DNA of 64,000 nucleotides from NCBI RefSeq assembly GCF_019857185.1, contig NZ_JAHWXP010000003.1:277501-341500 (forward strand). The letters are read 5' to 3'. The notes under the pieces were generated by a model, which saw only the letters and a program-made list of their open reading frames with translations, had not been told where the DNA came from and did not search any database. Of this stretch, positions 1 to 64,000 are shown piece by piece (position 1 is the stretch's first letter; each line of letters opens with the position of its first letter). The stretch comes from Alteriqipengyuania abyssalis. Lineage in GTDB: Bacteria > Pseudomonadota > Alphaproteobacteria > Sphingomonadales > Sphingomonadaceae. The position numbers and the translations under genes are program-made.

Positions 1-60
1 GCCCGCTGGCGCGATGTGCTGGTCTGGGCATGGCGCGCGCTTGCCTGGAGGGTCAAATGA
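1..60 (+). CDS. C-terminal end of an upstream gene (partial)
   Basis: An open frame enters from the left edge and encodes 19 residues rich in Trp and Arg (ending AWRVK) before a TGA at 58-60. The TGA overlaps the ATG of the flippase gene as ATGA, the translational-coupling arrangement seen repeatedly in this window. A co-transcribed polysaccharide gene such as a glycosyltransferase would fit the neighbour, but 19 residues do not allow a family call. Confidence 0.5.
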   Translation, partial: ARWRDVLVWAWRALAWRVK

Positions 61-1514
61 GCCTCGCCGATTCCGTGCGGTCTGCGGTGGCCTGGCGCTC
101 CGGCAGCCAGATCGTCGCGCAGATCATCACCTGGAGCGTCACGCTCGCGGTGGTGCGCATCCTCGATCCGGGCGACTACGGCCTGTTCGCGATGGGGCAG
201 GTGATCATCACCTTCCTCTCGTTCCTCAATGGATACGGCTTTGCCAGCGCGCTGATCCAGCGCGAGACGATCGACCGGCAAATGGTGCGCCAGACATTCG
301 GCATGCTGATCCTCGTCAACTTCGCGCTCGCCGCGATCCAGTTCGCACTCGCCCCGGTGGTGGCCGACTATTACGGCCAGCCGCTGGTCGAGAAGCTGCT
401 GCACGTACAGGTCCTGCTGTTCCTGTCCGTCCCCTTCGTCGCCATTCCCGAAGTGCTGCTGGTGCGCGAGCTCGATTTCAAGCGACCGGCGGTGGTCAAC
501 ATCATCGCCGCGCTGATCTCTGCGGGCACGGCGCTCACCTGCGCGCTTGCAGGCCTCGGCGTGTGGGCGCTGGTGTGGGCGCCGATCGCCCTGTTCTGGA
601 CCCGCGCGATCGGGCTGACCATCGCCGCCAAGAGCCTCGACTGGCCCAGCTTCGACTTCCGCGGGAGCAAGCACCTCTTCACCTACGGCACCTGGGTGCT
701 GGCGAGCCACTTCTGCTGGACCATCGCCACCCAGGCGGACATCTTCTTCGCGGGCAGCCGCCTCGATCCGCATGATGTCGGCCTGTACGCAGAGGCGATC
801 TTCCTCGTCACGATCATCACCGCGCGCTTCATCCCGCCGTTGAACGACGTCGCCTTTCCCAGCTTCGCCCGGCTGCAATCGGACCGCGAGACGCTGGCGC
901 GCGCCTTCCTGACCGCTGTGCGCCTGATCATGCTGGTGGTCAGCCCGATCTTCCTTGGCATGTATGCCTCGGCAGAGCCGCTGGTGCTGACCGCGTTCGG
1001 ACCCAAGTGGGGGGAGATGGCGCCGATCGTTGCCACGCTCGCGCTCGCGATGCCTGCCTTCACGGTCTACATCCTGTTTTCGCCCGCCTTCAATGCGATC
1101 GACCGGCCCGACCTGTCAGCCAAATCGAGCGCGGTGGTCGCTGCGATCCTGATCACCGCGTTCCTGATCGGGCTGAGCGATGGCAGTATCGGCCTGGCCC
1201 GGGCATGGGTCTTCGCAAGCCCACTGCTGCCGCTGGCCGCGCTGTTTATCGGCGGCCCAGCGCTGCGGATCGACGGACGCGGCCTGCTGGGTGCAGTGAC
1301 CCCCGGTCTGGGCGCGGCCTGCGGCATGGCGCTGGTGGTCAAGCTGGTCGCGAGCCTGCTGCCCGCGATGCCTGCGCCGATGGAACTGGCCGTGCTGGTG
1401 AGCACCGGGGGCCTCGCCTATCTCGCGCTGGTCTTCGTCCTGCGGCGCGACATGCTGTTCGAGATCATCGATCTGGTCATCCGCCGCCGCGCACCGCCCG
1501 TGCCCAGCGCCTGA
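57..1514 (+). CDS. oligosaccharide flippase family protein (Wzx/PST type)
   Basis: A 485-residue multi-pass inner-membrane protein expected to flip lipid-linked oligosaccharide repeat units for exopolysaccharide or LPS assembly. Hydrophobic segments recur over the whole length. The N-terminal pattern, AWRSGSQ followed by helices and a conserved RILDPGDYG stretch, is typical of polysaccharide biosynthesis proteins of the MATE/MOP superfamily. The start at 57 was preferred to the ATG at 30 because it overlaps the previous stop as ATGA and gives the usual MSLADSV N-terminus. The substrate cannot be deduced because the rest of any glycan operon lies off the left edge. Confidence 0.85.
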   Translation: MSLADSVRSAVAWRSGSQIVAQIITWSVTLAVVRILDPGDYGLFAMGQVIITFLSFLNGYGFASALIQRETIDRQMVRQTFGMLILVNFALAAIQFALAPVVADYYGQPLVEKLLHVQVLLFLSVPFVAIPEVLLVRELDFKRPAVVNIIAALISAGTALTCALAGLGVWALVWAPIALFWTRAIGLTIAAKSLDWPSFDFRGSKHLFTYGTWVLASHFCWTIATQADIFFAGSRLDPHDVGLYAEAIFLVTIITARFIPPLNDVAFPSFARLQSDRETLARAFLTAVRLIMLVVSPIFLGMYASAEPLVLTAFGPKWGEMAPIVATLALAMPAFTVYILFSPAFNAIDRPDLSAKSSAVVAAILITAFLIGLSDGSIGLARAWVFASPLLPLAALFIGGPALRIDGRGLLGAVTPGLGAACGMALVVKLVASLLPAMPAPMELAVLVSTGGLAYLALVFVLRRDMLFEIIDLVIRRRAPPVPSA

Positions 1515-1587
1515 CAGCAATCGTCCAACGCCTTTGGAGCATCGCCACTCTGGTGGTAGATTTACCGCCGGAAGGAGTGGACGAGCA

Positions 1588-2571
1588 ATGGCTGCAGGCA
1601 CGGCCCATGCTGCAATTCTCGCGCTGGTCGCGATGTCCTTCGCCGAGCCTGCCAAATCTCCGAATGGCGGTGAGGCGCCAATGGCGGAAGATGCCATACC
1701 TCCGGCGATCGAGCACGTCCTTCTGCGCGACGATGGGAACGACAGGGTTACCGTACCGGTCACTGTCGATGGCAGCGGTCCCTACGATTTCCTGATCGAC
1801 ACTGGTGCACAGGGCACCATCCTCAGCAACCGGCTGACCGGCGCGCTCGGCATTGTCCCCAGCGGCTTCGCAACGATCATCAGCACCGCAGGCCGCGCGC
1901 GGGTCGAGACCGTGCAGATCGACAGCCTGGTATTCGCCAACAAGCACATCGCGGGGCTCACCACCCCCGTGCTCGACGATGACAACCTCGGGGCGGACGG
2001 TATTCTCGGGCTCGATGCCCTGCAGGGCCTGCGCGTGCTGATCGATTTCCGGGCCGGTCGGATGGATGTGGTCGAGACGGGCGAGCGGGCACCGCGATCA
2101 GGTTACGACATTGTCGTGCGTGCGCACGAACGCAGGGGCCAGATGATCATCGCCGACGCGGTGATCGACGGGGTCGAGACGGCGGTGATCATCGACACCG
2201 GCGCGCAATTCTCGCTCGGCAATCAAGCCCTGCTGGAGGCTTTGCGCGCGCACGAGCGTGAGACGGTGAGCGGGACAGACGTGCTCGGCCTGCGCTACGA
2301 CGGGCAGGTTGCGACGGTGGGCGCACTGCGGCTGGGCAGCCTGCAACTCGCCAACCTGCCGGTCGCCTTCGCAGACAGCCCCGCGCTTGACGAACTGGGC
2401 TTCGCCGACAGGCCCGCAATGCTGCTCGGGATCGGCAATCTGCGTCGGCTCGACAGGCTGGCGATCGATTTTCGCCACCGTCAGGTGCTGTTCGACCTGC
2501 CCGACGATCTCCTGCCTCGCGGCCCCTCCGTCCGGCGGACCCGGGCCACGCGCCTGCGCGGCAAAACCTGA
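1588..2571 (+). CDS. retropepsin-like aspartic protease with two DTG motifs
   Basis: A 327-residue protein with an N-terminal hydrophobic segment, so probably exported or membrane-anchored. It has two copies of the aspartyl-protease signature: DTGAQ at residues 71-75, and DTGAQ again at 203-207. Retropepsin-like bacterial proteins usually carry one motif per domain and dimerise. Here both lobes are in one chain, so the active site could form within a monomer. The start ATG at 1588 follows a GAAGGAG Shine-Dalgarno at 1571-1577; an in-frame start at 1534 lacks one. It lies between the flippase and the ABC exporter on the same strand with no obvious functional link. The substrate is unknown. Confidence 0.8.
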   Translation: MAAGTAHAAILALVAMSFAEPAKSPNGGEAPMAEDAIPPAIEHVLLRDDGNDRVTVPVTVDGSGPYDFLIDTGAQGTILSNRLTGALGIVPSGFATIISTAGRARVETVQIDSLVFANKHIAGLTTPVLDDDNLGADGILGLDALQGLRVLIDFRAGRMDVVETGERAPRSGYDIVVRAHERRGQMIIADAVIDGVETAVIIDTGAQFSLGNQALLEALRAHERETVSGTDVLGLRYDGQVATVGALRLGSLQLANLPVAFADSPALDELGFADRPAMLLGIGNLRRLDRLAIDFRHRQVLFDLPDDLLPRGPSVRRTRATRLRGKT

Positions 2572-2616
2572 TCGCGCTTGCCTCGGGCACCTGCGGTAAC
2601 CACATGGCGCCCAGCA

Positions 2617-4431
2617 ATGGGGCCCACCGACACAACCAGATCCGACCAGCCAGCCCCCGAAGGCTGGCAAACGCTGCGGCGCTTCCTGCCCTATCTGTGG
2701 CCGGCGGACCGTACCGACCTGCGCATCCGTATCGTGCTTGCGCTGCTGCTGGTGCTGGTCGCTAAGGGCACCACGCTTGCCCTGCCCTATGCCTATCGCG
2801 CTGCGGTCGATGCGATGGAGACGCCCGCGAACACGGCGGCGATGGTCGCGATCTCCTTCGTGGTCGCCTACGCCGCCGGGCGCTTCGCCAGCGTCGCGTT
2901 CGACAATGTGCGCAACATGATCTTCGAACGGGTCGGGCAGGACGCGACCCGCCAGTTTGCCGAGGACGTGTTCCAGCGGCTCCACCAACTATCGCTGCGC
3001 TTCCACCTCTCGCGCCGCACGGGCGAGGTGACCAAGACGGTCGAGCGCGGGACCAAGAGCATCGACACGATGCTCTATTTCCTGCTGTTCAACATCGCGC
3101 CCACGGTGATCGAGCTGATCGCGGTGGCGGTGATCTTCTACCTCAATTTCGGGATCGGGCTGGTCATCGCGACCGCGGTGACCGTGATCGCCTATATCGC
3201 GGTGACCCAGATCATCACCGAATGGCGCACCAAGCTGCGGCGCGAGATGAACGATCTCGACGGGCAGGCGCTGGCGCGCGCGGTGGATTCGCTGCTGAAC
3301 TACGAGACCGTGAAGTACTTCGGGGCCGAGGGACGCGAGCACGAGCGCTATGCCAAGGCTGCGCGGCAATATTCCGAAGCCGCGATCAAGTCCGACGGCT
3401 CGCTCGGCCTGCTCAATATCGCGCAGGCCTTCATCATGAACCTGCTGATGGCGGGTGCGATGGGCTACACCGTGTGGGGCTGGAGCAAGGGCGATCTGAC
3501 CACTGGCGATCTGGTGTTCGTAAACACCTATCTGACCCAGCTTTTCCGCCCGCTCGACATGCTCGGCTTCGTCTATCGCACGATCCGGCAGGGGCTGATC
3601 GACATGGCGGCGATGTTCCGGCTGGTGGACGCCGATGTCGAGGTGGAGGACGTGCCCGGCGCGCCCGCACTGCATATCGAGCGGCCCGGCATCGTGTTCG
3701 AGAATGTCCATTTCGGCTACGAGCCGGATCGCAGCATCCTCCACGGCCTCGATTTCGAGATCGCTGCGGGAGAGACGGTCGCACTGGTCGGCCCTTCGGG
3801 CGCGGGCAAGAGCACGATCGCGCGGCTGCTGTTCCGTTTCTACGACCCCCAGGCCGGCCGCATCCTGATCGACGGGCAGGATATTTCGCAGGTCACCCAG
3901 GAAAGCTTGCGCGCCGCGATCGGTATCGTCCCGCAGGACAGCGTGCTGTTCAACGACACGATCGGGTACAATATCGGCTATGGCCGCCCGCACGAGACCG
4001 GGCCGGCCGAAGAGGCTGCGATCCGCGAGGCAGCGCGCGGCGCCGCGATCCTGCCGTTCATCGACGCGCTGCCCGATGGCTTCGACACCGAGGTTGGCGA
4101 GCGCGGGCTGAAGCTTTCGGGCGGGGAGAAGCAGCGGGTCGCGATTGCACGCACGCTACTTAAGAACCCGCCGATCGTGATTCTGGACGAGGCGACCAGC
4201 GCGCTCGATTCACGGACCGAGCAGGAAATCCTCAAGACCCTGAAGAGCGTCGCGCGCGGGCGGACCACCCTCGCCATCGCGCACCGCCTGTCGACCATCG
4301 CGGATTCGGACCGCATCCTAGTGCTGGAAAACGGACGCCTCGCCGAACAGGGCCGCCACGCGGATCTGCTCCGGCGTGACGGCCTCTATGCCGAAATGTG
4401 GGCGCGCCAGCAGGCCGACGGCGAGGCGTAG
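2617..4431 (+). CDS. ABC transporter permease/ATP-binding protein, Atm1/HMT1 type
   Basis: A half-transporter of 604 residues. An N-terminal six-helix exporter domain (about residues 40-330) is followed by a nucleotide-binding domain with Walker A GPSGAGKS, ABC signature LSGGEKQR and Walker B VILDEATSALD. The membrane domain contains the VERGTKSIDTMLYFLLFN and ETVKYFGAE stretches characteristic of the Atm1/ABCB7 group, which exports glutathione-linked sulfur or metal conjugates in mitochondria and alphaproteobacteria. It should act as a homodimer in the inner membrane. An in-frame TTG at 2578 would add 13 residues; the ATG at 2617 is chosen because it starts a typical hydrophilic N-terminus. 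Confidence 0.9.
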   Translation: MGPTDTTRSDQPAPEGWQTLRRFLPYLWPADRTDLRIRIVLALLLVLVAKGTTLALPYAYRAAVDAMETPANTAAMVAISFVVAYAAGRFASVAFDNVRNMIFERVGQDATRQFAEDVFQRLHQLSLRFHLSRRTGEVTKTVERGTKSIDTMLYFLLFNIAPTVIELIAVAVIFYLNFGIGLVIATAVTVIAYIAVTQIITEWRTKLRREMNDLDGQALARAVDSLLNYETVKYFGAEGREHERYAKAARQYSEAAIKSDGSLGLLNIAQAFIMNLLMAGAMGYTVWGWSKGDLTTGDLVFVNTYLTQLFRPLDMLGFVYRTIRQGLIDMAAMFRLVDADVEVEDVPGAPALHIERPGIVFENVHFGYEPDRSILHGLDFEIAAGETVALVGPSGAGKSTIARLLFRFYDPQAGRILIDGQDISQVTQESLRAAIGIVPQDSVLFNDTIGYNIGYGRPHETGPAEEAAIREAARGAAILPFIDALPDGFDTEVGERGLKLSGGEKQRVAIARTLLKNPPIVILDEATSALDSRTEQEILKTLKSVARGRTTLAIAHRLSTIADSDRILVLENGRLAEQGRHADLLRRDGLYAEMWARQQADGEA

Positions 4432-4449
4432 CGCGCCCGGGACGCTAGC

Positions 4450-7287
4450 CTACTCCTCCAATCCGAAATCCGCCGCCGACAGGTCGAGCCCTTCCGCCGG
4501 GATGACTTCGACGTCGGGCCGGATCGCGCGCAGGTCGTCGATGAACTCAGCCGCATTGCCGACGATGACGATCGTCGCCTGCGCCGGATCGACCAGCTCC
4601 TTCGCCGCCGCAGTGGCATCTTCCGGCGACACCTCTGCCAGTCGCGCGGCGTAGCGCGTCGCCTCGGCAGGCTCGAGGCCCTGCTGCAGCAGCCCCGCAA
4701 CGATCGAGTTGAAGCCCGAGCTGCTTTCCAGCGAGCGCGCGTAGTTGCCGCCCAGGTACAGCCGTCGCTTGTCGAGCAGCTCCTGCGCAAAGGGTTCGGT
4801 GCCCAGACGGGCGAACTCGTCGAGGAAGATCTGCGCGACCTCGTCGGCGGATTCGTTCTTGGTCTGCGCGCTCGCCGTCAGCACGGAATCATCCGCCCGG
4901 TCGCCGAAGCCCGAATAGGCGCCGTAGCTGAGCGAGCGCTTGGTCCGGATCTCCTCGAAAAGACGCCCGCTCGACCCGCCGCCGAGCACTGCGTTGGCCA
5001 GATCCAGCGCGTAATAGCGCTCGTCATCGCGCGGGATCGCACGAACCGCCGCGACGACGGCGGCCTGACCTGCCTCGGGCATGTCGATTACCACCGTGCG
5101 GACCGGCTGCGCGGTGCCCGCCGGATCGGCGACCGGCGTGGGCGCAGGCGCATCGACCTGCCAGTCCCCGAACAGCGTGTTCGCGAGCGCGGTCGCCTGC
5201 GCGGGCGCGATGCCGCCGCTGACGATGATCTTGGTCTCGCCCGGATGCCACCAGGTCTGCCTGTGGGCGAGCAGGTCTTCGCGGGTGATCGCGGCGAGGC
5301 TGTCCGCCGTGCCGCCGGGCTGCGATCCGTAGGGCGCATCGCCGTACATAACCAGCGTGGCGACCTTGCCCGCCAGATCGCCCGGGTCCTTCATTTCGAC
5401 CAGCAGGCCGTCGATCGCACGCTTGCGCTCCCGGTCCAGCTCGTCCTGCGGATACTGGGCGGAGCGCACGATGTCCGCCAGCACTTCACCCGCCGCCTCG
5501 AAATTGACGACCGGCGCGGTCAGGCTGAAAAAAGTGCCATCGCGCCCGGCATTCGCGCCGAAGCTGGCGCCGAGGCTTTCCAGACGCGCGGCGATTTCCT
5601 GCGCGCTCATGTTCGCAGTGCCGTGATCGGCGAGCGAGGCGGCAAACTGGGCAACGCCTGCCTTGGCGCGCGTATCGGTCGACGCGCCGCCGGGGACCAG
5701 CACGGTCATCGTGGCGATCGGAACGTTTCCGGTCTGTGCGGCAACCACGTCGATCCCGTTGGAGAGCGTCTGCTCGACGATCTCGGGCGCGACCACCGTC
5801 GGCCGCGCGCCTGCTGCGGGCGGCTGCTGCCGCTCGCCTTCGGGAAGCACGGAGAGCGGTTCTCCGGTGGCGGCGGGCAGGCTGCGGAAGGTCGGCATCG
5901 GGACCGGGTTGGCATAGGCCTCCGGATTCTCCTCGCCCGCGACATAGCGCATGTCGACCCGCGCGTTGGAGGCGAGCCACTTGGCCGCCGCGCGCTGGAC
6001 ATCTTCGGGCGTCACCGCCGCGATCGCTGCCAGCCGGTCATCGGCGGCGCGGGGGTTGCCGGTGGACACCAGCGCCTCGCCCAGCTCGAACGCCCGGCCC
6101 CGCGCGGTCTCGCGCCGGCGCAGCGAGTCCGCGAACAGCTCGCTCTTGGCTTCGGCAAGTTCGGCCGCGCTCACCGGCTGGGTGCGGATCTTCTCCAGCT
6201 CCGCCTTGAGCAGCGCGTCGACCTCGTCCGCGTCGGCGGTGGGGTTGGTGACCGCGAAGCTGGCGACATAGCCGCCCTCCTCGCTTTCGGAATAGAACAT
6301 CGCGCTGTCGACCGCCTTGCCGGTGCGCACCAGCGCATCATACAGGCGGCTGCTCTGCCCGCGCGCCATGATCGCGGTGAGGACGTCGAGTGCGGCGCTA
6401 TCCTCGCTGCCCGAGCCCGGCGCTTTCCAGATGGAACCGGCAACCGGCAGCGGCACGTTGGGCGCGGTGGCGACAAAGCTGCGCGGCTCGGTCCGCTCGG
6501 GCTCGCGGGCGGTGATGGTCAGGTCGACCGGATCCGCGCGGCGCGGGATGTCGCCGAAATACGCGTCGACCAGCGCGCGAAGGTTGGCCATGTCGAAATT
6601 GCCCGCGACGATCAGCGTGGCGGTGTCGGGGCCGTAGAACGCCTGGTGGAAGGCACGCGCATCGTCGAGCGTCGCGGAATCGAGTTCCTCGATCGAGCCG
6701 ATACCCGGGCGGCGCTGCGGCAGCACATCATAGGCGTTCTCCGCGATCACGAAGCGCTGGAGGCGGCCATAGGGCGGTGCGAGCACGCGCTGGCGCAGCT
6801 CCTCCTTCACCACCCCACGTTCCGAATCGAACACCTCCTGGTCGATCACCGGCTTGAACATGCGTTCGCGGTGGGTCCACAGCATCGTCTCGAGATATTC
6901 CGCCGGGACCGTCTCGTAATAGTTGGTCCGGTCGGACCCGGTCGAGGCATTGCGCGTGCCGCCGACATCCGCGGTGAGGCCGTAGATCATGTTGTAGGGC
7001 ATGTTCTCGGTCTTGCGGCTGAGAATATGCTCGAACAGGTGCGCGAAGCCGCTGCGCCCTTCGGGATCGTGCTTCGACCCGACTTCGTACCACAGCGATG
7101 TGGTGACCGTGGCGGTGCCATCGTCGGGAATCGCGATGACGCGCAATCCGTTATCGAGCGTCCATTGCGTAAACTCGATCTCGGGCGCGGACAGGCCCGG
7201 CTCCAGATCGGACGCGGCATCCTGCGCAAGCGCGGGCGTGGCAAAGGCAAGCGCGGCGGCGCCGACGGCAAGTGCGGATTTCAGCAT
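4450..7287 (-). CDS. M16 family zinc metallopeptidase (two-repeat, secreted)
   Basis: A 945-residue protein with a clear signal peptide (cleavage after about ALAQ, residue 22). The inverted zinc motif HLFEH is at residues 83-87, and the downstream glutamate region ERGVVKEELRQ supplies the third ligand. A second M16 half (from about residue 510) lacks the HxxEH motif, as is usual for the inactive partner domain of pitrilysin/insulinase-like proteins. It probably acts as a periplasmic oligopeptidase. It is convergent with the ABC exporter (18 bp apart) and divergent from the SulP gene. Confidence 0.9.
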   Translation of the reverse strand: MLKSALAVGAAALAFATPALAQDAASDLEPGLSAPEIEFTQWTLDNGLRVIAIPDDGTATVTTSLWYEVGSKHDPEGRSGFAHLFEHILSRKTENMPYNMIYGLTADVGGTRNASTGSDRTNYYETVPAEYLETMLWTHRERMFKPVIDQEVFDSERGVVKEELRQRVLAPPYGRLQRFVIAENAYDVLPQRRPGIGSIEELDSATLDDARAFHQAFYGPDTATLIVAGNFDMANLRALVDAYFGDIPRRADPVDLTITAREPERTEPRSFVATAPNVPLPVAGSIWKAPGSGSEDSAALDVLTAIMARGQSSRLYDALVRTGKAVDSAMFYSESEEGGYVASFAVTNPTADADEVDALLKAELEKIRTQPVSAAELAEAKSELFADSLRRRETARGRAFELGEALVSTGNPRAADDRLAAIAAVTPEDVQRAAAKWLASNARVDMRYVAGEENPEAYANPVPMPTFRSLPAATGEPLSVLPEGERQQPPAAGARPTVVAPEIVEQTLSNGIDVVAAQTGNVPIATMTVLVPGGASTDTRAKAGVAQFAASLADHGTANMSAQEIAARLESLGASFGANAGRDGTFFSLTAPVVNFEAAGEVLADIVRSAQYPQDELDRERKRAIDGLLVEMKDPGDLAGKVATLVMYGDAPYGSQPGGTADSLAAITREDLLAHRQTWWHPGETKIIVSGGIAPAQATALANTLFGDWQVDAPAPTPVADPAGTAQPVRTVVIDMPEAGQAAVVAAVRAIPRDDERYYALDLANAVLGGGSSGRLFEEIRTKRSLSYGAYSGFGDRADDSVLTASAQTKNESADEVAQIFLDEFARLGTEPFAQELLDKRRLYLGGNYARSLESSSGFNSIVAGLLQQGLEPAEATRYAARLAEVSPEDATAAAKELVDPAQATIVIVGNAAEFIDDLRAIRPDVEVIPAEGLDLSAADFGLEE

Positions 7288-7471
7288 GATAGTCCCCCAG
7301 AAAAGCTCCGCACGCCAATCAACCAGAGCGCCCCGCTGCCCGCAAGGTCACGGCCCCGCCTATCGACCAACGCCTTGAGCAATCGGCGAAGCGCGCACGC
7401 CCTCGGGGTTGTGTTGCAGCGCAGCATGGTGCACGGGTCATGCGTTCCAGACAAAAATTGACGGATTTCCC

Positions 7472-9019
7472 ATGACGCCCAGCACCGGCGCGCACGCGCA
7501 TGCCAGCACAGCAGCCCGATGGAAGAGCGAATGGTTCGGCAATGTCCGCGCCGATGTGCTGGCGGGCATCGTCGTCGCGCTGGCGCTGATCCCGGAAGCG
7601 ATCGGCTTCTCGATCATCGCAGGCGTCGATCCGCGCGTGGGCCTCTACGCCTCGGTCGCGATTGCGATGGTGATCGCCTTTACCGGCGGGCGTCCGGGCA
7701 TGATTTCCGCCGCGACCGCTGCCGTCGCCGTGGTGGTGGTGCCGCTGGTGCGCGATCATGGCGTGGAATACCTGTTCGCCGCGACGATCCTGATGGGCGT
7801 CTTTCAGGGCATCGCCGCGCTGCTCAAGCTCAACCTGCTGATGCAGTTCGTCAGCCGCAGCGTTATCACCGGCTTCGTCAACGCGCTCGCCATCCTGATC
7901 TTCATGGCGCAGCTGCCCCAGCTCGACCCGACCAACGAGGGCGTCAACTGGATCACCTATGCGATGGTCGCAGGTGGCCTCGCGATGATCTACCTCGTAC
8001 CCAAGCTGACCACCGCGATCCCCAGCCCGCTGGTCGCGATCATTGTGCTGACCTGCCTGTCGCTATGGCTCGGCTCGCCGGTCAACACGGTGTCCGACAT
8101 GGGCGAGCTGCCGCAGGGCCTGCCCTTCTTTATGCTGCCCGACGTCCCGCTGACGTGGGAAACGCTGGCGATCATTGCGCCCTACTCGCTCACCATGGCG
8201 GCGGTCGGGCTGCTCGAGAGCCTGCTGACCGCGCAGATCGTCGACGACATGACGCACACCGGCAGCGACAAGCAGCGCGAGTGCGGCGGACAGGGCATCG
8301 CCAACATCGTCGCCGCGCTGTTCGGCGGCATGGGCGGCTGCGCGATGATCGGGCAGTCGGTCATCAACGTGACGTCCGGTGGCCGCGGGCGGCTTTCCAC
8401 CTTCACTGCGGGCCTCGCGCTCCTCATCATGCTCGTCCTGCTCGGCGGGATCGTCGGCCAGGTGCCGATGCCCGCGCTGGTGGCGATCATGATCATGGTC
8501 TCCATCGGCACGTTCAGCTGGAACTCGATCCCCAACCTGCGCGTGCACCCGTGGCAAAGCTCGATGGTGATGTTCGTCACCGTCGCGGTGGTGGTGTTCA
8601 CCCACAACCTCGCCATCGGCGTGCTGGTCGGCGTGCTGCTGTCGGGCATCTTCTTCGTCCAGAAGGTGATGCACATGTTCGAGGTGGAGCGCACCCGCAC
8701 GGTGACAGAGGAAGGCGAGACCGCCACCTACACCGCGCATGGCGAGATCTTCTTCGGCAGCGTCGCCCGGTTCGAAGCGGCCCTGGGGCCGGAAAGCCTC
8801 CAGCCGGACCCGGCGGACCACGTGATCATCGACGTCACCCGGGCGCACTTCTGGGACATTTCCGCCATCGGCGCCCTCGACAAGGTGGTCGAGCGGATGC
8901 GGATGCATGGCCGCAGTGTGCAGGTCGTCGGCCTCAACGAGGCGAGCGCCGATCTGGTCGACCGCCACGGCGCGACCGACCGCACGGGCGTGGAGATCGG
9001 CCTCGCGCCGCACCCGTAG
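7472..9019 (+). CDS. SulP family inorganic anion transporter with STAS domain
   Basis: A 515-residue inner-membrane transporter. The N-terminal part carries the SulP signature region ([20 protein letters not shown], then DPRVGLYAS) and about 10-12 hydrophobic helices. From about residue 415 a cytoplasmic STAS domain contains the conserved [20 protein letters not shown] segment. Family members carry sulfate, bicarbonate or dicarboxylates; the substrate is not resolvable here. The ATG at 7472 is preferred over an in-frame start at 7409, which would add a non-conserved Cys-rich leader. Confidence 0.9.
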
Positions 9020-9028
9020 GCCACTGGC

Positions 9029-10237
9029 TCAGCCGGTCGGCTGGTCGCGGTCGCCGTACAGCCGGTACGCCACGTAGGAGAGCATCGCGAGGCAGGCGCA
9101 ACTGGCGAGGATCGCCAGCGAAGTGCCTGCCCAGCCGAACGCGTCGAACAGCGATGTTCCCGCGATACTGCCGATGCTGCCGCCGATGAACATCATCACG
9201 ATATAGATCGTGGTCAGCCGGGTACGCAGCGCAGGCTCCTGCGAAAGAAACGTCATCCGGCTGGTCACGTCGATCGCCGGGCCGACGATATTGCCGATCA
9301 GGATCGGGATCATCAGCAACCACAGGCTCCCCCCGAAGGGCCACAGCAGCGAAATGCCGAGCATCTGGACGATGGCGAAGCGCACGCGTGCCTTGCGCGG
9401 CCCGATCCGGTCCGCCAGCCGGCCCCAATAGGGGGTGGAGAACACACTGATCGCCGCGAAACCGGCAAGATAGCCGACCACGTCGGTGCCATAGCCCATC
9501 TCGGGCGCCGTCAGGTGCAGCGCCAGCCCCAGCCACAGCGCGATGAACTGGCCGAAGCCGATCCCCTGGATCGCCCCCGACAGCAGGATCTCGCGCCGCT
9601 CGCGCGTCAGGGCGAGGAGCGAGGCGATCAGGCCGAGATAGGGCAGCCGGCTGGCGTCCTTGTCGCGCACGCCCTTTTCCATGATCGTGGGCAGCGCGAG
9701 CGTGATCGCGATCATCAGCCCGCTCGCGATCCAGTACACCGCGCGCCATCCCCAGTACTCGGCGACCACGCCTGCCCCGACCCGCGCGACCAGAATGCCG
9801 AATATCACCCCCGCGGTCAGGATCGCGGTGACATGGCCGAGCCGCTCGGGCGCGACGCGCTTCGATGCGTAGGCGGGCAGCAGGTATGGTGCGATGGTGA
9901 AGAAGCCGAGCAGGGTCGACCCGGCGGTAAAGGTGACGAAGCTCTGCGCCAGCGTCATCCCGATCAGCCCGACGCACTGGCCGATGGTGAACAGGATCGT
10001 CAGTGTGCTGTTGGAGAAACGATCGCCCAGCGGCAGCAGCAGCAGGATGCCCAGCGCCAGCGCCAACTGGTTGAGCGCGGGCACCAGCCCGATCTCGGCA
10101 TGCCCGACGCCAAAATGATCCGCCACATCGCCGATGATCGGGTGAATGTAATAGGCATTGGCAGTCACCACCGCCGCCGCAACGGCGAGCCAGTATTCCT
10201 GCGCGGTGGTGAGGCGTGTGGGTTCGTTCATGCGCAC
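9029..10237 (-). CDS. MFS transporter (sugar efflux/permease-like)
   Basis: A 402-residue major-facilitator protein with about 12 predicted helices. The N-terminal segment YWLAVAAAVVTANAYYIHPIIGDVADHFG and the later ADRIGPRKAR loop, a variant of the MFS A-motif after helix 8, support the call. It is convergent with the SulP gene (9 bp apart) and stands alone upstream. No regulator is adjacent, and the substrate is not predictable; drug or metabolite efflux is most likely. Confidence 0.85.
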   Translation of the reverse strand: MRMNEPTRLTTAQEYWLAVAAAVVTANAYYIHPIIGDVADHFGVGHAEIGLVPALNQLALALGILLLLPLGDRFSNSTLTILFTIGQCVGLIGMTLAQSFVTFTAGSTLLGFFTIAPYLLPAYASKRVAPERLGHVTAILTAGVIFGILVARVGAGVVAEYWGWRAVYWIASGLMIAITLALPTIMEKGVRDKDASRLPYLGLIASLLALTRERREILLSGAIQGIGFGQFIALWLGLALHLTAPEMGYGTDVVGYLAGFAAISVFSTPYWGRLADRIGPRKARVRFAIVQMLGISLLWPFGGSLWLLMIPILIGNIVGPAIDVTSRMTFLSQEPALRTRLTTIYIVMMFIGGSIGSIAGTSLFDAFGWAGTSLAILASCACLAMLSYVAYRLYGDRDQPTG

Positions 10238-10356
10238 CCGCCTTCGAGGGTGAAAGCAGCGCGGTCAAGCGGCGATAGCGGGGGCCTCTACCGCACGACA
10301 GGCCGCGTCAATCCGCATCCAGCGGAAGGCGCGATCCCTCGACGAGCGTCATACGA

Positions 10357-11658
10357 TCACAGGATATATTTGCTGAGATCCGTATCCCGCGCGAGATCGT
10401 CGAGCCGTTCGCGCACATAGGCGGCATCGATGGTGATGGTCTCGCCTGCGTGCTCTTCCGCCTCGAAGCTGATGTCTTCCACCAGCCGCTCCATCACCGT
10501 CTGCAGGCGGCGGGCGCCGATATTCTCGACCGCCTCGTTCACCTGCGCGGCGATCTTGGCGACTTCGCGCACCGCCTCGTCCGTGATCTCGAGCGTGACC
10601 TTCTCGGTCCCGATGAGCGCGGTGTATTGCTGGACGAGGTTGGCGCGCGTTTCGCTGAGGATCCGCACGAAGTCTTCCTCGGTCAGCGCGCGCAGTTCGA
10701 CCCGGATCGGCAGGCGGCCCTGCAGTTCGGGCAGCATGTCGGAAGGCTTGGAGACGTGGAACGCACCGCTCGCGATGAACAGCACGTGGTCGGTCTTCAT
10801 CGGGCCGTGCTTGGTCGCCACGGTGGTTCCCTCGATCAGCGGCAGCAGGTCGCGCTGCACGCCTTCGCGGCTGACCGAGCCACCACGCACATCGGACACG
10901 GCGATCTTGTCGATCTCGTCGAGGAAGACGATCCCGTTGGTCTCCGCGTTCTGCAGCGCGACGCGCGCGACATCGTCCTGGTCCATCCGCTTTTCGGCTT
11001 CTTCGTCGACCAGCCGATCCCACGCCTCTGGCACGCGCAGCTTGCGGCGGCTGGTGGGCTTCCTGCCCATCGCCTTGCCAAACATGTCGGACAGGTCGAT
11101 CATGCCGACATTGCCGCCTATGCCGGGGATATCCATCGTGGTCGCCGGCTGGTCCTGCACCTCGATCTCGACCTCGACATCGTTCATCGCGTTCTGCGTG
11201 ATCCGCTCGCGGAAGCTCTGGCGGGTCGCTTCGGAGGCGCTGTCGCCCACCAGCGCATCGAGCAGGCGCTCCATCGCCGCTTCGCTGGCGGATTCGCGCA
11301 CCGCCTCGCGGCGACGGTCCTTCTCCAGCCGGATTGCTTCTTCGACCAGGTCGCGCGCAATCTGTTCGACGTCACGGCCGACATAGCCGACTTCGGTGAA
11401 CTTGGTCGCTTCCACCTTCACGAAGGGCGCTTCGGCCAGCTTGGCAAGCCGACGCGAAATCTCGGTCTTCCCGCAGCCGGTCGGGCCGATCATCAGAATG
11501 TTCTTGGGCGTCACCTCGTCGCGCAGGTCCGGTCCCAGCCGTTGCCTGCGCCAGCGGTTGCGCAGCGCCACGGCAACCGCGCGCTTGGCTTCCTTCTGGC
11601 CGATGATGTGTTCGTCGAGCGCGGCGACGATCGCCTTGGGAGTGAGGGACTGGGTCAT
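10357..11658 (-). CDS. hslU: HslU, ATPase subunit of the HslVU (ClpYQ) protease
   Basis: A 433-residue AAA+ unfoldase that feeds substrates to the HslV peptidase in the cytoplasm. Walker A is GPTGCGKT (residues 58-65), Walker B is within [11 protein letters not shown], and the I-domain lies between. The C-terminus DLSKYIL carries the conserved tail that inserts between HslV subunits to activate it. A Shine-Dalgarno-like AGGAAG precedes the ATG and directly abuts the palindromic element at 11671-11757. Transcribed after hslV, the standard order. Confidence 0.97.
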
Positions 11659-11670
11659 TTTCTTCCTACT

Positions 11671-11757
11671 CCCCCTCCCGCTTGCGGGAGGGGGTCGGGG
11701 GGTGGGATTGCGGAGGCAGGACGGCCCACCCCCAACCCCTCCCGCAAGCGGGAGGGG
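11671..11757. repeat. paired inverted palindromic element between hslV and hslU
   Basis: Two arms, 11671-11706 and 11725-11757, are near-perfect reverse complements. Each arm itself contains a palindrome of the form CCCTCCCGC-TTGC-GGGAGGG type. The arms are separated by an 18-nt spacer, so the RNA could form one very stable GC-rich hairpin or two smaller ones. It starts 3 nt after the hslV stop and ends 12 nt before the hslU ATG. Elements of this sort are dispersed in sphingomonad and related genomes (known from general experience, not searched here). Confidence 0.85.
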
Positions 11758-11759
11758 AG

Positions 11760-12317
11760 CTATACGGTTTCGAGCGTCACCTGGTCGTTGGTGAAGACGC
11801 AGACTTCTGCTGCCACGGCCATCGCGCGGCGGGCGATCTTTTCGGGATCGGTCTCGTAATCGGAGAGCGCGCGTGCGGCGGCGAGCGCGTAGTTGCCGCC
11901 GGAGCCGATTGCGGCGATGCCGCCTTCGGGTTCCAGCACGTCGCCATTGCCGGTCAGCACCAGCAGCGTGTCCTTGTCGGCCACGATCATCAGCGCTTCG
12001 AGATTGCGCAGGTACTTGTCGGTCCGCCAGTCCTTCGCCAGCTCAACCGCCGCGCGCATCAGCTGCCCGGAATACTGGTCGAGCTTGCGTTCCAGCCGCT
12101 CAAAGAGGGTGAAGGCGTCTGCGGTGGCACCTGCAAAACCGGCGACGACCTTGCCGTCCCCGATCCGGCGGACCTTCTTCGCATTGGGCTTCATCACCGT
12201 GTTGCCCATGGAGACCTGACCATCCCCGGCGAGAACGGTCCTATCCCCGCGCTTGACGCCGATGATGGTGGTGCCGTGCCACTGTTCAAGGCCGTGGCTG
12301 GCCGCAGAATTGCTCAT
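11760..12317 (-). CDS. hslV: HslV, peptidase subunit of the HslVU protease
   Basis: A 185-residue threonine protease of the proteasome beta-like fold. The sequence [22 protein letters not shown] contains the catalytic Thr that becomes the N-terminus after a short propeptide is removed. Later conserved parts such as [17 protein letters not shown] and [14 protein letters not shown] match the family throughout. The start is the ATG at 12317 (MSNSAASHG); no other in-frame start lies before the catalytic Thr, and an upstream ATG at 12344 would fall inside the heat-shock-like promoter. Co-transcribed with hslU. Confidence 0.96.
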
Positions 12318-12325
12318 GGGGCGCG

Positions 12326-12353
12326 ATATGGGGCGCACCTGCACGCTATCAAG
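12326..12353 (-). promoter_or_regulatory. candidate sigma-32 (heat-shock) promoter of hslVU
   Basis: Read on the minus strand, CTTGATA (12353-12347) is followed by a 13-nt spacer and CCCCATAT (12333-12326). This is one mismatch from the enterobacterial heat-shock consensus CTTGAAA/CCCCATnT and also fits the alphaproteobacterial CTTG-N17-CYTATnT form closely. HslVU is a classical heat-shock operon. The -10 element ends only 8 nt before the hslV ATG, so the transcript would be almost leaderless. Confidence 0.65.
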
Positions 12354-12389
12354 CGGTGCAGGCGAACAATCGCGGCACCCGGTGGAGCG

Positions 12390-12869
12390 TCAGCCGCCCG
12401 GGCCGCGCCCGCCCCCTGCAGGGCCTGCACCCGGTGCGCCGACAGTGCCGATATTGCCGAACAGGTCTTCGAAGAAGGTCCGCTCGCGGCCCAGCGTCGG
12501 GGTCTCATCGCCATCGGGGCTCAGATAGACCACCTGGTCAATTCCCGATCGATCGGCGGCAACCACCTTGCCGTCGCTGTCGAACCGCACGGCGAGCACG
12601 GAATGGGTCTGGATCTTGGGCCGCACGAAGGGCTTGCGACCGGTAACGCTGGAAACATAGTACCAGGTTTCGGGTCCGAACTGGCTGGTAAAGGTCGGCC
12701 GACCCAACGTGCTCTGCACCGATTGTTCGTTGTCGATGCCCGGCTGGATCAGCCCGGTCATCCGCTCATCCTCGATATAGCCGCGTGATTCGCGGATCGA
12801 CGTACATCCGCTCGCCGCTACCGCCAGCCCCATCAGCATAACAGGAGCGATTGCCCTCACGATCCGCAT
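12390..12869 (-). CDS. bamE: outer membrane assembly lipoprotein BamE/OmlA (SmpA family)
   Basis: A 159-residue lipoprotein. The signal peptide ends in a lipobox (VAASGC), so the mature protein is lipidated, and BamE acts in the BAM complex at the inner face of the outer membrane. The SmpA/OmlA core is visible: GIDNEQSVQSTLGRPTF followed by WYYVSS and later VAVRFD-type strands. The C-terminus is a Gly/Pro-rich tail. The start at 12869 places a standard signal peptide first; the open frame extends 18 codons further upstream. Encoded 72 bp before hslV on the same strand. Confidence 0.88.
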   Translation of the reverse strand: MRIVRAIAPVMLMGLAVAASGCTSIRESRGYIEDERMTGLIQPGIDNEQSVQSTLGRPTFTSQFGPETWYYVSSVTGRKPFVRPKIQTHSVLAVRFDSDGKVVAADRSGIDQVVYLSPDGDETPTLGRERTFFEDLFGNIGTVGAPGAGPAGGGRGPGG

Positions 12870-13053
12870 AGTACTCGCAATCCTCTTCGCAAATCTTGTG
12901 CGCCCTTCCTTGATCGGGCGCACGCGCTATATCGTGGCGCGAGCCTTACGGCCTCGCCCCACAACGTGCAATGGCAGCCGCACGGGCCTTTTGCACGAAC
13001 CTGATACCCCCTGCTGTGGCACCGGCGTTTGAATTGGTGCTGAATGAAGGAGC

Positions 13054-13590
13054 ATGATGTCTTTCCTGACCCGCCTTTTCGGTCGTGAGCCCGACCCGCG
13101 CGAAACATGGCACCCGCTATGGCACACGCTGGTCGGCACTGCGCGCGAAGAGCACTGGTATGCAACGCGCGGCGCGGCGGACACGCTGGATGGTCGTTTC
13201 GACATGATCTCGATGCTCACCGCGCTGTTCATGCTGCGACTGGAGAGCGAGCAAGATGCGGACGCGCACGGCGTGTCCGCCGCCGCGCGGCTGACCGAAC
13301 TGTTTGTGGAGGACATGGAAGGCCAGATGCGCGAGGCCGGCATCGGCGATCCCACCGTGGGCAAGATGATGGGCCGAATGATGGCCACGCTGGGCGGACG
13401 TGCGGGGGCGCTGCGCAACGCGCTGGCCCAAGAAGACGACGCGCCGCTGGCCGCGCTGGTGGCGCGCAATATGCACCTGTGGGACGAAGAGCATGGGCCG
13501 ACGCGCATGGCCGCAGGGCTGCGCGCACTGCACGCGCGCCTTGCACGCACGGAATTCGCCACGCTGCAACGCGGTGAGATCGCGGCATGA
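13054..13590 (+). CDS. ubiquinol-cytochrome c chaperone family protein
   Basis: A 178-residue soluble protein of the CBP3/ubiquinol-cytochrome c chaperone family, thought to help assemble the bc1 complex. The typical segments are present: WYATRGAADTLDGRFDMISMLTALFMLRLE in the first half and MEGQMREAGIGDPTVGKMMGRMM in the second. The stop overlaps the start of the DUF177 gene (ATGA), an arrangement conserved in sphingomonads. It is divergent from bamE with a 184-bp gap that probably holds both promoters. Confidence 0.88.
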   Translation: MMSFLTRLFGREPDPRETWHPLWHTLVGTAREEHWYATRGAADTLDGRFDMISMLTALFMLRLESEQDADAHGVSAAARLTELFVEDMEGQMREAGIGDPTVGKMMGRMMATLGGRAGALRNALAQEDDAPLAALVARNMHLWDEEHGPTRMAAGLRALHARLARTEFATLQRGEIAA

Positions 13591-14129
13591 CCGAGGTGAC
13601 GCCCCCTGAATTCTCCCGCCCGATCGCGCTGCGCCAGATCACCGGCCAGCCGCTGGTACTGGAGGCGACCGACGAGGAGCGAGCGGACCTCACTCGCCGT
13701 TTCGCGATCACCTCTGTCGACCGGCTGGTCGCACGGGTCGCGCTCGACCGACAGGGGGACCGGGTTGGCGTCACCGGCACGCTGGAGGCGGACATCGTCC
13801 AGCCCTGCGCGGTCTCGGGCGAGGATTTCCCGGTCGCGATCGTGGAAGACATCGCGCTGCGCTTCGTACCCGAAGGATCGATCCACCCTTCCTTGCAGGA
13901 AGACGAGGAAATCGAGATCGAGCTGGAGGCCGAAGATCTCGACGAAATCGAGTATGCTGGTGAAAAGTTCGATCTCGGCGAAGCCATCGCCCAGTCGCTG
14001 GCGTTGGCGATCGACCCTTATGCAGAAGGACCGAATGCCGAAGAGGCGCGCAAGAAGGCTGGGATCGAGCTGGACGATGCGCCGCGCGGGCCGCTGGCCG
14101 AAGCGCTTAAAGGGCTCGGTTCGAAGTAA
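13587..14129 (+). CDS. DUF177 (YceD-like) domain protein
   Basis: A 180-residue acidic protein of the DUF177/YceD family, linked in other bacteria and plants to 23S rRNA accumulation and usually encoded beside rpmF and plsX. The core contains VTGTLEADIVQPCAVSGEDFPV, in which the family Cys is kept, and a very acidic stretch around residues 107-130. Here neither rpmF nor plsX follows. The start overlaps the upstream chaperone stop by 4 nt, which suggests co-translation. Confidence 0.85.
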   Translation: MTEVTPPEFSRPIALRQITGQPLVLEATDEERADLTRRFAITSVDRLVARVALDRQGDRVGVTGTLEADIVQPCAVSGEDFPVAIVEDIALRFVPEGSIHPSLQEDEEIEIELEAEDLDEIEYAGEKFDLGEAIAQSLALAIDPYAEGPNAEEARKKAGIELDDAPRGPLAEALKGLGSK

Positions 14130-14478
14130 TCGCCACGGGGCTTGGTCCCATCTGTCACGAATGCCCCGCAAGCTCTAGATCGCGATCTCCAGGCCTCCAG
14201 AGCGCCTCGGATTGCCAACCAATCCCGCAGATCTTCCCTGATTTTTCTTCAAGAAGATCAGATACATCGCCCTGACCACTTCAAGTCCTCAAGAAATCTG
14301 CTAGCATCGTCGTGCAAAGGGGAAAGGCTTGCCGATCATGCCCATGTATCTCGCGGCGCGATGGACGCGCCCCGGGCGCGCAAACGGCTGACACGGACAC
14401 CTTCCTTCAAGCTGCGATCGGCTCCAGGCCGTCGGAACTAGTGGAGGTCGTATCACGGAGACTGACACCATATCGCCC
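14130..14478. other. 349-bp intergenic region before the PAS gene
   Basis: No convincing ORF. It contains a small inverted repeat (TTCTTCAAGAA) near 14246 and a strong GGAGG at 14443-14447. The GGAGG sits 7 nt upstream of an in-frame ACG (14455) and 4 nt upstream of an in-frame ATC (14452), but not at a usual distance from any ATG, GTG or TTG of the PAS gene. The promoter of that gene must lie here. Confidence 0.5.
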
Positions 14479-15015
14479 TTGCTCTGGTTCGCACTGGGGT
14501 TCGTTTTTTCGACGATCGTCTGCGTTATTTTCCTGCTGGTGGAGCGCAGCAGAATGCACGCCGCGCTGGCACAGGCCGAACGGGACCGCGCATGTCTGGC
14601 TCTGGCCGAAAACGTCGGTTCGGTCGCCACATGGATGGTCAACTTGCGGACCAGAGAGCTTTTCTGGTCAGACCGTGTTTTTGCAGTTCACGGCCGCGCC
14701 AAGGACGCCGGCCTCCCTCCACTGGAATCTACCATCGACTATTATCATCCCGAAGACCGGGAGCGGGCCAGAAAGACCTTCGCCAGCGCGGCCGTGACGG
14801 GCGGCCCATTTCATCTGGATGCGCGTATCATCGACGAGCAGGGAGTGGAAAAGCACATCATTTGCCGCGGCATCTGCAATCTCGGTCCTGACGGGAAACC
14901 GTTCGAGCTGTTTGGAGTCCTGTTCGAAGCCCCCGAAGCCCGCTCTTTCGCCACCTTCGGCAATGAAGACCTCAACACGCTCGCGCTCGAAGAAGATTAC
15001 CACGCCGACGCCTGA
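14479..15015 (+). CDS. membrane-anchored single-PAS-domain protein
   Basis: A 178-residue protein. An N-terminal membrane helix (LWFALGFVFSTIVCVIFLLV) is followed by a short linker and a PAS domain (about residues 40-155) with the PAS3-like pattern ELFWSDRVFAVHG, YYHPEDRERARKTF and a closing GVEKHIICRGICNLGPDGKPFELFGVLFE. No kinase, GGDEF or other output domain follows, so it may act as a sensory partner or be a remnant of a longer sensor. The start is uncertain: TTG at 14479 is the only usual codon, yet the good GGAGG lies upstream of ACG/ATC codons (14452-14457). Confidence 0.7.
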   Translation: MLWFALGFVFSTIVCVIFLLVERSRMHAALAQAERDRACLALAENVGSVATWMVNLRTRELFWSDRVFAVHGRAKDAGLPPLESTIDYYHPEDRERARKTFASAAVTGGPFHLDARIIDEQGVEKHIICRGICNLGPDGKPFELFGVLFEAPEARSFATFGNEDLNTLALEEDYHADA

Positions 15016-15029
15016 GCGAAAGCGCCGCC

Positions 15030-15689
15030 CTACATGGCGGAGAACGCTTCGAGATCGTGGATCCGGCCCGAGACGACCAGTTCGTCCCCCGGGAAGATGA
15101 GCGTGTCGGGCACCGCGTGGATGAAATCCTCCCCCTCACGCTTCACGCCCACCACCGTCACATCGTATTTCTTGCGGCACTGGCTGGTGACCAGCGGCAG
15201 GCCCAGCAGCGGCTCTGGCGCAACCAGCCGCGCGATCGCGAATTCGTCGCCGAAAGAGATGAAGTCCAGCAGCCGCTCGTTGATCAGGTGAGCGACGCGC
15301 TCACCCATCCGCTGTTCGGGGAAGACCACGTGCGTCGCCCCGGTCCGCTCGAGAATGCGGGCATGTTTCTCATTCGTCGCCTTGGCCCAGATATTGGTCA
15401 GGCCCAGATCCGCGAGCGCCAGCACGATCAGCACGCTGGCCTCGATATCGGTGCCGATGGCGACAACGGCGGCATCGAAATCCTTTGCGCCCAGCCGCTC
15501 CAGCGTGGGCGTCTCGGTTGCATCCGCCTCGACCACCTTGGTCAGGTCGCCGGCGAAATGCTGGACCAGCGCAGGGTCGGTGTCGACCGCCAGCACCTCG
15601 TGCCCCATCCGCTCCAGCGTGCGCGACACTGCGCCTCCGAAACGGCCGAGGCCGATGACCATGATGGGCTTGCGTGTGTTAGCCGACAA
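15030..15689 (-). CDS. KtrA/TrkA-type regulatory subunit of a potassium uptake system
   Basis: A 219-residue cytoplasmic protein with one RCK_N domain and one RCK_C domain. The dinucleotide-binding motif VIGLGRFG lies at the start of the first Rossmann fold, followed by acidic AVDTDP at the second strand. The C-terminal part ends with FPGDELVVSGR, typical of TrkA_C. It gates the membrane subunit encoded just upstream. The start is taken as TTG at 15689, which overlaps the upstream stop; an ATG at 15662 would cut into the first beta strand. Confidence 0.9.
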   Translation of the reverse strand: MSANTRKPIMVIGLGRFGGAVSRTLERMGHEVLAVDTDPALVQHFAGDLTKVVEADATETPTLERLGAKDFDAAVVAIGTDIEASVLIVLALADLGLTNIWAKATNEKHARILERTGATHVVFPEQRMGERVAHLINERLLDFISFGDEFAIARLVAPEPLLGLPLVTSQCRKKYDVTVVGVKREGEDFIHAVPDTLIFPGDELVVSGRIHDLEAFSAM

Positions 15690-17046
15690 TCGGGTTCTCC
15701 TGCGGATAGCGGAAAGGCAGTTCGCGCCCGCCCAGCGCAAGCGCGGTGGCCACGGTGATGGTTCCCACCCGGCCGACGAACATCAGCACGATCAGCGCCA
15801 GCAGGCCGCCCGGCGGCAGCGCAGCGGTGATCCCGGTCGACAGGCCGACGGTGGAGAAGGCGGAGATGCATTCGAACAGGATATCGTCCAGCGGCAGGCT
15901 GCTGATCGAGGCGATGTAGGTCGTCGCGACGAAGATCAGCGTTGCGGACAGCACCGTCACCGCCAGCGCCTGCCGCTCTATTTCGCGCCCGAAGCGGCGC
16001 TGGAACAGGCCCGCATCCTGCCGCCCGAGAATCTCCGACAGCACGATCGCGAACAGCACGAAGAAGGTCGTCACCTTGATCCCCCCGGCGGTGCCCGCGC
16101 TGCCGCCGCCGACGAACATCAGGAAGAAGTTGGTCATCAGCGTCTCGTCGTGGAAGGCGCCGACATTCAGGCTGTTGAACCCGGCGGTGCGCGGCATCAC
16201 CGAATGGAACGCGGCGTTGAGGATCTTCGCCCCCCACCCCATCGGCCCCAGCGTATCGGGATTGTCCCATTCCATCGCGAGGATCGCGAGGAAGCCCAGC
16301 ACGAGCAGCGCGGCAGTACCGCCGACGGTGATCTTGGTATGAAGCGACCAGCGCCGCCACACGATGCCATTGGTCCGCAGGTCCTGCATCACCGGGAAGC
16401 CCAGCGCGGTGATGATGATCGACACCATGATCGGCCCGAGGAACAGCGGATCGTTCTGGAAGCCCATCAGGCTGTCCGAATAGCTGGAAAAGCCCGCATT
16501 GTTGAACGCGCTGACCGAGTGGAACACACCGTGCCACAGCGCGAGGCCGGGCGCTTCGCCATAGCTGGCGATCAGGCGCACGGTCAGGATGAGCGCCACG
16601 ATCCCCTCCACCGCAATGGTGATGAAGAGGATCAGCCTGAGCGCGGTGAGCGCATCATGCGTCTCCAGCCGGCTGCGTTCCACCTGCGTTGCCATCCGGT
16701 CGCGCAGGCCAAAACCGCGCCCCGCCATCAGACCCAGCAGCGTGGCCGAGGTCATGATCCCGAACCCGCCGACCTGGAACAGCAGCAGGATCACCCCCTG
16801 CCCGAAGCCGGACCAGTAAGTCGGCGTATCGACCACGATCAGGCCGGTCACAGCGACGGCGGAGGTGGAGGTAAACAGCGCGGTCAGCAGCGGCGCGCGC
16901 ACCCCGTCCACGGTTGCGAAGGGCAAGCTGAGCAGCACGGTGCCGATCGCAATCGCCGCCAGAAACAGCACGGGAATCAAACGAATCGGGTCGCGCAGCG
17001 CTTTCACGCTGCGCCAATGCGCCCAAGCCGCGCCGGAATAAAGCAC
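15679..17046 (-). CDS. KtrB/TrkH family potassium transporter membrane subunit
   Basis: An inner-membrane K+ translocating subunit of about 455 residues, built of four M1-P-M2 repeats. Selectivity-filter-like segments are visible, for example TSTSAVAVTGLIVVDT, SVSAFNNAGFSS and SAFSTVGLSTG. The start is uncertain: GTG at 17046 or GTG at 17061 both fit, and an ATG at 17109 would overlap the neighbouring DMT gene. The stop overlaps the ktrA-like gene, so the two subunits are probably translated together. Confidence 0.9.
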   Translation of the reverse strand: MLYSGAAWAHWRSVKALRDPIRLIPVLFLAAIAIGTVLLSLPFATVDGVRAPLLTALFTSTSAVAVTGLIVVDTPTYWSGFGQGVILLLFQVGGFGIMTSATLLGLMAGRGFGLRDRMATQVERSRLETHDALTALRLILFITIAVEGIVALILTVRLIASYGEAPGLALWHGVFHSVSAFNNAGFSSYSDSLMGFQNDPLFLGPIMVSIIITALGFPVMQDLRTNGIVWRRWSLHTKITVGGTAALLVLGFLAILAMEWDNPDTLGPMGWGAKILNAAFHSVMPRTAGFNSLNVGAFHDETLMTNFFLMFVGGGSAGTAGGIKVTTFFVLFAIVLSEILGRQDAGLFQRRFGREIERQALAVTVLSATLIFVATTYIASISSLPLDDILFECISAFSTVGLSTGITAALPPGGLLALIVLMFVGRVGTITVATALALGGRELPFRYPQENPIVG

Positions 17047-17083
17047 CTTTACGAGCCCCACCCGACCGCACGGCGATCGCGGT

Positions 17084-18010
17084 TCAGCCCTGCTTTGCCC
17101 CGCGCACATTCTCCACGATCATCAGCACCAGCCCGGCGAAGACCAGGCCGAACCCGGCGAGGTGGATCCAGCGAAATGCCTCGCCCAGCAGCAGGTAGGA
17201 CAGCGCCAGCGCGCTCAGCGGCATGATCGCCATCGCGCCCGCGGTCAGCGCACCGGGTGCCTTGCGCACACCATTATACCAGATCACCGGGGCCAGCCCC
17301 CCGGTCGCCGCGCCCCAGAAGGCGAGCGCGCCGAGCCCGAACCCGGTCGCCTCGCTGAAATCGAACGGGCGGCTGTCGAACACCAGCGCCAGCACCACGA
17401 ACAGGATCGCCGCCATGATCGACGCGGCGAGCGTGGTTTCGAGCGAACTGATCCCGTCGGAAAGCTTGCGCGAGAGCAGCGTATAGGCCGCCTCCATGCA
17501 GATCGCCGCGCCGACTAGCGCCGCGCCCAGCAGCAGGGCATCGCCGCCCTGCCCGTCTCCGCTTCCGCGAAACAGGTTGATCACCGCGATACCGCCGACG
17601 CCCAGCGCCAGCGCGCCCGCCTTGCGCCAGTTCATCGCCGCGCCGAAGAACACCACCGCCCCGATCGCGGTCACTGCCGGCGTCGCGCTCATGATGGTCG
17701 ATCCGATCACCCCCGTGGTCAGTCGCATCCCGTAGAGCATGGTCGCGGTGAAGCCGACCATGCCGAAGGCGGAGATCGCCGCGATCACGCCCCAGTCCGA
17801 CCGCTGGACCTTCTCGAAACGATCGGTCGCAAACCACACGAACGGGGCGAGCACGATGCTGGCGATCGCCATCCTGAGGCACGAGGCGGTGAAGATCGAG
17901 AAATGCTCGCCAACGATCTTGCTCAGCGGGGTGGCCGTGCCGAACAGCGCCATGCCGCACAGCAGCTGGGCGATGGTCGTTGGCGAAGAGGATGTGTTTT
18001 GATTGGCCAT
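17084..18010 (-). CDS. DMT family transporter (EamA domain)
   Basis: About 308 residues with ten predicted helices arranged as two EamA repeats. The first begins AQLLCGMALFGTATPLSKIVG and the second ends with LSALALSYLLLGEAF, the canonical end of an EamA unit. Members export amino acids, nucleobases or other metabolites; the substrate is unknown. ATGs at 18031 and 18070 are in frame and could extend the N-terminus by 7 or 20 residues. The gene directly follows the ABC-F gene on the same strand. Confidence 0.85.
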   Translation of the reverse strand: MANQNTSSSPTTIAQLLCGMALFGTATPLSKIVGEHFSIFTASCLRMAIASIVLAPFVWFATDRFEKVQRSDWGVIAAISAFGMVGFTATMLYGMRLTTGVIGSTIMSATPAVTAIGAVVFFGAAMNWRKAGALALGVGGIAVINLFRGSGDGQGGDALLLGAALVGAAICMEAAYTLLSRKLSDGISSLETTLAASIMAAILFVVLALVFDSRPFDFSEATGFGLGALAFWGAATGGLAPVIWYNGVRKAPGALTAGAMAIMPLSALALSYLLLGEAFRWIHLAGFGLVFAGLVLMIVENVRGAKQG

Positions 18011-18081
18011 GGTCGATAGCGAATCGACCATCGAGGCGCGCCAGAGTTCCGGGCCGGTGGCAAGCGCCATGCCTTTGCGGC

Positions 18082-19653
18082 TCACACCGCAACCGATCTT
18101 TCGATTCCGATCCGCTCGAGCAAGGACGGATCGTGGCTGACCACCAGCAGCGCCCCGTCGAAGTGTCGCAGCGCGTCCTCCAGCACTTCGAGCGACTCGA
18201 TGTCGAGGTGATTGGTCGGCTCGTCGAGGATCAGCAGCCAGGGCGGGGTTTCTCCGGCGAGCGTCACCGCCAGCCCCGCACGCAGCCGCTCCCCACCCGA
18301 AAGCGTGCGCACGATGCGGTGCGCATCGCGATTGCGGAAGGCGAAGCGGGCGCATTGGGCATGGGCGCTCTCGACGTCGAGCTCGGGATGGCGGGCGCGC
18401 AGGTTTTCGAGAATGCTCGCCCGCGGGTCCAGCAGCGCGATATGCTGGTCGAGCATCGCGATCCGCCCATGCGCCCGATACACATCGCCCGCGACCGGAT
18501 CGAGCTGCCCCGCCGCAATCCGCAGCAGGGTCGTCTTGCCAGCCCCGTTGGCACCGCTCAGCGCGACCCGCTCCGGTCCGTCGATCCGCAGCGACCACGG
18601 CCCCAGCCGACGGTTGCCGAGCGCTACCTCCACCCGGTCCAGCGCGAGCACGCTTGCGCCTGACGGCATCCCACTTTCGGGCATTTCGATCCGCAGCGGG
18701 GTAACGACCTCCACTCTGGCGCGCGCTTCCTCGGTGCGCTTGGCGGCATCTGCGATCAGCCGGTCGCTGGTCGACTGTTCGCGTCCGCCGGTGTTCTCCG
18801 CCCGCTCGGCACGGGCACCCAGCAGGATCTTCGGTTGCGATCCGCTTGCGGCCACGGCCCGCCCTGCCTTGTCGCGGCGCGCCTTGGCTTCGCGCCGTTC
18901 CTGCGCAGACCGCCGCGCCGATCGCAGCGCCGCTTCGGCGCGCGCGCTTTCCTGGGCAATTCGCTCGCGCTCCGCATCGCGTGCGGCAACGAACGCGGAC
19001 CATCCGCCGCCGAAGCTGGTCACGCCGAAAGGTGTCAGCTCCACCATCCGGTCCATGTGTTCGAGCAGCTGGCGATCATGGCTGGCGACCAGCATGCCGC
19101 CGCGCCAGTCCTCCACCAGCGCCGCAATTGCCGCGCGTCCGGCGGCATCGAGATTGTTGGTCGGCTCGTCCAGTAGCAGAAGGTCCGACGCCTCCAGCCG
19201 CAGGCGGGCGATCCCGATCCGGGTCCGTTCCCCGCCGGAGAGTGTGGCTATTTTCCGGTCGAGCGGGATTTCGGGCAGGCCGACAGCTGACAGAGCGGCA
19301 GCGATCCGTTCTTCCAGCGACCAGTCGGCCTGCGCGAAATCATCTTCCGTCCCCTCTCCCGCCAGCACGCGGGTAACCGTGACCAGCCGATTGTCCACGC
19401 CGAGCGCGCGCGCAATCGTGTCTCCGGGCGGTAGATCCTGATGCAGCACGCCGAGCGTGCCGGACATGGTTATAGTGCCCGCTGCGGGCGTCGCCGCCCC
19501 GGCGATCATCGCGAGCAGGGTCGATTTGCCCGAACCGTTGCGACCGACCAGACCGACACGCTCCGCGCCGATCGACAGGGTCAGGTCATGGAAAAGCGGG
19601 CGGCCGTCAGGCGTGCGTGCGGAGAGGGAATCGAGCGTGATGAAGGAAGACAT
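18082..19653 (-). CDS. ABC-F family ATPase
   Basis: A 523-residue soluble protein with two ABC ATPase domains and no membrane segment. The first Walker A is GRNGSGKST with signature LSGGERTR, and the second Walker A is GANGAGKTT with LSGGERLR. An Arg/Ala-rich charged linker joins them. ABC-F proteins act on the ribosome in translational control or antibiotic protection; the subgroup cannot be set from sequence alone. The start at 19653 (MSSFITLDSLS) fits the family; nine further codons are open upstream. A 290-bp non-coding gap lies upstream. Confidence 0.9.
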   Translation of the reverse strand: MSSFITLDSLSARTPDGRPLFHDLTLSIGAERVGLVGRNGSGKSTLLAMIAGAATPAAGTITMSGTLGVLHQDLPPGDTIARALGVDNRLVTVTRVLAGEGTEDDFAQADWSLEERIAAALSAVGLPEIPLDRKIATLSGGERTRIGIARLRLEASDLLLLDEPTNNLDAAGRAAIAALVEDWRGGMLVASHDRQLLEHMDRMVELTPFGVTSFGGGWSAFVAARDAERERIAQESARAEAALRSARRSAQERREAKARRDKAGRAVAASGSQPKILLGARAERAENTGGREQSTSDRLIADAAKRTEEARARVEVVTPLRIEMPESGMPSGASVLALDRVEVALGNRRLGPWSLRIDGPERVALSGANGAGKTTLLRIAAGQLDPVAGDVYRAHGRIAMLDQHIALLDPRASILENLRARHPELDVESAHAQCARFAFRNRDAHRIVRTLSGGERLRAGLAVTLAGETPPWLLILDEPTNHLDIESLEVLEDALRHFDGALLVVSHDPSLLERIGIERSVAV

Positions 19654-19880
19654 AGGGCACCGTGGCAAGGGTCGAGACAAGGCGGGTCGCGTTGTTCGTC
19701 CTGATGTTCACGATGGAGTTCCTTCTTTAGTTCGACCTCGAATGTATGCGCGGGGCGAAGCTGACGCAACCGGACAGCGCGCGTCCGTGGCCTGATTGCG
19801 CTGTCCTACACGGCCTGCGCACGGCATGATCGGTGCGTTCTTTGAGATCGTCGATTGCCTGCAGGAGGCGCCCTTTGGGA

Positions 19881-19925
19881 AGGGAGAGTTTTTGCTCCCC
19901 TGGACAGCGTGTCAGGTGTGTCAGG
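19881..19925 (+). repeat. dispersed 45-bp element, copy 1
   Basis: A short GGGAG...CTCCC stem is followed by TGGACAGC and a tandem GTGTCAGGT-GTGTCAGG. A closely similar sequence occurs in opposite orientation at 29528-29570, also between genes. The two copies agree at nearly every position across the last 31 bases. Its position upstream of the ABC-F gene and downstream of the exported hypothetical protein excludes a coding explanation. Confidence 0.75.
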
Positions 19926-19944
19926 AACCCAACAGAAACCGCGA

Positions 19945-20415
19945 TCAGAACGGAGCCGGCGGGCCGTAGAACATGTCGACCTCGATGATGCGGACCACGT
20001 CCCTGGGCCAGGTCATTGTGACGTCGAGCGTCCAGATCGGCGCGTTGTGGCCGTCTGGGATGAGGGTGAGTTGGTAGGTCGGAAACACCGCGCCCTCGCG
20101 CGATGTGCGCTCGATCTGCCAGACATGATCGAGGTCCAGCGCTACGAAGGCGTCGCGCGGTCCGATGCGGTTCTGGTCGTAGGATGCAGGCGCGCCGCTG
20201 GAGAGGTGGAAATAGGTCTTCTCGCCGTCTCTCAGCTTCGCCTGCTCGGCGCGCAGGGCATCGAGCATACGGCTCGCCTCCGCCGCGTCGAGAGAGCGCA
20301 GGTGCTGTGCGGGCGACTCAGCCTGTGGCTGCGACTGCGCGCACAGCATGCCGGGCACACACAGCGCGCCGGCGAGCGCTGCGATGGTTGCAAAGCGACG
20401 GGGGCGAACGGGCAT
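19945..20415 (-). CDS. exported hypothetical protein
   Basis: A 156-residue protein with a typical signal peptide (start MPVRPRRFATIAALAG, cleavage near LCAQS). The mature part has an Ala/Glu-rich helical segment followed by beta-rich sequence with VWQIERTSREGAVFPTYQLT and a C-terminal WPRDVVRIIEVDMFYGPP. I do not recognise the family. It lies 66 bp downstream of ssb on the same strand. The open frame extends to 20481, but the ATG at 20415 gives the proper signal peptide. Confidence 0.65.
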   Translation of the reverse strand: MPVRPRRFATIAALAGALCVPGMLCAQSQPQAESPAQHLRSLDAAEASRMLDALRAEQAKLRDGEKTYFHLSSGAPASYDQNRIGPRDAFVALDLDHVWQIERTSREGAVFPTYQLTLIPDGHNAPIWTLDVTMTWPRDVVRIIEVDMFYGPPAPF

Positions 20416-20481
20416 CTTGCCGCATTGCCCCCTCGCCACTTTCTGCAAAGTGAACCCGGCCCCTACGGCCTGGAACGCCAC

Positions 20482-21021
20482 CTAGAACGGAATGTCGTCT
20501 TCCAGATCGTCGTAATTGGCACCCCCGCCCGAGCCACCGCCCGAACCACCGCCGCCCTGGTTCCAGCCGCCACCCTGATCGCCGCCGCCCGAGCCACCGC
20601 CGTAGCCGCCACCCGAGCCGCCGCCACGCTGGCCGCCGCCGTAGCCGCCGCCACCGCCACTGCCACCCTGGGGGCCGTCGAGCATGGTCAGCGTGCCGTC
20701 GAAGCCGCGCAGCACGACTTCGGTGCTATAGCGGTCCTGCCCGTTCTGGTCCTGCCACTTGCGGGTCTGCAGCTTGCCCTCGATGTAGACCTTGCTGCCC
20801 TTCTTGAGGAACCGCTCGACCACGTTGACGAGGCCTTCGGAGAAGATCGCGACGGTGTGCCACTCGGTCCGCTCCTGCCGTTCGCCGGTGTTGCGGTCCT
20901 TCCACTGCTCGCTGGTCGCGATGCGCAGATTGGCGACCTTGCCGCCGTTCTGGAAGCTGCGGATTTCGGGGTCCGCGCCCAGATTGCCGATCAGCATGAC
21001 CTTGTTGAGGCTGCCCGCCAT
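20482..21021 (-). CDS. ssb: single-stranded DNA-binding protein
   Basis: A 179-residue SSB. The OB-fold is at residues 1-110 ([19 protein letters not shown], later TEWHTVAIF and [24 protein letters not shown]). A long Gly/Ser-rich disordered linker follows, and the acidic tail DDLEDDIPF recruits replication and repair partners. The Gly-rich codons create a repetitive GCC/CCG-type DNA stretch around 20510-20670 that is coding, not an independent repeat. Confidence 0.97.
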
Positions 21022-21121
21022 GATTCGTATCCCTTCGTGTCTGTTGGGATGGGCCTAACTGACGGTGCGAGTCGCATCCAGAGCCGCTTGCGACTTTCCA
21101 CCGGAGCGGACGCGGTTGGCG

Positions 21122-22966
21122 CTACAACCCCAGCGTCACCGCACTCCAGTAGGTGATGCCCGCGAAGATATAGGCCAGCGCGAACAGGTAGCCGACCATG
21201 AAGGCAGGCCATTTCCACCCGTTGGTCTCGCGCCGGGCGACCGCGATGGTCGAAAGGCACTGCGGTGCGAACACGAACCACGCGAGGAAGGCGAGCGCGG
21301 TCGGCAGGCTCCAGCGGGTGGAGAGCGTGCTGGCGAGGCCTTCGGCCTCGGCCTCCTCGTCGCTCGCATCAATCGCGTAGGTCGTTGCGAGGGCGGACAC
21401 GGCAACCTCGCGCGCGGCCATCGCGGGGACCAGCGCCAGGCTGATCTCCCGGTTGAAGCCGATCGGTTCGAGCACGACGTTGAGCCCGTCCGCGATCTGC
21501 CCTGCGATCGAGACGTCGACCTGACTCTCGCCCGGCTCGGCCTGCGGGAAGCTGAGCAGGACCCACAGGATCACCGTGGCGGAGAAGATGATGGTACCCG
21601 CACGGCGCAGGAAGACCCATGCACGCTGCCACAGACCGATCGCGATGTCTGCGATGCTGGGCAACTGGTAGCGCGGCAGTTCCATGATGAAACCGGTCGC
21701 CTCACCCCTGGTCAGCGTACCGCGCAGCACCAGCGCGACGACCAGCGCCGCGACAATCCCTGCGAGATAGAGGCAGAACATCACCAGCCCCTGCAAGCCG
21801 ATGCCCATCCCGACATCGCGCGCCGGAATGAAGGCGGCGATCAGCACGCCATAGACCGGCAGGCGCGCCGAACAGGTCATCAGGGGGGCGATCAGGATGG
21901 TGGTCAGCCGGTCCTTCGGATCGGCGATCGATCGCGTCGCCATGATCCCGGGAATGGCGCAGGCGAAGCTGGAGAGCAGCGGGATGAAGCTGCGGCCCGA
22001 CAGGCCCACGCCAGCCATCAGGCGGTCCATAAGGAAGGCGGCGCGGGCCATGTAGCCGGTCGCCTCCATGATCAGGATGAACAGGAACAGGATGATGATC
22101 TGGGGCAGGAACACGACCACCGAGCCAACGCCCGCAATTACCCCCTCGGTCAGGAAATCGCGCAGGATGCTCTCCGGCATCTCGGCCTTGACCCACGCGC
22201 CCAGCGCACCGGCCCCCGCATCGAGCGCGTCGGACAGCGGCGCGGCCCAGGCAAACACCGCCTGGAAGATGACGAACAGCAGCACCAGCAGGATCAGCGG
22301 ACCGATCCACGGGTTGAGGAGCACATTGTCGAGCCGGTCGCCGATCCGGCGCGCCCTGGAGGTCTGGAACACCGTCGCCTTGGCGATTGTGCGCGCCTCC
22401 AGCCGGCGCTCGGTCGCGTCCATCTTCGGACGATCGGCGAGCGTGCCGACCTGTCCGCGCGCTTCGGCGATCGCGGCCTTCAGCTGGTCGATCCCGCGGC
22501 GCCGCACCGCGACCGTTTCGACAACCGGCACGCCCAGCGCCTGCGACAGTACGGTGGCATCGAGCTTGAGCCCGTCGCGCTCCGCCATGTCGACCATGTT
22601 GAGCGCCACAATCGTGGGCTTGCCCAGCGCCAGCACTTCCTGCGCGAACACGAGGTGCTGTTCCAGATTGCCCGCGTCGAGCACCAGAACCAGAATGTCG
22701 GGCTCCGCCTCGCCGGGAAACTCGCCCTGCGCCACCTTGCGCGTCACGTCTTCGTCGGGGCTGGAGGCGTCGAAGGCATAGGCCCCGGGAAGGTCGATCG
22801 CTTCCATCTGGGTGCCGTCGGGCAGCGTCAGTATCCCCGCGACGCGTTCCACGGTCACGCCGGGGTAGTTGGCGATCTTCTGCCGCGCACCGGTCAGCTT
22901 GTTGAACAGCGCGCTCTTGCCGGCATTGGGGTTGCCGAGCAGCGCGACCCGGATCGTATCGCTCAT
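21122..22966 (-). CDS. feoB: ferrous iron transporter FeoB
   Basis: A 614-residue inner-membrane Fe(II) transporter. The N-terminal G-protein domain has G1 GNPNAGKS (residues 11-18), G3 DLPG in the AIDLPGAYAFD segment and G4 NMVD. About eight to ten helices follow, with gate motifs such as PLMTCSARLPVYGVL in the first Gate region. The length is short for the family (commonly 700 or more), mainly because of a compact C-terminus. It is transcribed after feoA (9 bp gap); no feoC is present. Confidence 0.95.
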   Translation of the reverse strand: MSDTIRVALLGNPNAGKSALFNKLTGARQKIANYPGVTVERVAGILTLPDGTQMEAIDLPGAYAFDASSPDEDVTRKVAQGEFPGEAEPDILVLVLDAGNLEQHLVFAQEVLALGKPTIVALNMVDMAERDGLKLDATVLSQALGVPVVETVAVRRRGIDQLKAAIAEARGQVGTLADRPKMDATERRLEARTIAKATVFQTSRARRIGDRLDNVLLNPWIGPLILLVLLFVIFQAVFAWAAPLSDALDAGAGALGAWVKAEMPESILRDFLTEGVIAGVGSVVVFLPQIIILFLFILIMEATGYMARAAFLMDRLMAGVGLSGRSFIPLLSSFACAIPGIMATRSIADPKDRLTTILIAPLMTCSARLPVYGVLIAAFIPARDVGMGIGLQGLVMFCLYLAGIVAALVVALVLRGTLTRGEATGFIMELPRYQLPSIADIAIGLWQRAWVFLRRAGTIIFSATVILWVLLSFPQAEPGESQVDVSIAGQIADGLNVVLEPIGFNREISLALVPAMAAREVAVSALATTYAIDASDEEAEAEGLASTLSTRWSLPTALAFLAWFVFAPQCLSTIAVARRETNGWKWPAFMVGYLFALAYIFAGITYWSAVTLGL

Positions 22967-22975
22967 AATTCTATC

Positions 22976-23215
22976 TCAGGCTTGTTCGAGCGAAATGGCA
23001 GCGGCCTGGACCTTGCGCAGCGCAATGGTCATTCGGCCGATCGAGACCGCAACCGGATCGCGCCCGCCGAACACGCCGTGGTGCGCCATCGACACCTCGA
23101 CCCCGGGTTCGAAACCCAGCGCGCGCATCCGCTTGCCGTCGGCGGGCGGCAGAGCGTCCCAATCTATCGAAGCGATACGGGCGCGGTGACCAGGTTGCAG
23201 GCTTTCGAGCGTCAT
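22976..23215 (-). CDS. feoA: FeoA family protein
   Basis: A 79-residue SH3-like protein that supports FeoB. The pattern GKRMRALGFEPGVEVSMAHHGVFGGRDPVAVSIG matches FeoA. The ATG at 23215 (MTLESLQPGHRA) is the best start; 12 more upstream codons are open but would overlap the candidate Fur site. The first gene of the feoAB operon. Confidence 0.92.
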   Translation of the reverse strand: MTLESLQPGHRARIASIDWDALPPADGKRMRALGFEPGVEVSMAHHGVFGGRDPVAVSIGRMTIALRKVQAAAISLEQA

Positions 23216-23244
23216 GCGGGCGCTTCTGACAAAGCGCACCGCGT

Positions 23245-23263
23245 AATGCAACTGATTATCAAT
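23245..23263. promoter_or_regulatory. candidate Fur box upstream of feoAB
   Basis: The 19-bp sequence AATGCAACTGATTATCAAT lies 30 bp upstream of the feoA ATG and resembles the Fur consensus (GATAAT-type repeats). It shares TGCAAYTGAKWAT with the site upstream of the siderophore receptor at 51839-51857. Ferric repression of feoAB would be expected. Confidence 0.6.
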
Positions 23264-23275
23264 ACCGCGCCAGGT

Positions 23276-23950
23276 CTATCTTGCGGGATAGCGCAAACGT
23301 CCCAGCAGCCGCACGGGACTGAACCGCTCGCGCTCGCTGCCACCGGCCCCGCCCAGCAATTGCGCCTTGGTCTTTTCGAACTGCATGACGTTCTCGATCC
23401 TGCGGTCGAGAAAGGCGCGGGTCTCCGCCTTGTTGTCGCTTTCGTCGTCGAGCCACACCAGCAGGGTCGCGCTGTAGAGCGAAGCGAGAATCGTGCGTTT
23501 GGTATAATGGTTGTAGTCGGTCGCGGTATCGCCAGCCAGGCGCCACATCAGGTCCGCACTCCGCCAAGCACCACGCATCGACGCGACGACATTCTGCGGC
23601 ATGGAGCCGATCGACAGCGCCCGGCGCATCGCTTCTTCCTGCCCGGCCACTGCGTCGAGCCGGTAGAGCACCAGATCGCGGATCTTTTCGCGAATCTTGC
23701 GGCTCGCTAACACCTCCTGCGGCAGGTCGCGCGCCATCGCGGCATCGATCGACTCGATCCACGCCGTTACCATGGCCATGGCGCCGCCTTTGAACGCAAG
23801 CCGGGCCAGCGCCGGATCGACGCCCTCCATCTCGGCGGCGGCCAGCAGCGCGGTTTCTGTCCATCCATCGAAGATCGCCGAGTCGGCGACCGCCGGAGCA
23901 AGCGCGAGGCGCAGTTCATCGAGGGTGAGGTCAGCGGCGTTGTCGATCAT
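23276..23950 (-). CDS. COQ9 family protein (ubiquinone biosynthesis)
   Basis: A 224-residue all-helical protein of the COQ9 family, lipid-binding proteins that assist COQ7-type hydroxylation in ubiquinone synthesis. The N-terminal half resembles a TetR fold without DNA-binding function; the C-terminal signature DLMWRLAGDTATDYNHYTKRTILASLYSATLLVWLDD is diagnostic. It is 3 bp from the ankyrin gene on the same strand. Confidence 0.9.
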   Translation of the reverse strand: MIDNAADLTLDELRLALAPAVADSAIFDGWTETALLAAAEMEGVDPALARLAFKGGAMAMVTAWIESIDAAMARDLPQEVLASRKIREKIRDLVLYRLDAVAGQEEAMRRALSIGSMPQNVVASMRGAWRSADLMWRLAGDTATDYNHYTKRTILASLYSATLLVWLDDESDNKAETRAFLDRRIENVMQFEKTKAQLLGGAGGSERERFSPVRLLGRLRYPAR

Positions 23951-23953
23951 GGC

Positions 23954-24583
23954 TTAAAAGCTCGGTCCATATTGCTTCTTTCCGCCCTGCTTTGCTTCGG
24001 CGTCCGCATTTGCAAACGCCTCTGCGAGCCGACGGTCGCCGATCTGCGCGACATAGTCCCGCGCGGAGCGACCCGAATTGTCCGTCCGCTCAGGGTCCGC
24101 GCCATTGGCCAGCAGCACGCGAACGACCGGCACATCGCGGCCATGGACCGCGACGATCAAGGGTGTCTCGCCGTTCGATACCGGGTCGACATGCGCGCCT
24201 GCCTCCAGCAGTTCGGTCACACCTTCGACATGGCCGAGCCGGGTCGAGATCATCAACGGCGTCTCGCCCTTCTTGTCCGCAAGATTGGGATCCGCGCCAT
24301 AGGCCGTCAGGAAGCGGATCCACGGCGTGTCGCGACGTGCGGCAACGATATGCAGCACGGTTTCGCCCGACGAGAGATCCCGCGTGTTGATCAGCGTGCC
24401 GATGTTCGGCTTCTGCACGATCTCGTTGACCACGGCCCCATCACGGTCGCGCACGGCTTTGAGCAGCTTGTAGCCGTCGGACTGCAGCCCGACCTGCGCC
24501 ACCGCCACGCCGCTTAGCGCGACGAGCGAGAGCACCACGATCCGGGCCCAATTGCGGAAAAACGCAGGCGACACCTTAAACAC
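23954..24583 (-). CDS. exported ankyrin-repeat protein
   Basis: A 209-residue protein. An N-terminal hydrophobic signal (ARIVVLSLVALSGVAVAQ) is followed by three to four ankyrin repeats between residues 65 and 185, e.g. KKGETPLMISTRLGHVEGVTELLEAGAHV and SNGETPLIVAVHGRDVPVVRVLLANGADP. It ends in a Lys/Gly-rich tail. It probably mediates protein contacts in the periplasm; the partner is unknown. It is the first gene of a pair with COQ9 and is divergent from the SCO gene. Confidence 0.85.
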   Translation of the reverse strand: MFKVSPAFFRNWARIVVLSLVALSGVAVAQVGLQSDGYKLLKAVRDRDGAVVNEIVQKPNIGTLINTRDLSSGETVLHIVAARRDTPWIRFLTAYGADPNLADKKGETPLMISTRLGHVEGVTELLEAGAHVDPVSNGETPLIVAVHGRDVPVVRVLLANGADPERTDNSGRSARDYVAQIGDRRLAEAFANADAEAKQGGKKQYGPSF

Positions 24584-24657
24584 TCCTGTTATTGCCCCTA
24601 TCCTTGATGCAACAGACCTCGATCACCCGCCGTTAGCAGAGGCTGAACTTGATTGCC

Positions 24658-25257
24658 ATGAGCGCACGCGTCCTTCCCTTGTCCATTTTTGCCGCGTTCG
24701 CGCTGGCGCTGTCTGCGTGTTCGCAAAGCACCCAGCCGGCCGGCCCGCCGCCGCTCGAAGGGGCAGATATCGGCGGGGACTTCACCCTGACCGGCGAAGA
24801 TGGCAAACCCGTCTCGTGGAGCGATTTCGACGGCCAGTACCGGACGATCTATTTCGGCTACACCTTTTGCCCGGATGTGTGCCCGGTCGACGTCCAGCGC
24901 GCCATGGCGGGGCTCAAGCGGTTCGAGGCAAGCGATCCGGAACGTGCCGCGAAGGTCCAGCCGCTGTTCGTCAGCGTCGATCCTGCGCGCGACACGCCCG
25001 GGGTGCTGACCGAGTTCACCGACGCGTTCCACCCGCGGCTGATCGGAATGACCGGCAGCAAGGAGCAGCTCGACAAGCTGACCAAGGATTACGCCGCCTA
25101 TTACAGCATCGGCGAGCCGAACGAGGCAGGCGGCTATCTGGTCGACCACACCAGCATCACCTACCTGTTCGGCCCCGACGGAAAGCCCATCGCGATTTTG
25201 CCGACCGATGCCGGGCCCGAAGCGGTAGCCGAGGAACTCGACAAATGGGTGCGCTGA
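24658..25257 (+). CDS. SCO1/SenC family copper chaperone (lipoprotein)
   Basis: A 199-residue thioredoxin-fold protein for copper insertion into cytochrome c oxidase. The lipobox LALSAC (Cys21) predicts lipid anchoring. The copper site is complete: CPDVC at residues 71-75 plus His164 in DHTSITYLFG. The ATG at 24658 is preferred over a TTG at 24649. The 3' end overlaps the YcgN gene by 13 nt. Confidence 0.93.
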   Translation: MSARVLPLSIFAAFALALSACSQSTQPAGPPPLEGADIGGDFTLTGEDGKPVSWSDFDGQYRTIYFGYTFCPDVCPVDVQRAMAGLKRFEASDPERAAKVQPLFVSVDPARDTPGVLTEFTDAFHPRLIGMTGSKEQLDKLTKDYAAYYSIGEPNEAGGYLVDHTSITYLFGPDGKPIAILPTDAGPEAVAEELDKWVR

Positions 25258-25685
25258 GGGAGCGCTTCTGGGAACGGCCGCTCGCCGACCTGAACCGCGC
25301 GGAGTGGGAGGCACTGTGCGACGGATGCGGGCGCTGCTGCCTGCACAAGCTCGAAGATGAAGATACAGGCGAGATCGAGGAGACCAACGTCGCCTGCCGC
25401 CTGCTCGATTGTTCGACCGCGCGGTGCAGCGACTATCCTAACCGCAAGGCATTCGTGCCAGACTGCCTGCAGCTGACGCCCTCTCTCGCGGGCAAGCTGC
25501 CTTGGCTCCCTGAAACCTGCGCCTATCGCCGCCGTGCCGAAGGCGAGCCGCTGCCGCGCTGGCATTATCTGCTGACTGGATCGCGCGAGGATGTGCATCT
25601 CGCGGGTGCGGGCGCAGCCGGGCGCGTTATTTCGGAGACCAAAGCCGGCCCGCTCGAACACCATATCGTCGAGTGGAGCGACTGA
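25245..25685 (+). CDS. YcgN/UPF0260 family cysteine-cluster protein
   Basis: A 146-residue protein with a Cys-rich cluster typical of YcgN (Cys25, 28, 31, 32 in LCDGCGRCCLHK, later CRLLDCSTARCSDYPNR and CLQLTP), probably a metal or Fe-S binding site. The C-terminal half keeps the family WLPETCAYRRRAEGEPLPRWHYLL region. The biochemical role is not established. The start ATG lies within the end of the SCO gene. It is followed, with a 2-bp gap to the chosen start, by the YgjP-like gene. Confidence 0.9.
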   Translation: MGALRERFWERPLADLNRAEWEALCDGCGRCCLHKLEDEDTGEIEETNVACRLLDCSTARCSDYPNRKAFVPDCLQLTPSLAGKLPWLPETCAYRRRAEGEPLPRWHYLLTGSREDVHLAGAGAAGRVISETKAGPLEHHIVEWSD

Positions 25686-25687
25686 CG

Positions 25688-26407
25688 GTGATCGACTGGC
25701 TGCCCGAGCCGCGCGATCCGATGGTCGCGCTGGCGGGAGGCGAGCTCCCGCTGATCGTGCGCCGCCATCCGCGCGCGAGACGGATGACCTTGCGGCTGGC
25801 CGATGATGGCGAGGGCGTGCAGGTCACGCTGCCGCGCTGGGGCACCACGCGTGAGGCGCTGGCCTTCGCGCAAGACCGCGCGGACTGGCTCGAGGCACAG
25901 CGGGCGAAGCGCCCGGTTCGCATCGAGCCCGCGCCGGGCGGCACGCTGACCTATCGGGGGCAAGACCTAGCGATCGACTGGCACGCCGACCGTCCGCGCA
26001 AGGTCGTACTCGGCGATGGCGCGATTCTGCTTGGCGGCCCGCGCGAGACGCTTTGCCCCCGGCTAAAACGCTGGATGCAGAACGAAGCGCGCGCGCTGCT
26101 GGCGCAGGACCTCGCCTTCTATGCGGCGCGCGCGGGTCTCGCCGTGCCCGATTTCGCGCTCAGCAGTGCGCGGCGGCGGTGGGGTAGCTGCTCTTCGGAC
26201 GGTACGGTCCGGCTCAACTGGCGGCTGGTGCAGGCGCCCGACCCTGTGCGCCGCTCGGTGGTGGCGCATGAGACCGCCCACCGCGTCCACTTCGACCATT
26301 CGCCACGCTTCCACGCCCTGCTCGGCGAGCTGTTCGAGGGCGACCTTCCCGCCGCCGAGAGCTGGCTGAAGGCCAACGGGCGGGCGCTTTTCAGCGCCTT
26401 CGGCTGA
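25688..26407 (+). CDS. YgjP/SprT-like M48-type metal-dependent hydrolase
   Basis: A 239-residue protein of the YgjP family (DUF45). The conserved RRRWGSCSSDGTVRLNWRL motif is at about residues 162-180, and the zinc motif HETAH is at 194-198 with the downstream HFDHSPRFHALL. The start is GTG at 25688, with a GGAG 9 nt upstream; a GTG at 25673 is also in frame. It is predicted to be a zinc protease, but the substrate is unknown. Likely co-transcribed with the SCO and YcgN genes. Confidence 0.85.
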   Translation: MIDWLPEPRDPMVALAGGELPLIVRRHPRARRMTLRLADDGEGVQVTLPRWGTTREALAFAQDRADWLEAQRAKRPVRIEPAPGGTLTYRGQDLAIDWHADRPRKVVLGDGAILLGGPRETLCPRLKRWMQNEARALLAQDLAFYAARAGLAVPDFALSSARRRWGSCSSDGTVRLNWRLVQAPDPVRRSVVAHETAHRVHFDHSPRFHALLGELFEGDLPAAESWLKANGRALFSAFG

Positions 26408-26460
26408 TCCCGGCGACATCCGCTCTGGCGGGTCGCGCATGCAGCCCTTATGTTGGGCCA

Positions 26461-26913
26461 ATGCGCATCAGCCCCAAATACGACGTTGCCGGAGGCGTCG
26501 GCGACCTGTGGAACGAACTCAGGCGGCCCCAGCCCTACCGCTGGCCGATCCTGCTGGCCTCCTGTGCCTTCCCCGCGTTCTTCCTCTATTTCTTCGCGCA
26601 GGAGCGTGTCTACGCGCCGCCCGCCAAGCCGGACATCGTCTACGTCACCACCTTCGCACCTGACCGGAGCGAGGACGAGATCGTGGCCTCCAACATCGCC
26701 AATCAGGAGCGCAAGGAAGCGCGCCAGCGGCTGCTGGACGCCCAGCTCGAGACCCGGCGCGAGATGTACCGCGCGCTGGGCCAGGCGACCGGGCTCGATA
26801 CCGACAAGATGGAAGCCGAGATCGCAGCGGAGCGTGCGCGCGAAGAGGCTGCCACGAAGGCACAAGTGGACAAGGCGCTGGGCCGGACGGTTGACGATCA
26901 AGACGCCGAGTGA
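26461..26913 (+). CDS. hypothetical protein with one membrane helix and coiled-coil-like tail
   Basis: A 150-residue protein. A short cytoplasmic N-terminus (RISPKYDVAGGVGDLWNELRRPQPYRWP) is followed by one membrane helix (ILLASCAFPAFFLYFFA) and a long charged helical tail from about residue 70 that is rich in Glu, Arg and Ala. The family has no function that I can name. It overlaps the chosen ribD start by 23 nt, so it is probably in the riboflavin operon. Confidence 0.7.
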   Translation: MRISPKYDVAGGVGDLWNELRRPQPYRWPILLASCAFPAFFLYFFAQERVYAPPAKPDIVYVTTFAPDRSEDEIVASNIANQERKEARQRLLDAQLETRREMYRALGQATGLDTDKMEAEIAAERAREEAATKAQVDKALGRTVDDQDAE

Positions 26914-27862
26914 TGCGCGCTGGCTCGCCGCCGCCGCGCGTCTCGCGCTGCGCGGTCGCCCGGCGAGCAGCCCCAACCCTGCGGTCGGCTGCCTGATCGT
27001 GCGCAATGGCCGCGTCGTCGGGCGCGGCTGGACGCAGCCCGGCGGACGTCCGCATGCAGAGGCAATGGCGCTGGAGATGGCGGGCGATGCCGCCACCGGC
27101 GCAGACGTCTATGCCACGCTGGAGCCGTGCGCGCACCAGTCGCCGCGCGGCCCCGCCTGTACCGACCGCCTGATCGAGGCACGCCCCGCCCGCGTAGTCA
27201 TCGGCCAGGTCGACCCGGACCCCCGCACCGCCGGACAGGGCATCGAACGGCTGCATGCAGCCGGGATCGAAGCCGTGCTTCTGGGCTGCCCGCACAGCGC
27301 GGCGAGCCTTGCCGGATACCTCACCCGCGCGGCGTTTGGTCGACCGCACGTGACGCTCAAGCTCGCCATGTCGCTCGACGGGTGCATCGCGCTTGCGGAT
27401 GGCACCAGCCAGTGGATCACCGGCGAGGCGGCGCGCGCGCATGTCCATTCGCGCCGCGCGCTGGCCGACGCGATCCTCGTCGGCGGCGGCACCTGGCGGG
27501 CGGACAGCCCACGCCTCGATGTCCGCCTGCCCGGCCTCGAGGATCGCAGCCCTGCGCGCTGGGTGCTGACCTCGCAGCCGATCGAGAGCGCGCAGACCAT
27601 TGCCGCGCCTGCCGATATCGCTGCCATCCCCGCGCAGTACCTCTACGTCGAGGGCGGCGCGCAGGCTGCTGCCAGCTTCCTCGAAGCCGATCTGGTCGAG
27701 CGGCTGGAGATCTACCGCGCGCCGATCCTCATCGGGGATGGCCTGCGCGCGCTGGGCGGTCTGAACCTCGCCGAGCTTGCACATGCGCACGGACGCTGGC
27801 AGCCGGTCGAGACACGCCAGCTCGGCGCAGACACCTTCGAGGCTTTTGCCCGCACCCGCTAG
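26891..27862 (+). CDS. ribD: RibD, bifunctional diaminohydroxyphosphoribosylaminopyrimidine deaminase / uracil reductase
   Basis: A 323-residue riboflavin enzyme. The deaminase domain holds the zinc site HAE (residues 55-57) and PC...C (Cys80, Cys90 in LEPCAHQSPRGPAC). The reductase domain starts near HVTLKLAMSLDGCIALADGTSQWITG and includes DAILVGGGTWRADSPRL. The start is taken as TTG at 26891 because no ATG or GTG lies close to the conserved N-terminus. The reading frame upstream is open but overlaps the preceding gene. Confidence 0.92.
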   Translation: MTIKTPSDARWLAAAARLALRGRPASSPNPAVGCLIVRNGRVVGRGWTQPGGRPHAEAMALEMAGDAATGADVYATLEPCAHQSPRGPACTDRLIEARPARVVIGQVDPDPRTAGQGIERLHAAGIEAVLLGCPHSAASLAGYLTRAAFGRPHVTLKLAMSLDGCIALADGTSQWITGEAARAHVHSRRALADAILVGGGTWRADSPRLDVRLPGLEDRSPARWVLTSQPIESAQTIAAPADIAAIPAQYLYVEGGAQAAASFLEADLVERLEIYRAPILIGDGLRALGGLNLAELAHAHGRWQPVETRQLGADTFEAFARTR

Positions 27863-27872
27863 AGGACCCGCC

Positions 27873-28490
27873 ATGTTCACCGGTATCGTCACAGCCATCG
27901 GCACCGTCGCCGCGATCGAGCAGCGGGGCGACCTGCATGTGCGGATCGCCTGCCCGTTCGACCCCGAGCGGATCGCGATCGGTGCCTCCATCGCCTGCTC
28001 GGGCGTGTGCCTGACCGTGACCGAGCGCGGCGGGAGCGCAGGCGATGCCTGGTTCGCGGTCGATGTCTCGCAGGAGACCGTCAGCCGCACCGTGCCCGGC
28101 CAGTGGGAGGAAGGCCGCAAGCTCAACCTCGAACCCTCGCTGCGGCTGGGTGACGAGTTGGGCGGGCACCTCGTTACCGGACATGTGGACGCGGTCGGCG
28201 AGGTGGCCGAGCGGCGCAGCGTGGACGGATCGATCCACTTCGAGATCCGCGCGCCCAAGGCGCTCGCCCCGTTCATCGCGGCCAAGGGCTCGATCACCGT
28301 CGACGGCGTCTCGCTGACGGTCAACGCGGTGGAGGACGAGGCGGACGGCTCGGCCCGCTTCGCGCTCAACATCATCCCGCATACCGGCGAGGTGACGACG
28401 TTGGGCGCGCTGGCCGAGGGCGACAAGGTGAACCTCGAAATCGACGTCCTCGCTCGGTATCTCAAGCGGATGCAGGCGCTGGCGGGCTAG
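27873..28490 (+). CDS. ribE: riboflavin synthase, alpha subunit
   Basis: A 205-residue enzyme that dismutates 6,7-dimethyl-8-ribityllumazine to riboflavin. The two lumazine-binding repeats are clear: MFTGIVTAIGTV with SIACSGVCLTV in the first, and GHLVTGHVDAVGEV with GSITVDGVSLTVN in the second. It starts 10 bp after ribD. No FMN riboswitch is visible upstream of this pair. Downstream ribBA and ribH are not adjacent. Confidence 0.96.
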   Translation: MFTGIVTAIGTVAAIEQRGDLHVRIACPFDPERIAIGASIACSGVCLTVTERGGSAGDAWFAVDVSQETVSRTVPGQWEEGRKLNLEPSLRLGDELGGHLVTGHVDAVGEVAERRSVDGSIHFEIRAPKALAPFIAAKGSITVDGVSLTVNAVEDEADGSARFALNIIPHTGEVTTLGALAEGDKVNLEIDVLARYLKRMQALAG

Positions 28491-28503
28491 AGGGAGCCTG
28501 ACG

Positions 28504-28989
28504 ATGATCGCTTACGGGCTTTTGTTGGCGCTGGCACTGTTCATGCGCTTTGGGCCGGACATCCCGTTTCGGCGGATGCTGAACGGACATCTGGTCGAGC
28601 GGCCGGTCGCGCTGCTGCTGGCGCACAAACGCTATCAGTACCTCACCGTGATCGTTGCGGCGGCCATGCTGCTGCTCGGCGGCGAGATGGTTCTCCTCTT
28701 CGGGCCCGAGCTGATGCTGGCCTATGCCGCCGATGTTGCGCTCTATATCGACCTGGTGGTGGTCGCGGCGGCCAGTACCTCATGGACGCGGACGCGGGGG
28801 ATGCTCGCACGCTGGACGCCACGCTTCGGGCGCAATCCGGCCGACAGGCGCAAGGGCAGCGCGGCGACGCCGCGAGCCAAGCGGACGCAGCGTGCACCGG
28901 CGGCGCTCTCCACGGCCAACAACGACGATAGCGACCGACCCTACGCGGCGTTCATCGCAGCTCCCCGGAGCTATGCTGCTGCGGCATGA
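28504..28989 (+). CDS. hypothetical membrane protein
   Basis: 161 residues. There are three hydrophobic segments in the first 105 residues (YGLLLALALFMRF, YLTVIVAAAMLLLGGEMVLLF, ADVALYIDLVVVAAAS) and a basic, Ala-rich, probably disordered C-terminus. I do not recognise the family. It is 13 bp after ribE and overlaps the next GNAT gene by 4 nt (ATGA), so it is part of the same operon. Confidence 0.6.
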   Translation: MIAYGLLLALALFMRFGPDIPFRRMLNGHLVERPVALLLAHKRYQYLTVIVAAAMLLLGGEMVLLFGPELMLAYAADVALYIDLVVVAAASTSWTRTRGMLARWTPRFGRNPADRRKGSAATPRAKRTQRAPAALSTANNDDSDRPYAAFIAAPRSYAAAA

Positions 28990-29498
28990 CCGAGATCAGG
29001 ACCGAGCGGCTGCTGCTGCGGCCCGCCAGGCCCGACGACCTTGAGGCGTTTCACACGATCCTGAGCGATGCGCGCGCGACCGCATACTGGTCCACGCCGC
29101 CGCACACCGACATTGCCGAAACGGAAAGCTGGCTCGCCGCGATGCTCGCCATCGATCCGGCCAAGGGCGAGGATTTCACGATCGAGCTGGATGGGCGCGT
29201 GATCGGGAAGGTCGGCCTGTTCGAGTTTCCCGAGATCGGCTTCATCCTGCACCCCGATGCCTGGGGCAAGGGCTACGCGGGCGAGGCGCTTCGTCCTGTG
29301 CTGGACCGCGCCTTCGCGGTGCACGACCTGCCTTTCGTGGAGGCCGACGTAGATCCGCGCAACGCGGCCTCGCTGCGGCTGCTGCAACGCATGGGTTTCA
29401 TGGAAACCGGTCGCGCGCAGCGCACCTGGAAGGTGGGCGACGAGTGGTGCGACAGCGTTTTCCTGCGTCTGACGAACCCGAGTCGCGATGCGCAATAG
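28986..29498 (+). CDS. GNAT family N-acetyltransferase (RimJ/RimL type)
   Basis: A 170-residue acetyltransferase. It begins TEIRTERLLLRPARPDDLEAF, the usual RimJ-type start. The acetyl-CoA loop is WGKGYAGEALRPVLD, and the later EADVDPRNAASLRLLQRMGF segment is characteristic. The substrate is unknown; small molecules or protein N-termini are typical. It ends the rib-linked operon and is convergent with map. Confidence 0.9.
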   Translation: MTEIRTERLLLRPARPDDLEAFHTILSDARATAYWSTPPHTDIAETESWLAAMLAIDPAKGEDFTIELDGRVIGKVGLFEFPEIGFILHPDAWGKGYAGEALRPVLDRAFAVHDLPFVEADVDPRNAASLRLLQRMGFMETGRAQRTWKVGDEWCDSVFLRLTNPSRDAQ

Positions 29499-29527
29499 CC
29501 ACCGCACTACCGCCGATCGGGTGGCAG

Positions 29528-29570
29528 CCTGACACACCTGACACACAGTCCAAGGGAGAGAAATCTCCGC
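29528..29570 (-). repeat. dispersed element, copy 2
   Basis: The reverse complement reads GGAGA-TTT-CTCTCCC, TGGACTGT and then the tandem GTGTCAGGT-GTGTCAGG, matching the element at 19881-19925. It lies between the convergent GNAT and map genes, where a transcription terminator would be expected. Confidence 0.75.
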
Positions 29571-29675
29571 AGTCCCTGCGCGGTTGATTTGGGGCCTTAT
29601 TCGACACTGTAAAAGAGCAGATCGCAGGCTAGCCGCACCCTTTCATGTAGGACAGCGCATAAGCAGCGCCTGGCG

Positions 29676-30443
29676 CTAGACGCGTACCGTCTCGCCCTGC
29701 CTCAGGGTCAGCACTTCGACGCCATCCGCCGTCACCGCCACGGTATGTTCAAACTGGGCGGAGAGTTTCCCGTCGCGGGTCACGACCGTCCAGCCATCGT
29801 CGCGCGTCACAGTCGCCGCGCGGCCCAGATTGACCATCGGTTCGATCGTGAAGGTCATCCCTTCGCGCAGGCGCAGGCCCCTGCCCGGCCGCCCGTGATT
29901 GAGCACCTGCGGCTCCTCGTGCATCTCGCGCCCGATGCCGTGGCCGCAATATTCCCGCACCACGGTGCAGTTGTTCTTCTTGGCGTGTTTCTCGATCGCG
30001 TAGCCCACATCGCCCAGATGCGCGCCGGGCCGGACCGCGCGGATGCCCGCCCACATCGCATCCTGCGCCACGCGGGCGATCCGCCTGCCCTGCGCCGAGA
30101 CATTGCCGACCAGGTAGGTCTTGCTCGAATCCGCAATGAAGCCGTTCTTCTCCAGCGTGATGTCGAGATTGATGATGTCGCCATCGCGCACGATCACATC
30201 GTCGGACGGCACGCCGTGACACACGACCTCGTTGATCGAGCAGTTGAGCACGTATTCGTAGCCGTACTGGCCCTTGCTCGCCGGGCGCGCGGCGCAATCC
30301 TCGCGAATGAAGCGCTCCACCAGGTCGTTGATCTGCATGGTCGAGAGCCCTGCGAGGTCGACCGTATCGAGCATCTCGAACACCGAGGCGAGCAGCCGCC
30401 CCGACACGCGCATCAGTTCAAGTTCTTCGGACGTCTTGACCAT
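29676..30443 (-). CDS. map: type I methionine aminopeptidase
   Basis: A 255-residue enzyme that removes N-terminal Met from nascent proteins. The five metal ligands are visible: Asp94, Asp105, His168, Glu201 and Glu232, with His76 in the CHGVP substrate pocket. The ATG at 30443 (MVKTSEELELMRVSG) gives the standard N-terminus; 23 more codons are open upstream but overlap the ParD-like gene. One base separates it from that gene. Confidence 0.96.
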   Translation of the reverse strand: MVKTSEELELMRVSGRLLASVFEMLDTVDLAGLSTMQINDLVERFIREDCAARPASKGQYGYEYVLNCSINEVVCHGVPSDDVIVRDGDIINLDITLEKNGFIADSSKTYLVGNVSAQGRRIARVAQDAMWAGIRAVRPGAHLGDVGYAIEKHAKKNNCTVVREYCGHGIGREMHEEPQVLNHGRPGRGLRLREGMTFTIEPMVNLGRAATVTRDDGWTVVTRDGKLSAQFEHTVAVTADGVEVLTLRQGETVRV

Positions 30444-30444
30444 C

Positions 30445-30660
30445 TCAGGCAGCGGCGCGGGCGTCGCCCTCGCCTTCGGCCTCGCTGGCGAGAGCAAGCT
30501 CGCGCTGCACAATATCGTTGAATGAAAGCGTCGGGTTTGCCTCGGCCAGCCGCCCGATCTTCATCCAGAACTCCGCCTGCGCGTTGATCGAGCGGCACAT
30601 CACCGTGCTCGCCCGGCGCACCTGCTCGTGCAGTTCATCGTCGATCTTCACCAGACCCAT
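30445..30660 (-). CDS. ParD-like family protein
   Basis: A 71-residue protein beginning MGLVKIDDELHEQVRRASTV and containing SINAQAEFWMKIGRLAEANP, the pattern of the ParD_like family related to ribbon-helix-helix antitoxins. No toxin gene is adjacent: the next gene, 1 bp away, is map, an association known from other proteobacteria. It may act as a DNA-binding regulator of the map unit or as a ribosome-linked factor; both are inferences. Confidence 0.8.
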   Translation of the reverse strand: MGLVKIDDELHEQVRRASTVMCRSINAQAEFWMKIGRLAEANPTLSFNDIVQRELALASEAEGEGDARAAA

Positions 30661-30928
30661 TGCTCAACCTTTAAACGATTCGACTACGAAGCGTATATGC
30701 ATCGCCTACCTGGTCTGTCCAGTGAGTCGCTGCGTGTCGATCACCGCCGCGCAGAGGCGGTGGCTTTCGCGCCCGAGATCGCGATGGCGCGTGTGGCCTT
30801 TGCAAAATTCCGCAGGATATCAATCTCTTCAGGGGAGAGGACCACCGGCCCGGCGTTGCAATCAGTGCGCATGACCAGGCAAGCCGCCACAGCGCTGAAT
30901 GTTCCCCGAGGGCTTCGGAAAATTCTTT

Positions 30929-31510
30929 TTATTCAGAGGCTTGCATAAGCGGACCCTGCGCAAAGTCCTCGCGCGAGATCGCATAGACCAGATGGAGCAC
31001 GCGCTTGCCCTGATGTCTGGAAAGTTCGGTTCGCCGGGTGCGCTGTGCGCCGATATTCTCCAGAGCGATGCGGCTGCGCCAGTTCGCCTCGCCCACGCGG
31101 AAATCGACCCGTTCGACGCTTTCCAGCGCATGGGCCAGCATCAGCCGCTTCACCTCGCGGTTGGCCCCCGTCCCCCAGTATCGCGGGGCTAGGAAGGTCC
31201 ACCCGATCTCGACCGAGCTTTGCTCTTCCTCGTCATCCTCTGCACTCTTCAGCGCCTGGAATCGCGACGAGCCGATGATCGTGCCGTCGCGCGTGTCGAT
31301 GATCGCGAGCGCGCCGCCCTTGGCCAGCGCATCCTCGAAGAAGGCGCGAAAGACCTCCTCGCGCCAGCGATCGGTCATCGGGTGCTGTTCCCACACCGCC
31401 GGGTCCGACGCGATCGCGTAGAGCGCGTCCCAGTCGTCGGCCCGCAGTGGCCTCAGCGCAAACCGCTCCCCTTCGAGGAGCGGCTGGCGATCCAGCTCAG
31501 CCGGCGACAT
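30929..31510 (-). CDS. GNAT family N-acetyltransferase (RimJ type, DUF/Acetyltransf_3)
   Basis: A 193-residue acetyltransferase. N-terminal GERFALRPLRADDWDALYAIASDPAVWEQHPMTDRW is followed by the core IIGSSRFQAL, SVEIGWTFLAPRYWGTGANREVKRLMLAHALE and RVDFRVGEANWRSRIALENIGAQ. The start overlaps the end of the aminotransferase gene by 14 nt. The substrate is unknown. Confidence 0.88.
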   Translation of the reverse strand: MSPAELDRQPLLEGERFALRPLRADDWDALYAIASDPAVWEQHPMTDRWREEVFRAFFEDALAKGGALAIIDTRDGTIIGSSRFQALKSAEDDEEEQSSVEIGWTFLAPRYWGTGANREVKRLMLAHALESVERVDFRVGEANWRSRIALENIGAQRTRRTELSRHQGKRVLHLVYAISREDFAQGPLMQASE

Positions 31511-32675
31511 CCGCCAGCGCGGCGATGAACTTGTCGATATTGCCCTTGGTCAGCCCGGCAATGTTGATCCGCCCCGAACCCGCCATGTAGACCGCGTGAT
31601 CCTCGCGCAGCTTGGCGATCTGGTCCTTGTTCAGCGGCAGCATTGCGAACAGGCCGTTCTGCTCTTCCAGATGGGCGAGCGGCACGCCCTCCACCTTCTT
31701 CTGCGCCCCGGCCAGCGTGGCGCGGACCCAGCGCAGGCGCTGGCGCATGCCATCCAGCTCATCGAGCCATTGCTGGCGCAGGTCTTCGTCGCGCAGCACG
31801 ATCCGCACTGCCGCACCGCCGTGATCGGGCGGCATGGACCAGTTGGCGCGGGCGAGCGCGGCGGCGTTGGACATGGCAGCGGGCATCTGTGCAGGCTCCG
31901 CAACCTTGGCGTAGAACGCGCCCACACGGTCGCGGTAGAGGCCGAAATTCTTGTCGCAGCTATAGGCGATCAGCGCATAGGGCACTTTGGCCAGCACCTT
32001 GCGCAGGCCGGCCGCGTCTTCCTCCAGCCCTGTGCCAAGGCCCTGATAGGCGCTGTCGATGATCGGCAGCACCGGGCTGTCGGCCAGCGCGTCGGCGATC
32101 GCATCCCACTGCTCGTCAGTGTAATCGATGCCCGAGGGGTTGTGGCAGCACGCGTGGATCAGCACCGCATCGCCTTCGCGCGCCTGCCGGATGATCCCCA
32201 GAACCGCGTCGAGATCGGCGCTGCCGTCATCGTTGGAGTGGTGGAAGGTGACTGCTTCCAGCCCGACGTCCTCAATGATCGGGATATGGTTGGGCCAGCT
32301 GGGCGTGCCGACATGCACGCGGGTCACACCCGCACGCTCGGCCAGAGCAATCGCGAGACGCACCGCGCCGGTGCCGCCCGGCGTCTGCACCCCTTCGATA
32401 CGCCCGCCCATCGTCGCGTCGGAGCCGAAGATGATCGGCATCAGCGCATGGACGAAACCGCGGTCGCCTTCCGGGCCAAGGTAGCTCTTGGAAACCTGCT
32501 CTTCCCAGAGGCGCTGTTCGGCAGCCTTGATCGCACCGAACACCGGCGTCGCGCCGTCGTCGGTACGATAGACGCCAACGCCAAGGTCGATCTTGTCCTC
32601 CCGCTCGTCAGCGGCGAACTGGGCGATCAGCGCGAGCAGCGCATCGGGCGGAGTGTCTTGCAGGCGGTCGAGCAT
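31497..32675 (-). CDS. aromatic/aspartate amino acid aminotransferase (class I PLP)
   Basis: A 392-residue fold-type I aminotransferase of the AspC/TyrB group. The Schiff-base lysine is Lys242 in YSCDKNFGLYRDRVG. CCHNPSG (residues 176-182) holds the conserved Asn, and DSAYQG the Asp/Tyr that bind the cofactor ring. The active-site Arg segment is near the C-terminus (SGRINIAGL). It catalyses transfer between aspartate or aromatic amino acids and 2-oxoglutarate. Co-transcribed with the downstream GNAT. Confidence 0.94.
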   Translation of the reverse strand: MLDRLQDTPPDALLALIAQFAADEREDKIDLGVGVYRTDDGATPVFGAIKAAEQRLWEEQVSKSYLGPEGDRGFVHALMPIIFGSDATMGGRIEGVQTPGGTGAVRLAIALAERAGVTRVHVGTPSWPNHIPIIEDVGLEAVTFHHSNDDGSADLDAVLGIIRQAREGDAVLIHACCHNPSGIDYTDEQWDAIADALADSPVLPIIDSAYQGLGTGLEEDAAGLRKVLAKVPYALIAYSCDKNFGLYRDRVGAFYAKVAEPAQMPAAMSNAAALARANWSMPPDHGGAAVRIVLRDEDLRQQWLDELDGMRQRLRWVRATLAGAQKKVEGVPLAHLEEQNGLFAMLPLNKDQIAKLREDHAVYMAGSGRINIAGLTKGNIDKFIAALADVAG

Positions 32676-32746
32676 GCGCGTCCCATGCTATCGCACGGGC
32701 GCGAGAGCAACCGCTAATATCGGCAGGTTTTCAGGTTTCGCGCCTC

Positions 32747-33589
32747 TCAGAAGGGGAACCAGCGGTGTTCCTTGGAAAACTTCATGTAGCCTGCGTTGAT
32801 CCCCAGCCGTAGCCCTGCACCCATGCGGATCGGAATCAGCACCGTATCGCCCTTGCGCAGGTAGCTGGCGGTCAGCCCGCCGATGAAATAGGCCTGCCCC
32901 TCGCCAGCCGGGAAGCGCTCGTACAGATCCTCGGTATCGAACAGGTTGTAGACCAGCACGAAGGTCTTGCCGCCATTGGCGCCGACATCGAACCCGATCG
33001 ACGGGCCGGTCCAGTACACCGGACGCTGCCCCTCGACCTTGTGGTACAACGTGCCCGAGCCGTAGCGCGCGCCGACGAAGAACGCGCCCGATGCCTCGCG
33101 CCCGACGATATAGCCGTTGGGCGTCCCCTGATCGGCGAGGATCTTCTCGATCATGCGCGCAATGCCTTCCGCGTTCTCTCCGAAGAAGCCCTGCGCTGCG
33201 CCGATCAGATCGTCGTCCTGCCAGGTGCCCGGAGGGGCGGTTTCGGTGGGGATCGCGGTATAGGCAGGCGCGGTGCCCTGATCGTAGCCGGGCTGGCCCT
33301 GATCGACAGAGGTGCCGGTGGTCGCGCTATCGCTCTCGGGCGAAAGGTCGCTCCATGCGGACACCCCACCCTGATCCTGCGAGGGCGGCGCTGTCTCCTG
33401 GCCTGTCGCGGGCTGAGTGGAAGGGTCACCATAGACCGGCGGTTCGCCCGGGTTTTCTTGCAGATCGCCATCGATCGCCTGGTTCGGGTCGACCCGTTCG
33501 ATCGGCTGCGCCGCGAGCGGAGTGGCCGCCATCGCGATGGCCGCGGCCACGAGGGCGATCATACGCCGGATGCTGGCAGTGCGGGTCAT
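32747..33589 (-). CDS. DUF1134 domain exported protein
   Basis: A 280-residue protein. The signal peptide ends near AATPLAAQP. A Pro/Gln/Ser/Thr-rich low-complexity region follows (about residues 35-120). The C-terminal DUF1134 domain (about 130-280) contains GYIVGREASGAFFVGARYGSGTLYHK, PSIGFDVGANGGKTFVLVYNL and a final GAGLRLGINAGYMKF. The family is widespread in alphaproteobacteria, with no established function. ATG 33589 is chosen because it gives the signal peptide. Confidence 0.85.
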   Translation of the reverse strand: MTRTASIRRMIALVAAAIAMAATPLAAQPIERVDPNQAIDGDLQENPGEPPVYGDPSTQPATGQETAPPSQDQGGVSAWSDLSPESDSATTGTSVDQGQPGYDQGTAPAYTAIPTETAPPGTWQDDDLIGAAQGFFGENAEGIARMIEKILADQGTPNGYIVGREASGAFFVGARYGSGTLYHKVEGQRPVYWTGPSIGFDVGANGGKTFVLVYNLFDTEDLYERFPAGEGQAYFIGGLTASYLRKGDTVLIPIRMGAGLRLGINAGYMKFSKEHRWFPF

Positions 33590-33826
33590 GCGCCTCGCTC
33601 CTTGTAGACAGTAGGGCAAATGAAACTCTGGTTTCCCCGTGCGTAGCGTGAATCGCATGAACCTGCGGCATCAAGGGGAGAGGCGGCGAAGCGAATCGAA
33701 AACGCGCCGAAACGAGTCCGGTGCTCGCGATTATCATTCCGGTGTCACGCAGCCCTTGTGCCGCCCCGCCCTGCTGGTTATAGCGCGCGCCTCGCGACCC
33801 GGACCAATGGGTTCGGAAGCGTGTGC

Positions 33827-33918
33827 GGAGACGTGGGTGAGTGGCTGAAACCAGCTCCCTGCTAAGGAGCCATACCTCTATCGGGGTATCGAGGGTTCGA
33901 ATCCCTCCGTCTCCGCCA
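33827..33918 (+). tRNA. tRNA-Ser (anticodon GCU)
   Basis: A 92-nt class II tRNA including an encoded CCA. The acceptor stem GGAGACG (33827-33833) pairs with CGTCTCC (33908-33914). The anticodon loop CTGCTAA carries GCT at 33861-33863, giving serine. A long variable arm and the T-loop GGTTCGAATCC are present. Its 3' 22 nt are repeated with two mismatches at 35821-35842, the mark of a phage or island attachment site. Confidence 0.97.
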
Positions 33919-33920
33919 TT
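33899..33920. repeat. attachment-site-like repeat, left copy (inside tRNA-Ser)
   Basis: The 3' end of tRNA-Ser plus TT. The last 16 bases, CTCCGTCTCCGCCATT, are identical to 35827-35842, and 20 of 22 bases match overall. Tyrosine-recombinase elements commonly integrate at tRNA 3' ends and leave such direct repeats. No integrase gene survives in between. Confidence 0.75.
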
Positions 33921-34671
33921 CTTTCGATCTCGCGGCAATTCGCTTCGCTCAGGCCTCCGATGGGGAGGCCTGACGGTCGGTCGCGCAGTCGCGCTCCTGC
34001 CGGAGAGTTCGAGCTTCGTCTCGTACCCTCCGCCATTTCGTCTTCATATCGCGAAGCCGCGCCCGCTCAATCGATCGCTGCCCCCCCATTTTTCCAGCTT
34101 GCGGTAGACGGTCGAGGGGCCGACATCGAGCGTCTTCGCCGCCTTCCATGGCATTTCCAAACTTTAGACCTTCGGGATCGGTACAGGAGGCTGGTTCCGA
34201 ACGATTAAGCGAGGCCCGCGTAAATCCATAATGCTACGGTCTACGAATGCACGTAGAACCTCCTGTTTCAGCATCCACTCCACGCCGGCCTTCCCCGGCA
34301 GTGGTGAGCAAGAAATCGCTCGGTTACGGACGCGTAAGAGCCTCAGGCAGCACAGTAATAGCGCCTCATTTCGCAAGTCAGCAGACATCCGCGCTCGCTT
34401 GAAAAGACCCGCTTCGCAGAACTCCCGTCACCGAGAAAGGACGGCAAACCATCCCCTGAAAACAATCAATTGCAAGCTCCAAAGGCACGAACCGCCTCCA
34501 GATTTAAGCCCAAGCCCGCATCGCGCTCGCAATCGACATATCGGACCGTGACGGTCGAGAAGGATGAGAATGGTTGAAACAAACCGACCGCGATAAATTA
34601 ACGGATCTGCATAGGTGTTGTGAATAGAGGCTTGGCTTGATCAGATCCCAAGTGGACGTAATTGAGAACCC
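33921..34671. other. non-coding, AT-richer DNA of the putative remnant island
   Basis: About 750 bp between tRNA-Ser and galE with no convincing gene. The base composition is visibly less GC-rich than the flanks, especially from about 34,200 to 34,670. The only recognisable coding trace is a helix-turn-helix fragment on the minus strand (34044-34154), preceded in the same frame by a stop and about 70 open codons of unknown nature (34164-34388). Confidence 0.6.
34044..34154 (-). pseudogene. helix-turn-helix remnant (Fis- or resolvase-type C-terminus)
   Basis: A 36-codon fragment whose translation, MPWKAAKTLDVGPSTVYRKL then EKWGG, fits the DNA-recognition helix-turn-helix at the C-terminus of Fis/NtrC-type regulators or of resolvases and transposases. 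An in-frame stop lies 10 nt upstream and the rest of the protein is missing, so it is a decayed piece. It lies between the two tRNA-derived repeats. Confidence 0.45.
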
Positions 34672-35694
34672 ATGCAGAGAATGGATAAAAGCCCCACCCT
34701 CGTAACCGGCGGTGCAGGCTATATCGGTAGCCACGCGGTTCACGCGCTGCGCGACGCCGGCCGCCCGGTGGTGGTGATCGACAATCTTTCAACCGGCTTC
34801 CGCTTCGCGGTACCGGAGGACGTCCCTTTCTACGAAGGCGATATCGCCGACCGCGATCTGCTTGCACGTGTCTTCGCCGAACAGGGCATGGGCGATGGCA
34901 AAGGGGCAGTGATGCACTTTGCAGGCTCGATCATTGTGCCTGAATCGATCGCCAAGCCATTGTGGTATTACGAAAACAATACGGTGAAGAGCCGTGGCCT
35001 CATCGAGGCGGCGGTGGCGGCTGGCGTGCCCCATTTCCTGTTCAGCTCGACCGCGGCGACCTACGGCGTGCCCCATGTCTCGCCGGTGACAGAGCAGACG
35101 CCGACCGTGCCGATCAACCCCTATGGCTGGTCCAAGCTGATGACCGAGCAGATGCTGGCGGATACCGCCCATGCGCATCCGATCAACTTCTGCGCCCTGC
35201 GTTACTTCAACGTCGCCGGGGCCGATCCGCAAGCGCGCACAGGGCAGTCGACCGCGGGAGCGACACACCTGATCAAGGTCGCGGTCGAGGCCGCGCTGGG
35301 CAAGCGCGAATGCGTCAGCGTGTTCGGGACCGATTACGACACGCCCGACGGCACCGGCGTGCGGGACTATATCCATGTCAGCGATCTGGCAGCGGCGCAT
35401 GTGCTGGCGCTCGATGCGCTGATCGCCGAGCCGGAGCGGTCGATGACGATGAATTGCGGCTACGGGCGCGGGTTCTCCGTGCTCGAAGTGCTCGACGCGG
35501 TGGACCGGGTGACGGGCGGCCAGATCGAACGCGTCTTTGGCGAGCGCCGCGCGGGCGACCCGGCGATGCTCGTCGCCGACAGTTCGCTGCTGCGCGCGAC
35601 CGTTCCGTGGACGCCGCGCCACGACAATCTCGACAAGATCATCGAACATGCGCTGATGTGGGAAAAGAAACTCACCGAATTGCGCACCTCCTAG
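34672..35694 (+). CDS. galE: UDP-glucose 4-epimerase
   Basis: A 340-residue extended short-chain dehydrogenase. The NAD motif GGAGYIG is at residues 13-19; the catalytic SST (125-127) and YGWSK (Tyr151, Lys155) are present. The downstream RYFNVAGAD and TPDGTGVRDYIHVSDLA segments are characteristic of GalE. It interconverts UDP-glucose and UDP-galactose for surface polysaccharide. No sugar-operon neighbours: it lies alone inside the 1.9-kb interval bounded by tRNA-Ser repeats, so it may be cargo of an integrated element. Start ATG 34672 or 34681. Confidence 0.93.
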   Translation: MQRMDKSPTLVTGGAGYIGSHAVHALRDAGRPVVVIDNLSTGFRFAVPEDVPFYEGDIADRDLLARVFAEQGMGDGKGAVMHFAGSIIVPESIAKPLWYYENNTVKSRGLIEAAVAAGVPHFLFSSTAATYGVPHVSPVTEQTPTVPINPYGWSKLMTEQMLADTAHAHPINFCALRYFNVAGADPQARTGQSTAGATHLIKVAVEAALGKRECVSVFGTDYDTPDGTGVRDYIHVSDLAAAHVLALDALIAEPERSMTMNCGYGRGFSVLEVLDAVDRVTGGQIERVFGERRAGDPAMLVADSSLLRATVPWTPRHDNLDKIIEHALMWEKKLTELRTS

Positions 35695-35820
35695 CGGCTT
35701 CAAGACCTGACACCGCGCAACACGTCGACCCGCAGTGCCGTCGACCGAAGCGACCAAAATGAAATATCGAGCGCATCGGCTTGAGTGACCCTGCCTAGAA
35801 AATACTTGGACGAGAAGGCA

Positions 35821-35842
35821 GAACCGCTCCGTCTCCGCCATT
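35821..35842. repeat. attachment-site-like repeat, right copy
   Basis: Repeats the last 22 nt of the tRNA-Ser region (20 of 22 identical; 16 bp CTCCGTCTCCGCCATT exact). No acceptor 5' half, D-arm or anticodon arm precedes it, so it is not a second tRNA gene. It marks the probable right boundary of an element that carried galE. Confidence 0.75.
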
Positions 35843-35922
35843 TTCCGACTCCGATGCCCGCTGGTTATACAACACGGCCTGTGAGGTAGCCCCTCCCCGG
35901 CCGGAAATACGTCATTGGCGAC

Positions 35923-36426
35923 TCATGCTTTCAGAGATAGCGGCAGCCCCGCCGCCACCAGCACAACTTCGTCCACGACGCCGGCAATCCGCTGGTTGAG
36001 CCTCCCCGCTTCGTCCCGGAAGCGGCGCGCGAGGGCATTGTCCGGCACGATGCCGAAGCCGACCTCGTTCGCGACCAGCGCGATCGGATGTCGGCATTCG
36101 CCGATCGCACGCTCGATCGCGTCGACCGGCACCGGCCGATCGGCGAGGATGAGGTTGGACAGCCACAGCGTCAGGCAATCGACGAGGATCGCATCGGCCT
36201 TTGCATCCGCCTCGGCGATCGCCGCCGGCAGGTCGAGCGGAGCTTCGATGGTGAACCATCGCTCGCCGCGATCTGCGCGGTGACGGTCGATCCGCTGGTG
36301 CATCTCGTCATCGCGCGCTTCCGCCGTCGCGATATAGGCAAGCCGTCCGTCGATCGCTTCGCTGCGTTGCTGCGCGTAGCGGCTCTTGCCAGAGCGCGCG
36401 CCTCCCAGGACCAGCAGGCTCGTCAT
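35923..36426 (-). CDS. cobU: adenosylcobinamide kinase / adenosylcobinamide-phosphate guanylyltransferase
   Basis: A 167-residue bifunctional enzyme (CobU/CobP) that phosphorylates adenosylcobinamide and then activates it with GMP during nucleotide-loop assembly. The P-loop GGARSGKS is at residues 8-15. The second conserved block is DCLTLWLSNLI, followed by VANEVGFGIVPDNALARRFRDEAGRLNQ. It is the last gene of the leftward cobalamin arm; its ATG overlaps the cobQ stop by 4 nt. Confidence 0.95.
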   Translation of the reverse strand: MTSLLVLGGARSGKSRYAQQRSEAIDGRLAYIATAEARDDEMHQRIDRHRADRGERWFTIEAPLDLPAAIAEADAKADAILVDCLTLWLSNLILADRPVPVDAIERAIGECRHPIALVANEVGFGIVPDNALARRFRDEAGRLNQRIAGVVDEVVLVAAGLPLSLKA

Positions 36427-37880
36427 ATGGCGTTCTCCCGTGCCAGCGCGATCAACCCGTCGATGTCGAGCGCGTCTTCCAGCCTGGCCGCGATATCCTC
36501 CAGCGCCGCGTCGACCCGGTCCGCATGCGGCTGCGCGTGCGAGGGAGCGTCGATTTTCGCCAGCAGCGCGCGGCGCAAGGGGCCCGATTCCAGCAATCCG
36601 TGGCAATAGGTCCCCATCACTGTGCCGTCGGCGCTCTGCGCCCCGTCCGCATGGCCCTCGCCCAGCTCAGCAAAAGGGCGCTTCGTATCGGGCCCGGTGG
36701 TCTGGCCGATGTGGATCTCGTACCCCTCGAACCCGGCACCCATCGCCTGACCGCGCACCTGGCTGACCCGCTTGTCGCCGGTCAGCACGGTTTCCACATC
36801 GAGCAGGCCAAGCCCGTCCGCTCGCCCCGCCGTACCTTCGATGCCGAGCGGGTCGGCAATCGAGCGGCCCAGCATCTGGTAGCCGCCGCAAATCCCCAGC
36901 ACCGCGCCGCCGCGCCGGTGGTGGGCGATGATGTCGATGTCCCACCCCTGCTCGCGGATGAACGCAAGGTCGGCAATGGTCGCCTTGGAGCCGGGCAGCA
37001 CGATCATGTCGACCAGCGGGATCGGCGTGTCGGGCGGCACCATCACGAGTTCGACAGAGGGTTCGCTCTTCAGCGCATCGAGATCGTCAAAATTGGCGAT
37101 GCGCGGCAGGATTGGGCAGGCGATGCGTTTCGGGCCGGAGCTGGCGGCGGCTGCGCGTTCGAGGACGACCGCATCCTCGCTCGGCAAATGATGCGCCTTG
37201 GCCAACCACGGCACCACGCCATAGCCGCGCCACCGCGTCAGTTGCTCGATAGCGGCATAGCCATCGGTGAATAGCGCGGGGTCGCCGCGGAATTTGTTGA
37301 CGATGAAGCCGCGGATCATCGCCGCATCGGCGGGGTCGATCACGGCGCGCGTCCCGGCCAGCGCCGCGATCACGCCGCCGCGGTCGATATCGCCGACCAG
37401 CACGACCGGGACATCGGCCGCGCGGGCAAAGCCCATATTGGCGATGTCGCCCGCGCGCAGGTTGATCTCCGCGGGCGATCCCGCGCCTTCGACGACCACG
37501 ATATCGCACCGCGCCGATAGCCGGCGATAGCTCTCCATCACTTCGCCCAGCAGGGCACCCCGCGCCTGCCTGAACGATCCCGAACCCAGCGTGCCGCGCA
37601 TCCTGCCATGGACAACGACCTGCGAGGTATGGTCCGCCTGCGGCTTGAGCAGCACGGGGTTCATGTCGACATGCAACTCCGCCCGCGCGGCCACCGCCTG
37701 CAACGCCTGCGCCCGGCCGATCTCGCCGCCTTCGGGCGTGACGGCGGCATTGTTGGACATGTTCTGCGGCTTGAACGGCAGCACCGCGATCCCGCGATTG
37801 GCGAGCGCGCGGCACAGGCCCGCGACCAGCACCGATTTGCCTACGTCGGAGCCCGTCCCCTGCAACATCAGGCCAGCCAT
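36423..37880 (-). CDS. cobQ: cobyric acid synthase
   Basis: A 485-residue glutamine-dependent amidase that adds four amides to adenosylcobyrinate a,c-diamide. The N-terminal synthetase domain starts MAGLMLQGTGSDVGKS with the P-loop; the C-terminal triad-type glutamine amidotransferase domain contains LGICGGYQMLG and the late YCHGLLES histidine region. ATG 37880 is chosen; 12 His-rich codons upstream are open but overlap cbiB more. The start overlaps cbiB by 13 nt. Confidence 0.95.
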   Translation of the reverse strand: MAGLMLQGTGSDVGKSVLVAGLCRALANRGIAVLPFKPQNMSNNAAVTPEGGEIGRAQALQAVAARAELHVDMNPVLLKPQADHTSQVVVHGRMRGTLGSGSFRQARGALLGEVMESYRRLSARCDIVVVEGAGSPAEINLRAGDIANMGFARAADVPVVLVGDIDRGGVIAALAGTRAVIDPADAAMIRGFIVNKFRGDPALFTDGYAAIEQLTRWRGYGVVPWLAKAHHLPSEDAVVLERAAAASSGPKRIACPILPRIANFDDLDALKSEPSVELVMVPPDTPIPLVDMIVLPGSKATIADLAFIREQGWDIDIIAHHRRGGAVLGICGGYQMLGRSIADPLGIEGTAGRADGLGLLDVETVLTGDKRVSQVRGQAMGAGFEGYEIHIGQTTGPDTKRPFAELGEGHADGAQSADGTVMGTYCHGLLESGPLRRALLAKIDAPSHAQPHADRVDAALEDIAARLEDALDIDGLIALARENAI

Positions 37881-38803
37881 GCAAATGCTCCCGCAATGAT
37901 GAGCGTGATGAGCCACGCAAGCGATACGATCCGGATCGCCCGGCGCAGATCGCCGGGCGTCGCCTCGCCGCCGCTACCGATGAAGAGTTTTTCATGCCCG
38001 ACCTCGTCGTAGCTGACCGGTCCGGCAAGGCGGACGCCAAGCGCGCCCGCCATCGCCGCTTCGGGCCAGCCGGCATTGGGCGATGCGTGGCGCGCGTGGT
38101 CGCGCCACATGATCCGCCAGCCGCCAGGCCCGGCGAGGCAGATCAGGATCGCGGCGAGGCGTGCGGGCACGAAATTCGCGAGATCGTCGATCCGCGCGGC
38201 CGCCCAGCCGAAATCGCGCCACGGCTCCTCGATATGGCCGATCATGCTGTCGGCGGTGTTGATCGCCTTGAACATCCAGATGCCGGGGAGGCCCAGCACC
38301 GCGAACCAGAAGACAGGCGCGATCACTCCGTCGCAAAAGCTCTCCGCCAGACTCTCGATCGCGGCGCGCGCCACGCCCGCCTCGTCCAGAGCGGCCGTAT
38401 CGCGGCCCACGATCATGGCCACCGCCTGCCGCGCGGCAGGAAGATCGCCCGTGGCGAGCGCGCTCGACACGGCACGCACATGGTCGATCAGGCTGCGCTG
38501 GGCGATGGCGGGAAAGGCGAGGAGCGCGACGAGCGGCCAGCCGTTTTCGCCCAACATCTGCCGGACGACGGCTTGAGCCGCCCACCCAACCCCACCGGCA
38601 GTCGCTATAACCGCAAGCATGGTCGCGATGCCTCCAAGGCGACGTTGCCTTGCGCTGTACTGGGGCCGGTTGAGCATCTCCGCGCCCGCCGAGATCATCC
38701 GAGCAAAGCCGCCGACCGGATGCCCCACGCGCCGGTAGAGCCAGCCGGGCCAGCCAAACGCCGCATCCAGGGCCATCGCGGCGGCGAGTACCGGATCAGC
38801 CAT
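37868..38803 (-). CDS. cbiB: adenosylcobinamide-phosphate synthase (CbiB/CobD)
   Basis: A 311-residue inner-membrane protein that attaches the aminopropanol (phosphate) arm to cobyric acid. Family features: ALDAAFGWPGWLYRRVGHPVG near the start, RDTAALDEAGVARAAIESLAESFCDGVIAPVFWF in the middle, and HARHASPNAGWPEAAMAGALGVRLAG. About five hydrophobic segments. The stop of the upstream cobC gene overlaps its start. Confidence 0.94.
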   Translation of the reverse strand: MADPVLAAAMALDAAFGWPGWLYRRVGHPVGGFARMISAGAEMLNRPQYSARQRRLGGIATMLAVIATAGGVGWAAQAVVRQMLGENGWPLVALLAFPAIAQRSLIDHVRAVSSALATGDLPAARQAVAMIVGRDTAALDEAGVARAAIESLAESFCDGVIAPVFWFAVLGLPGIWMFKAINTADSMIGHIEEPWRDFGWAAARIDDLANFVPARLAAILICLAGPGGWRIMWRDHARHASPNAGWPEAAMAGALGVRLAGPVSYDEVGHEKLFIGSGGEATPGDLRRAIRIVSLAWLITLIIAGAFAWLA

Positions 38804-39779
38804 CGTCCAGCGCCCTTGCAAACCGCTGCATCTGCGCTTCATTTGCCGGCACGCCGAAGCGCAGCCAGTCCGACCGATCCGCGAAGGGCCGGGTGAGGAT
38901 GCGATGCCGGGCGAGGCGATCGAAAAGCGCGCCCGCGTTCTCCGCCCGGACCAGCCGGAACAGCGGCGACGCGCCCTGTGGCTCCATCCCATGCTGAGAC
39001 AGGATTCGGTCAAACTGCGCGGCGCGAGCGGCCAGCGCGGTGCGCGTAGCGTTGATCCATGCGCTATCGGAATAGGCGCGTTCACCGATCGCGAGTGCCG
39101 CGCCCGATAAGGGCCAGTCGCCGAGCAGATCGCGCAGTGCGGAGATGACGTCGGGCGGCGCGATCGCGAAGCCCAGCCGCACCCCCGCCAGCCCGAAGAA
39201 CTTGCCGAAGGACCGCAGCACGATGAGTCGGCGCGCGGGATCGACTTCAGGCGCAATGCTGACCAGCGGCATGGTGTCGACGAACGCCTCGTCCACGATC
39301 AGCCAGCCGCCAGCCTCCTCCTGCAGCGCGAACCATTCGCGCAGCATCGCGGGCGGTGTGACGCGGCCATCGGGATTGTTGGGATTGGCGATGACGAGAG
39401 CATTCGCGCCATCGCCGTCGCGCGGCTCAACCACCGGGTCGGCTTGTGAAAACATCGCGGCGTGCGTGCGATAGCACGGCTGGATATAGCGCCCCGGCAG
39501 GCCGAGGATCGCGGCAATCAGCCGCAGCCCGATCTCGCTTCCCGGCAACGCGCAGCACAGCGATGGATCGACGCCGAAATACTGCGCGGCGATCCCCTCC
39601 AGCCCGGCCAGCGCCGAGGGATCGGGCAGAGCATGCCAGTCGGGTGCCAGATCGCGCGGCACCGGCCAGGGGCACGGATTGATCCCGGTCGAGAGGTCGA
39701 GCCATTCTTCCCGCGCTCCGCCGAAACGCGCGCAGGCCGCATCGAGCCTGCCGCCATGCCAGTCGAACGCGCCGCTCAT
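38796..39779 (-). CDS. cobC: threonine-phosphate decarboxylase (PLP-dependent, CobC type)
   Basis: A 327-residue class I/II aminotransferase-fold enzyme. It decarboxylates L-threonine-O-phosphate to the aminopropanol phosphate linker used by CbiB. LDLSTGINPCPWP is the family start; PNNPDG binds the cofactor, and the Schiff-base Lys is in LRSFGKFFGLAGVRLGFA. Start ATG 39779 overlaps the cobS stop. The symbol cobC is used in the Pseudomonas denitrificans sense; the phosphatase is a separate gene here. Confidence 0.92.
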   Translation of the reverse strand: MSGAFDWHGGRLDAACARFGGAREEWLDLSTGINPCPWPVPRDLAPDWHALPDPSALAGLEGIAAQYFGVDPSLCCALPGSEIGLRLIAAILGLPGRYIQPCYRTHAAMFSQADPVVEPRDGDGANALVIANPNNPDGRVTPPAMLREWFALQEEAGGWLIVDEAFVDTMPLVSIAPEVDPARRLIVLRSFGKFFGLAGVRLGFAIAPPDVISALRDLLGDWPLSGAALAIGERAYSDSAWINATRTALAARAAQFDRILSQHGMEPQGASPLFRLVRAENAGALFDRLARHRILTRPFADRSDWLRFGVPANEAQMQRFARALDDG

Positions 39780-40486
39780 GATGCAGCGATCCAGGCGAGC
39801 AGCAGCACGGTCTCGACGACTTCTATGCCCGCGCCGTGGCTGTCGCCGGATATGCCGCCAAGGCGCGAACGGACCCAGAGCGCCCACACCCCGATCGCCG
39901 GAGCCGCCACCAGCAAGGCGGGCGCAAGCCAGCACAGGACCGCGGCGACAATGATCCAGCCCGTCAGATCGTACCAGCGCAGCGCCATGGCGAACTGCGT
40001 CCCCATGCCTTCATGCAGCGGCGGCAGGACCTTCGCCCACAGCAGAGGGCCCATCCGGGCGATGCAACAGATCGCGGGCAACACCCAGAGAGCGTCGCTT
40101 TTCGAAAGCGCCGAAAGCAGCGCAAGCTTGGCGCATAACTGCAGGCCGATGGCGACCGTACCGAAACTGCCGATATGCGGATCGGCCAAGATCTCCGAGA
40201 TCCGGCTGGCGTCCTTGTGCGCCCCGCCCGAAGCATCGGCCACGTCGCCCAAGCCATCGAGATGAAGCGCGCCGGTGATGGCCGCCCAGGCGACAAGCCC
40301 CGCCGCGCCCGCGACCAGCGGATCGACCAATCCGCCGACCCATACCGCGCCCCACACCGCCAGCCCCACGATCACGCCTGTCAGCGGAAACCAGCGCATA
40401 GCCCCCGCCATATCGCGCGTGTCCGCGGCGACCGCGGGGAGCGGCACGCGGGTCATGAACTGGATGGCGAGGATGAGCGATTTCAT
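39776..40486 (-). CDS. cobS: adenosylcobinamide-GDP ribazoletransferase (cobalamin synthase)
   Basis: A 236-residue multi-helix membrane enzyme joining adenosylcobinamide-GDP to alpha-ribazole (phosphate). The N-terminus MKSLILAIQFMTRVPLP and the conserved acidic segment ALHLDGLGDVADASGGAHKDASRISEIL with GSFGTVAI are diagnostic. The ATG overlaps the stop of the upstream phosphatase gene by 4 nt. Confidence 0.95.
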   Translation of the reverse strand: MKSLILAIQFMTRVPLPAVAADTRDMAGAMRWFPLTGVIVGLAVWGAVWVGGLVDPLVAGAAGLVAWAAITGALHLDGLGDVADASGGAHKDASRISEILADPHIGSFGTVAIGLQLCAKLALLSALSKSDALWVLPAICCIARMGPLLWAKVLPPLHEGMGTQFAMALRWYDLTGWIIVAAVLCWLAPALLVAAPAIGVWALWVRSRLGGISGDSHGAGIEVVETVLLLAWIAAS

Positions 40487-41058
40487 GTGCGCAGGCCCAC
40501 GATCTGTCCGCTTGCCGGTTCGCTCCCCTCGCCGCGCCAGACGCGGATCGAGAGCAACGCGCCATAGGGCAGGTCGAACGCCCAGACGGCGTGATGATCC
40601 AGCCCGGTGAGAACCGAGACCGCCGCCCGCATCGCCCCGGCGTGGGAGACCACGATGGTGGGTCGGTCGAGGTCGACGATGGCATTGCCGACCCTGCCCA
40701 GCAGGTCGCTCCACCGCTCGCCATCGGGCGGCGGGTTGGCATCGGGATCAGACCAGAAATCCTTGAGCTGCCGGGGGGGCAGCGCGGCGGATGGCTTGCC
40801 GTCCCACGCGCCGAAATCGAGCTCCCTCCAGCGCGGATCGATCCTCAGCGGGAACGCGCGGGCATCGGCAATCGCGCGTGCGCCATCGCTTGCACGGCTG
40901 AGGTCCGATGAGACCACTTCTGCCGCGCCCAGACCCTGCGCATGATCGATCAGTGCACTATGCGCGCCCGGGGCCGCCGGTTCGTCATGATGGCCCAGCA
41001 TCAGCCCGGTGCGCAGCGGTGGGCCATGGCGCAGCAGGTGGAGGGCGAAGGGCTTCAT
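40483..41058 (-). CDS. histidine phosphatase family protein, probable alpha-ribazole phosphatase
   Basis: A 191-residue phosphoglycerate-mutase-fold enzyme. The phospho-accepting LLRHGPP motif is at residues 8-14 and the second His in VVSHAGAMRA. The placement between cobT and cobS argues that it dephosphorylates alpha-ribazole-5'-phosphate or adenosylcobalamin phosphate. The N-terminal motif has RHGPP rather than the more usual RHGET, within known variation. Confidence 0.85.
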   Translation of the reverse strand: MKPFALHLLRHGPPLRTGLMLGHHDEPAAPGAHSALIDHAQGLGAAEVVSSDLSRASDGARAIADARAFPLRIDPRWRELDFGAWDGKPSAALPPRQLKDFWSDPDANPPPDGERWSDLLGRVGNAIVDLDRPTIVVSHAGAMRAAVSVLTGLDHHAVWAFDLPYGALLSIRVWRGEGSEPASGQIVGLRT

Positions 41059-42071
41059 GTCGCCCCTGCCACCGCAGCTTCGGCAAAAGTCGCCATCCGG
41101 TCATGCGCGGCCAGCGCGGAGCGGACGATCTGCACCGCCACCGCCGCGCCCGAGCCTTCGCCCAGCCGCATGTCGAGCGCGAGCAGAGGATCGAGCCCGA
41201 GCGCGTCGAGCAGGCGGCCATGCGCATTCTCGGCAGAGCGATGCGACGCGAGGCAGTGATCGACGATGGCCGGTGCCTCTGCCGCCAGCGGTGCGATGGC
41301 CGCGCAGCCGATGAACCCGTCGAGCATCACCGGAATGCGCCTGTGGCGCGCGGCGAGCACCGCCCCCGCCATCGCCGCGATCTCGCGCCCGCCGAGCCGC
41401 CGCAGCGTCTCGAAGGCATTGGTACTTGCAGTGCCATGCAAGGCCAGCGCAGCCTCCACCAGCGCGCGCTTGCGGGCGAGAATCGCATCGTCAACGCCGG
41501 TGCCCCTGCCGACCCATGCCTCTGCCTCGCCCCCAAGCGCGGCGGCACACAACGCAGCTGCGGGTGTGGTGTTGCCGATGCCCATCTCGCCGGGAACGAA
41601 CAGCTGGCATCCCTCCGGCACCGCAGCCGCCCCCCGGTTCAGCGCGTCGAGGCATTCCGCCTCGCTCATCGCGGGCGCGCGCGAAATATCGGCGGTGGGC
41701 GTATCGAGGTCGAGCGGAATCACCGCGAGGCTCGCCCCGCAGGCATGAGTGAGCGCGTTGATCGCCGCCCCGCCATGCTGGAAGTTCGCGACCATCTGCG
41801 CGGTCACTTCGGTGGGAAAGGCGCTGACGCCTTGCGCTGCGCAGCCGTGATTGCCCGCGAAGACCACGACATCGATCCGATCCGCCGTAGGTCGGGGCGT
41901 GCCATGCCAGCCGGCCATGAAGACAGCGATCTCCTCCAGCCTGCCGAGCGAACCCGCCGGTTTGGTCAGCTCCGCCTGCCGCGCAGCCGCGGCGGCACGC
42001 ACCTTCGGATCGGGCTCGGGCAGCATGGCGAGCGCATGGGCGAACGCGGCGGGATCGGCGAAAGCGGTCAT
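41055..42071 (-). CDS. cobT: nicotinate-nucleotide--dimethylbenzimidazole phosphoribosyltransferase
   Basis: A 338-residue enzyme that activates the lower ligand as alpha-ribazole phosphate. Diagnostic blocks: TKPAGSLGRLEEIAV, VVFAGNHGCAAQGVSAFPTEVTAQMVANFQHGGAAIN, PGEMGIGNTTPAAAL, and near the end LDMRLGEGSGAAVAVQIVRSA with the catalytic Glu. The start overlaps the upstream DUF1636 gene by 4 nt. Confidence 0.96.
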   Translation of the reverse strand: MTAFADPAAFAHALAMLPEPDPKVRAAAAARQAELTKPAGSLGRLEEIAVFMAGWHGTPRPTADRIDVVVFAGNHGCAAQGVSAFPTEVTAQMVANFQHGGAAINALTHACGASLAVIPLDLDTPTADISRAPAMSEAECLDALNRGAAAVPEGCQLFVPGEMGIGNTTPAAALCAAALGGEAEAWVGRGTGVDDAILARKRALVEAALALHGTASTNAFETLRRLGGREIAAMAGAVLAARHRRIPVMLDGFIGCAAIAPLAAEAPAIVDHCLASHRSAENAHGRLLDALGLDPLLALDMRLGEGSGAAVAVQIVRSALAAHDRMATFAEAAVAGAT

Positions 42072-42478
42072 GTCGCGACCTTTCCTTCGGGCGGCACGCG
42101 CACGATGAAGTGGCCTTTCACCCCTGCGGGCCAGTTCGCATAGGCGACCTTGCCGTGCTCGCTTTCGGCGTGATGCGCGGTGTATTCGAGGATCGCCTCG
42201 GCGCTCTCGCTGTCGGGCGTAAAGTCGCCGAGCACATAGCCGATCTTGCCCGGCCCGCGCACATGCACGGTGCAGTGCCGCTGGCACGCGAACAGACAGG
42301 GCATCTCCTCGATCGCGATGTCGGCGTAGCGCTCGCTCGCGCCCCGCGCCTCGCGCAGCGCCTGCGCAAGGCGCGCGCCGCCGCGCTGCCCGTCGTCGTC
42401 TTCGCGACGATCGGCGGACAGGCGGCAGGTGCTGCACACGACGACAGATGCGCCGCTGCTGGCAGGCGCCAGCGTCAC
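42068..42478 (-). CDS. DUF1636 family metal-binding protein
   Basis: A 136-residue protein with a ferredoxin-like cysteine arrangement: CSTCR near the N-terminus and CLFACQRHCTVHVRGPGKIGYVLGDF in the middle. The C-terminal part, EYTAHHAESEHGKVAYANWP, fits DUF1636, a family seen in cobalamin and cobalt loci. The role is unproven; metal delivery or redox support of corrinoid reduction is plausible. The start is GTG at 42478, whose GTGA overlaps the btuB stop. This leaves the first residues just before the Cys motif. Confidence 0.8.
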   Translation of the reverse strand: MTLAPASSGASVVVCSTCRLSADRREDDDGQRGGARLAQALREARGASERYADIAIEEMPCLFACQRHCTVHVRGPGKIGYVLGDFTPDSESAEAILEYTAHHAESEHGKVAYANWPAGVKGHFIVRVPPEGKVAT

Positions 42479-44400
42479 AGCCGCGTCCTCAGGCCGATAT
42501 GAACGCTGCGACCAAGCGTGCCGTACCCCTTGGCGGTGACGTAGTCGGTGTCGAACAGGTTCTCGACCCGGCCATAGAGCACCAGCGGCCCGCTCACGTG
42601 CCACTCGCCGCGCAGATCTGTCAGCAGGTAGTCGTCCAGCATGTCGCCGCCTGCCCGGTCCGTGCTTTCGCCCGAATAGCGCAGCGCGATGCTCAAGGAA
42701 TGGCCCTGCCGCGCCTGATAGCCGATCGCGGCATTGGCGAGGTATTGCGGCACGCGCGGCAATTGCTGGCCGAAGGTTGAGCCCTCGGTGCGATCCTCGG
42801 CCTCGACCCAGCTGAAATTGCCGCGCGCGAAGATCGGTCCAAAGCGCGCGTCACCCGCGACTTCGACGCCGCGTGCATGGCTCTGATCGATATTGGCGTA
42901 ATAGCCGAAGCGCTCCACATCGCTGCCGGGAATGAAGCATTCCGGCGGCAGCGGGGCCGACGACGGGCAGTAAGCGAAATCGATCAGATTATCGGTGTCG
43001 CGCTCGAAATAGACCGCCGAGAACGTCACACGCTCATCCAGCAGATCATGCTCGATCCCCGCTTCCCAGCCCTTGGCATGCTCGGGGTCGAGGTCCGCGA
43101 AGCCATACTGGCTGAACAGCTGGTAGAGCGAGGGTGCCTTGAAGCCTTCCGAATAGTTCGCCCGCAGCCGCGTGCCGCCATGCCAAGGTTCGAAACTTGC
43201 GCCTGCGCTGAACACCGTGTTGTCGCCGAAGCGCGTGTGATCGTCATAACGCACCCCGCCATCGATCGTCAGCCCGGCCACCGGCGTGACGCGCGCCAGC
43301 GCATACAGGCTGTTCGTGTCCGCCTTCGCGCGGGTGACATCGACCGGCGCGTTATTGTCGCGCGGGGAGGCAGTGCGCATGCGCTGTTCCTCGCGCTCTG
43401 CTCCGAAGGACACCTGCACCATGTCGGATAGCGTCAGGTCGCCCTGATATTCATAGCGGCGCGTGCGCCCCTGCGCGTCGAAGGTCTTGGTGCGGACCGA
43501 TCTTGCGGGATCGAAATTGTCGCGGTCGGTCCGGGTCTCGATGAAGGCGATGCGGTTGACGAGCCGACCGTCGAGCACGGTCGCGTTGATCCCGGCATAG
43601 GTCGCCCAGGTCTGCGTCACGCCATAGGCCAGCGTATCGCCCGAAGAGCCGTCGAAATCATTGCTGCCATGCGAGTAATAGCCGCGCAGGTCTGCCGAGA
43701 GCGTGGGCGCAATCCTGGCGGTCAGCGTGCCGCTGGCCGACTGGCGCTCAAAGCCGTCGCGCTCGGTCCCGCTGGCGCGCGCCGAGATTCCGTCGGTGGT
43801 GAAAGTGCTGCCCGCGATCCGCCAGTCGAGCAGCTTGCCGCTGCCGCCGACACCCGCACGCGCATTCAGCGTGTTGCGCGATCCACCCTCTATCGAGACA
43901 CGGCCCTCCAGCGGCGCGGTCGGCCGGTTGGTGAGCACGTTGACCACGCCGCCGATGGCATTGCTGCCCCACAGGATCGACTGCGGCCCGCGCAGGATCT
44001 CGATCCGCTCGATATCGTCGGCGAACAGGTTACCGAAATCCGCGCCGCCATCGGTGGTAGAGGCATCGGCCAGCCGCATCCCGTCGACGACGAGGACGGT
44101 CTGCCCCGGATCGGACCCGCGGATGCGCAGCGAGGTGGCCGTGCCGTAGCCACCATTGCGGCTCAGGCTGATACCGGGGGTGCGCAGCAGCACATCGGAC
44201 ACCGCCAGCGGCTGCTCCTGCTCGATCCGCTTGAGGTCAAGCACGGTCACCGAGGACGACACCCGATCGGTCTCGACCGGCGTTCTGAGCGCGGAGACGA
44301 CGATGGTATCATCGGCATCCTCCGCGTGGGCGGCAGTGGAAAGCGAAAGGACGGCGGCAAGCGCCAGGATGGAAACAGGATAGTTTTCGGGCATGAACAT
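42475..44400 (-). CDS. btuB: TonB-dependent vitamin B12 receptor BtuB
   Basis: A 641-residue outer-membrane receptor. The signal peptide ends at TAAHA, the TonB box is DTIVVSALRTP, and the plug has the BtuB-type SVTVLDLKRIEQEQPLAVSDVLLRTPGISLSRNGG and RGPQSILWGSNAIGGVVN. The beta-barrel ends in an aromatic-poor TRL, as in some BtuB members. It is preceded by a cobalamin riboswitch on its own strand, which supports the substrate. ATG 44394 has a GGGGA at good spacing and is an alternative start to 44400. Confidence 0.94.
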   Translation of the reverse strand: MFMPENYPVSILALAAVLSLSTAAHAEDADDTIVVSALRTPVETDRVSSSVTVLDLKRIEQEQPLAVSDVLLRTPGISLSRNGGYGTATSLRIRGSDPGQTVLVVDGMRLADASTTDGGADFGNLFADDIERIEILRGPQSILWGSNAIGGVVNVLTNRPTAPLEGRVSIEGGSRNTLNARAGVGGSGKLLDWRIAGSTFTTDGISARASGTERDGFERQSASGTLTARIAPTLSADLRGYYSHGSNDFDGSSGDTLAYGVTQTWATYAGINATVLDGRLVNRIAFIETRTDRDNFDPARSVRTKTFDAQGRTRRYEYQGDLTLSDMVQVSFGAEREEQRMRTASPRDNNAPVDVTRAKADTNSLYALARVTPVAGLTIDGGVRYDDHTRFGDNTVFSAGASFEPWHGGTRLRANYSEGFKAPSLYQLFSQYGFADLDPEHAKGWEAGIEHDLLDERVTFSAVYFERDTDNLIDFAYCPSSAPLPPECFIPGSDVERFGYYANIDQSHARGVEVAGDARFGPIFARGNFSWVEAEDRTEGSTFGQQLPRVPQYLANAAIGYQARQGHSLSIALRYSGESTDRAGGDMLDDYLLTDLRGEWHVSGPLVLYGRVENLFDTDYVTAKGYGTLGRSVHIGLRTRL

Positions 44401-44574
44401 TCCCCAGAAGTGACACGACGCTCCGCGCGGATCGTGTCGGGGGAATGACGGGAACAGGCACCGCGAGGCGCACGCACCAGCCATCCCGTCCGGCACGCGC
44501 CGCACGAGGCAATGGCTGTCGTTTCTCGAGGAAGACCCCGTTCGGCCGGCACACCCTGTCCGGACGAAGAACGA

Positions 44575-44745
44575 CGGCGTCAGGCAGGTCTCCTGGCTCG
44601 CGGGTCGATGCCGGTCGGGCCGCCTTCTCGGGCCGCTTGCGCGCCCCAATGGCATGATGGCCGATGGCTCTCCGCTCACAGTTGCAGGGGCAGCCACGGT
44701 CTTTAACCGCGTTCCCTTTCAATCCCCTCTCGGGGAACCTGAAGC
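44575..44745 (-). promoter_or_regulatory. cobalamin riboswitch upstream of btuB and the leftward cob arm
   Basis: On the minus strand the aptamer shows GGTTCCCC, then TGAAAGGGAACGCGG, the highly conserved GCTGCCCCTGCAACTGTGAG block (about 44692-44673), GCCATTGG (B12-box region), GAGAAGGCGG and the closing GAGCCAGGAGACCTGCC near 44590. This order is that of the AdoCbl aptamer. An expression platform (44534-44578) follows that is also found after the divergent riboswitch. B12-dependent repression of btuB and the co-transcribed cob genes is expected. Confidence 0.92.
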
Positions 44746-44839
44746 TTGGCGGCCCGATATGCGGGGGCGGCGCGCGTGGCAAGCCCGTTGTGCAAGCGCG
44801 AAGTCTTGCCTGCGCTGCCAATCCTCCATATCAGGGGCG

Positions 44840-45026
44840 GCGTAACGGGTGCCCGCAAGGGCTTAATCGGGAAGTCCGGCAGGCTGGCACCGCCAGCCCA
44901 ATCCGGCACTGCTCCCGCAACTGTATGCCGGTGAGCGGACCGCCATCGCGCCATTGAACGGGCATCGTGCCCTTTCGAGAAGGCGGCGGTCTCCGCGTCG
45001 AACCGGCAAGTCAGGAAACCGGCCCG
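44840..45026 (+). promoter_or_regulatory. cobalamin riboswitch upstream of the btuM-like-cobO-cobB arm
   Basis: On the plus strand: GGGTGCCCGCAAGGGCTTAA, TCGGGAAGTCCGG, AATCCGGCACTGCTCCCGCA followed by ACTGTATGCCGG, GCCATTGAACGGG, GAGAAGGCGG and GCAAGTCAGGAAACCGGCC. This is the complete AdoCbl aptamer order. It is followed at 45029-45074 by a platform almost identical to that of the opposite riboswitch, and 225 bp after the aptamer by the first gene. Confidence 0.93.
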
Positions 45027-45250
45027 TTGCCGTCGTTCTTCGCCCGGGCGGGATGTACCGGTCGAAAGAGGGTCCGATCCCTTGGTGGACGACACCTGTG
45101 TGTGCGTTGAAGAGGGAGGGCCGTCATCCGGCACTCGCGATCCTGTTTGTGCGCCATGGCCCCCGGTCATGGCCTTCTGTCCCGTGGCACCCGCCTTTCC
45201 GGCCGGGCGCACCGGGCAACGCATCGTTGCAACTTCAAGGGAGTCCAATG

Positions 45251-45853
45251 ATGTCCGATCTATCCACCACCGCCCCGTCCGGTCACGCAATCCGGCGGTT
45301 CGATATTCTCGTCTTCGCTGCGCTTGCCGCGGTCATGCTGGCGACCCGTCCGCATTCGCTGAGCGAGTTCGTGCACCTGCCCGAAACCAGCCTTGCCAGC
45401 TTCCTCGTCGCCGGGTTCTACATTCGCCCGCGCCTCGCCTTCCCAGCACTGTTCGCACTCGCTTTCGCGATCGATCTCGCGGTGATCGGTGTCGAGGGTG
45501 GGGAAAGCTTCTGCTTCACCCCTGCCTACTGGATGCTGCTGCCCGCCTATGGCGTGATGTGGCTGGCGGGCCGCTTCACCGCCGCCCGGCTCGAGCTGAA
45601 GCTGGCGCATTTGCCCGCGCTGATCGCCACCGTCGCGGGTGCGGCCTTCGTTTCCAACGCCTTTTCCAGCGGTGGGTTCTATGCGCTGAGCGGACATTTC
45701 CCCGATGCGAGCCTGGCCGGCTGGCTGCCGCGCCTCGAACGCTATTTCCCCGGCACGCTGATCGCGACGCTGAGCTGGACCGGCATCGCCGTGATCGCGC
45801 ATGTCGCGGCGCGCAGCCTGACGGGCCAGCGCGTGCCGGACAGCACCCGGTGA
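45251..45853 (+). CDS. BtuM-like membrane protein (putative solitary cobalamin S-component)
   Basis: A 200-residue protein with about six hydrophobic segments. The central GGESFCFTPAYWMLLPAYGVMWLAGRF stretch (Cys88) resembles BtuM, the solitary ECF-type S-component that binds cobalamin through a conserved cysteine. It is the first gene behind a cobalamin riboswitch and overlaps cobO by 4 nt (GTGA). No ECF ATPase or T-component is in the window. AAGGGAG at 45237-45243 suits either ATG 45248 or 45251. An unnamed B12-regulated cobalt or corrinoid permease is the alternative. Confidence 0.65.
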   Translation: MSDLSTTAPSGHAIRRFDILVFAALAAVMLATRPHSLSEFVHLPETSLASFLVAGFYIRPRLAFPALFALAFAIDLAVIGVEGGESFCFTPAYWMLLPAYGVMWLAGRFTAARLELKLAHLPALIATVAGAAFVSNAFSSGGFYALSGHFPDASLAGWLPRLERYFPGTLIATLSWTGIAVIAHVAARSLTGQRVPDSTR

Positions 45854-46464
45854 GCGAGGCCGACAAGGAAGAGATCGACCGCCGCCACCGTGCCCGCACC
45901 GCGAAGCACAAGGCGGTGGTCGACAAGCGCATCGCCGCTGCACAGGAGGACAAGGGCCTGCTGCTGGTCCTGACCGGGAACGGCAAGGGCAAGTCCTCCT
46001 CCGCCTTCGGCATGGTCGCGCGCACGCTGGGCTATGGCCACAAGGCGGCGGTGTTCCAGTTCATCAAGGGCAAGGAGGAAGTGGGCGAGCGCGCCTTTTT
46101 CGCTCGCGACCCCAACATGCGCTGGGAACGCTGCGGCGAGGGTTTCACTTGGGAAACGCAGGACCGGGACCGCGATATCGCCGCCGCCCGCGCGGGATGG
46201 GAAAAGGCGAAGGAGGCGCTCGCCGATCCCTCGATCCACCTCGTGGTGCTGGACGAGCTGACCTATCTGGTCACTTATCGCTATCTCTCGCTGGAAGAGA
46301 TCATGCCCGCGATCGAGGCCCGCCCGCCGATGCAGCATGTGGTGATAACGGGCCGCGCGGCGCATGATGACTTCATCGAGGCGGCGGACACGGTCAGCTC
46401 GATCCGCGATGTGAAGCATGCCTTTCGCGCCGGGGTTCGCGCGCAGAAAGGCATCGATCTTTGA
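45850..46464 (+). CDS. cobO: cob(I)yrinic acid a,c-diamide adenosyltransferase
   Basis: A 204-residue CobA/CobO-type adenosyltransferase that adds the upper 5'-deoxyadenosyl ligand to corrinoids. The P-loop GNGKGKSSSAFGM is at about residues 42-54, followed by VFQFIKGKEEVGER, the HLVVLDELTYLVTY Walker B-like block and VVITGRAAHDDFIEAADTVSSI. The start is GTG at 45850 overlapping the upstream stop; the N-terminus is helical and charged, as usual. Confidence 0.95.
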   Translation: MSEADKEEIDRRHRARTAKHKAVVDKRIAAAQEDKGLLLVLTGNGKGKSSSAFGMVARTLGYGHKAAVFQFIKGKEEVGERAFFARDPNMRWERCGEGFTWETQDRDRDIAAARAGWEKAKEALADPSIHLVVLDELTYLVTYRYLSLEEIMPAIEARPPMQHVVITGRAAHDDFIEAADTVSSIRDVKHAFRAGVRAQKGIDL

Positions 46465-47759
46465 CCGGCAGCGCGAGCTGCCCCGCGCTGCTGGTCGCCG
46501 CGCCCGCGTCGGGGCAAGGGAAAACCACCGTCACCGCCGCCCTCGCGCGCCGCTACCGCGATCGTGGCCTGCGGGTGCGCGTGTTCAAGTGCGGGCCCGA
46601 CTTCCTCGACCCGATGATCCTCGAGCGGGCGAGCGGCCATCCGGTCCGCTCGCTCGACCTGTTCATGGTGGGCGAGGATGATTGCCGCCGCCTGCTCTAC
46701 GAGGCGGCGTGCGAGGCGGACATTATCCTCGTCGAAGGCGTGATGGGCCTGTTCGACGGCGATCCGTCGGCTGCCGATATCGCCGCGCGCTTCGGACTGC
46801 CGGTGCTGGCGGTGATCGACGGTTCGGCCATGGCGCAAAGCTTCGGCGCGATCGTCCACGGCCTCGCTACCTACCGCAGCGACATCGCGCTGCACGGCGC
46901 GATCGCCAATCGAGTGGGAAGCGCGCGCCATGCCGCCATGCTGGAAGACAGCGTGCGCGCGCCGGTGCGGTGGCTGGGCGCGGTGGAGCGCAGCGCCGAC
47001 TTCGCCTTGCCCGAGCGCCATCTCGGCCTGCTGATAGCGGATGAGATCGCCGGCCTGGACGAACGGATTGCAGCGTGCGCGCGGGGGCTTCCAGCCGCAG
47101 TGAACGACCTGCCGCCGCCGGTCACCTTCACCCCCGGAACTGATTACGCCGCGCTGCCGGCAGACCTTAAAGGACAACGCATCGCGATCGCACGCGATGC
47201 CTGTTTTGCCTTCATCTATCCCGACAATCTGGCGGTGCTTCGCGAGCTGGGGGCGGACCTCCATTTCTTCTCACCGCTTGCAGGAGACTCGTTGCCCGAT
47301 TTCGATGCGCTCTGGCTCCCCGGCGGTTATCCCGAACTCCATGCCGAAGCGCTGGCGAACAATGGCGCGTTTCTGGATGCGCTGCGGGCCCATCACGAAC
47401 GGGGCAAGCCGATCCTCGCCGAATGCGGCGGCATGATGGTGTGTGCGCAAGAGCTGGAGACGATCGACGGGCAGACCCACGTCATGGCGGGACTCTTGCC
47501 CGGCCGCACGATCATGCAGTCGCGCCTTGGCGGTCTCGGCCTGCAGGAATGCCCGTGGCCCGGCGGCACGCTGCGCGGACACGGCTTTCACTATTCGCGG
47601 ATCGAGACCGATCTCGCGCCCTTCGCCCAGACCCGCAATCCCAACGGCGGACGCAGCGAAGCGCTGTTCATACGCGGATCGCTGCGGGCGAGCTATGTCC
47701 ATTCCTATTTCAGATCGAACAGTGCCGCAGCGGCATCGCTCTTCCGGATCACCGAATAG
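46461..47759 (+). CDS. cobB: cobyrinate a,c-diamide synthase
   Basis: A 432-residue glutamine-dependent amidase. The ATP-binding P-loop PASGQGKTTVTAALARRY is near the N-terminus, with ILVEGVMGLFDG. The C-terminal amidotransferase domain contains LWLPGGYPELHAEAL, ILAECGGMMVC (catalytic Cys) and the late ASYVHSYF histidine. The start overlaps the cobO stop. It amidates cobyrinate, an activity needed upstream of CobQ. Confidence 0.95.
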   Translation: MTGSASCPALLVAAPASGQGKTTVTAALARRYRDRGLRVRVFKCGPDFLDPMILERASGHPVRSLDLFMVGEDDCRRLLYEAACEADIILVEGVMGLFDGDPSAADIAARFGLPVLAVIDGSAMAQSFGAIVHGLATYRSDIALHGAIANRVGSARHAAMLEDSVRAPVRWLGAVERSADFALPERHLGLLIADEIAGLDERIAACARGLPAAVNDLPPPVTFTPGTDYAALPADLKGQRIAIARDACFAFIYPDNLAVLRELGADLHFFSPLAGDSLPDFDALWLPGGYPELHAEALANNGAFLDALRAHHERGKPILAECGGMMVCAQELETIDGQTHVMAGLLPGRTIMQSRLGGLGLQECPWPGGTLRGHGFHYSRIETDLAPFAQTRNPNGGRSEALFIRGSLRASYVHSYFRSNSAAAASLFRITE

Positions 47760-47787
47760 CGGAACCTGAGACAGTCTTCGGCGATCA

Positions 47788-49104
47788 TCACTCTGCCGGC
47801 ACGGGCTCCGGCGATCTCTTGTCAGGCACACTAGCCCGCCGGGTCTGCAGCAGCGGCACAGTGATCGCGATCAGACAGACCACCCAGAAAATCGCCACGA
47901 AGGGCGCGCCGTTGCCAAGTGCAAAACGCGCCAGAAGCGTGGCCACCAGGCCGAGCGGAACACCCGCCACGAGGCCCCACCAGGCGGCCCGCAGATAGGT
48001 GGAGCGCTGGCCCCGCCGCTCCCGCTTGTCGAACCAGATAAAGGTGCCGGTTGCCACCACCACGGTCAGCGCCAGCCCGAAGACGATATAGGCGATCTTG
48101 ACCGGCAGCCCGCCGAAATTGCCGAAGTGCAGGTTGTACATCGAAGCGGCCACCTGCTGCCCCACCGTGCCGTCGGCCAGGCCCACCGTGCCGCGAAATT
48201 CGCCACTTGGGGAAAATGCGTAATAGTCGCCGAAAATCAGCCGGCGCGGATGTTCCGCGATCACCTGCACGTGCTGGCCCGCAGTCCTCGGGTCGTGCAG
48301 GATGACGTAGTAGGGATCCACCTCGGGATATTCGCGCTCCATATAGGCAAGCGCAGGCGCGACGTCGGGCATCGGCGCCGGGGCCGCATCGCCTTCCGGC
48401 TCGCCGCCGAACACCGGGGCGAGCGCCGCTTCGCTGTCGCCGCCATAGGCCGCAGCCGCCACCGCGCCACCCGACACGTAGAAGAGCCCGATCATCGCCC
48501 CGGTGAGCGCGATCGCCAGCGCGAAGGGCAGCGTCCAGACCGCCAGCCGGTTGTGCCAGTCGAGCGTCGCCACATCGTCCCCCCGGCGCGCGCGCAGGCG
48601 AAAGGCATCGCGGAAAATGCGCGGATGGGCGACGATGCCGGAGACCGAGAGCGCCACGATCATCGCGCCCAACAGGCCGACCAGCGTCATGCCGTAGAGC
48701 GCCGGCAGGTTGAGCCGATAATGCAGCGCCAGCAGGAATTCGGCCCACGCATTCTCTTCCGGGACCACGATTTCACCCTCGCGATCAATATGCACGGCCT
48801 GCGTATCGGTGGTGATCGTCGTGCGCGGCAGGGCCTCGGTCGGCAGATGGACATAGAGGTGCGTCGTCGCCGGCTTGCCTTTCTCGCTCGCCAGCACGTT
48901 TTCGATCCCGCGCTGGACGCTGGCGGGGTCGATTGCCGACATCTCGGGCGCGTCGAGTTGCTCGAACCGCTGCCACTCCTCGTACAGCACGATCGCGGTG
49001 CCGGTGGCGCAGATCAGATAAAGCAGCGCGCAGCACACCAGACCCAGCGCGGAGTGCGCCGAGATCGCCTTGCGGACGGTGTCCTTGGAGAATGCGAAGG
49101 TCAT
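47788..49104 (-). CDS. PepSY-associated transmembrane protein (siderophore utilisation)
   Basis: A 438-residue inner-membrane protein with four or five helices. It opens with TVRKAISAHSALGLVCCALLYLICATGTAIVLYEEW. LHYRLNLPALYGMTLVGLLGAMIVALSVSGIVAHPRIF and later WHNRLAVWTLPFALAIALTGAMIGLF carry conserved histidines of the PepSY_TM family. Members next to TonB receptors include ferric-siderophore reductases such as FoxB and FiuB. It is the last gene of an overlapping operon (ATG overlaps the upstream stop). Confidence 0.88.
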   Translation of the reverse strand: MTFAFSKDTVRKAISAHSALGLVCCALLYLICATGTAIVLYEEWQRFEQLDAPEMSAIDPASVQRGIENVLASEKGKPATTHLYVHLPTEALPRTTITTDTQAVHIDREGEIVVPEENAWAEFLLALHYRLNLPALYGMTLVGLLGAMIVALSVSGIVAHPRIFRDAFRLRARRGDDVATLDWHNRLAVWTLPFALAIALTGAMIGLFYVSGGAVAAAAYGGDSEAALAPVFGGEPEGDAAPAPMPDVAPALAYMEREYPEVDPYYVILHDPRTAGQHVQVIAEHPRRLIFGDYYAFSPSGEFRGTVGLADGTVGQQVAASMYNLHFGNFGGLPVKIAYIVFGLALTVVVATGTFIWFDKRERRGQRSTYLRAAWWGLVAGVPLGLVATLLARFALGNGAPFVAIFWVVCLIAITVPLLQTRRASVPDKRSPEPVPAE

Positions 49105-49682
49105 GCCGGGCCTCCCTGCAACATGAGAAACGGTGCCGAAAGCGCTGCGATGCCCAGCACCCAGGCCAGTTGGGCGCGGCGGCGCGCCATCATCAGCAGG
49201 ACGAAGGCAAGGATCGGCCAGGCGAGCGGGACCACGGCGAGCACGGCGACATTCCCGTCCGCCTCGGCCCCACCCGATGCCACGATCAGCGCGCGCACCG
49301 CGAGCGCCAGCAACAAGCTGGCCGCGAGAGACAGCGGGCCGGTGATGAGAAAGGTCAGCCAGCCGGACCGGCGGGGCCCGGCAGCCGCTTCGTCGCTTCC
49401 GCGATGTACCGTTCGGACCGCTTTCGCCCGGCCCTTCCGCACCTTCTCGGTGGCCGCGAATGCGAGCGCGACGAAGGCCGCGCCGGTCGCGACAAGGATG
49501 GCGACCGTGATGCCCCACTCGCCTGCCGTACGATCCGCGACGACCAGCGCCGCAAGCAGCGCCGCCCAACCTGCAAGGTTGAGGGGGAGCGAGCGTTTCG
49601 CCCGCCCCCACGACACCCGCAGAACGGCCACACCCGCAATTGCGAGCGCGCTGGCAAGCCACATCGGCGCATCGCCCGCCAT
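49101..49682 (-). CDS. small membrane protein between receptor and PepSY reductase
   Basis: A 193-residue protein with two clusters of helices separated by a basic loop (about residues 80-105, rich in Lys/Arg). The first half (MWLASALAIAGVAVLRVSWGRAKR, then WAALLAALVVAD) resembles DUF3325. The second half (GPLSLAASLLLALAVRALIV, then LAWPILAFVLLMMARRRAQLAWVL) resembles DUF3649. These are two separate small genes in comparable siderophore operons, so this may be a fusion. The start overlaps the receptor stop as TGATG. Confidence 0.6.
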   Translation of the reverse strand: MAGDAPMWLASALAIAGVAVLRVSWGRAKRSLPLNLAGWAALLAALVVADRTAGEWGITVAILVATGAAFVALAFAATEKVRKGRAKAVRTVHRGSDEAAAGPRRSGWLTFLITGPLSLAASLLLALAVRALIVASGGAEADGNVAVLAVVPLAWPILAFVLLMMARRRAQLAWVLGIAALSAPFLMLQGGPA

Positions 49683-51796
49683 CAGAACGCGACGGTCAGC
49701 GAGCCGTTGATGCTGCGCTTCTCGCCCGGGTAGCAATCGCCGCGCACCAGGCAGACCGAGTAGTATTCCTCGTTGGTCACATTGCGCGCGGTGATCCGCA
49801 GGCTGAACCGGTCGAAGTCGTAGCCGAGCGACAGGTCGCCCACCGTGTGGCCATCGACGCGGTAGGTCAGCAGGCTATTGGTGATCGCCGAGATGCCGTT
49901 GCTCTCGTTTCCGCCGACGTACCGGACGCCGCCGCCGAAGCTCAGCCCCTCCAGCGCGCCGGTGAAATTGTACAGCGCGAAGAGCGAGGCCTGCCAGTCG
50001 GAGATCGAGGTCAGCGGCAGCCCGTTGGGATCTTCCGCGTCGAGATAGGTGACGTTGCCATCGATGCGCAGGCCGCCGATCAGCGCATTGGCTTCCAGCT
50101 CCGCACCGCGCACCTTCGAGATGCCTTCCTGCTGGCTGTCGGCCCCTGCCAGCGCGGCGGGATTGGGCAGGTTGGAAACCTCGATATCGAAGACCGACGC
50201 GGTGACCAGCGCGTTGATGCCGGTCGGCTGCCACTTGATCCCGGCCTCGTACTGGCGGCCTTCCTGGGGTTTCAGTTGCTGGCTGGTGATCCTGTCGACC
50301 CCGACGACCGGCTCGAAGCTTTCCGCGTAGCTGACATAGGGAGAGATACCCGCCGGACCGCGCCACAGGAGGCCGAAGCTCAGGCTGGTCGCATCGTCCT
50401 TTTGCGTGGATCCGTTCTCGACCCGGTTGGTCACATCGTCGAACCGGACGCCCGCGTTGGCGACCAGCGCGCCCCAGCTCATCTGGTCGGAAATGTAATA
50501 GCCGGTCGAATCGACGTAGTTGCGCGGGCCGTTAACCTGCAAGTCGCGGATTTGCTCGACCGTCGGGGCGTTCGTGTACTGCGGATTGAAGACGTTGAGC
50601 GTGCCCGCGTTGAACACGTAGGCGGTATCGGAATCGGTGAAGACGTCCTGCGTCTGCACGCCCACCAGCAGTTCGTGCCGGATCGGCCCGGTCTTGAACT
50701 CGCCGCGCACGCGTGCGTCGAGCGCGAGCTGTTCGCTCCGGTTATCGGCCAGGTAGAAGGTCCATGCGCCGTCGCCATTGGCGTCGATGCGCGGGACGCC
50801 GTTGCCCTGAAACGCGATCCACGCCTGCCGATAATCGGCCTTGGAATCGACGTAGCGCCCGACCGCCTCGAAGGAGAACGCATCGCTCAGCTGCTGTTCG
50901 AGGATCAGGGTCAGCGCGAAGCTTTCGGTGTCGTACGCGTTGAAGCCGGGCGCGCCCATGTATTCGTAAGGATCGATTTCCTCGCCGCTGGCCGACGGCA
51001 GCAGCGTTCCGGTGACGGGGAGGAACTGGTGCGCCGTGTCCGAATCCTGGTCCGAATAATTGGCCAGGATCGTGATCTCGGTGCCCGTGGCCGGGCGCAA
51101 CGTCAGTGCCGGGGCGATGACGAACTTGTTGTCGTCGACCTCGTCGATCTGGGTGCCGGAATCGCGCAGCAAGCCCACGAAGCGGAACTGGGCTTCGTCT
51201 TCGGCCCCGGGGATGGCAATATTGATGTCGGTCGCGATCTGCTTGCGATCGAAGCTGCCGTAGTCGAGCCGCACCTCACCCTCGGTCACGCCCTTGGGGC
51301 GCTTGGTGACGACATTGATGATGCCGCCGGGCGATCCTGCACCGTAGAGCACCGATGCCGGCCCCTTGAGCACCTCCACCTGCTCCAGCGTGTAGATGTC
51401 CTGCCGGGTCGTGTTGTAATATCCGAACAGGTACTGGAGATTGTCGCGATATTCGGGCGCGGCGAGCCCGCGGACCTTGGCGAAGTCGCCGCGGGTCGAG
51501 AAGCCGAAGGGCTCTGCGGTGACGCCAGCGGAGTAGGTCAGCGCGTCGTCGAGCGACTGCGCGCCTTTCTCATCGAAATCCTGCGCGGTCTCGATCGAGA
51601 TCGAGCGCGCGGTCTCGACGATCGGCGTGTCGGACTTGGTCGCGCCGAAATCGGTCAGTGCGCCGGTGACGACAATCGTACGGGTGTCGGTCGCGCCGTC
51701 GGGATCGCCGGTTTCCGAAGAGGCGTCCTGAGCCAGAGCGGGCGACGCGGCAATCAGCGCGAGCGATGCGGTCGTGGCGGCGAAAATAGGTTTCAC
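49682..51796 (-). CDS. TonB-dependent siderophore receptor
   Basis: A 704-residue outer-membrane receptor of the FhuA/FpvA type. The signal peptide ends near ASPALAQ, the TonB box is TRTIVVTGA, and the plug includes TARSISIETAQDFDEKGAQSLDDALTYSAGV and VEVLKGPASVLYGAGSPGGIINVVTKRP. The C-terminus ends in Phe (GSLTVAF). GTG 51796 has AGGGAG six bases upstream and is preferred over GTG 51814. A Fur-like site lies 43 bp upstream. The ligand is unknown, probably a hydroxamate or mixed siderophore. Confidence 0.92.
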   Translation of the reverse strand: MKPIFAATTASLALIAASPALAQDASSETGDPDGATDTRTIVVTGALTDFGATKSDTPIVETARSISIETAQDFDEKGAQSLDDALTYSAGVTAEPFGFSTRGDFAKVRGLAAPEYRDNLQYLFGYYNTTRQDIYTLEQVEVLKGPASVLYGAGSPGGIINVVTKRPKGVTEGEVRLDYGSFDRKQIATDINIAIPGAEDEAQFRFVGLLRDSGTQIDEVDDNKFVIAPALTLRPATGTEITILANYSDQDSDTAHQFLPVTGTLLPSASGEEIDPYEYMGAPGFNAYDTESFALTLILEQQLSDAFSFEAVGRYVDSKADYRQAWIAFQGNGVPRIDANGDGAWTFYLADNRSEQLALDARVRGEFKTGPIRHELLVGVQTQDVFTDSDTAYVFNAGTLNVFNPQYTNAPTVEQIRDLQVNGPRNYVDSTGYYISDQMSWGALVANAGVRFDDVTNRVENGSTQKDDATSLSFGLLWRGPAGISPYVSYAESFEPVVGVDRITSQQLKPQEGRQYEAGIKWQPTGINALVTASVFDIEVSNLPNPAALAGADSQQEGISKVRGAELEANALIGGLRIDGNVTYLDAEDPNGLPLTSISDWQASLFALYNFTGALEGLSFGGGVRYVGGNESNGISAITNSLLTYRVDGHTVGDLSLGYDFDRFSLRITARNVTNEEYYSVCLVRGDCYPGEKRSINGSLTVAF

Positions 51797-51838
51797 TTTT
51801 TGCTCCCTGAACACGATGTGAGCGCCTGCTAATGAAAC

Positions 51839-51857
51839 CTATTCTCAATTGCAATAG
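51839..51857. promoter_or_regulatory. candidate Fur box upstream of the siderophore receptor operon
   Basis: CTATTCTCAATTGCAATAG is a partial palindrome with 5-bp outer arms CTATT/AATAG and a CAATTG core. On the minus strand it contains TGCAATTGAGAAT, matching TGCAACTGATTAT upstream of feoAB at ten of thirteen positions. Iron repression is the expected outcome. Confidence 0.6.
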
Positions 51858-51963
51858 CGGTTTGGGTGAGTACGCTTTGAAGGAGGGATTACGCACCTCC
51901 AACGGATGCCGGGGTTTACCGGGGACGAGCGAACCAACGCATTGGAAGAGAAGGCAAGCGCGC

Positions 51964-52004
51964 GAAAAAGAAGAACCCGGGCGTCCGGTGAGACGCCCGG
52001 GTTC
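51964..52004 (-). terminator. rho-independent terminator of the autotransporter gene
   Basis: A 13-bp perfect stem: GAACCCGGGCGTC (51973-51985) pairs with GACGCCCGGGTTC (51992-52004) around a 6-nt loop. On the minus strand it is followed at once by TTCTTTTTC. It lies about 78 bp past the autotransporter stop, the right place and orientation. Confidence 0.85.
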
Positions 52005-52081
52005 AGGGTTCGATCGGTCCATCAGGGGACTTTCGGTTTTAGACCGGTTGCCGAACCCATCCCAGACACCTTGGGGCCCGG

Positions 52082-55000
52082 CTACATTGCGAAGCTGACC
52101 GATGCTCGCAGCGCATAGCCGATCTGGTCGTTGTGCTCCTCCGCGGAAAGTTCGCCCGAAATGGTGTAGAAGGCATCGCCTCCCACACCGCGCAGCCGCG
52201 CGAACCAGCCGCTGGTTCGCTCCTCGGGCGTCAGAGTAAAGCTGTCGCCGTCGCCGAACCGGGCGGTTGTCGCGCCAAGTTCACCGGAGAGGATCTCACG
52301 CCATCCTCCTTCCGCCTCGATCCGCAGCCAGTTCTTGTCGCGCCTGCGCATGCCGAGCAGATCGACGCCGACGGCACTGCCGACATTGATCGCGAGTTCA
52401 TCGCTGGTCCGATCTTCGACCGTGAGATTCAGTGCCTCGCCGCCGGTCTCGACATAGCCGTCCTCGCTCAGCCGGATATAGTCGAGCGTTACGGACGGCC
52501 GGAAGAAGACAAACTGCGATCCGGCTTCGAGCGAGACACCCGCGATGAAGCTGGTGGCGTTGCCGGACCACTCGCCGTCCATCGTCCGAGTGATGGTCTG
52601 ATCGCCGTCCTTGCCGTTGAAATAGCGGGCCCCATCGAAGTTCGCGAAACTGTAGGAACCTCGGGCGAAGCCGGACAGCGCGCCCCATTTTCCGCGCCAG
52701 TACAGCGCGCCTTCGTAGGTGTTGGAGATGAGGCTGTTGTCGGCCAGCGTATCGTGCCGGTTCCACAGCCAGGTGGCCGTGGCACCGACGGTGCCGAGCC
52801 CTGTCTGCAATTCGGCACCGCCCGAGAAACCCAAACCGTCGAGGTCGTATTGCGCGGTGTCTCCTTCATCCTTTGACGAATCCCACCCCGCCGCATCGAA
52901 CACGATGCTCAGCTTCTCCTTGCGTTCGAACGGACCCTGCGGCTCCGCGAGCCTGCGCGCGAAGGTCCGGATGCCGAGGCTGAGGCCGTCGAACGCGCCG
53001 CCCGCGTGATCGGGCAGGGTCTGCGCGACGGCGGCGCGAAACGGGTCTTTCTCGGTGATGTCAAGGAAGACGCCCGCAACGTCGTCATCCTCGGCGAGAG
53101 CGGCGTAAAGTGCATCATAGGCGGTCGTCTGCGCGCGGTTGAGGCCGAGTTCGTCGGTCGCCTTGCGGTCGATATCCACCTTCACGAGTCCCGCCGCCTG
53201 ATCCACGGCCAGCTGCGCCTTGTACATGAAGGGGACCAGCGCGACGTCCGGCTTCAGGGTTGCTGCACCCGTGAGCGTGCCCGCGTCGATGACGGTGTAG
53301 ATCCCTTCCGCCTCTGCGATATCGGTCAGCCGCAGCTTGAGCTTTGCGCCGTCCGCGAAACTGGCATTGCCGGTGACGGTGATCCCGCTTCCCGCAGCGG
53401 GGTCCTTGCTGAGCGTGGTGACGACCACGCCGTTCGCGCCGACCGCAAGTGTCGAAAGAGTGGTGGGCCCAGTCAGATCGAGCGCGCCGCCGTTGACCAT
53501 GACCGACAGGTTTTCGCTGCCGACCAGACGCCCCTTGAAGAGGGCCTTGTCGGCCAGCGTGAGCTTGCCTGCCCCACCCGCGAAATCCGCCGTGCCCGCG
53601 AAGCCAGCAGTGCCAGACAGCGCCAGTTCGTCGGTCTGACCACCGAAGCTTGCCTTGCCGGAAAAGCTCGCATCACCCGACAGCACGAACCGATCTAGCC
53701 CTGCGCCGAACGACACATCGCCCGCGACCGTTCCGTCGAGCAGTTCGAGCCTGTCTTCCCCGCTGCCGAACAGGATGTCGCCCTTGATACCGGGCGCGTT
53801 TACGCCAGAGCCGACCACCGTCTGGCGCACGGTCGCACCGGCGGCGACGCTGGTCAGATCGATCGCGATATTGCGGCCCGTATCGGCCTTCGCGCCGCTG
53901 GCAATAATCTGGCCGCTGTTCTCGACCAGACGCAGCGTGCCGCTGCGATCGACGATTGCGATTGCCGTACTCGTATCCTTGAGAGCGATCGCCTTGATCG
54001 TCCCGCTGTTGCGAACATAGGGCAAGTTCGCCCCGACATCGATCGAAACTGCGGTCGCGCGCGTCGCATCTCTGCCTCCGCCCGAGGCGGAGATGGTGCC
54101 AGCGTTGCGCAATTCGGCCGTCGAAGCTCCCGCGCCCAGACGCAGTGCGGTGGCGTTGCTGTCTATCGAGCTCGCGGCGATCGAACCATTAACGGCAATC
54201 CCGCCGGCAATCGTGACGTCGCCGCCGCGCCCGCCAATGACCATCCCGTTGCCGTCGATTCCGCTATACACCCCCTGACCCGCGATCGATCCGTCGACAA
54301 TGATCCCGAACCCGGTCCCGGTCGCAGGCAGGGCACCGATCGCGATGTCCCTGTCGGTGGCGCCGATCACCACTGCCGGCGCGGCACCATAGGAGACGAC
54401 CTTGGCGCTCCCTTCCTTCGCGTCCTCGATCCCGTCCTTGTCCTCGTCCGGGTCGTCCTTGTCGGTATCGGCAGGCGGGACTGCGAAGCGGATGCCCTTG
54501 GCCACGTCGCCTTCGATAACGATCGCGCTGCCTCCCTGGAGGACGTCGTCATCGTCGAGCTTGCTCAGATCGGCGGGCGCGGTCACCGCGCGGTAGCCGG
54601 TCGACACGATCGTGCCCTGAACCACCAGGGTGCCATCCAGATCGCCGGCGAAGCGCGCCGCGATCGCATCCTCGCCCTTTGCCGACACCGTTCCGGCTAG
54701 CCGCACGTCGCCGGTTACGTCCTGCACGTCGATACCCACGCTGCGATCGCCGAGAACCACAGTCTCGCCATCGTGGACCAGCTTGCCGTCCACCACACCG
54801 GCGACCCAGATGCCGGCAGAATCATTGCCTTCGACGGTGATCTTGCCCGAGTTGACGATGTTACCGGTCAGATTGCCGCGGATACGGATGCCCACCCGGT
54901 CGGTGCCGACCGCGAAGGGGCCATCGAGATCCTTGTCGTTGTCGATATCGGTCGGCTCGTAGGTTTCATCGACCGTGATCGTCCCGGTGTTGACGATGTC

Positions 55001-55282
55001 GGACTGCCGGTCGCCGGTGGTCTCGATCCCGCTCCCGCCATCGACATTCGTGATGACAATCTTGCCTTCATTGGTCGCATCGTGATCGCTGTCGACGACG
55101 ATCCCCGAGCCGCTGGTCAGCTCGATCGAACCGTTCTTGGTCACCTTTACATCGTCGCCAGCCCCATCCTTGAGCTGCGACGTGCGAACCGGCTGCGTCC
55201 GCTTCGCGTCGACCGTGGTCTGCGCCGCCGCGGGCGCGGCCAGCGCTGCAAGTGCGGTTCCGGCCAGAAGATAACGATACAT
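52082..55282 (-). CDS. autotransporter (type Va secretion) with beta-helical passenger
   Basis: A 1066-residue surface protein. Signal peptide residues 1-20 (ALAALAAPAAAQ). The passenger, about 21-770, consists of short repeated units with NxGxI-type turns (NTGTITVD, NSGKITVEG, NAGTISASG), fitting a right-handed beta-helix. An acidic DxDxD-like insertion at residues 272-289 may bind calcium. The C-terminal barrel domain, about 790-1066, starts after PDHAGGAFDGLSLGIRTFARRL and ends in an aromatic-type strand (ASVSFAM). The role, adhesion or biofilm, is inferred only. Confidence 0.88.
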   Translation of the reverse strand: MYRYLLAGTALAALAAPAAAQTTVDAKRTQPVRTSQLKDGAGDDVKVTKNGSIELTSGSGIVVDSDHDATNEGKIVITNVDGGSGIETTGDRQSDIVNTGTITVDETYEPTDIDNDKDLDGPFAVGTDRVGIRIRGNLTGNIVNSGKITVEGNDSAGIWVAGVVDGKLVHDGETVVLGDRSVGIDVQDVTGDVRLAGTVSAKGEDAIAARFAGDLDGTLVVQGTIVSTGYRAVTAPADLSKLDDDDVLQGGSAIVIEGDVAKGIRFAVPPADTDKDDPDEDKDGIEDAKEGSAKVVSYGAAPAVVIGATDRDIAIGALPATGTGFGIIVDGSIAGQGVYSGIDGNGMVIGGRGGDVTIAGGIAVNGSIAASSIDSNATALRLGAGASTAELRNAGTISASGGGRDATRATAVSIDVGANLPYVRNSGTIKAIALKDTSTAIAIVDRSGTLRLVENSGQIIASGAKADTGRNIAIDLTSVAAGATVRQTVVGSGVNAPGIKGDILFGSGEDRLELLDGTVAGDVSFGAGLDRFVLSGDASFSGKASFGGQTDELALSGTAGFAGTADFAGGAGKLTLADKALFKGRLVGSENLSVMVNGGALDLTGPTTLSTLAVGANGVVVTTLSKDPAAGSGITVTGNASFADGAKLKLRLTDIAEAEGIYTVIDAGTLTGAATLKPDVALVPFMYKAQLAVDQAAGLVKVDIDRKATDELGLNRAQTTAYDALYAALAEDDDVAGVFLDITEKDPFRAAVAQTLPDHAGGAFDGLSLGIRTFARRLAEPQGPFERKEKLSIVFDAAGWDSSKDEGDTAQYDLDGLGFSGGAELQTGLGTVGATATWLWNRHDTLADNSLISNTYEGALYWRGKWGALSGFARGSYSFANFDGARYFNGKDGDQTITRTMDGEWSGNATSFIAGVSLEAGSQFVFFRPSVTLDYIRLSEDGYVETGGEALNLTVEDRTSDELAINVGSAVGVDLLGMRRRDKNWLRIEAEGGWREILSGELGATTARFGDGDSFTLTPEERTSGWFARLRGVGGDAFYTISGELSAEEHNDQIGYALRASVSFAM

Positions 55283-55375
55283 GCATTCCTCCGTCTTGAG
55301 TCAGACGGGAGGACGGAGCCGACGGGAACTTGCCTTGGTCCTGTCGATAAAAATCTCGCGCGCCCGGCCCAGCCG

Positions 55376-57748
55376 CTAGAACGCGAAGTCGACGCCGATC
55401 CGGATCGTGCGCGGGCGCAGCGGGGTTTCCTGCGCGCGGACGACCGCAAACGGCGTGCCCAGCGCAAACCGGTTGCCCTTCGCGTCGGCCAGATTGGTGA
55501 TCGAAAGCGTCCCGCCGATCCGATCATTGCCGATCCGCAGCGTCAGCCCGCTGTCGAGATAATCCCCCTGCAAATCGCCGAGTTCGGGGCCGATGCCCAG
55601 CCGTGACTTGCCGATATAGCTCGCCCAGGCACGCGCATCGAGATCGAGGTTTCCGCCGATCGGGCGCGAATATTCGAGCCCCAGCCGCCCGGAAAACTCC
55701 GCGATATTGGGCACGTGCGAGGTCCGGCCCATAAGAAGGATGAGGTTGAAGGGTGGCTCGTCGATCGAGCTGCGATTGACGCTCGCGCCGCCCGTCAGCC
55801 GCAGATCGGGAGCGAGGTACACACCTGCGCTGGCGCTGATCGTCCACACGCGACCATCGCCGATATTCGCCGTGCTGGGCAACCCTGCCACATCGATGAA
55901 ATCGGCCTGGATGTCGTTCCATCTGGTGTAGGATAGGTTGAGCGCCAGATCGAACGGATCGCGCCCGGGAACTCCGTGGCGAACGCCGACCTCGAAGGTC
56001 TGCGCATCGTCGCGATCGAACCGGCGGACGAATTCGCCCTCGATCGCAAGGCCGCCCGGACGGAAGCCCTCCTGATAGCGAAGATAGAGGCTGGTTTCGG
56101 GCGCAAGCCGGGCCATCAGCGATGCCGATGGAAGAAAGGCCGACTGATCCCGCTTCGCCGTCACCGCCGCACGCTCGATCGCGAGCGCAGCAGAGACATC
56201 TTCCGCACTGCCGCCCAGTCGCACCAGCGAATAGCGCGCACCCAGAGTGGCGATCAGATTGTCGTGCAGGCGATAGGAACCCTCCGCATAGACCGTCGCT
56301 TCCGTCACCGTGTTGAGCACGCCGGTGGTGGCCGCGCGCAGGGTCATCTGCCGCAGGCTGCGGTTGAGCTGGGTACGGTTGTCGACCAGGCTCAGCCCCG
56401 CGACCCACCCGAACCGGTCATCGATCGGCTGCCACAGGCGCGTTTCGTGTGCGATCATCCGCGTTTCGTTGCGCTGGACGAACAACCGCTCCTGCTCGGT
56501 CGACGCATCGTAGCGTTCTTCCAGGGTCTGATCGGCAATTGCGGTGGAGGACCGCAGACGCACCGCGCCGATGCGACCATCGACCACTATCTGGCCGTGC
56601 AGGTATTCCGCATCCGATCCTTCACGCACGCGCGCCGCGCTGTCGTAGCCGGGCTGGTTGCGGGTGACGTACTGGCTGTCCTGCGCGTGGGTGGTCTGGC
56701 CCAGGCCGATGAGGTCGATCGTCCAGTCCGGTGCCAGCTGCGCGCGCAGTATGGCCCGCCCCGAGAGGATCGAGGTCCGGTTGACGTCGGTGCGATCGAG
56801 GAACGGCTTGTCGATATAGCCCCCTTCCGTCACCCCATCGAGTGTCACGCGAAGCGCAGCCTTGTCGCTCGCCAGCGGGAGGTTGGCGATCAGGCCCAGA
56901 TCGGCGCTGCCGTCGCCATGCTCGGTCAGCGCCCCGCCCAGCGTTCCGCTCGCGAAGGATCGGCTGAGTTCGGGGCTGTTGGGCACCAGCCGGATGATCC
57001 CGCCGAGCGAGCCCGCGCCGTACAGGGTGCCCTGCGGCCCCTCCAGCACCTCCACCCGTTCGAGGTCGGAAAGCCTGAGATCGGGATCGGGCGCGTTGTA
57101 GCTCAGCCGGATATCGCCGAGATACTGCCCGACAGTCGCCTGCGTGGGACCGGTAAAGCTGGAGTCCGCGATGCCGCGGATGAACAGCTTATTGCGGCCG
57201 CTGCCAAGATAGGTCGAGGAAACGGTGGCGACGCGCTGGGTGATCTTCTCGGTCCCGCCGACCCCGCCGAGCGCCAGTTCTTCGCCATCGATCATCGAGA
57301 CCTGCGCGGGCATTTCCTTCAGCGGAAGCTCGCGCTTGCTGGCGGTCACCACGATTTCCGGCAGAGGTGCGGCGGGAGTCGGCGCGGGGCCGGGGCGTGG
57401 TCCGCGCTCGGTCGTCGTTACGCGTGCGTCCCGGCGCGGGCGAGCGGCACGCGCCGGTAGCGGATCGAGCCGCCAGGCCATTGCGCTGATGCGGACCGCG
57501 CGGGCATTCGCCTGCCGCGCCAGCCGCTGCACCGCCGCCTCTGCGGACATGGTCCCGCGAATGCGCGCGACCCGCCGCGACGACAGGCTGGAACCGTTGA
57601 CCACGATGCTGGACCCGGTCTGACGGGCAAGCGCGATCGCGGAGTCCGCGACCGTTCCGGCAGGCACATCGACGCGGCGCTCCTGCGCGCTGGCCGGATA
57701 TGCCGCGCTCGCCACCAGGGCCGCAACAAGAACCGGATACACGCGCAT
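55376..57748 (-). CDS. TonB-dependent receptor with N-terminal STN signalling domain
   Basis: A 790-residue outer-membrane receptor. After the signal peptide (ending ASAQ), residues 24-97 form the secretin/TonB N-terminal (STN) domain (VPAGTVADSAIALARQTGSS then VNGSSL). A Pro/Arg-rich linker follows, then the TonB box PEIVVTASK and a plug with VEVLEGPQGTLYGAGSLGGIIRLV. The barrel ends IRIGVDFAF. STN plus the adjacent fecI and fecR genes predicts ligand-dependent transcriptional signalling. The ligand is unknown; the plug resembles receptors of the IroN/oxidative sphingomonad group rather than FecA itself. Confidence 0.9.
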   Translation of the reverse strand: MRVYPVLVAALVASAAYPASAQERRVDVPAGTVADSAIALARQTGSSIVVNGSSLSSRRVARIRGTMSAEAAVQRLARQANARAVRISAMAWRLDPLPARAARPRRDARVTTTERGPRPGPAPTPAAPLPEIVVTASKRELPLKEMPAQVSMIDGEELALGGVGGTEKITQRVATVSSTYLGSGRNKLFIRGIADSSFTGPTQATVGQYLGDIRLSYNAPDPDLRLSDLERVEVLEGPQGTLYGAGSLGGIIRLVPNSPELSRSFASGTLGGALTEHGDGSADLGLIANLPLASDKAALRVTLDGVTEGGYIDKPFLDRTDVNRTSILSGRAILRAQLAPDWTIDLIGLGQTTHAQDSQYVTRNQPGYDSAARVREGSDAEYLHGQIVVDGRIGAVRLRSSTAIADQTLEERYDASTEQERLFVQRNETRMIAHETRLWQPIDDRFGWVAGLSLVDNRTQLNRSLRQMTLRAATTGVLNTVTEATVYAEGSYRLHDNLIATLGARYSLVRLGGSAEDVSAALAIERAAVTAKRDQSAFLPSASLMARLAPETSLYLRYQEGFRPGGLAIEGEFVRRFDRDDAQTFEVGVRHGVPGRDPFDLALNLSYTRWNDIQADFIDVAGLPSTANIGDGRVWTISASAGVYLAPDLRLTGGASVNRSSIDEPPFNLILLMGRTSHVPNIAEFSGRLGLEYSRPIGGNLDLDARAWASYIGKSRLGIGPELGDLQGDYLDSGLTLRIGNDRIGGTLSITNLADAKGNRFALGTPFAVVRAQETPLRPRTIRIGVDFAF

Positions 57749-57750
57749 CG

Positions 57751-58683
57751 TCAGCGTCCGCCGAGTATCCAGACATCACCGTCCTGCTGCACGTCGATCC
57801 CGAGCAGGGGGCCCAGCGCACCTGGATCGCGCCGTAGCGGATCAATCGCAACGCTGCCCGAAATCGAGCGCGCCTCTCCCGCGTCGGCAACGCGGTAGGT
57901 AATGCCGGTCGCTCGCGACAGGTCATCCGCCACATCCGCCAGCGGGGCGTTGCGGAAGGTCAGCCGCCCTTCCCGCCATTCGCCCACCTGATCGACCGGC
58001 ACGCTCTCCATCCGGTAGCTACCCTTTGCCGGATCGAAGCTGAGCACCTGGCCCGGATCGATCCGCGCAGCCGGGCCATCCGGCTCGTAGATCACCGCGC
58101 CTTCGGCCACGCCCACCGCGACTGCGGCTTCGCGGATGGTCACCTCGAACACGGTCCCTGCATCGACAAGCGTCGCATCGCCCACCGCGAGGCGGAAGGG
58201 ATCGGCATCGTCATGGCGAATCTCGAACACGGCACGCCCGCTGTTCAGGCGTGCTTCCCGCTCGCCATCGACGACCAGTTCCGTGCCACCCGCCAGCACG
58301 ACCGCGCTGCCATCGCCGAGTTCGATGGTACGCGTCTCACCCGCCGCCGTGCGGTAGGTCGTATCGGCATCACCGGCGGGCCACAGCCACAACGCCGCGA
58401 CAAGGGCGAGACATGCGGCAAGCGCGGGCGCGAACCAGCGACGAGGCGACCTGTGCCCGCCCTCATCGCTATCCTCATCCGACCAGTCGGGATCGTTCGC
58501 GGGGAGCGAGGAGAGTGCCTCGGCCCCCTCCTCCACCGCGATCATCGCCCGGTCGTAAGCCTCGGCATGCGCAGCCGAAGCTTCGAGCCACTCGGTGAAC
58601 GAAGCCCAGTCGTCGAAGTCCGGCTCCGACGTGCGCACCGCCCACATCGCGGCTTCATCCAGGATTTGCTGATCAACCGCCAT
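57751..58683 (-). CDS. FecR family anti-sigma / sigma regulator
   Basis: A 310-residue inner-membrane protein. The cytoplasmic N-terminus (about 1-80) has the FecR_N pattern EAAMWAVRTSEPDFDDWASFTEWLEASAAHAEAYDRA. A single membrane helix is at about 85-105 (FAPALAACLALVAALWLW). The periplasmic FecR domain follows, with GETRTIELGDGSAVVLAGGTELVV, and an STN-like C-terminal part, ADVADDLSRATGITYRV. It relays receptor occupancy to the FecI-type sigma. It is 2 bp upstream of the receptor gene. Confidence 0.92.
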   Translation of the reverse strand: MAVDQQILDEAAMWAVRTSEPDFDDWASFTEWLEASAAHAEAYDRAMIAVEEGAEALSSLPANDPDWSDEDSDEGGHRSPRRWFAPALAACLALVAALWLWPAGDADTTYRTAAGETRTIELGDGSAVVLAGGTELVVDGEREARLNSGRAVFEIRHDDADPFRLAVGDATLVDAGTVFEVTIREAAVAVGVAEGAVIYEPDGPAARIDPGQVLSFDPAKGSYRMESVPVDQVGEWREGRLTFRNAPLADVADDLSRATGITYRVADAGEARSISGSVAIDPLRRDPGALGPLLGIDVQQDGDVWILGGR

Positions 58684-58721
58684 TCACGAATGCTCCTGGC
58701 CACATGACGGAGTCGTCGCGC

Positions 58722-59294
58722 TCATACCTCATCCAGCCGCTCCCTGAGTTCGATCAGGACACGATAGACCTGCCGCAAATCGCTCTCGACCGTACTGATA
58801 CTCACGCCGAATTCCTGGGCGATCACGCGCTGGGCAATCCCGTCGATCCGGCTGCGGCGAAAGATCGCCACCGCGCGCGGCGGCAATGGCGCCAGCGCTT
58901 CCTCGACCCGTGCTGCAAGCTGCCTGCCTGCAACCACCCGTTCGGCCGAGGGACTGTCGGACACGCCGATCGCGACCCCGCTATGCCCTTCGACCCAGGC
59001 CGCATCGCGCTGTTCGGCCTGCTTTGCGGAGCGGTAGCGGTCGATCATCGCCGCGTTGGCCGCACGATAGAGATAGGCGAGCGGTGCGGCGATCGGGCCG
59101 GCTTCCACCCGCGAAATTCTCAGCCAGACTTCCTGCAGAATATCCTCGGCATCCTCCCCCGCTCCGCGCGCAACGAGAAAGCGCAGAAGCTTGTCCCGGT
59201 TCGCCGGGAAGACGGCCTCTAGTCCGTCAGGGGAATCGCCGGAGTCTGGCAAAGTCAGTTTACTCGCTTGCGTGGGCGGATGACCGATAAACAT
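58722..59294 (-). CDS. RNA polymerase ECF sigma factor, FecI-like
   Basis: A 190-residue sigma factor. Region 2 is seen in LLRFLVARGAGEDAEDILQEVWLRIS followed by PLAYLYRAANAAMIDRYRSAKQAEQRD. Region 4 is in LAPLPPRAVAIFRRSRIDGIAQRVIAQEFGVSISTVESDLRQVYRVL. The order sigma-FecR-receptor is the standard cell-surface signalling cassette. The ATG at 59294 is used; the open frame continues 34 codons upstream. Confidence 0.92.
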   Translation of the reverse strand: MFIGHPPTQASKLTLPDSGDSPDGLEAVFPANRDKLLRFLVARGAGEDAEDILQEVWLRISRVEAGPIAAPLAYLYRAANAAMIDRYRSAKQAEQRDAAWVEGHSGVAIGVSDSPSAERVVAGRQLAARVEEALAPLPPRAVAIFRRSRIDGIAQRVIAQEFGVSISTVESDLRQVYRVLIELRERLDEV

Positions 59295-59459
59295 ACCCCA
59301 GGGCAGACGCCCCAGCGGGACTTGTCGGTCGCGTCGATGCCGCAATTCGCGAGGTGAGGTATGGGCATCCCGAGTCTCTGGCAATAGCTTTGGCAAGCTA
59401 TCGCGCGACTCTGGCGCAAGCGAACTTAGGCGATGGGCCGGGGCGCCGTGCGGACCACC

Positions 59460-60134
59460 CTAACGACGAAGGTCGCGTTTCAGCACGGCTTCGGCACCAA
59501 CCAGAAAAACGTCGATACTGAAGTCGATCTGTTCATCGCCATACGTGTCGTAACCATGATCGAGAATACGCAGAAGATTGGCGAATTTTTCCGGATTCAG
59601 ACGCTCCAGCGCAGCGCGCAGCGCCTTTGGGCGGGGTTTCTCCATCGAACCCGTCGCCTGTATCACATCGCGGGCATGGCCGAGGCACAGGGTGGAAAGC
59701 ATGGTCACCAGTCGCGTGGCCGCCTCGTCCGTAAATCCGGCCTCGAAAAAACGCGCGAAGAGACTCTCGTTCGCTTCGAGCGACCACGTGGTCAGCGGTT
59801 CGCCAAACCACAGGTGCTCGGACAGCTTCCCGAGCGACAGGGCTCGCTCCACGAAGCTACTGGCATAGATGCGAGAGGCATCGCGCCAGTCTTCTGCAGC
59901 CCGAATCGCGTCGGGTGAGAATTCGTCCGCAAAAGCCTTGTGAGCCAAGATGGTGAGCAGGGCCTCACGATCTTTCACGTAATAGTTCAAAGCTTTACGA
60001 TCGACCTGCATCGCTTTGGCGAGCGATTGCATCGTCAAATCTTCCACCTCGAAGCTCTGCGCGGTCTCGACGATCTGATCGAGATCGAGTCCCGCTCTTT
60101 GCCCGCGTGACCGGACAGTCTGTGGACGCTTCAT
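59460..60134 (-). CDS. TetR/AcrR family transcriptional regulator
   Basis: A 224-residue regulator. The N-terminal helix-turn-helix (about residues 20-60) reads DQIVETAQSFEVEDLTMQSLAKAMQVDRKALNYYVKDREALLTILAHKAF, a TetR signature. The C-terminal helical domain is of the TetR_C type with no recognisable ligand pocket. The best start is ATG 60134 (MKRPQTVRSRGQ). It is 237 bp from the upstream patatin gene on the same strand; its target is not evident. Confidence 0.88.
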   Translation of the reverse strand: MKRPQTVRSRGQRAGLDLDQIVETAQSFEVEDLTMQSLAKAMQVDRKALNYYVKDREALLTILAHKAFADEFSPDAIRAAEDWRDASRIYASSFVERALSLGKLSEHLWFGEPLTTWSLEANESLFARFFEAGFTDEAATRLVTMLSTLCLGHARDVIQATGSMEKPRPKALRAALERLNPEKFANLLRILDHGYDTYGDEQIDFSIDVFLVGAEAVLKRDLRR

Positions 60135-60371
60135 CGGGTGCTTCGGTGCCTGCTGTGCATGCCCCGATCCAGGAGGCCCGCAAGCTTCACGCTGCAGCCA
60201 AGGCTCGGATACGACAGACAGAGCTCGCATGACGAAAGATCGACTGCCGACTTCGGCTTTTCGGTTGGCGCGCGCCGACAAGTATGAGCAGCCGATCGTC
60301 GGTAACGTGATCGCCCTGCTCGGGCCGAGCTCCAGTCGCGTCCGCAACACGATTAGCGATAGCGTCCCCGG

Positions 60372-61607
60372 CTATTGGCGGTTGCCGCCTGTGTCGGTGT
60401 CGCTTAGCTCTACCCCGCTCTCCACCTCGGGCTTGGGAGAAGGCGGACGTTCCTCCCACGCGGCCCTTCGCCCGCGCTCCAGGCCGTAGTCGTACAGATC
60501 TTGCATGAAGTCCTGCGCGAACAGATCGTGGTCTTGGATCTTATAGTCCTGGGCGATGTAGGTCAGATGGTAGGCCGCCCCGTTTCCTTGCGACCACGTA
60601 TAGGCCGAATTCACACGATCCTGCAGGCTGGCGAAGAGTATCACATCGATCGTGCGCACGGCGATATCCGGCACCGATCCGTCGATCATCTCGAATTCCC
60701 CGGCCATCTTGCCGTTCACCAGCAGATAGAGCTCTGTCTGCGGGCCCGCTCGCCCAGTCTGCCCCTCCGCGACCGATGGAGATGCCAGCAGCGTAGCGAT
60801 CGCGCCGCCGTCCACATGCAATTCGCTGATCTGTCGGCCCTCGACCTGGGTCTCTATCAGGACGGGGGGGAAGAGGACCGGAACCGAACTGCTCGCCAGC
60901 AGGATCCGGCGAAACAGATCGTAGCGGTCTGGCGCATCGCTCGCCGCGATCGCCCCCATGTCCCAGATCGCATTGCCGGGACGATCGAGATTCACGGTGC
61001 CGACGAACAACCGCCGCCCCGCGCGATGCTCCTCCGCCACCGCATCAATCACGGCGTTTGTCGCGAAGCGGGCGATCAGCTGTTCGAGCGGGCCGGTGGT
61101 CGCGGCGCTCGATGAAAAGGGGATCGCGAGCGGAAAGCGCATTTCGAACACGTCGTCGGGCGTGATCTGAGTATAGGCAGCCTTCATCTCGTCGTCGTAG
61201 TCGGACCCGAGCAGGGCAAACGGCGCGATCAGAGCCCCGGTGCTGACCCCCGTTACGATCGAGAACCGCGGGCGCTTGCCCGACTGGCTCCAGCCGTTGA
61301 GAAAGCCTGCGCCATAGGCCCCCTTGTCGGCGCCGCCCGACAGGGCGAGCAAGCGCACCGGCTCTCCGTCAGCCGGTGCAGGCAGTGACATCTGCTGGAT
61401 AAGATTGGGCGCGTCGGCCCAATACCGCACGCGCGGCATATCGCGCGGCTGCGCGGCATCGACCTGCGTTGCTTCGAACGGCTCGCGCTCGATGGTTGCA
61501 CACCCGGCCAGCGGTAACGCCGCGGCGAGTACGAACAGCGCGAAAAGACGCACGACCCGGCGCGTCTGGATGGGTGTGGCGTTTATCGGCCTAGGGTTCA
61601 TTGCCAT
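60372..61607 (-). CDS. patatin-like phospholipase lipoprotein
   Basis: A 411-residue protein. The signal peptide ends in a lipobox LPLAGC (Cys36), so it is membrane-anchored. The patatin domain has the oxyanion loop LSGGADKGAYGAGF (residues 89-102), the nucleophile elbow GVSTG (Ser122) and the catalytic Asp266 in VDGGA. It is expected to hydrolyse membrane lipids in the envelope. The C-terminal tail is charged. It is divergent from the hydrolase-HNH pair with a 118-bp gap that could hold both promoters. Confidence 0.9.
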   Translation of the reverse strand: MAMNPRPINATPIQTRRVVRLFALFVLAAALPLAGCATIEREPFEATQVDAAQPRDMPRVRYWADAPNLIQQMSLPAPADGEPVRLLALSGGADKGAYGAGFLNGWSQSGKRPRFSIVTGVSTGALIAPFALLGSDYDDEMKAAYTQITPDDVFEMRFPLAIPFSSSAATTGPLEQLIARFATNAVIDAVAEEHRAGRRLFVGTVNLDRPGNAIWDMGAIAASDAPDRYDLFRRILLASSSVPVLFPPVLIETQVEGRQISELHVDGGAIATLLASPSVAEGQTGRAGPQTELYLLVNGKMAGEFEMIDGSVPDIAVRTIDVILFASLQDRVNSAYTWSQGNGAAYHLTYIAQDYKIQDHDLFAQDFMQDLYDYGLERGRRAAWEERPPSPKPEVESGVELSDTDTGGNRQ

Positions 61608-61725
61608 TTACGCTCCTCCTGACCTGATCGTCGGCAAGAGCCCAGCTTCGGCCCTGCACGGCGAATTGAATGGCCATCGACAACCAGTCGATACTCGATA
61701 GTCTGCCTTTACCAAGGGGGCAGAT

Positions 61726-63126
61726 GTGGCAAAGCCGAAGACAGCAGTCGTCCTGATCCATGGAATCGGTGAACAGCGGCCGATGGATACGCTGTGGGGC
61801 TTTGTCCGTGCAGCATGGACCCACGACGCCCAGCTTGTGCATCCGACCCGGAACGAGGTCTGGTCGAAGCCGGAACTGGTGACAGGTTCGTTCGAGCTGC
61901 GCCGGATTACCACCCGGGAAGCAAGTTACGGCGATAAGCGCCGCTTCGATTTCTTCGAGTTCTACTGGGCGCACCGCATGCAAGGCCATACCCTCGGCGG
62001 GCTGCTGCGCTGGACCATGAAACTCTTCCTGCGCGCGCCTTCCCAGGTACCAAAGGGCCTGTTCCTCGCCTGGGGCTTCGGGGTCGGGTTGCTGGTCGCA
62101 GCCGCCGTGCTGGCGATTCTTGCGTGGCAGGGCGATTTGATGGCCAGCCTCGGCATTCCGCGCTGGATTGTCATCAGCGCGCCTCTGATTCTCGCAGCAG
62201 GCAGCTTCATCCTTCATGCGGTCATCCTGCCACAGGCGGGCGATGCCGCGCGATATCTAAGCCCGGAGCCGAACAATGTCGCCATTCGCCAGCAGATACG
62301 CGAGGACGGCGTCTCGCTGATCGAAAAGCTGACCGCAAGTGGTGAGTACGACCGCATCGTCGTCGCCGGGCACAGCCTGGGGTCGGTCATCGCTCACGAC
62401 CTTCTGAACTTCGCGTGGAACCGCCTCGACCGATCGAAAATGTCCGCGATCCATGCGGCCGAAAGCGCGGCGATGGAAGCTCTCTCAGCGTTGGAAGCTG
62501 CCGCACGCGAACTTGTGGATGCATCGCCAGCCGATCGACCTGCAAGGAGAACCGCCTATCGCAATGCGCAGCGCCTCTATCACAAGACGCTTGCCAGGGG
62601 CGAGGTGCCGCTCTGGATCGTGAGCGACCTTGTGACCATCGGCAGTCCGCTGAGCAAGGCCGCCCTGCTGATCGGCCACGATGCCGAGGATCTGCAGGCC
62701 CGTATCGCGCGCCGGGAGATACCCTCGTCGCCGCCGGTGCTTGAAGGAAAGAAGGGCAACCGTCGTTTTTCCTATCCACCCGCGAACAAGGTCCGGCGTC
62801 CGCACCACGGGGCTGTTTTCGGCCCGACCGTGTGGACCAACCTGTACCATCCACATCGTCTCATCTGGTTTGGCGACATCGTGTCCGGCCCGCTGCGGCA
62901 GCTCTTCGGGCCGGCAGTGCTCGATGTCCGGCTTCCGATTGGCAAGCCGCCGGGTTTCCGCCATCTCGATTACTGGAAAAACCCCGACGCCGAGCCCGTG
63001 CACCCGACTATCGTGGCGCTTCGTCGCGCGCTCAATCTGAGGGCGCGGGACACGGACGAGGCATTGTGGGGCGAGGCGGCCGGCAAGGACGAGATCGTCG
63101 CCGACACCGAAATGCAAGGAGACTGA
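61726..63126 (+). CDS. alpha/beta-hydrolase-like membrane protein of unknown function
   Basis: A 466-residue protein. N-terminal VVLIHGIGEQRPMDTLWGF carries the HG oxyanion motif, and GHSLGS (Ser217) is the nucleophile elbow. Two membrane helices lie between them, about residues 112-134 and 147-168. Catalytic Asp and His candidates exist in the second half (for example the HLDYW region near residue 423) but cannot be assigned. The start is GTG at 61726. The HNH-like gene begins 5 bp after its stop, so the two are almost certainly one operon. A lipase, esterase or inactive scaffold are all possible. Confidence 0.75.
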   Translation: MAKPKTAVVLIHGIGEQRPMDTLWGFVRAAWTHDAQLVHPTRNEVWSKPELVTGSFELRRITTREASYGDKRRFDFFEFYWAHRMQGHTLGGLLRWTMKLFLRAPSQVPKGLFLAWGFGVGLLVAAAVLAILAWQGDLMASLGIPRWIVISAPLILAAGSFILHAVILPQAGDAARYLSPEPNNVAIRQQIREDGVSLIEKLTASGEYDRIVVAGHSLGSVIAHDLLNFAWNRLDRSKMSAIHAAESAAMEALSALEAAARELVDASPADRPARRTAYRNAQRLYHKTLARGEVPLWIVSDLVTIGSPLSKAALLIGHDAEDLQARIARREIPSSPPVLEGKKGNRRFSYPPANKVRRPHHGAVFGPTVWTNLYHPHRLIWFGDIVSGPLRQLFGPAVLDVRLPIGKPPGFRHLDYWKNPDAEPVHPTIVALRRALNLRARDTDEALWGEAAGKDEIVADTEMQGD

Positions 63127-63131
63127 CCGCC

Positions 63132-64000
63132 ATGCGATATGTCGAACGCGACCGGATAGAGCCGCCCGCCGTGTTCGGGAGCGATGATGCGCGGATCAGC
63201 CGCCAACGTGTGCTCGATCTTTTCATGAGCGGCCCGGAAACCCTGCTGCAAACCCGTTCCGACCGTAGCCGATCAATCGCCGATCATCCCGAGGTGCGCC
63301 GCGCGCTCGCAGACCTCTTCAACCATTCCTGCGCCTTTTGCGAGACCCTCATCGATGATCCCAAGGTGTTCCGGTTTCGGCCTGCAGAGGGTGCGCACCC
63401 CGTCACCGACCGCGACTTCGCACACCTCTATTATGCCTGGCTCGCCGATGCCTGGCAGAACCTGTATCCGATTTGCTGGGAGTGCATGCCAGAGGACCCG
63501 TTCCATTTTCCGGTCGAAGGCGGTCGACGAAGCCCGCTCCCCAACCCCGGGCAGCTCCAGCAATATATCGACCGCAGCGATGGTCGCTGGCCCGTCTTTC
63601 CTCTCGACGAGAATGCGATCTTCCTCGACCCGTGCAGCGATCGTAATCTCTGGCGGTATATTCGTTTTGCGAGTGATGGCAGCATCAGCGCTTACCGCAA
63701 TAACCGGCGAGGACGCTCCACAATCCGACATTTTCGACTGGATCGTCGATCGCTGACCAGCGAGCGGGGGGCGTTGTTCGAGCGGTATTTCGCTCAGTTG
63801 TGGGAAGGTCTGGAAACGGAGGACTATGACGATGGCCGCTCTCTGTTTCCCGACAGGGGGCCGTTTAGCGGCGGTTGGCGCATATACCTTCGCGATCTCC
63901 TCGCGCGCGCGCTCAATCGACGCGCGAGCGAGAATGTCGAACGGCAACTGCTCGTTCTGCGCGAACATCGCGATTGGAGGGATCGCCTAGAGCGCGCCCG
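63132..64000 (+). CDS. HNH/PtuB-like zinc-finger nuclease-type protein (partial, runs off the edge)
   Basis: At least 289 residues with no stop before the window ends. A zinc site is formed by Cys67-x2-Cys70 (CAFC) and Cys115-x2-Cys118 (ICWEC). Between them come FRFRPAEGAHP and YYAWLADAWQNLYP, and later FLDPCSD (165-170) and RRGRSTIRHFRLDRRSL. This order matches TIGR02646/PtuB-type HNH proteins of Septu and some retron systems (EHFRP, WLAYEWENL, CxxC, LLDPC, TERG...LGLNR). The usual catalytic His of EHFRP reads Arg here. No partner ATPase can be seen. Confidence 0.65.
   Translation, partial: MRYVERDRIEPPAVFGSDDARISRQRVLDLFMSGPETLLQTRSDRSRSIADHPEVRRALADLFNHSCAFCETLIDDPKVFRFRPAEGAHPVTDRDFAHLYYAWLADAWQNLYPICWECMPEDPFHFPVEGGRRSPLPNPGQLQQYIDRSDGRWPVFPLDENAIFLDPCSDRNLWRYIRFASDGSISAYRNNRRGRSTIRHFRLDRRSLTSERGALFERYFAQLWEGLETEDYDDGRSLFPDRGPFSGGWRIYLRDLLARALNRRASENVERQLLVLREHRDWRDRLERA

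Follow-up and report, generated by a model that had tools for sequence, protein, structure and literature searches.

We propose that positions 33919-35842 of the window, by which we mean the whole 64,000-nucleotide stretch of DNA analysed here, are probably the rest of an acquired block of ~21 kb, made up of an exopolysaccharide (EPS) cluster and galE, which was later reduced by deletions and whose galE took the place of the native copy. The host is a marine, Citromicrobium-like bacterium. Islands at tRNA genes, their decay and the displacement of native genes by imports are all known kinds of event, and the value of this locus is that it holds an unusually complete record of them. No account of the locus was found in the literature covered, which consisted mostly of titles and the opening lines of abstracts. 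The comparison rests on a genus sample of 10 genomes, in which G000 is the window genome and G003, G009 and G005 are its nearest relatives, with flanks 92-96% identical in DNA. Sister loci were compared in oriented, stitched coordinates; in tblastx synteny GC-rich noise was dominant, and these matches were excluded from counts. The features of the locus are these:

33827-33918, plus strand: intact tRNA-Ser(GCU) (ARAGORN, Rfam RF00005), its 3' end marked as an integration hot spot by comparison with relatives
33899-33920, plus strand: left repeat, attL-like, with a 14-nt core at 33905-33918 (motif counts and the repeat in relatives)
33919-34036, plus strand: trailer repeat of 118 bp, present also behind other tRNA-Ser genes (CGA, UGA) of G001 and G007
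34046-34145, minus strand: 3'-end remnant of a sigma-54 response regulator gene, the left edge of the EPS cluster (96% identity to G003, 97% to G009)
34143-34145, no strand: deletion junction, CTT being common to both edges (alignment to G003)
34143-34529, minus strand: first codons of a GAF-domain gene and the region upstream of it, the right edge of the deleted cluster (common to G002, as far as 34529, G003 and G009)
34672-35694, plus strand: galE (UDP-glucose 4-epimerase), apparently imported and the only galE of the genome (profile match, tree and genome search)
35821-35842, plus strand: right repeat, attR-like, with its 14-nt core at 35827-35840 (motif counts and the repeat in relatives)
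35923-36426, minus strand: cobU, the first cobalamin-cluster gene outside the right repeat (Pfam CobU)

The final 20 nt of tRNA-Ser(GCU) plus TT (33899-33920) recur 1.9 kb downstream at 35821-35842, where 20 of 22 positions match and the last 16 bases (35827-35842) form an identical run. A preliminary description of this DNA had recorded the repeat in the same terms (two mismatches, 16 identical bases), and both shuffling and genome counts agree with it. Could such a repeat arise by chance in GC-rich intergenic DNA? The 14-nt core, CTCCGTCTCCGCCA, does occur with one mismatch at four further sites in the genome, a number not above the reversed-pattern control and hence a background frequency. 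However, the 22-mer at up to three mismatches has two sites in the window and not one of 100 shuffles contained two matches (shuffle mean 0.00). The exact core is present exactly twice in the 3.1-Mb genome, so that the concern that the match might be common elsewhere fell away; naive expectation for an exact copy is 0.09 genome-wide and 3e-5 for a single strand over 2 kb. Moreover, the repeat is kept in G003 and G009. Chance is therefore an extremely improbable explanation, and the repetition of the tRNA end is supported as non-random.

The DNA that directly follows the tRNA gene has a character of its own. The 118-bp trailer is 88% identical to a stretch after tRNA-Ser(CGA) in G001 and is found also behind tRNA-Ser(UGA) in G001 and G007; it comprises a terminal hairpin-like string and CTCCGCCATT, has a fold z-score of -1.97 and matches no Rfam family above its cut-off. 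CTCCGCCATT, at 34029-34038, is a shorter string that resembles the tRNA end and was absent from the preliminary description. The tRNA flank of the window, ATTCTTTCG, is of the type seen in G001 and G008, whereas that of G003 and G009 reads ATTTTGGC. Because the two flanks differ, one simple insertion at the tRNA end cannot account for both.

The same site in the congeneric genomes presents a series of different states. In G003 the tRNA is followed by ~230 bp, a complete EPS/H-NOX cluster, galE, the right repeat (19/22 overall, 13/14 in the core) and cobU, and no integrase was found between tRNA and repeat. In G009 a 47.3-kb element follows the tRNA; its tyrosine integrase adjoins the tRNA, and its far end carries a 22/22 repeat. 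Beyond it come the end of the EPS regulator, galE, the right repeat (20/22) and cobU. In G005 the tRNA is followed by a 7.65-kb element carrying an integrase, Toprim and AAA proteins; next are a 14/14 core, a patatin-like gene and then cobU, and the galE of this genome lies at another place. G004 displays two tandem units bounded by three 14/14 cores, then ~3 kb, the EPS cluster and galE, with no core copy behind galE within 19 kb. The remaining five (G001, G002, G006, G007 and G008) have one core copy in stretches of ~11-27 kb and are without this cobU junction; a second copy was not found in G007 as far as the contig end. A tyrosine integrase lies within 10 kb 3' of tRNA-Ser(GCU) in four of the 10 genomes (G004, G005, G007 and G009). 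The integrases of G009 and G007 fall under the Pfam cut-off for the catalytic domain and over it for Arm-DNA-bind_3 and Phage_int_M. The core that bounds the window interval also bounds integrase-bearing elements in G009 (22/22), G005 and G004 (14/14 in both), and together these comparisons between genomes establish the 3' end of tRNA-Ser(GCU) as an integration hot spot. The content of the locus varies, and galE is not an invariant resident of this place in all relatives. The predicted tRNA-cobU junction with a single att copy did not materialize: an empty site, in which the tRNA is joined to the cobU flank with one core, has no exact junction in the 10 genomes, and the closest genome without the block, G005, has its own 7.65-kb element and the patatin gene between tRNA and cobU.

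Some of these neighbours merit a description in their own right. The 47-kb element of G009 contains matches to DrmA (1.6e-211) and DrmB (2.4e-80), a cytosine methyltransferase and a Vsr-like nuclease; it appears to be a defence island, DISARM-like in gene content. The small elements at tRNA-Ser(GCU) in G005 (7.7 kb) and G004 (8.8 kb) have integrases that are 89% identical, along with Toprim and AAA proteins, and seem to be satellite-like elements common to the two species. The orthologous cob cluster of G008 is placed ~270 bp behind tRNA-Met(CAT) (5125-5201 of the G008 locus), not behind tRNA-Ser, and no repeat of the tRNA-Met end was found behind it within 18 kb; judged by gene order, the cob cluster has moved within the genus. 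A patatin-like gene also occurs in the window at 60372-61607, and its G005 homologue (84%), the gene between the tRNA element and cobU, has the opposite orientation. The window block 51968-59400 directly follows tRNA-Ser(GCU) in G002 and is found at other places in G007 and G008.

What has been lost from the window can be read from G003. The cluster of that genome encodes a sigma-54 response regulator, an H-NOX (HNOB) protein, a Wza-like export protein, a 473-aa chain-length-like protein, a ligase-like protein, glycosyltransferases, a flippase, a WecG/sugar-transferase fusion, two histidine kinases and a GAF protein (the names of the 441-aa ligase-like protein and of one glycosyltransferase are putative, given by us from the sequence). 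Both of its edges persist in the window. The remnant at 34046-34145 corresponds to the stop codon of the regulator gene and roughly the 25 codons before it, with a 1-nt indel; the regulator is NtrC-type with a Fis-type HTH, and HTH_8 is present in the intact protein. From 34143 the window aligns with G003 again, at G003 position 22,507, which lies six bases beyond the start codon of the GAF gene; the junction consists of 45 regulator-like nt, three common nt and then the GAF start. Absent from the window are 19.4 kb, G003 positions 3,110 to 22,509. The alignment indicates that the window lost its EPS cluster in one 19.4-kb deletion between edges with 3 bp in common. Relative to G003 the EPS cluster of G009 displays a gap of 15,864 bp, and this 15.9-kb loss is, by the same alignments, independent of the window's deletion.

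These edges give a different identity to two features already noted at the locus. Since they are continuous with the ends of the G003 cluster, the helix-turn-helix fragment, which does exist on the minus strand at 34046-34145, is the Fis-type HTH at the C-terminus of the sigma-54 response regulator, at an edge of the EPS cluster. An origin of this HTH as a piece of an integrase, excisionase or resolvase was ruled out, as it aligns to the regulator end. The AT-richer DNA is likewise real, 34143-34671 having a GC content of 53% against 66% for the window, but by its alignment it is the start of the GAF gene with its upstream region and not the remains of an integrase or excisionase. The preliminary description had viewed the interval as an integrated element with galE as cargo that had lost its integrase only. 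The direct repeat, the tRNA target and the galE inside are in keeping with that view; the missing DNA, however, is a 19.4-kb EPS cluster with both edges readable, and the HTH belongs to its regulator, so we consider it very unlikely, and in its narrow form it is refuted by G003. There is no integrase gene in 33919-35842, and as the undeleted interval of G003 is also without one between tRNA and repeat, loss of an integrase cannot be demonstrated. The footprint of integration at a tRNA retains the non-random repeat, the hot spot and the common core in its favour, but the part that went missing was mainly not an integrase.

The galE of the interval is intact: it encodes 340 aa and scores 397.5 bits against the NCBIfam galE equivalog TIGR01179, whose cut-off is 262.3, and its own upstream DNA has stayed with it over ~500 bp. 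That it is the sole galE of the genome and replaces a native copy had been missed. At the native locus a ~6-kb upstream block is followed by galE in five of the 10 congeners (G001, G002, G005, G006 and G007). In G000, G003 and G009 this block leads directly into a galE stub of the final 45-52 codons, and the junction is identical in all three. The stub of G000 is the weak second galE match of the genome, at C4:1583-1717; it is 60% identical to the window GalE over 45 aa, and its flanks are 90-91% identical to G005. A second functional galE in the window genome is ruled out, the match on C4 being this stub, and a search for a second full copy in G000, G003 and G009 found none. The galE of G008 lies away from the 6-kb block; G004 contains parts of the block only, and its sole close galE adjoins the EPS cluster.

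The window GalE is 97% identical to those of G003 and G009, 93% to that of G004 and 82% to that of G005, whereas EipA, encoded beside the tRNA, is 92% identical in G005 and 62% in G004. In the GalE tree (24 rows, G015 having been dropped because its alignment was too short) the window, G003, G009 and G004 form one clade (100/98), while G005 branches outermost among the congeners. In tree tests, for which all groups were chosen after the first tree was known, a constraint uniting the window, G003 and G009 with G005 was rejected for GalE (p-AU 0.018), and one uniting the three with G004 was rejected for EipA (p-AU 0.0013); holding the nine non-G004 congeners together for GalE gave a marginal result (p-AU 0.049). 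Because it groups with the distant G004 and not with the sister G005, the window galE can be taken as an import; the discordant tree, the sole copy and the stub are themselves shown by these comparisons. Might the native galE have simply relocated to the tRNA site within the lineage, without import? One galE lost, one gained and the lack of another complete galE in G000, G003 and G009 would fit, but the stub at the native locus is that of a different galE and the window galE groups with G004, which makes relocation scarcely credible. An imported galE is the reading that we retain. With the native gene deleted to a stub, the island copy would have taken over, and the import, with its intact reading frame, may now act in the role of the lost native copy. 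Two marks of xenologous gene displacement are present, namely conflict between the gene tree and its neighbour and decay of the native copy.

Across the family, the EPS cluster turned up in 26 of the 298 genomes. It is the counterpart of Sphingomonadales EPS clusters (Wza, Wzz, Wzx, WecG and Bac_transf in Pfam names) that is missing from the window, and it is recognisable in nine genomes of other genera at 25-95% protein identity, its type being assigned by the comparison made here. Wzz, the 473-aa chain-length-like protein that has no Pfam match, was found in three of the 10 congeners (G002, G003 and G004) and is absent from G000 and G009. Unlike those nine clusters, the ones in G003 and G004 have galE at their right edge, as do the remains in G000 and G009; the cluster is also without an adjacent galE in G002, where it lies on the tRNA-Val side. 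A role for galE as a general member of the cluster was ruled out by its absence within 32-36 kb in the nine other-genus genomes, these being the nine of 24 in which it was searched for over the whole cluster. In the G003 group its regulator end is no more than 500 bp away from the 3' end of a tRNA (tRNA-Ser GCU), and so it is in G002 (tRNA-Val CAC) and, outside the genus, in G159 (tRNA-Ser UGA) and G209 (tRNA-Met CAT). This corresponds to two of three lineages of the genus and two of the 23 other-genus genomes checked (of 24, the fragmented G114 being left out), the other 21 having no tRNA there. Roughly 0.1 such loci would be expected by chance among 26, given the general density of tRNA genes. 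A distal repeat of the neighbouring tRNA end was not found around the cluster in G002, G159 or G209, and that the EPS cluster itself travels between tRNA genes is a lead, not a result.

How would the block have reached the window site? In our model, the common ancestor of G000, G003 and G009 acquired a block of ~21 kb, comprising an H-NOX/NtrC-regulated EPS cluster and galE, at the 3' end of its tRNA-Ser(GCU) gene, presumably by tyrosine-integrase recombination at the tRNA core, and the integrase would have been lost later. Arrival in this manner has against it that the G003 block is without an integrase, that the G003 core carries a mismatch and that in G004 galE is not followed by a right repeat within 19 kb. 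The window's right repeat could also stem from another element: it may be the attR of an older, unrelated one, and the EPS-galE DNA, having entered by homologous recombination or another route, may merely lie inside the interval. This account is possible, if somewhat doubtful. Elements do accumulate at tRNA-Ser(GCU), two tandem ones precede the EPS-galE DNA in G004, no right repeat follows it in that genome, and the block itself contains no integrase. In addition, the flank to the right of the window repeat (35841-35865) is similar to a sequence within the left end of the G007 element (alignment score 36, against at most 24 in shuffles) and is perhaps a trace of another element. On the other side, G003 has nothing except the EPS cluster and galE between tRNA and repeat, and the repeat is retained in all three species that have the block or its remains.

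On the model of a block acquired as a unit, the import would have come first and rendered the native galE dispensable. The native gene, at its other locus, would then have been lost by one deletion of ~1.05 kb that left the short 3' stub. Subsequently, in the window lineage, the 19.4-kb deletion would have taken the EPS cluster and spared galE with its upstream region, and a separate deletion of 15.9 kb would have cut the cluster in G009. In both cases galE may have been kept because it was the sole remaining copy.

Genomic islands associated with tRNA genes and P4-type tyrosine integrases are a known class, and the locus shares with them the tRNA 3'-end target, the direct repeat of the tRNA end, variable cargo and, in G004, tandem accretion; integrases with Arm-DNA-bind and Phage_int_M domains stand at tRNA-Ser(GCU) in G005, G007 and G009. 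It differs in that neither the window remnant nor its intact G003 counterpart has an integrase in the interval from the tRNA to the repeat. Xenologous gene displacement is likewise an established concept, and as expected from it the imported homologue is the only copy left and the native gene is a stub at another locus; what departs from it is that the donor block was here almost wholly deleted afterwards, with galE alone left at the tRNA. Citromicrobium prophages, for which the portion of the report considered here names tRNA-Phe, tRNA-Gln and tRNA-Val as integration targets (PMC12486242), resemble the locus in genus and in tRNA-targeted integration, but tRNA-Ser(GCU) is not among the targets named in that portion.

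What does such a history imply for the fate of islands? Once an island copy stands in for a housekeeping gene, clean excision would come at a cost, and the island could then be taken apart only by deletions within it that leave this gene untouched. We tentatively suggest that displacement might act in this way as a ratchet that fixes islands: galE would be captive, only internal deletions would be possible, and the window and G009 would be two independent outcomes, a view that we hold as worth pursuing and not as the probable one. The record spans import, loss of the native gene with a stub left behind and dismantling of the island, and it does so in three close species with outgroups in older states. 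It makes testable the question of whether replacement of a core gene holds a foreign remnant in place. Islands are usually judged by their cargo, and the locus carries a warning for annotation: a core metabolic gene that adjoins a tRNA may be all that survives of an island.
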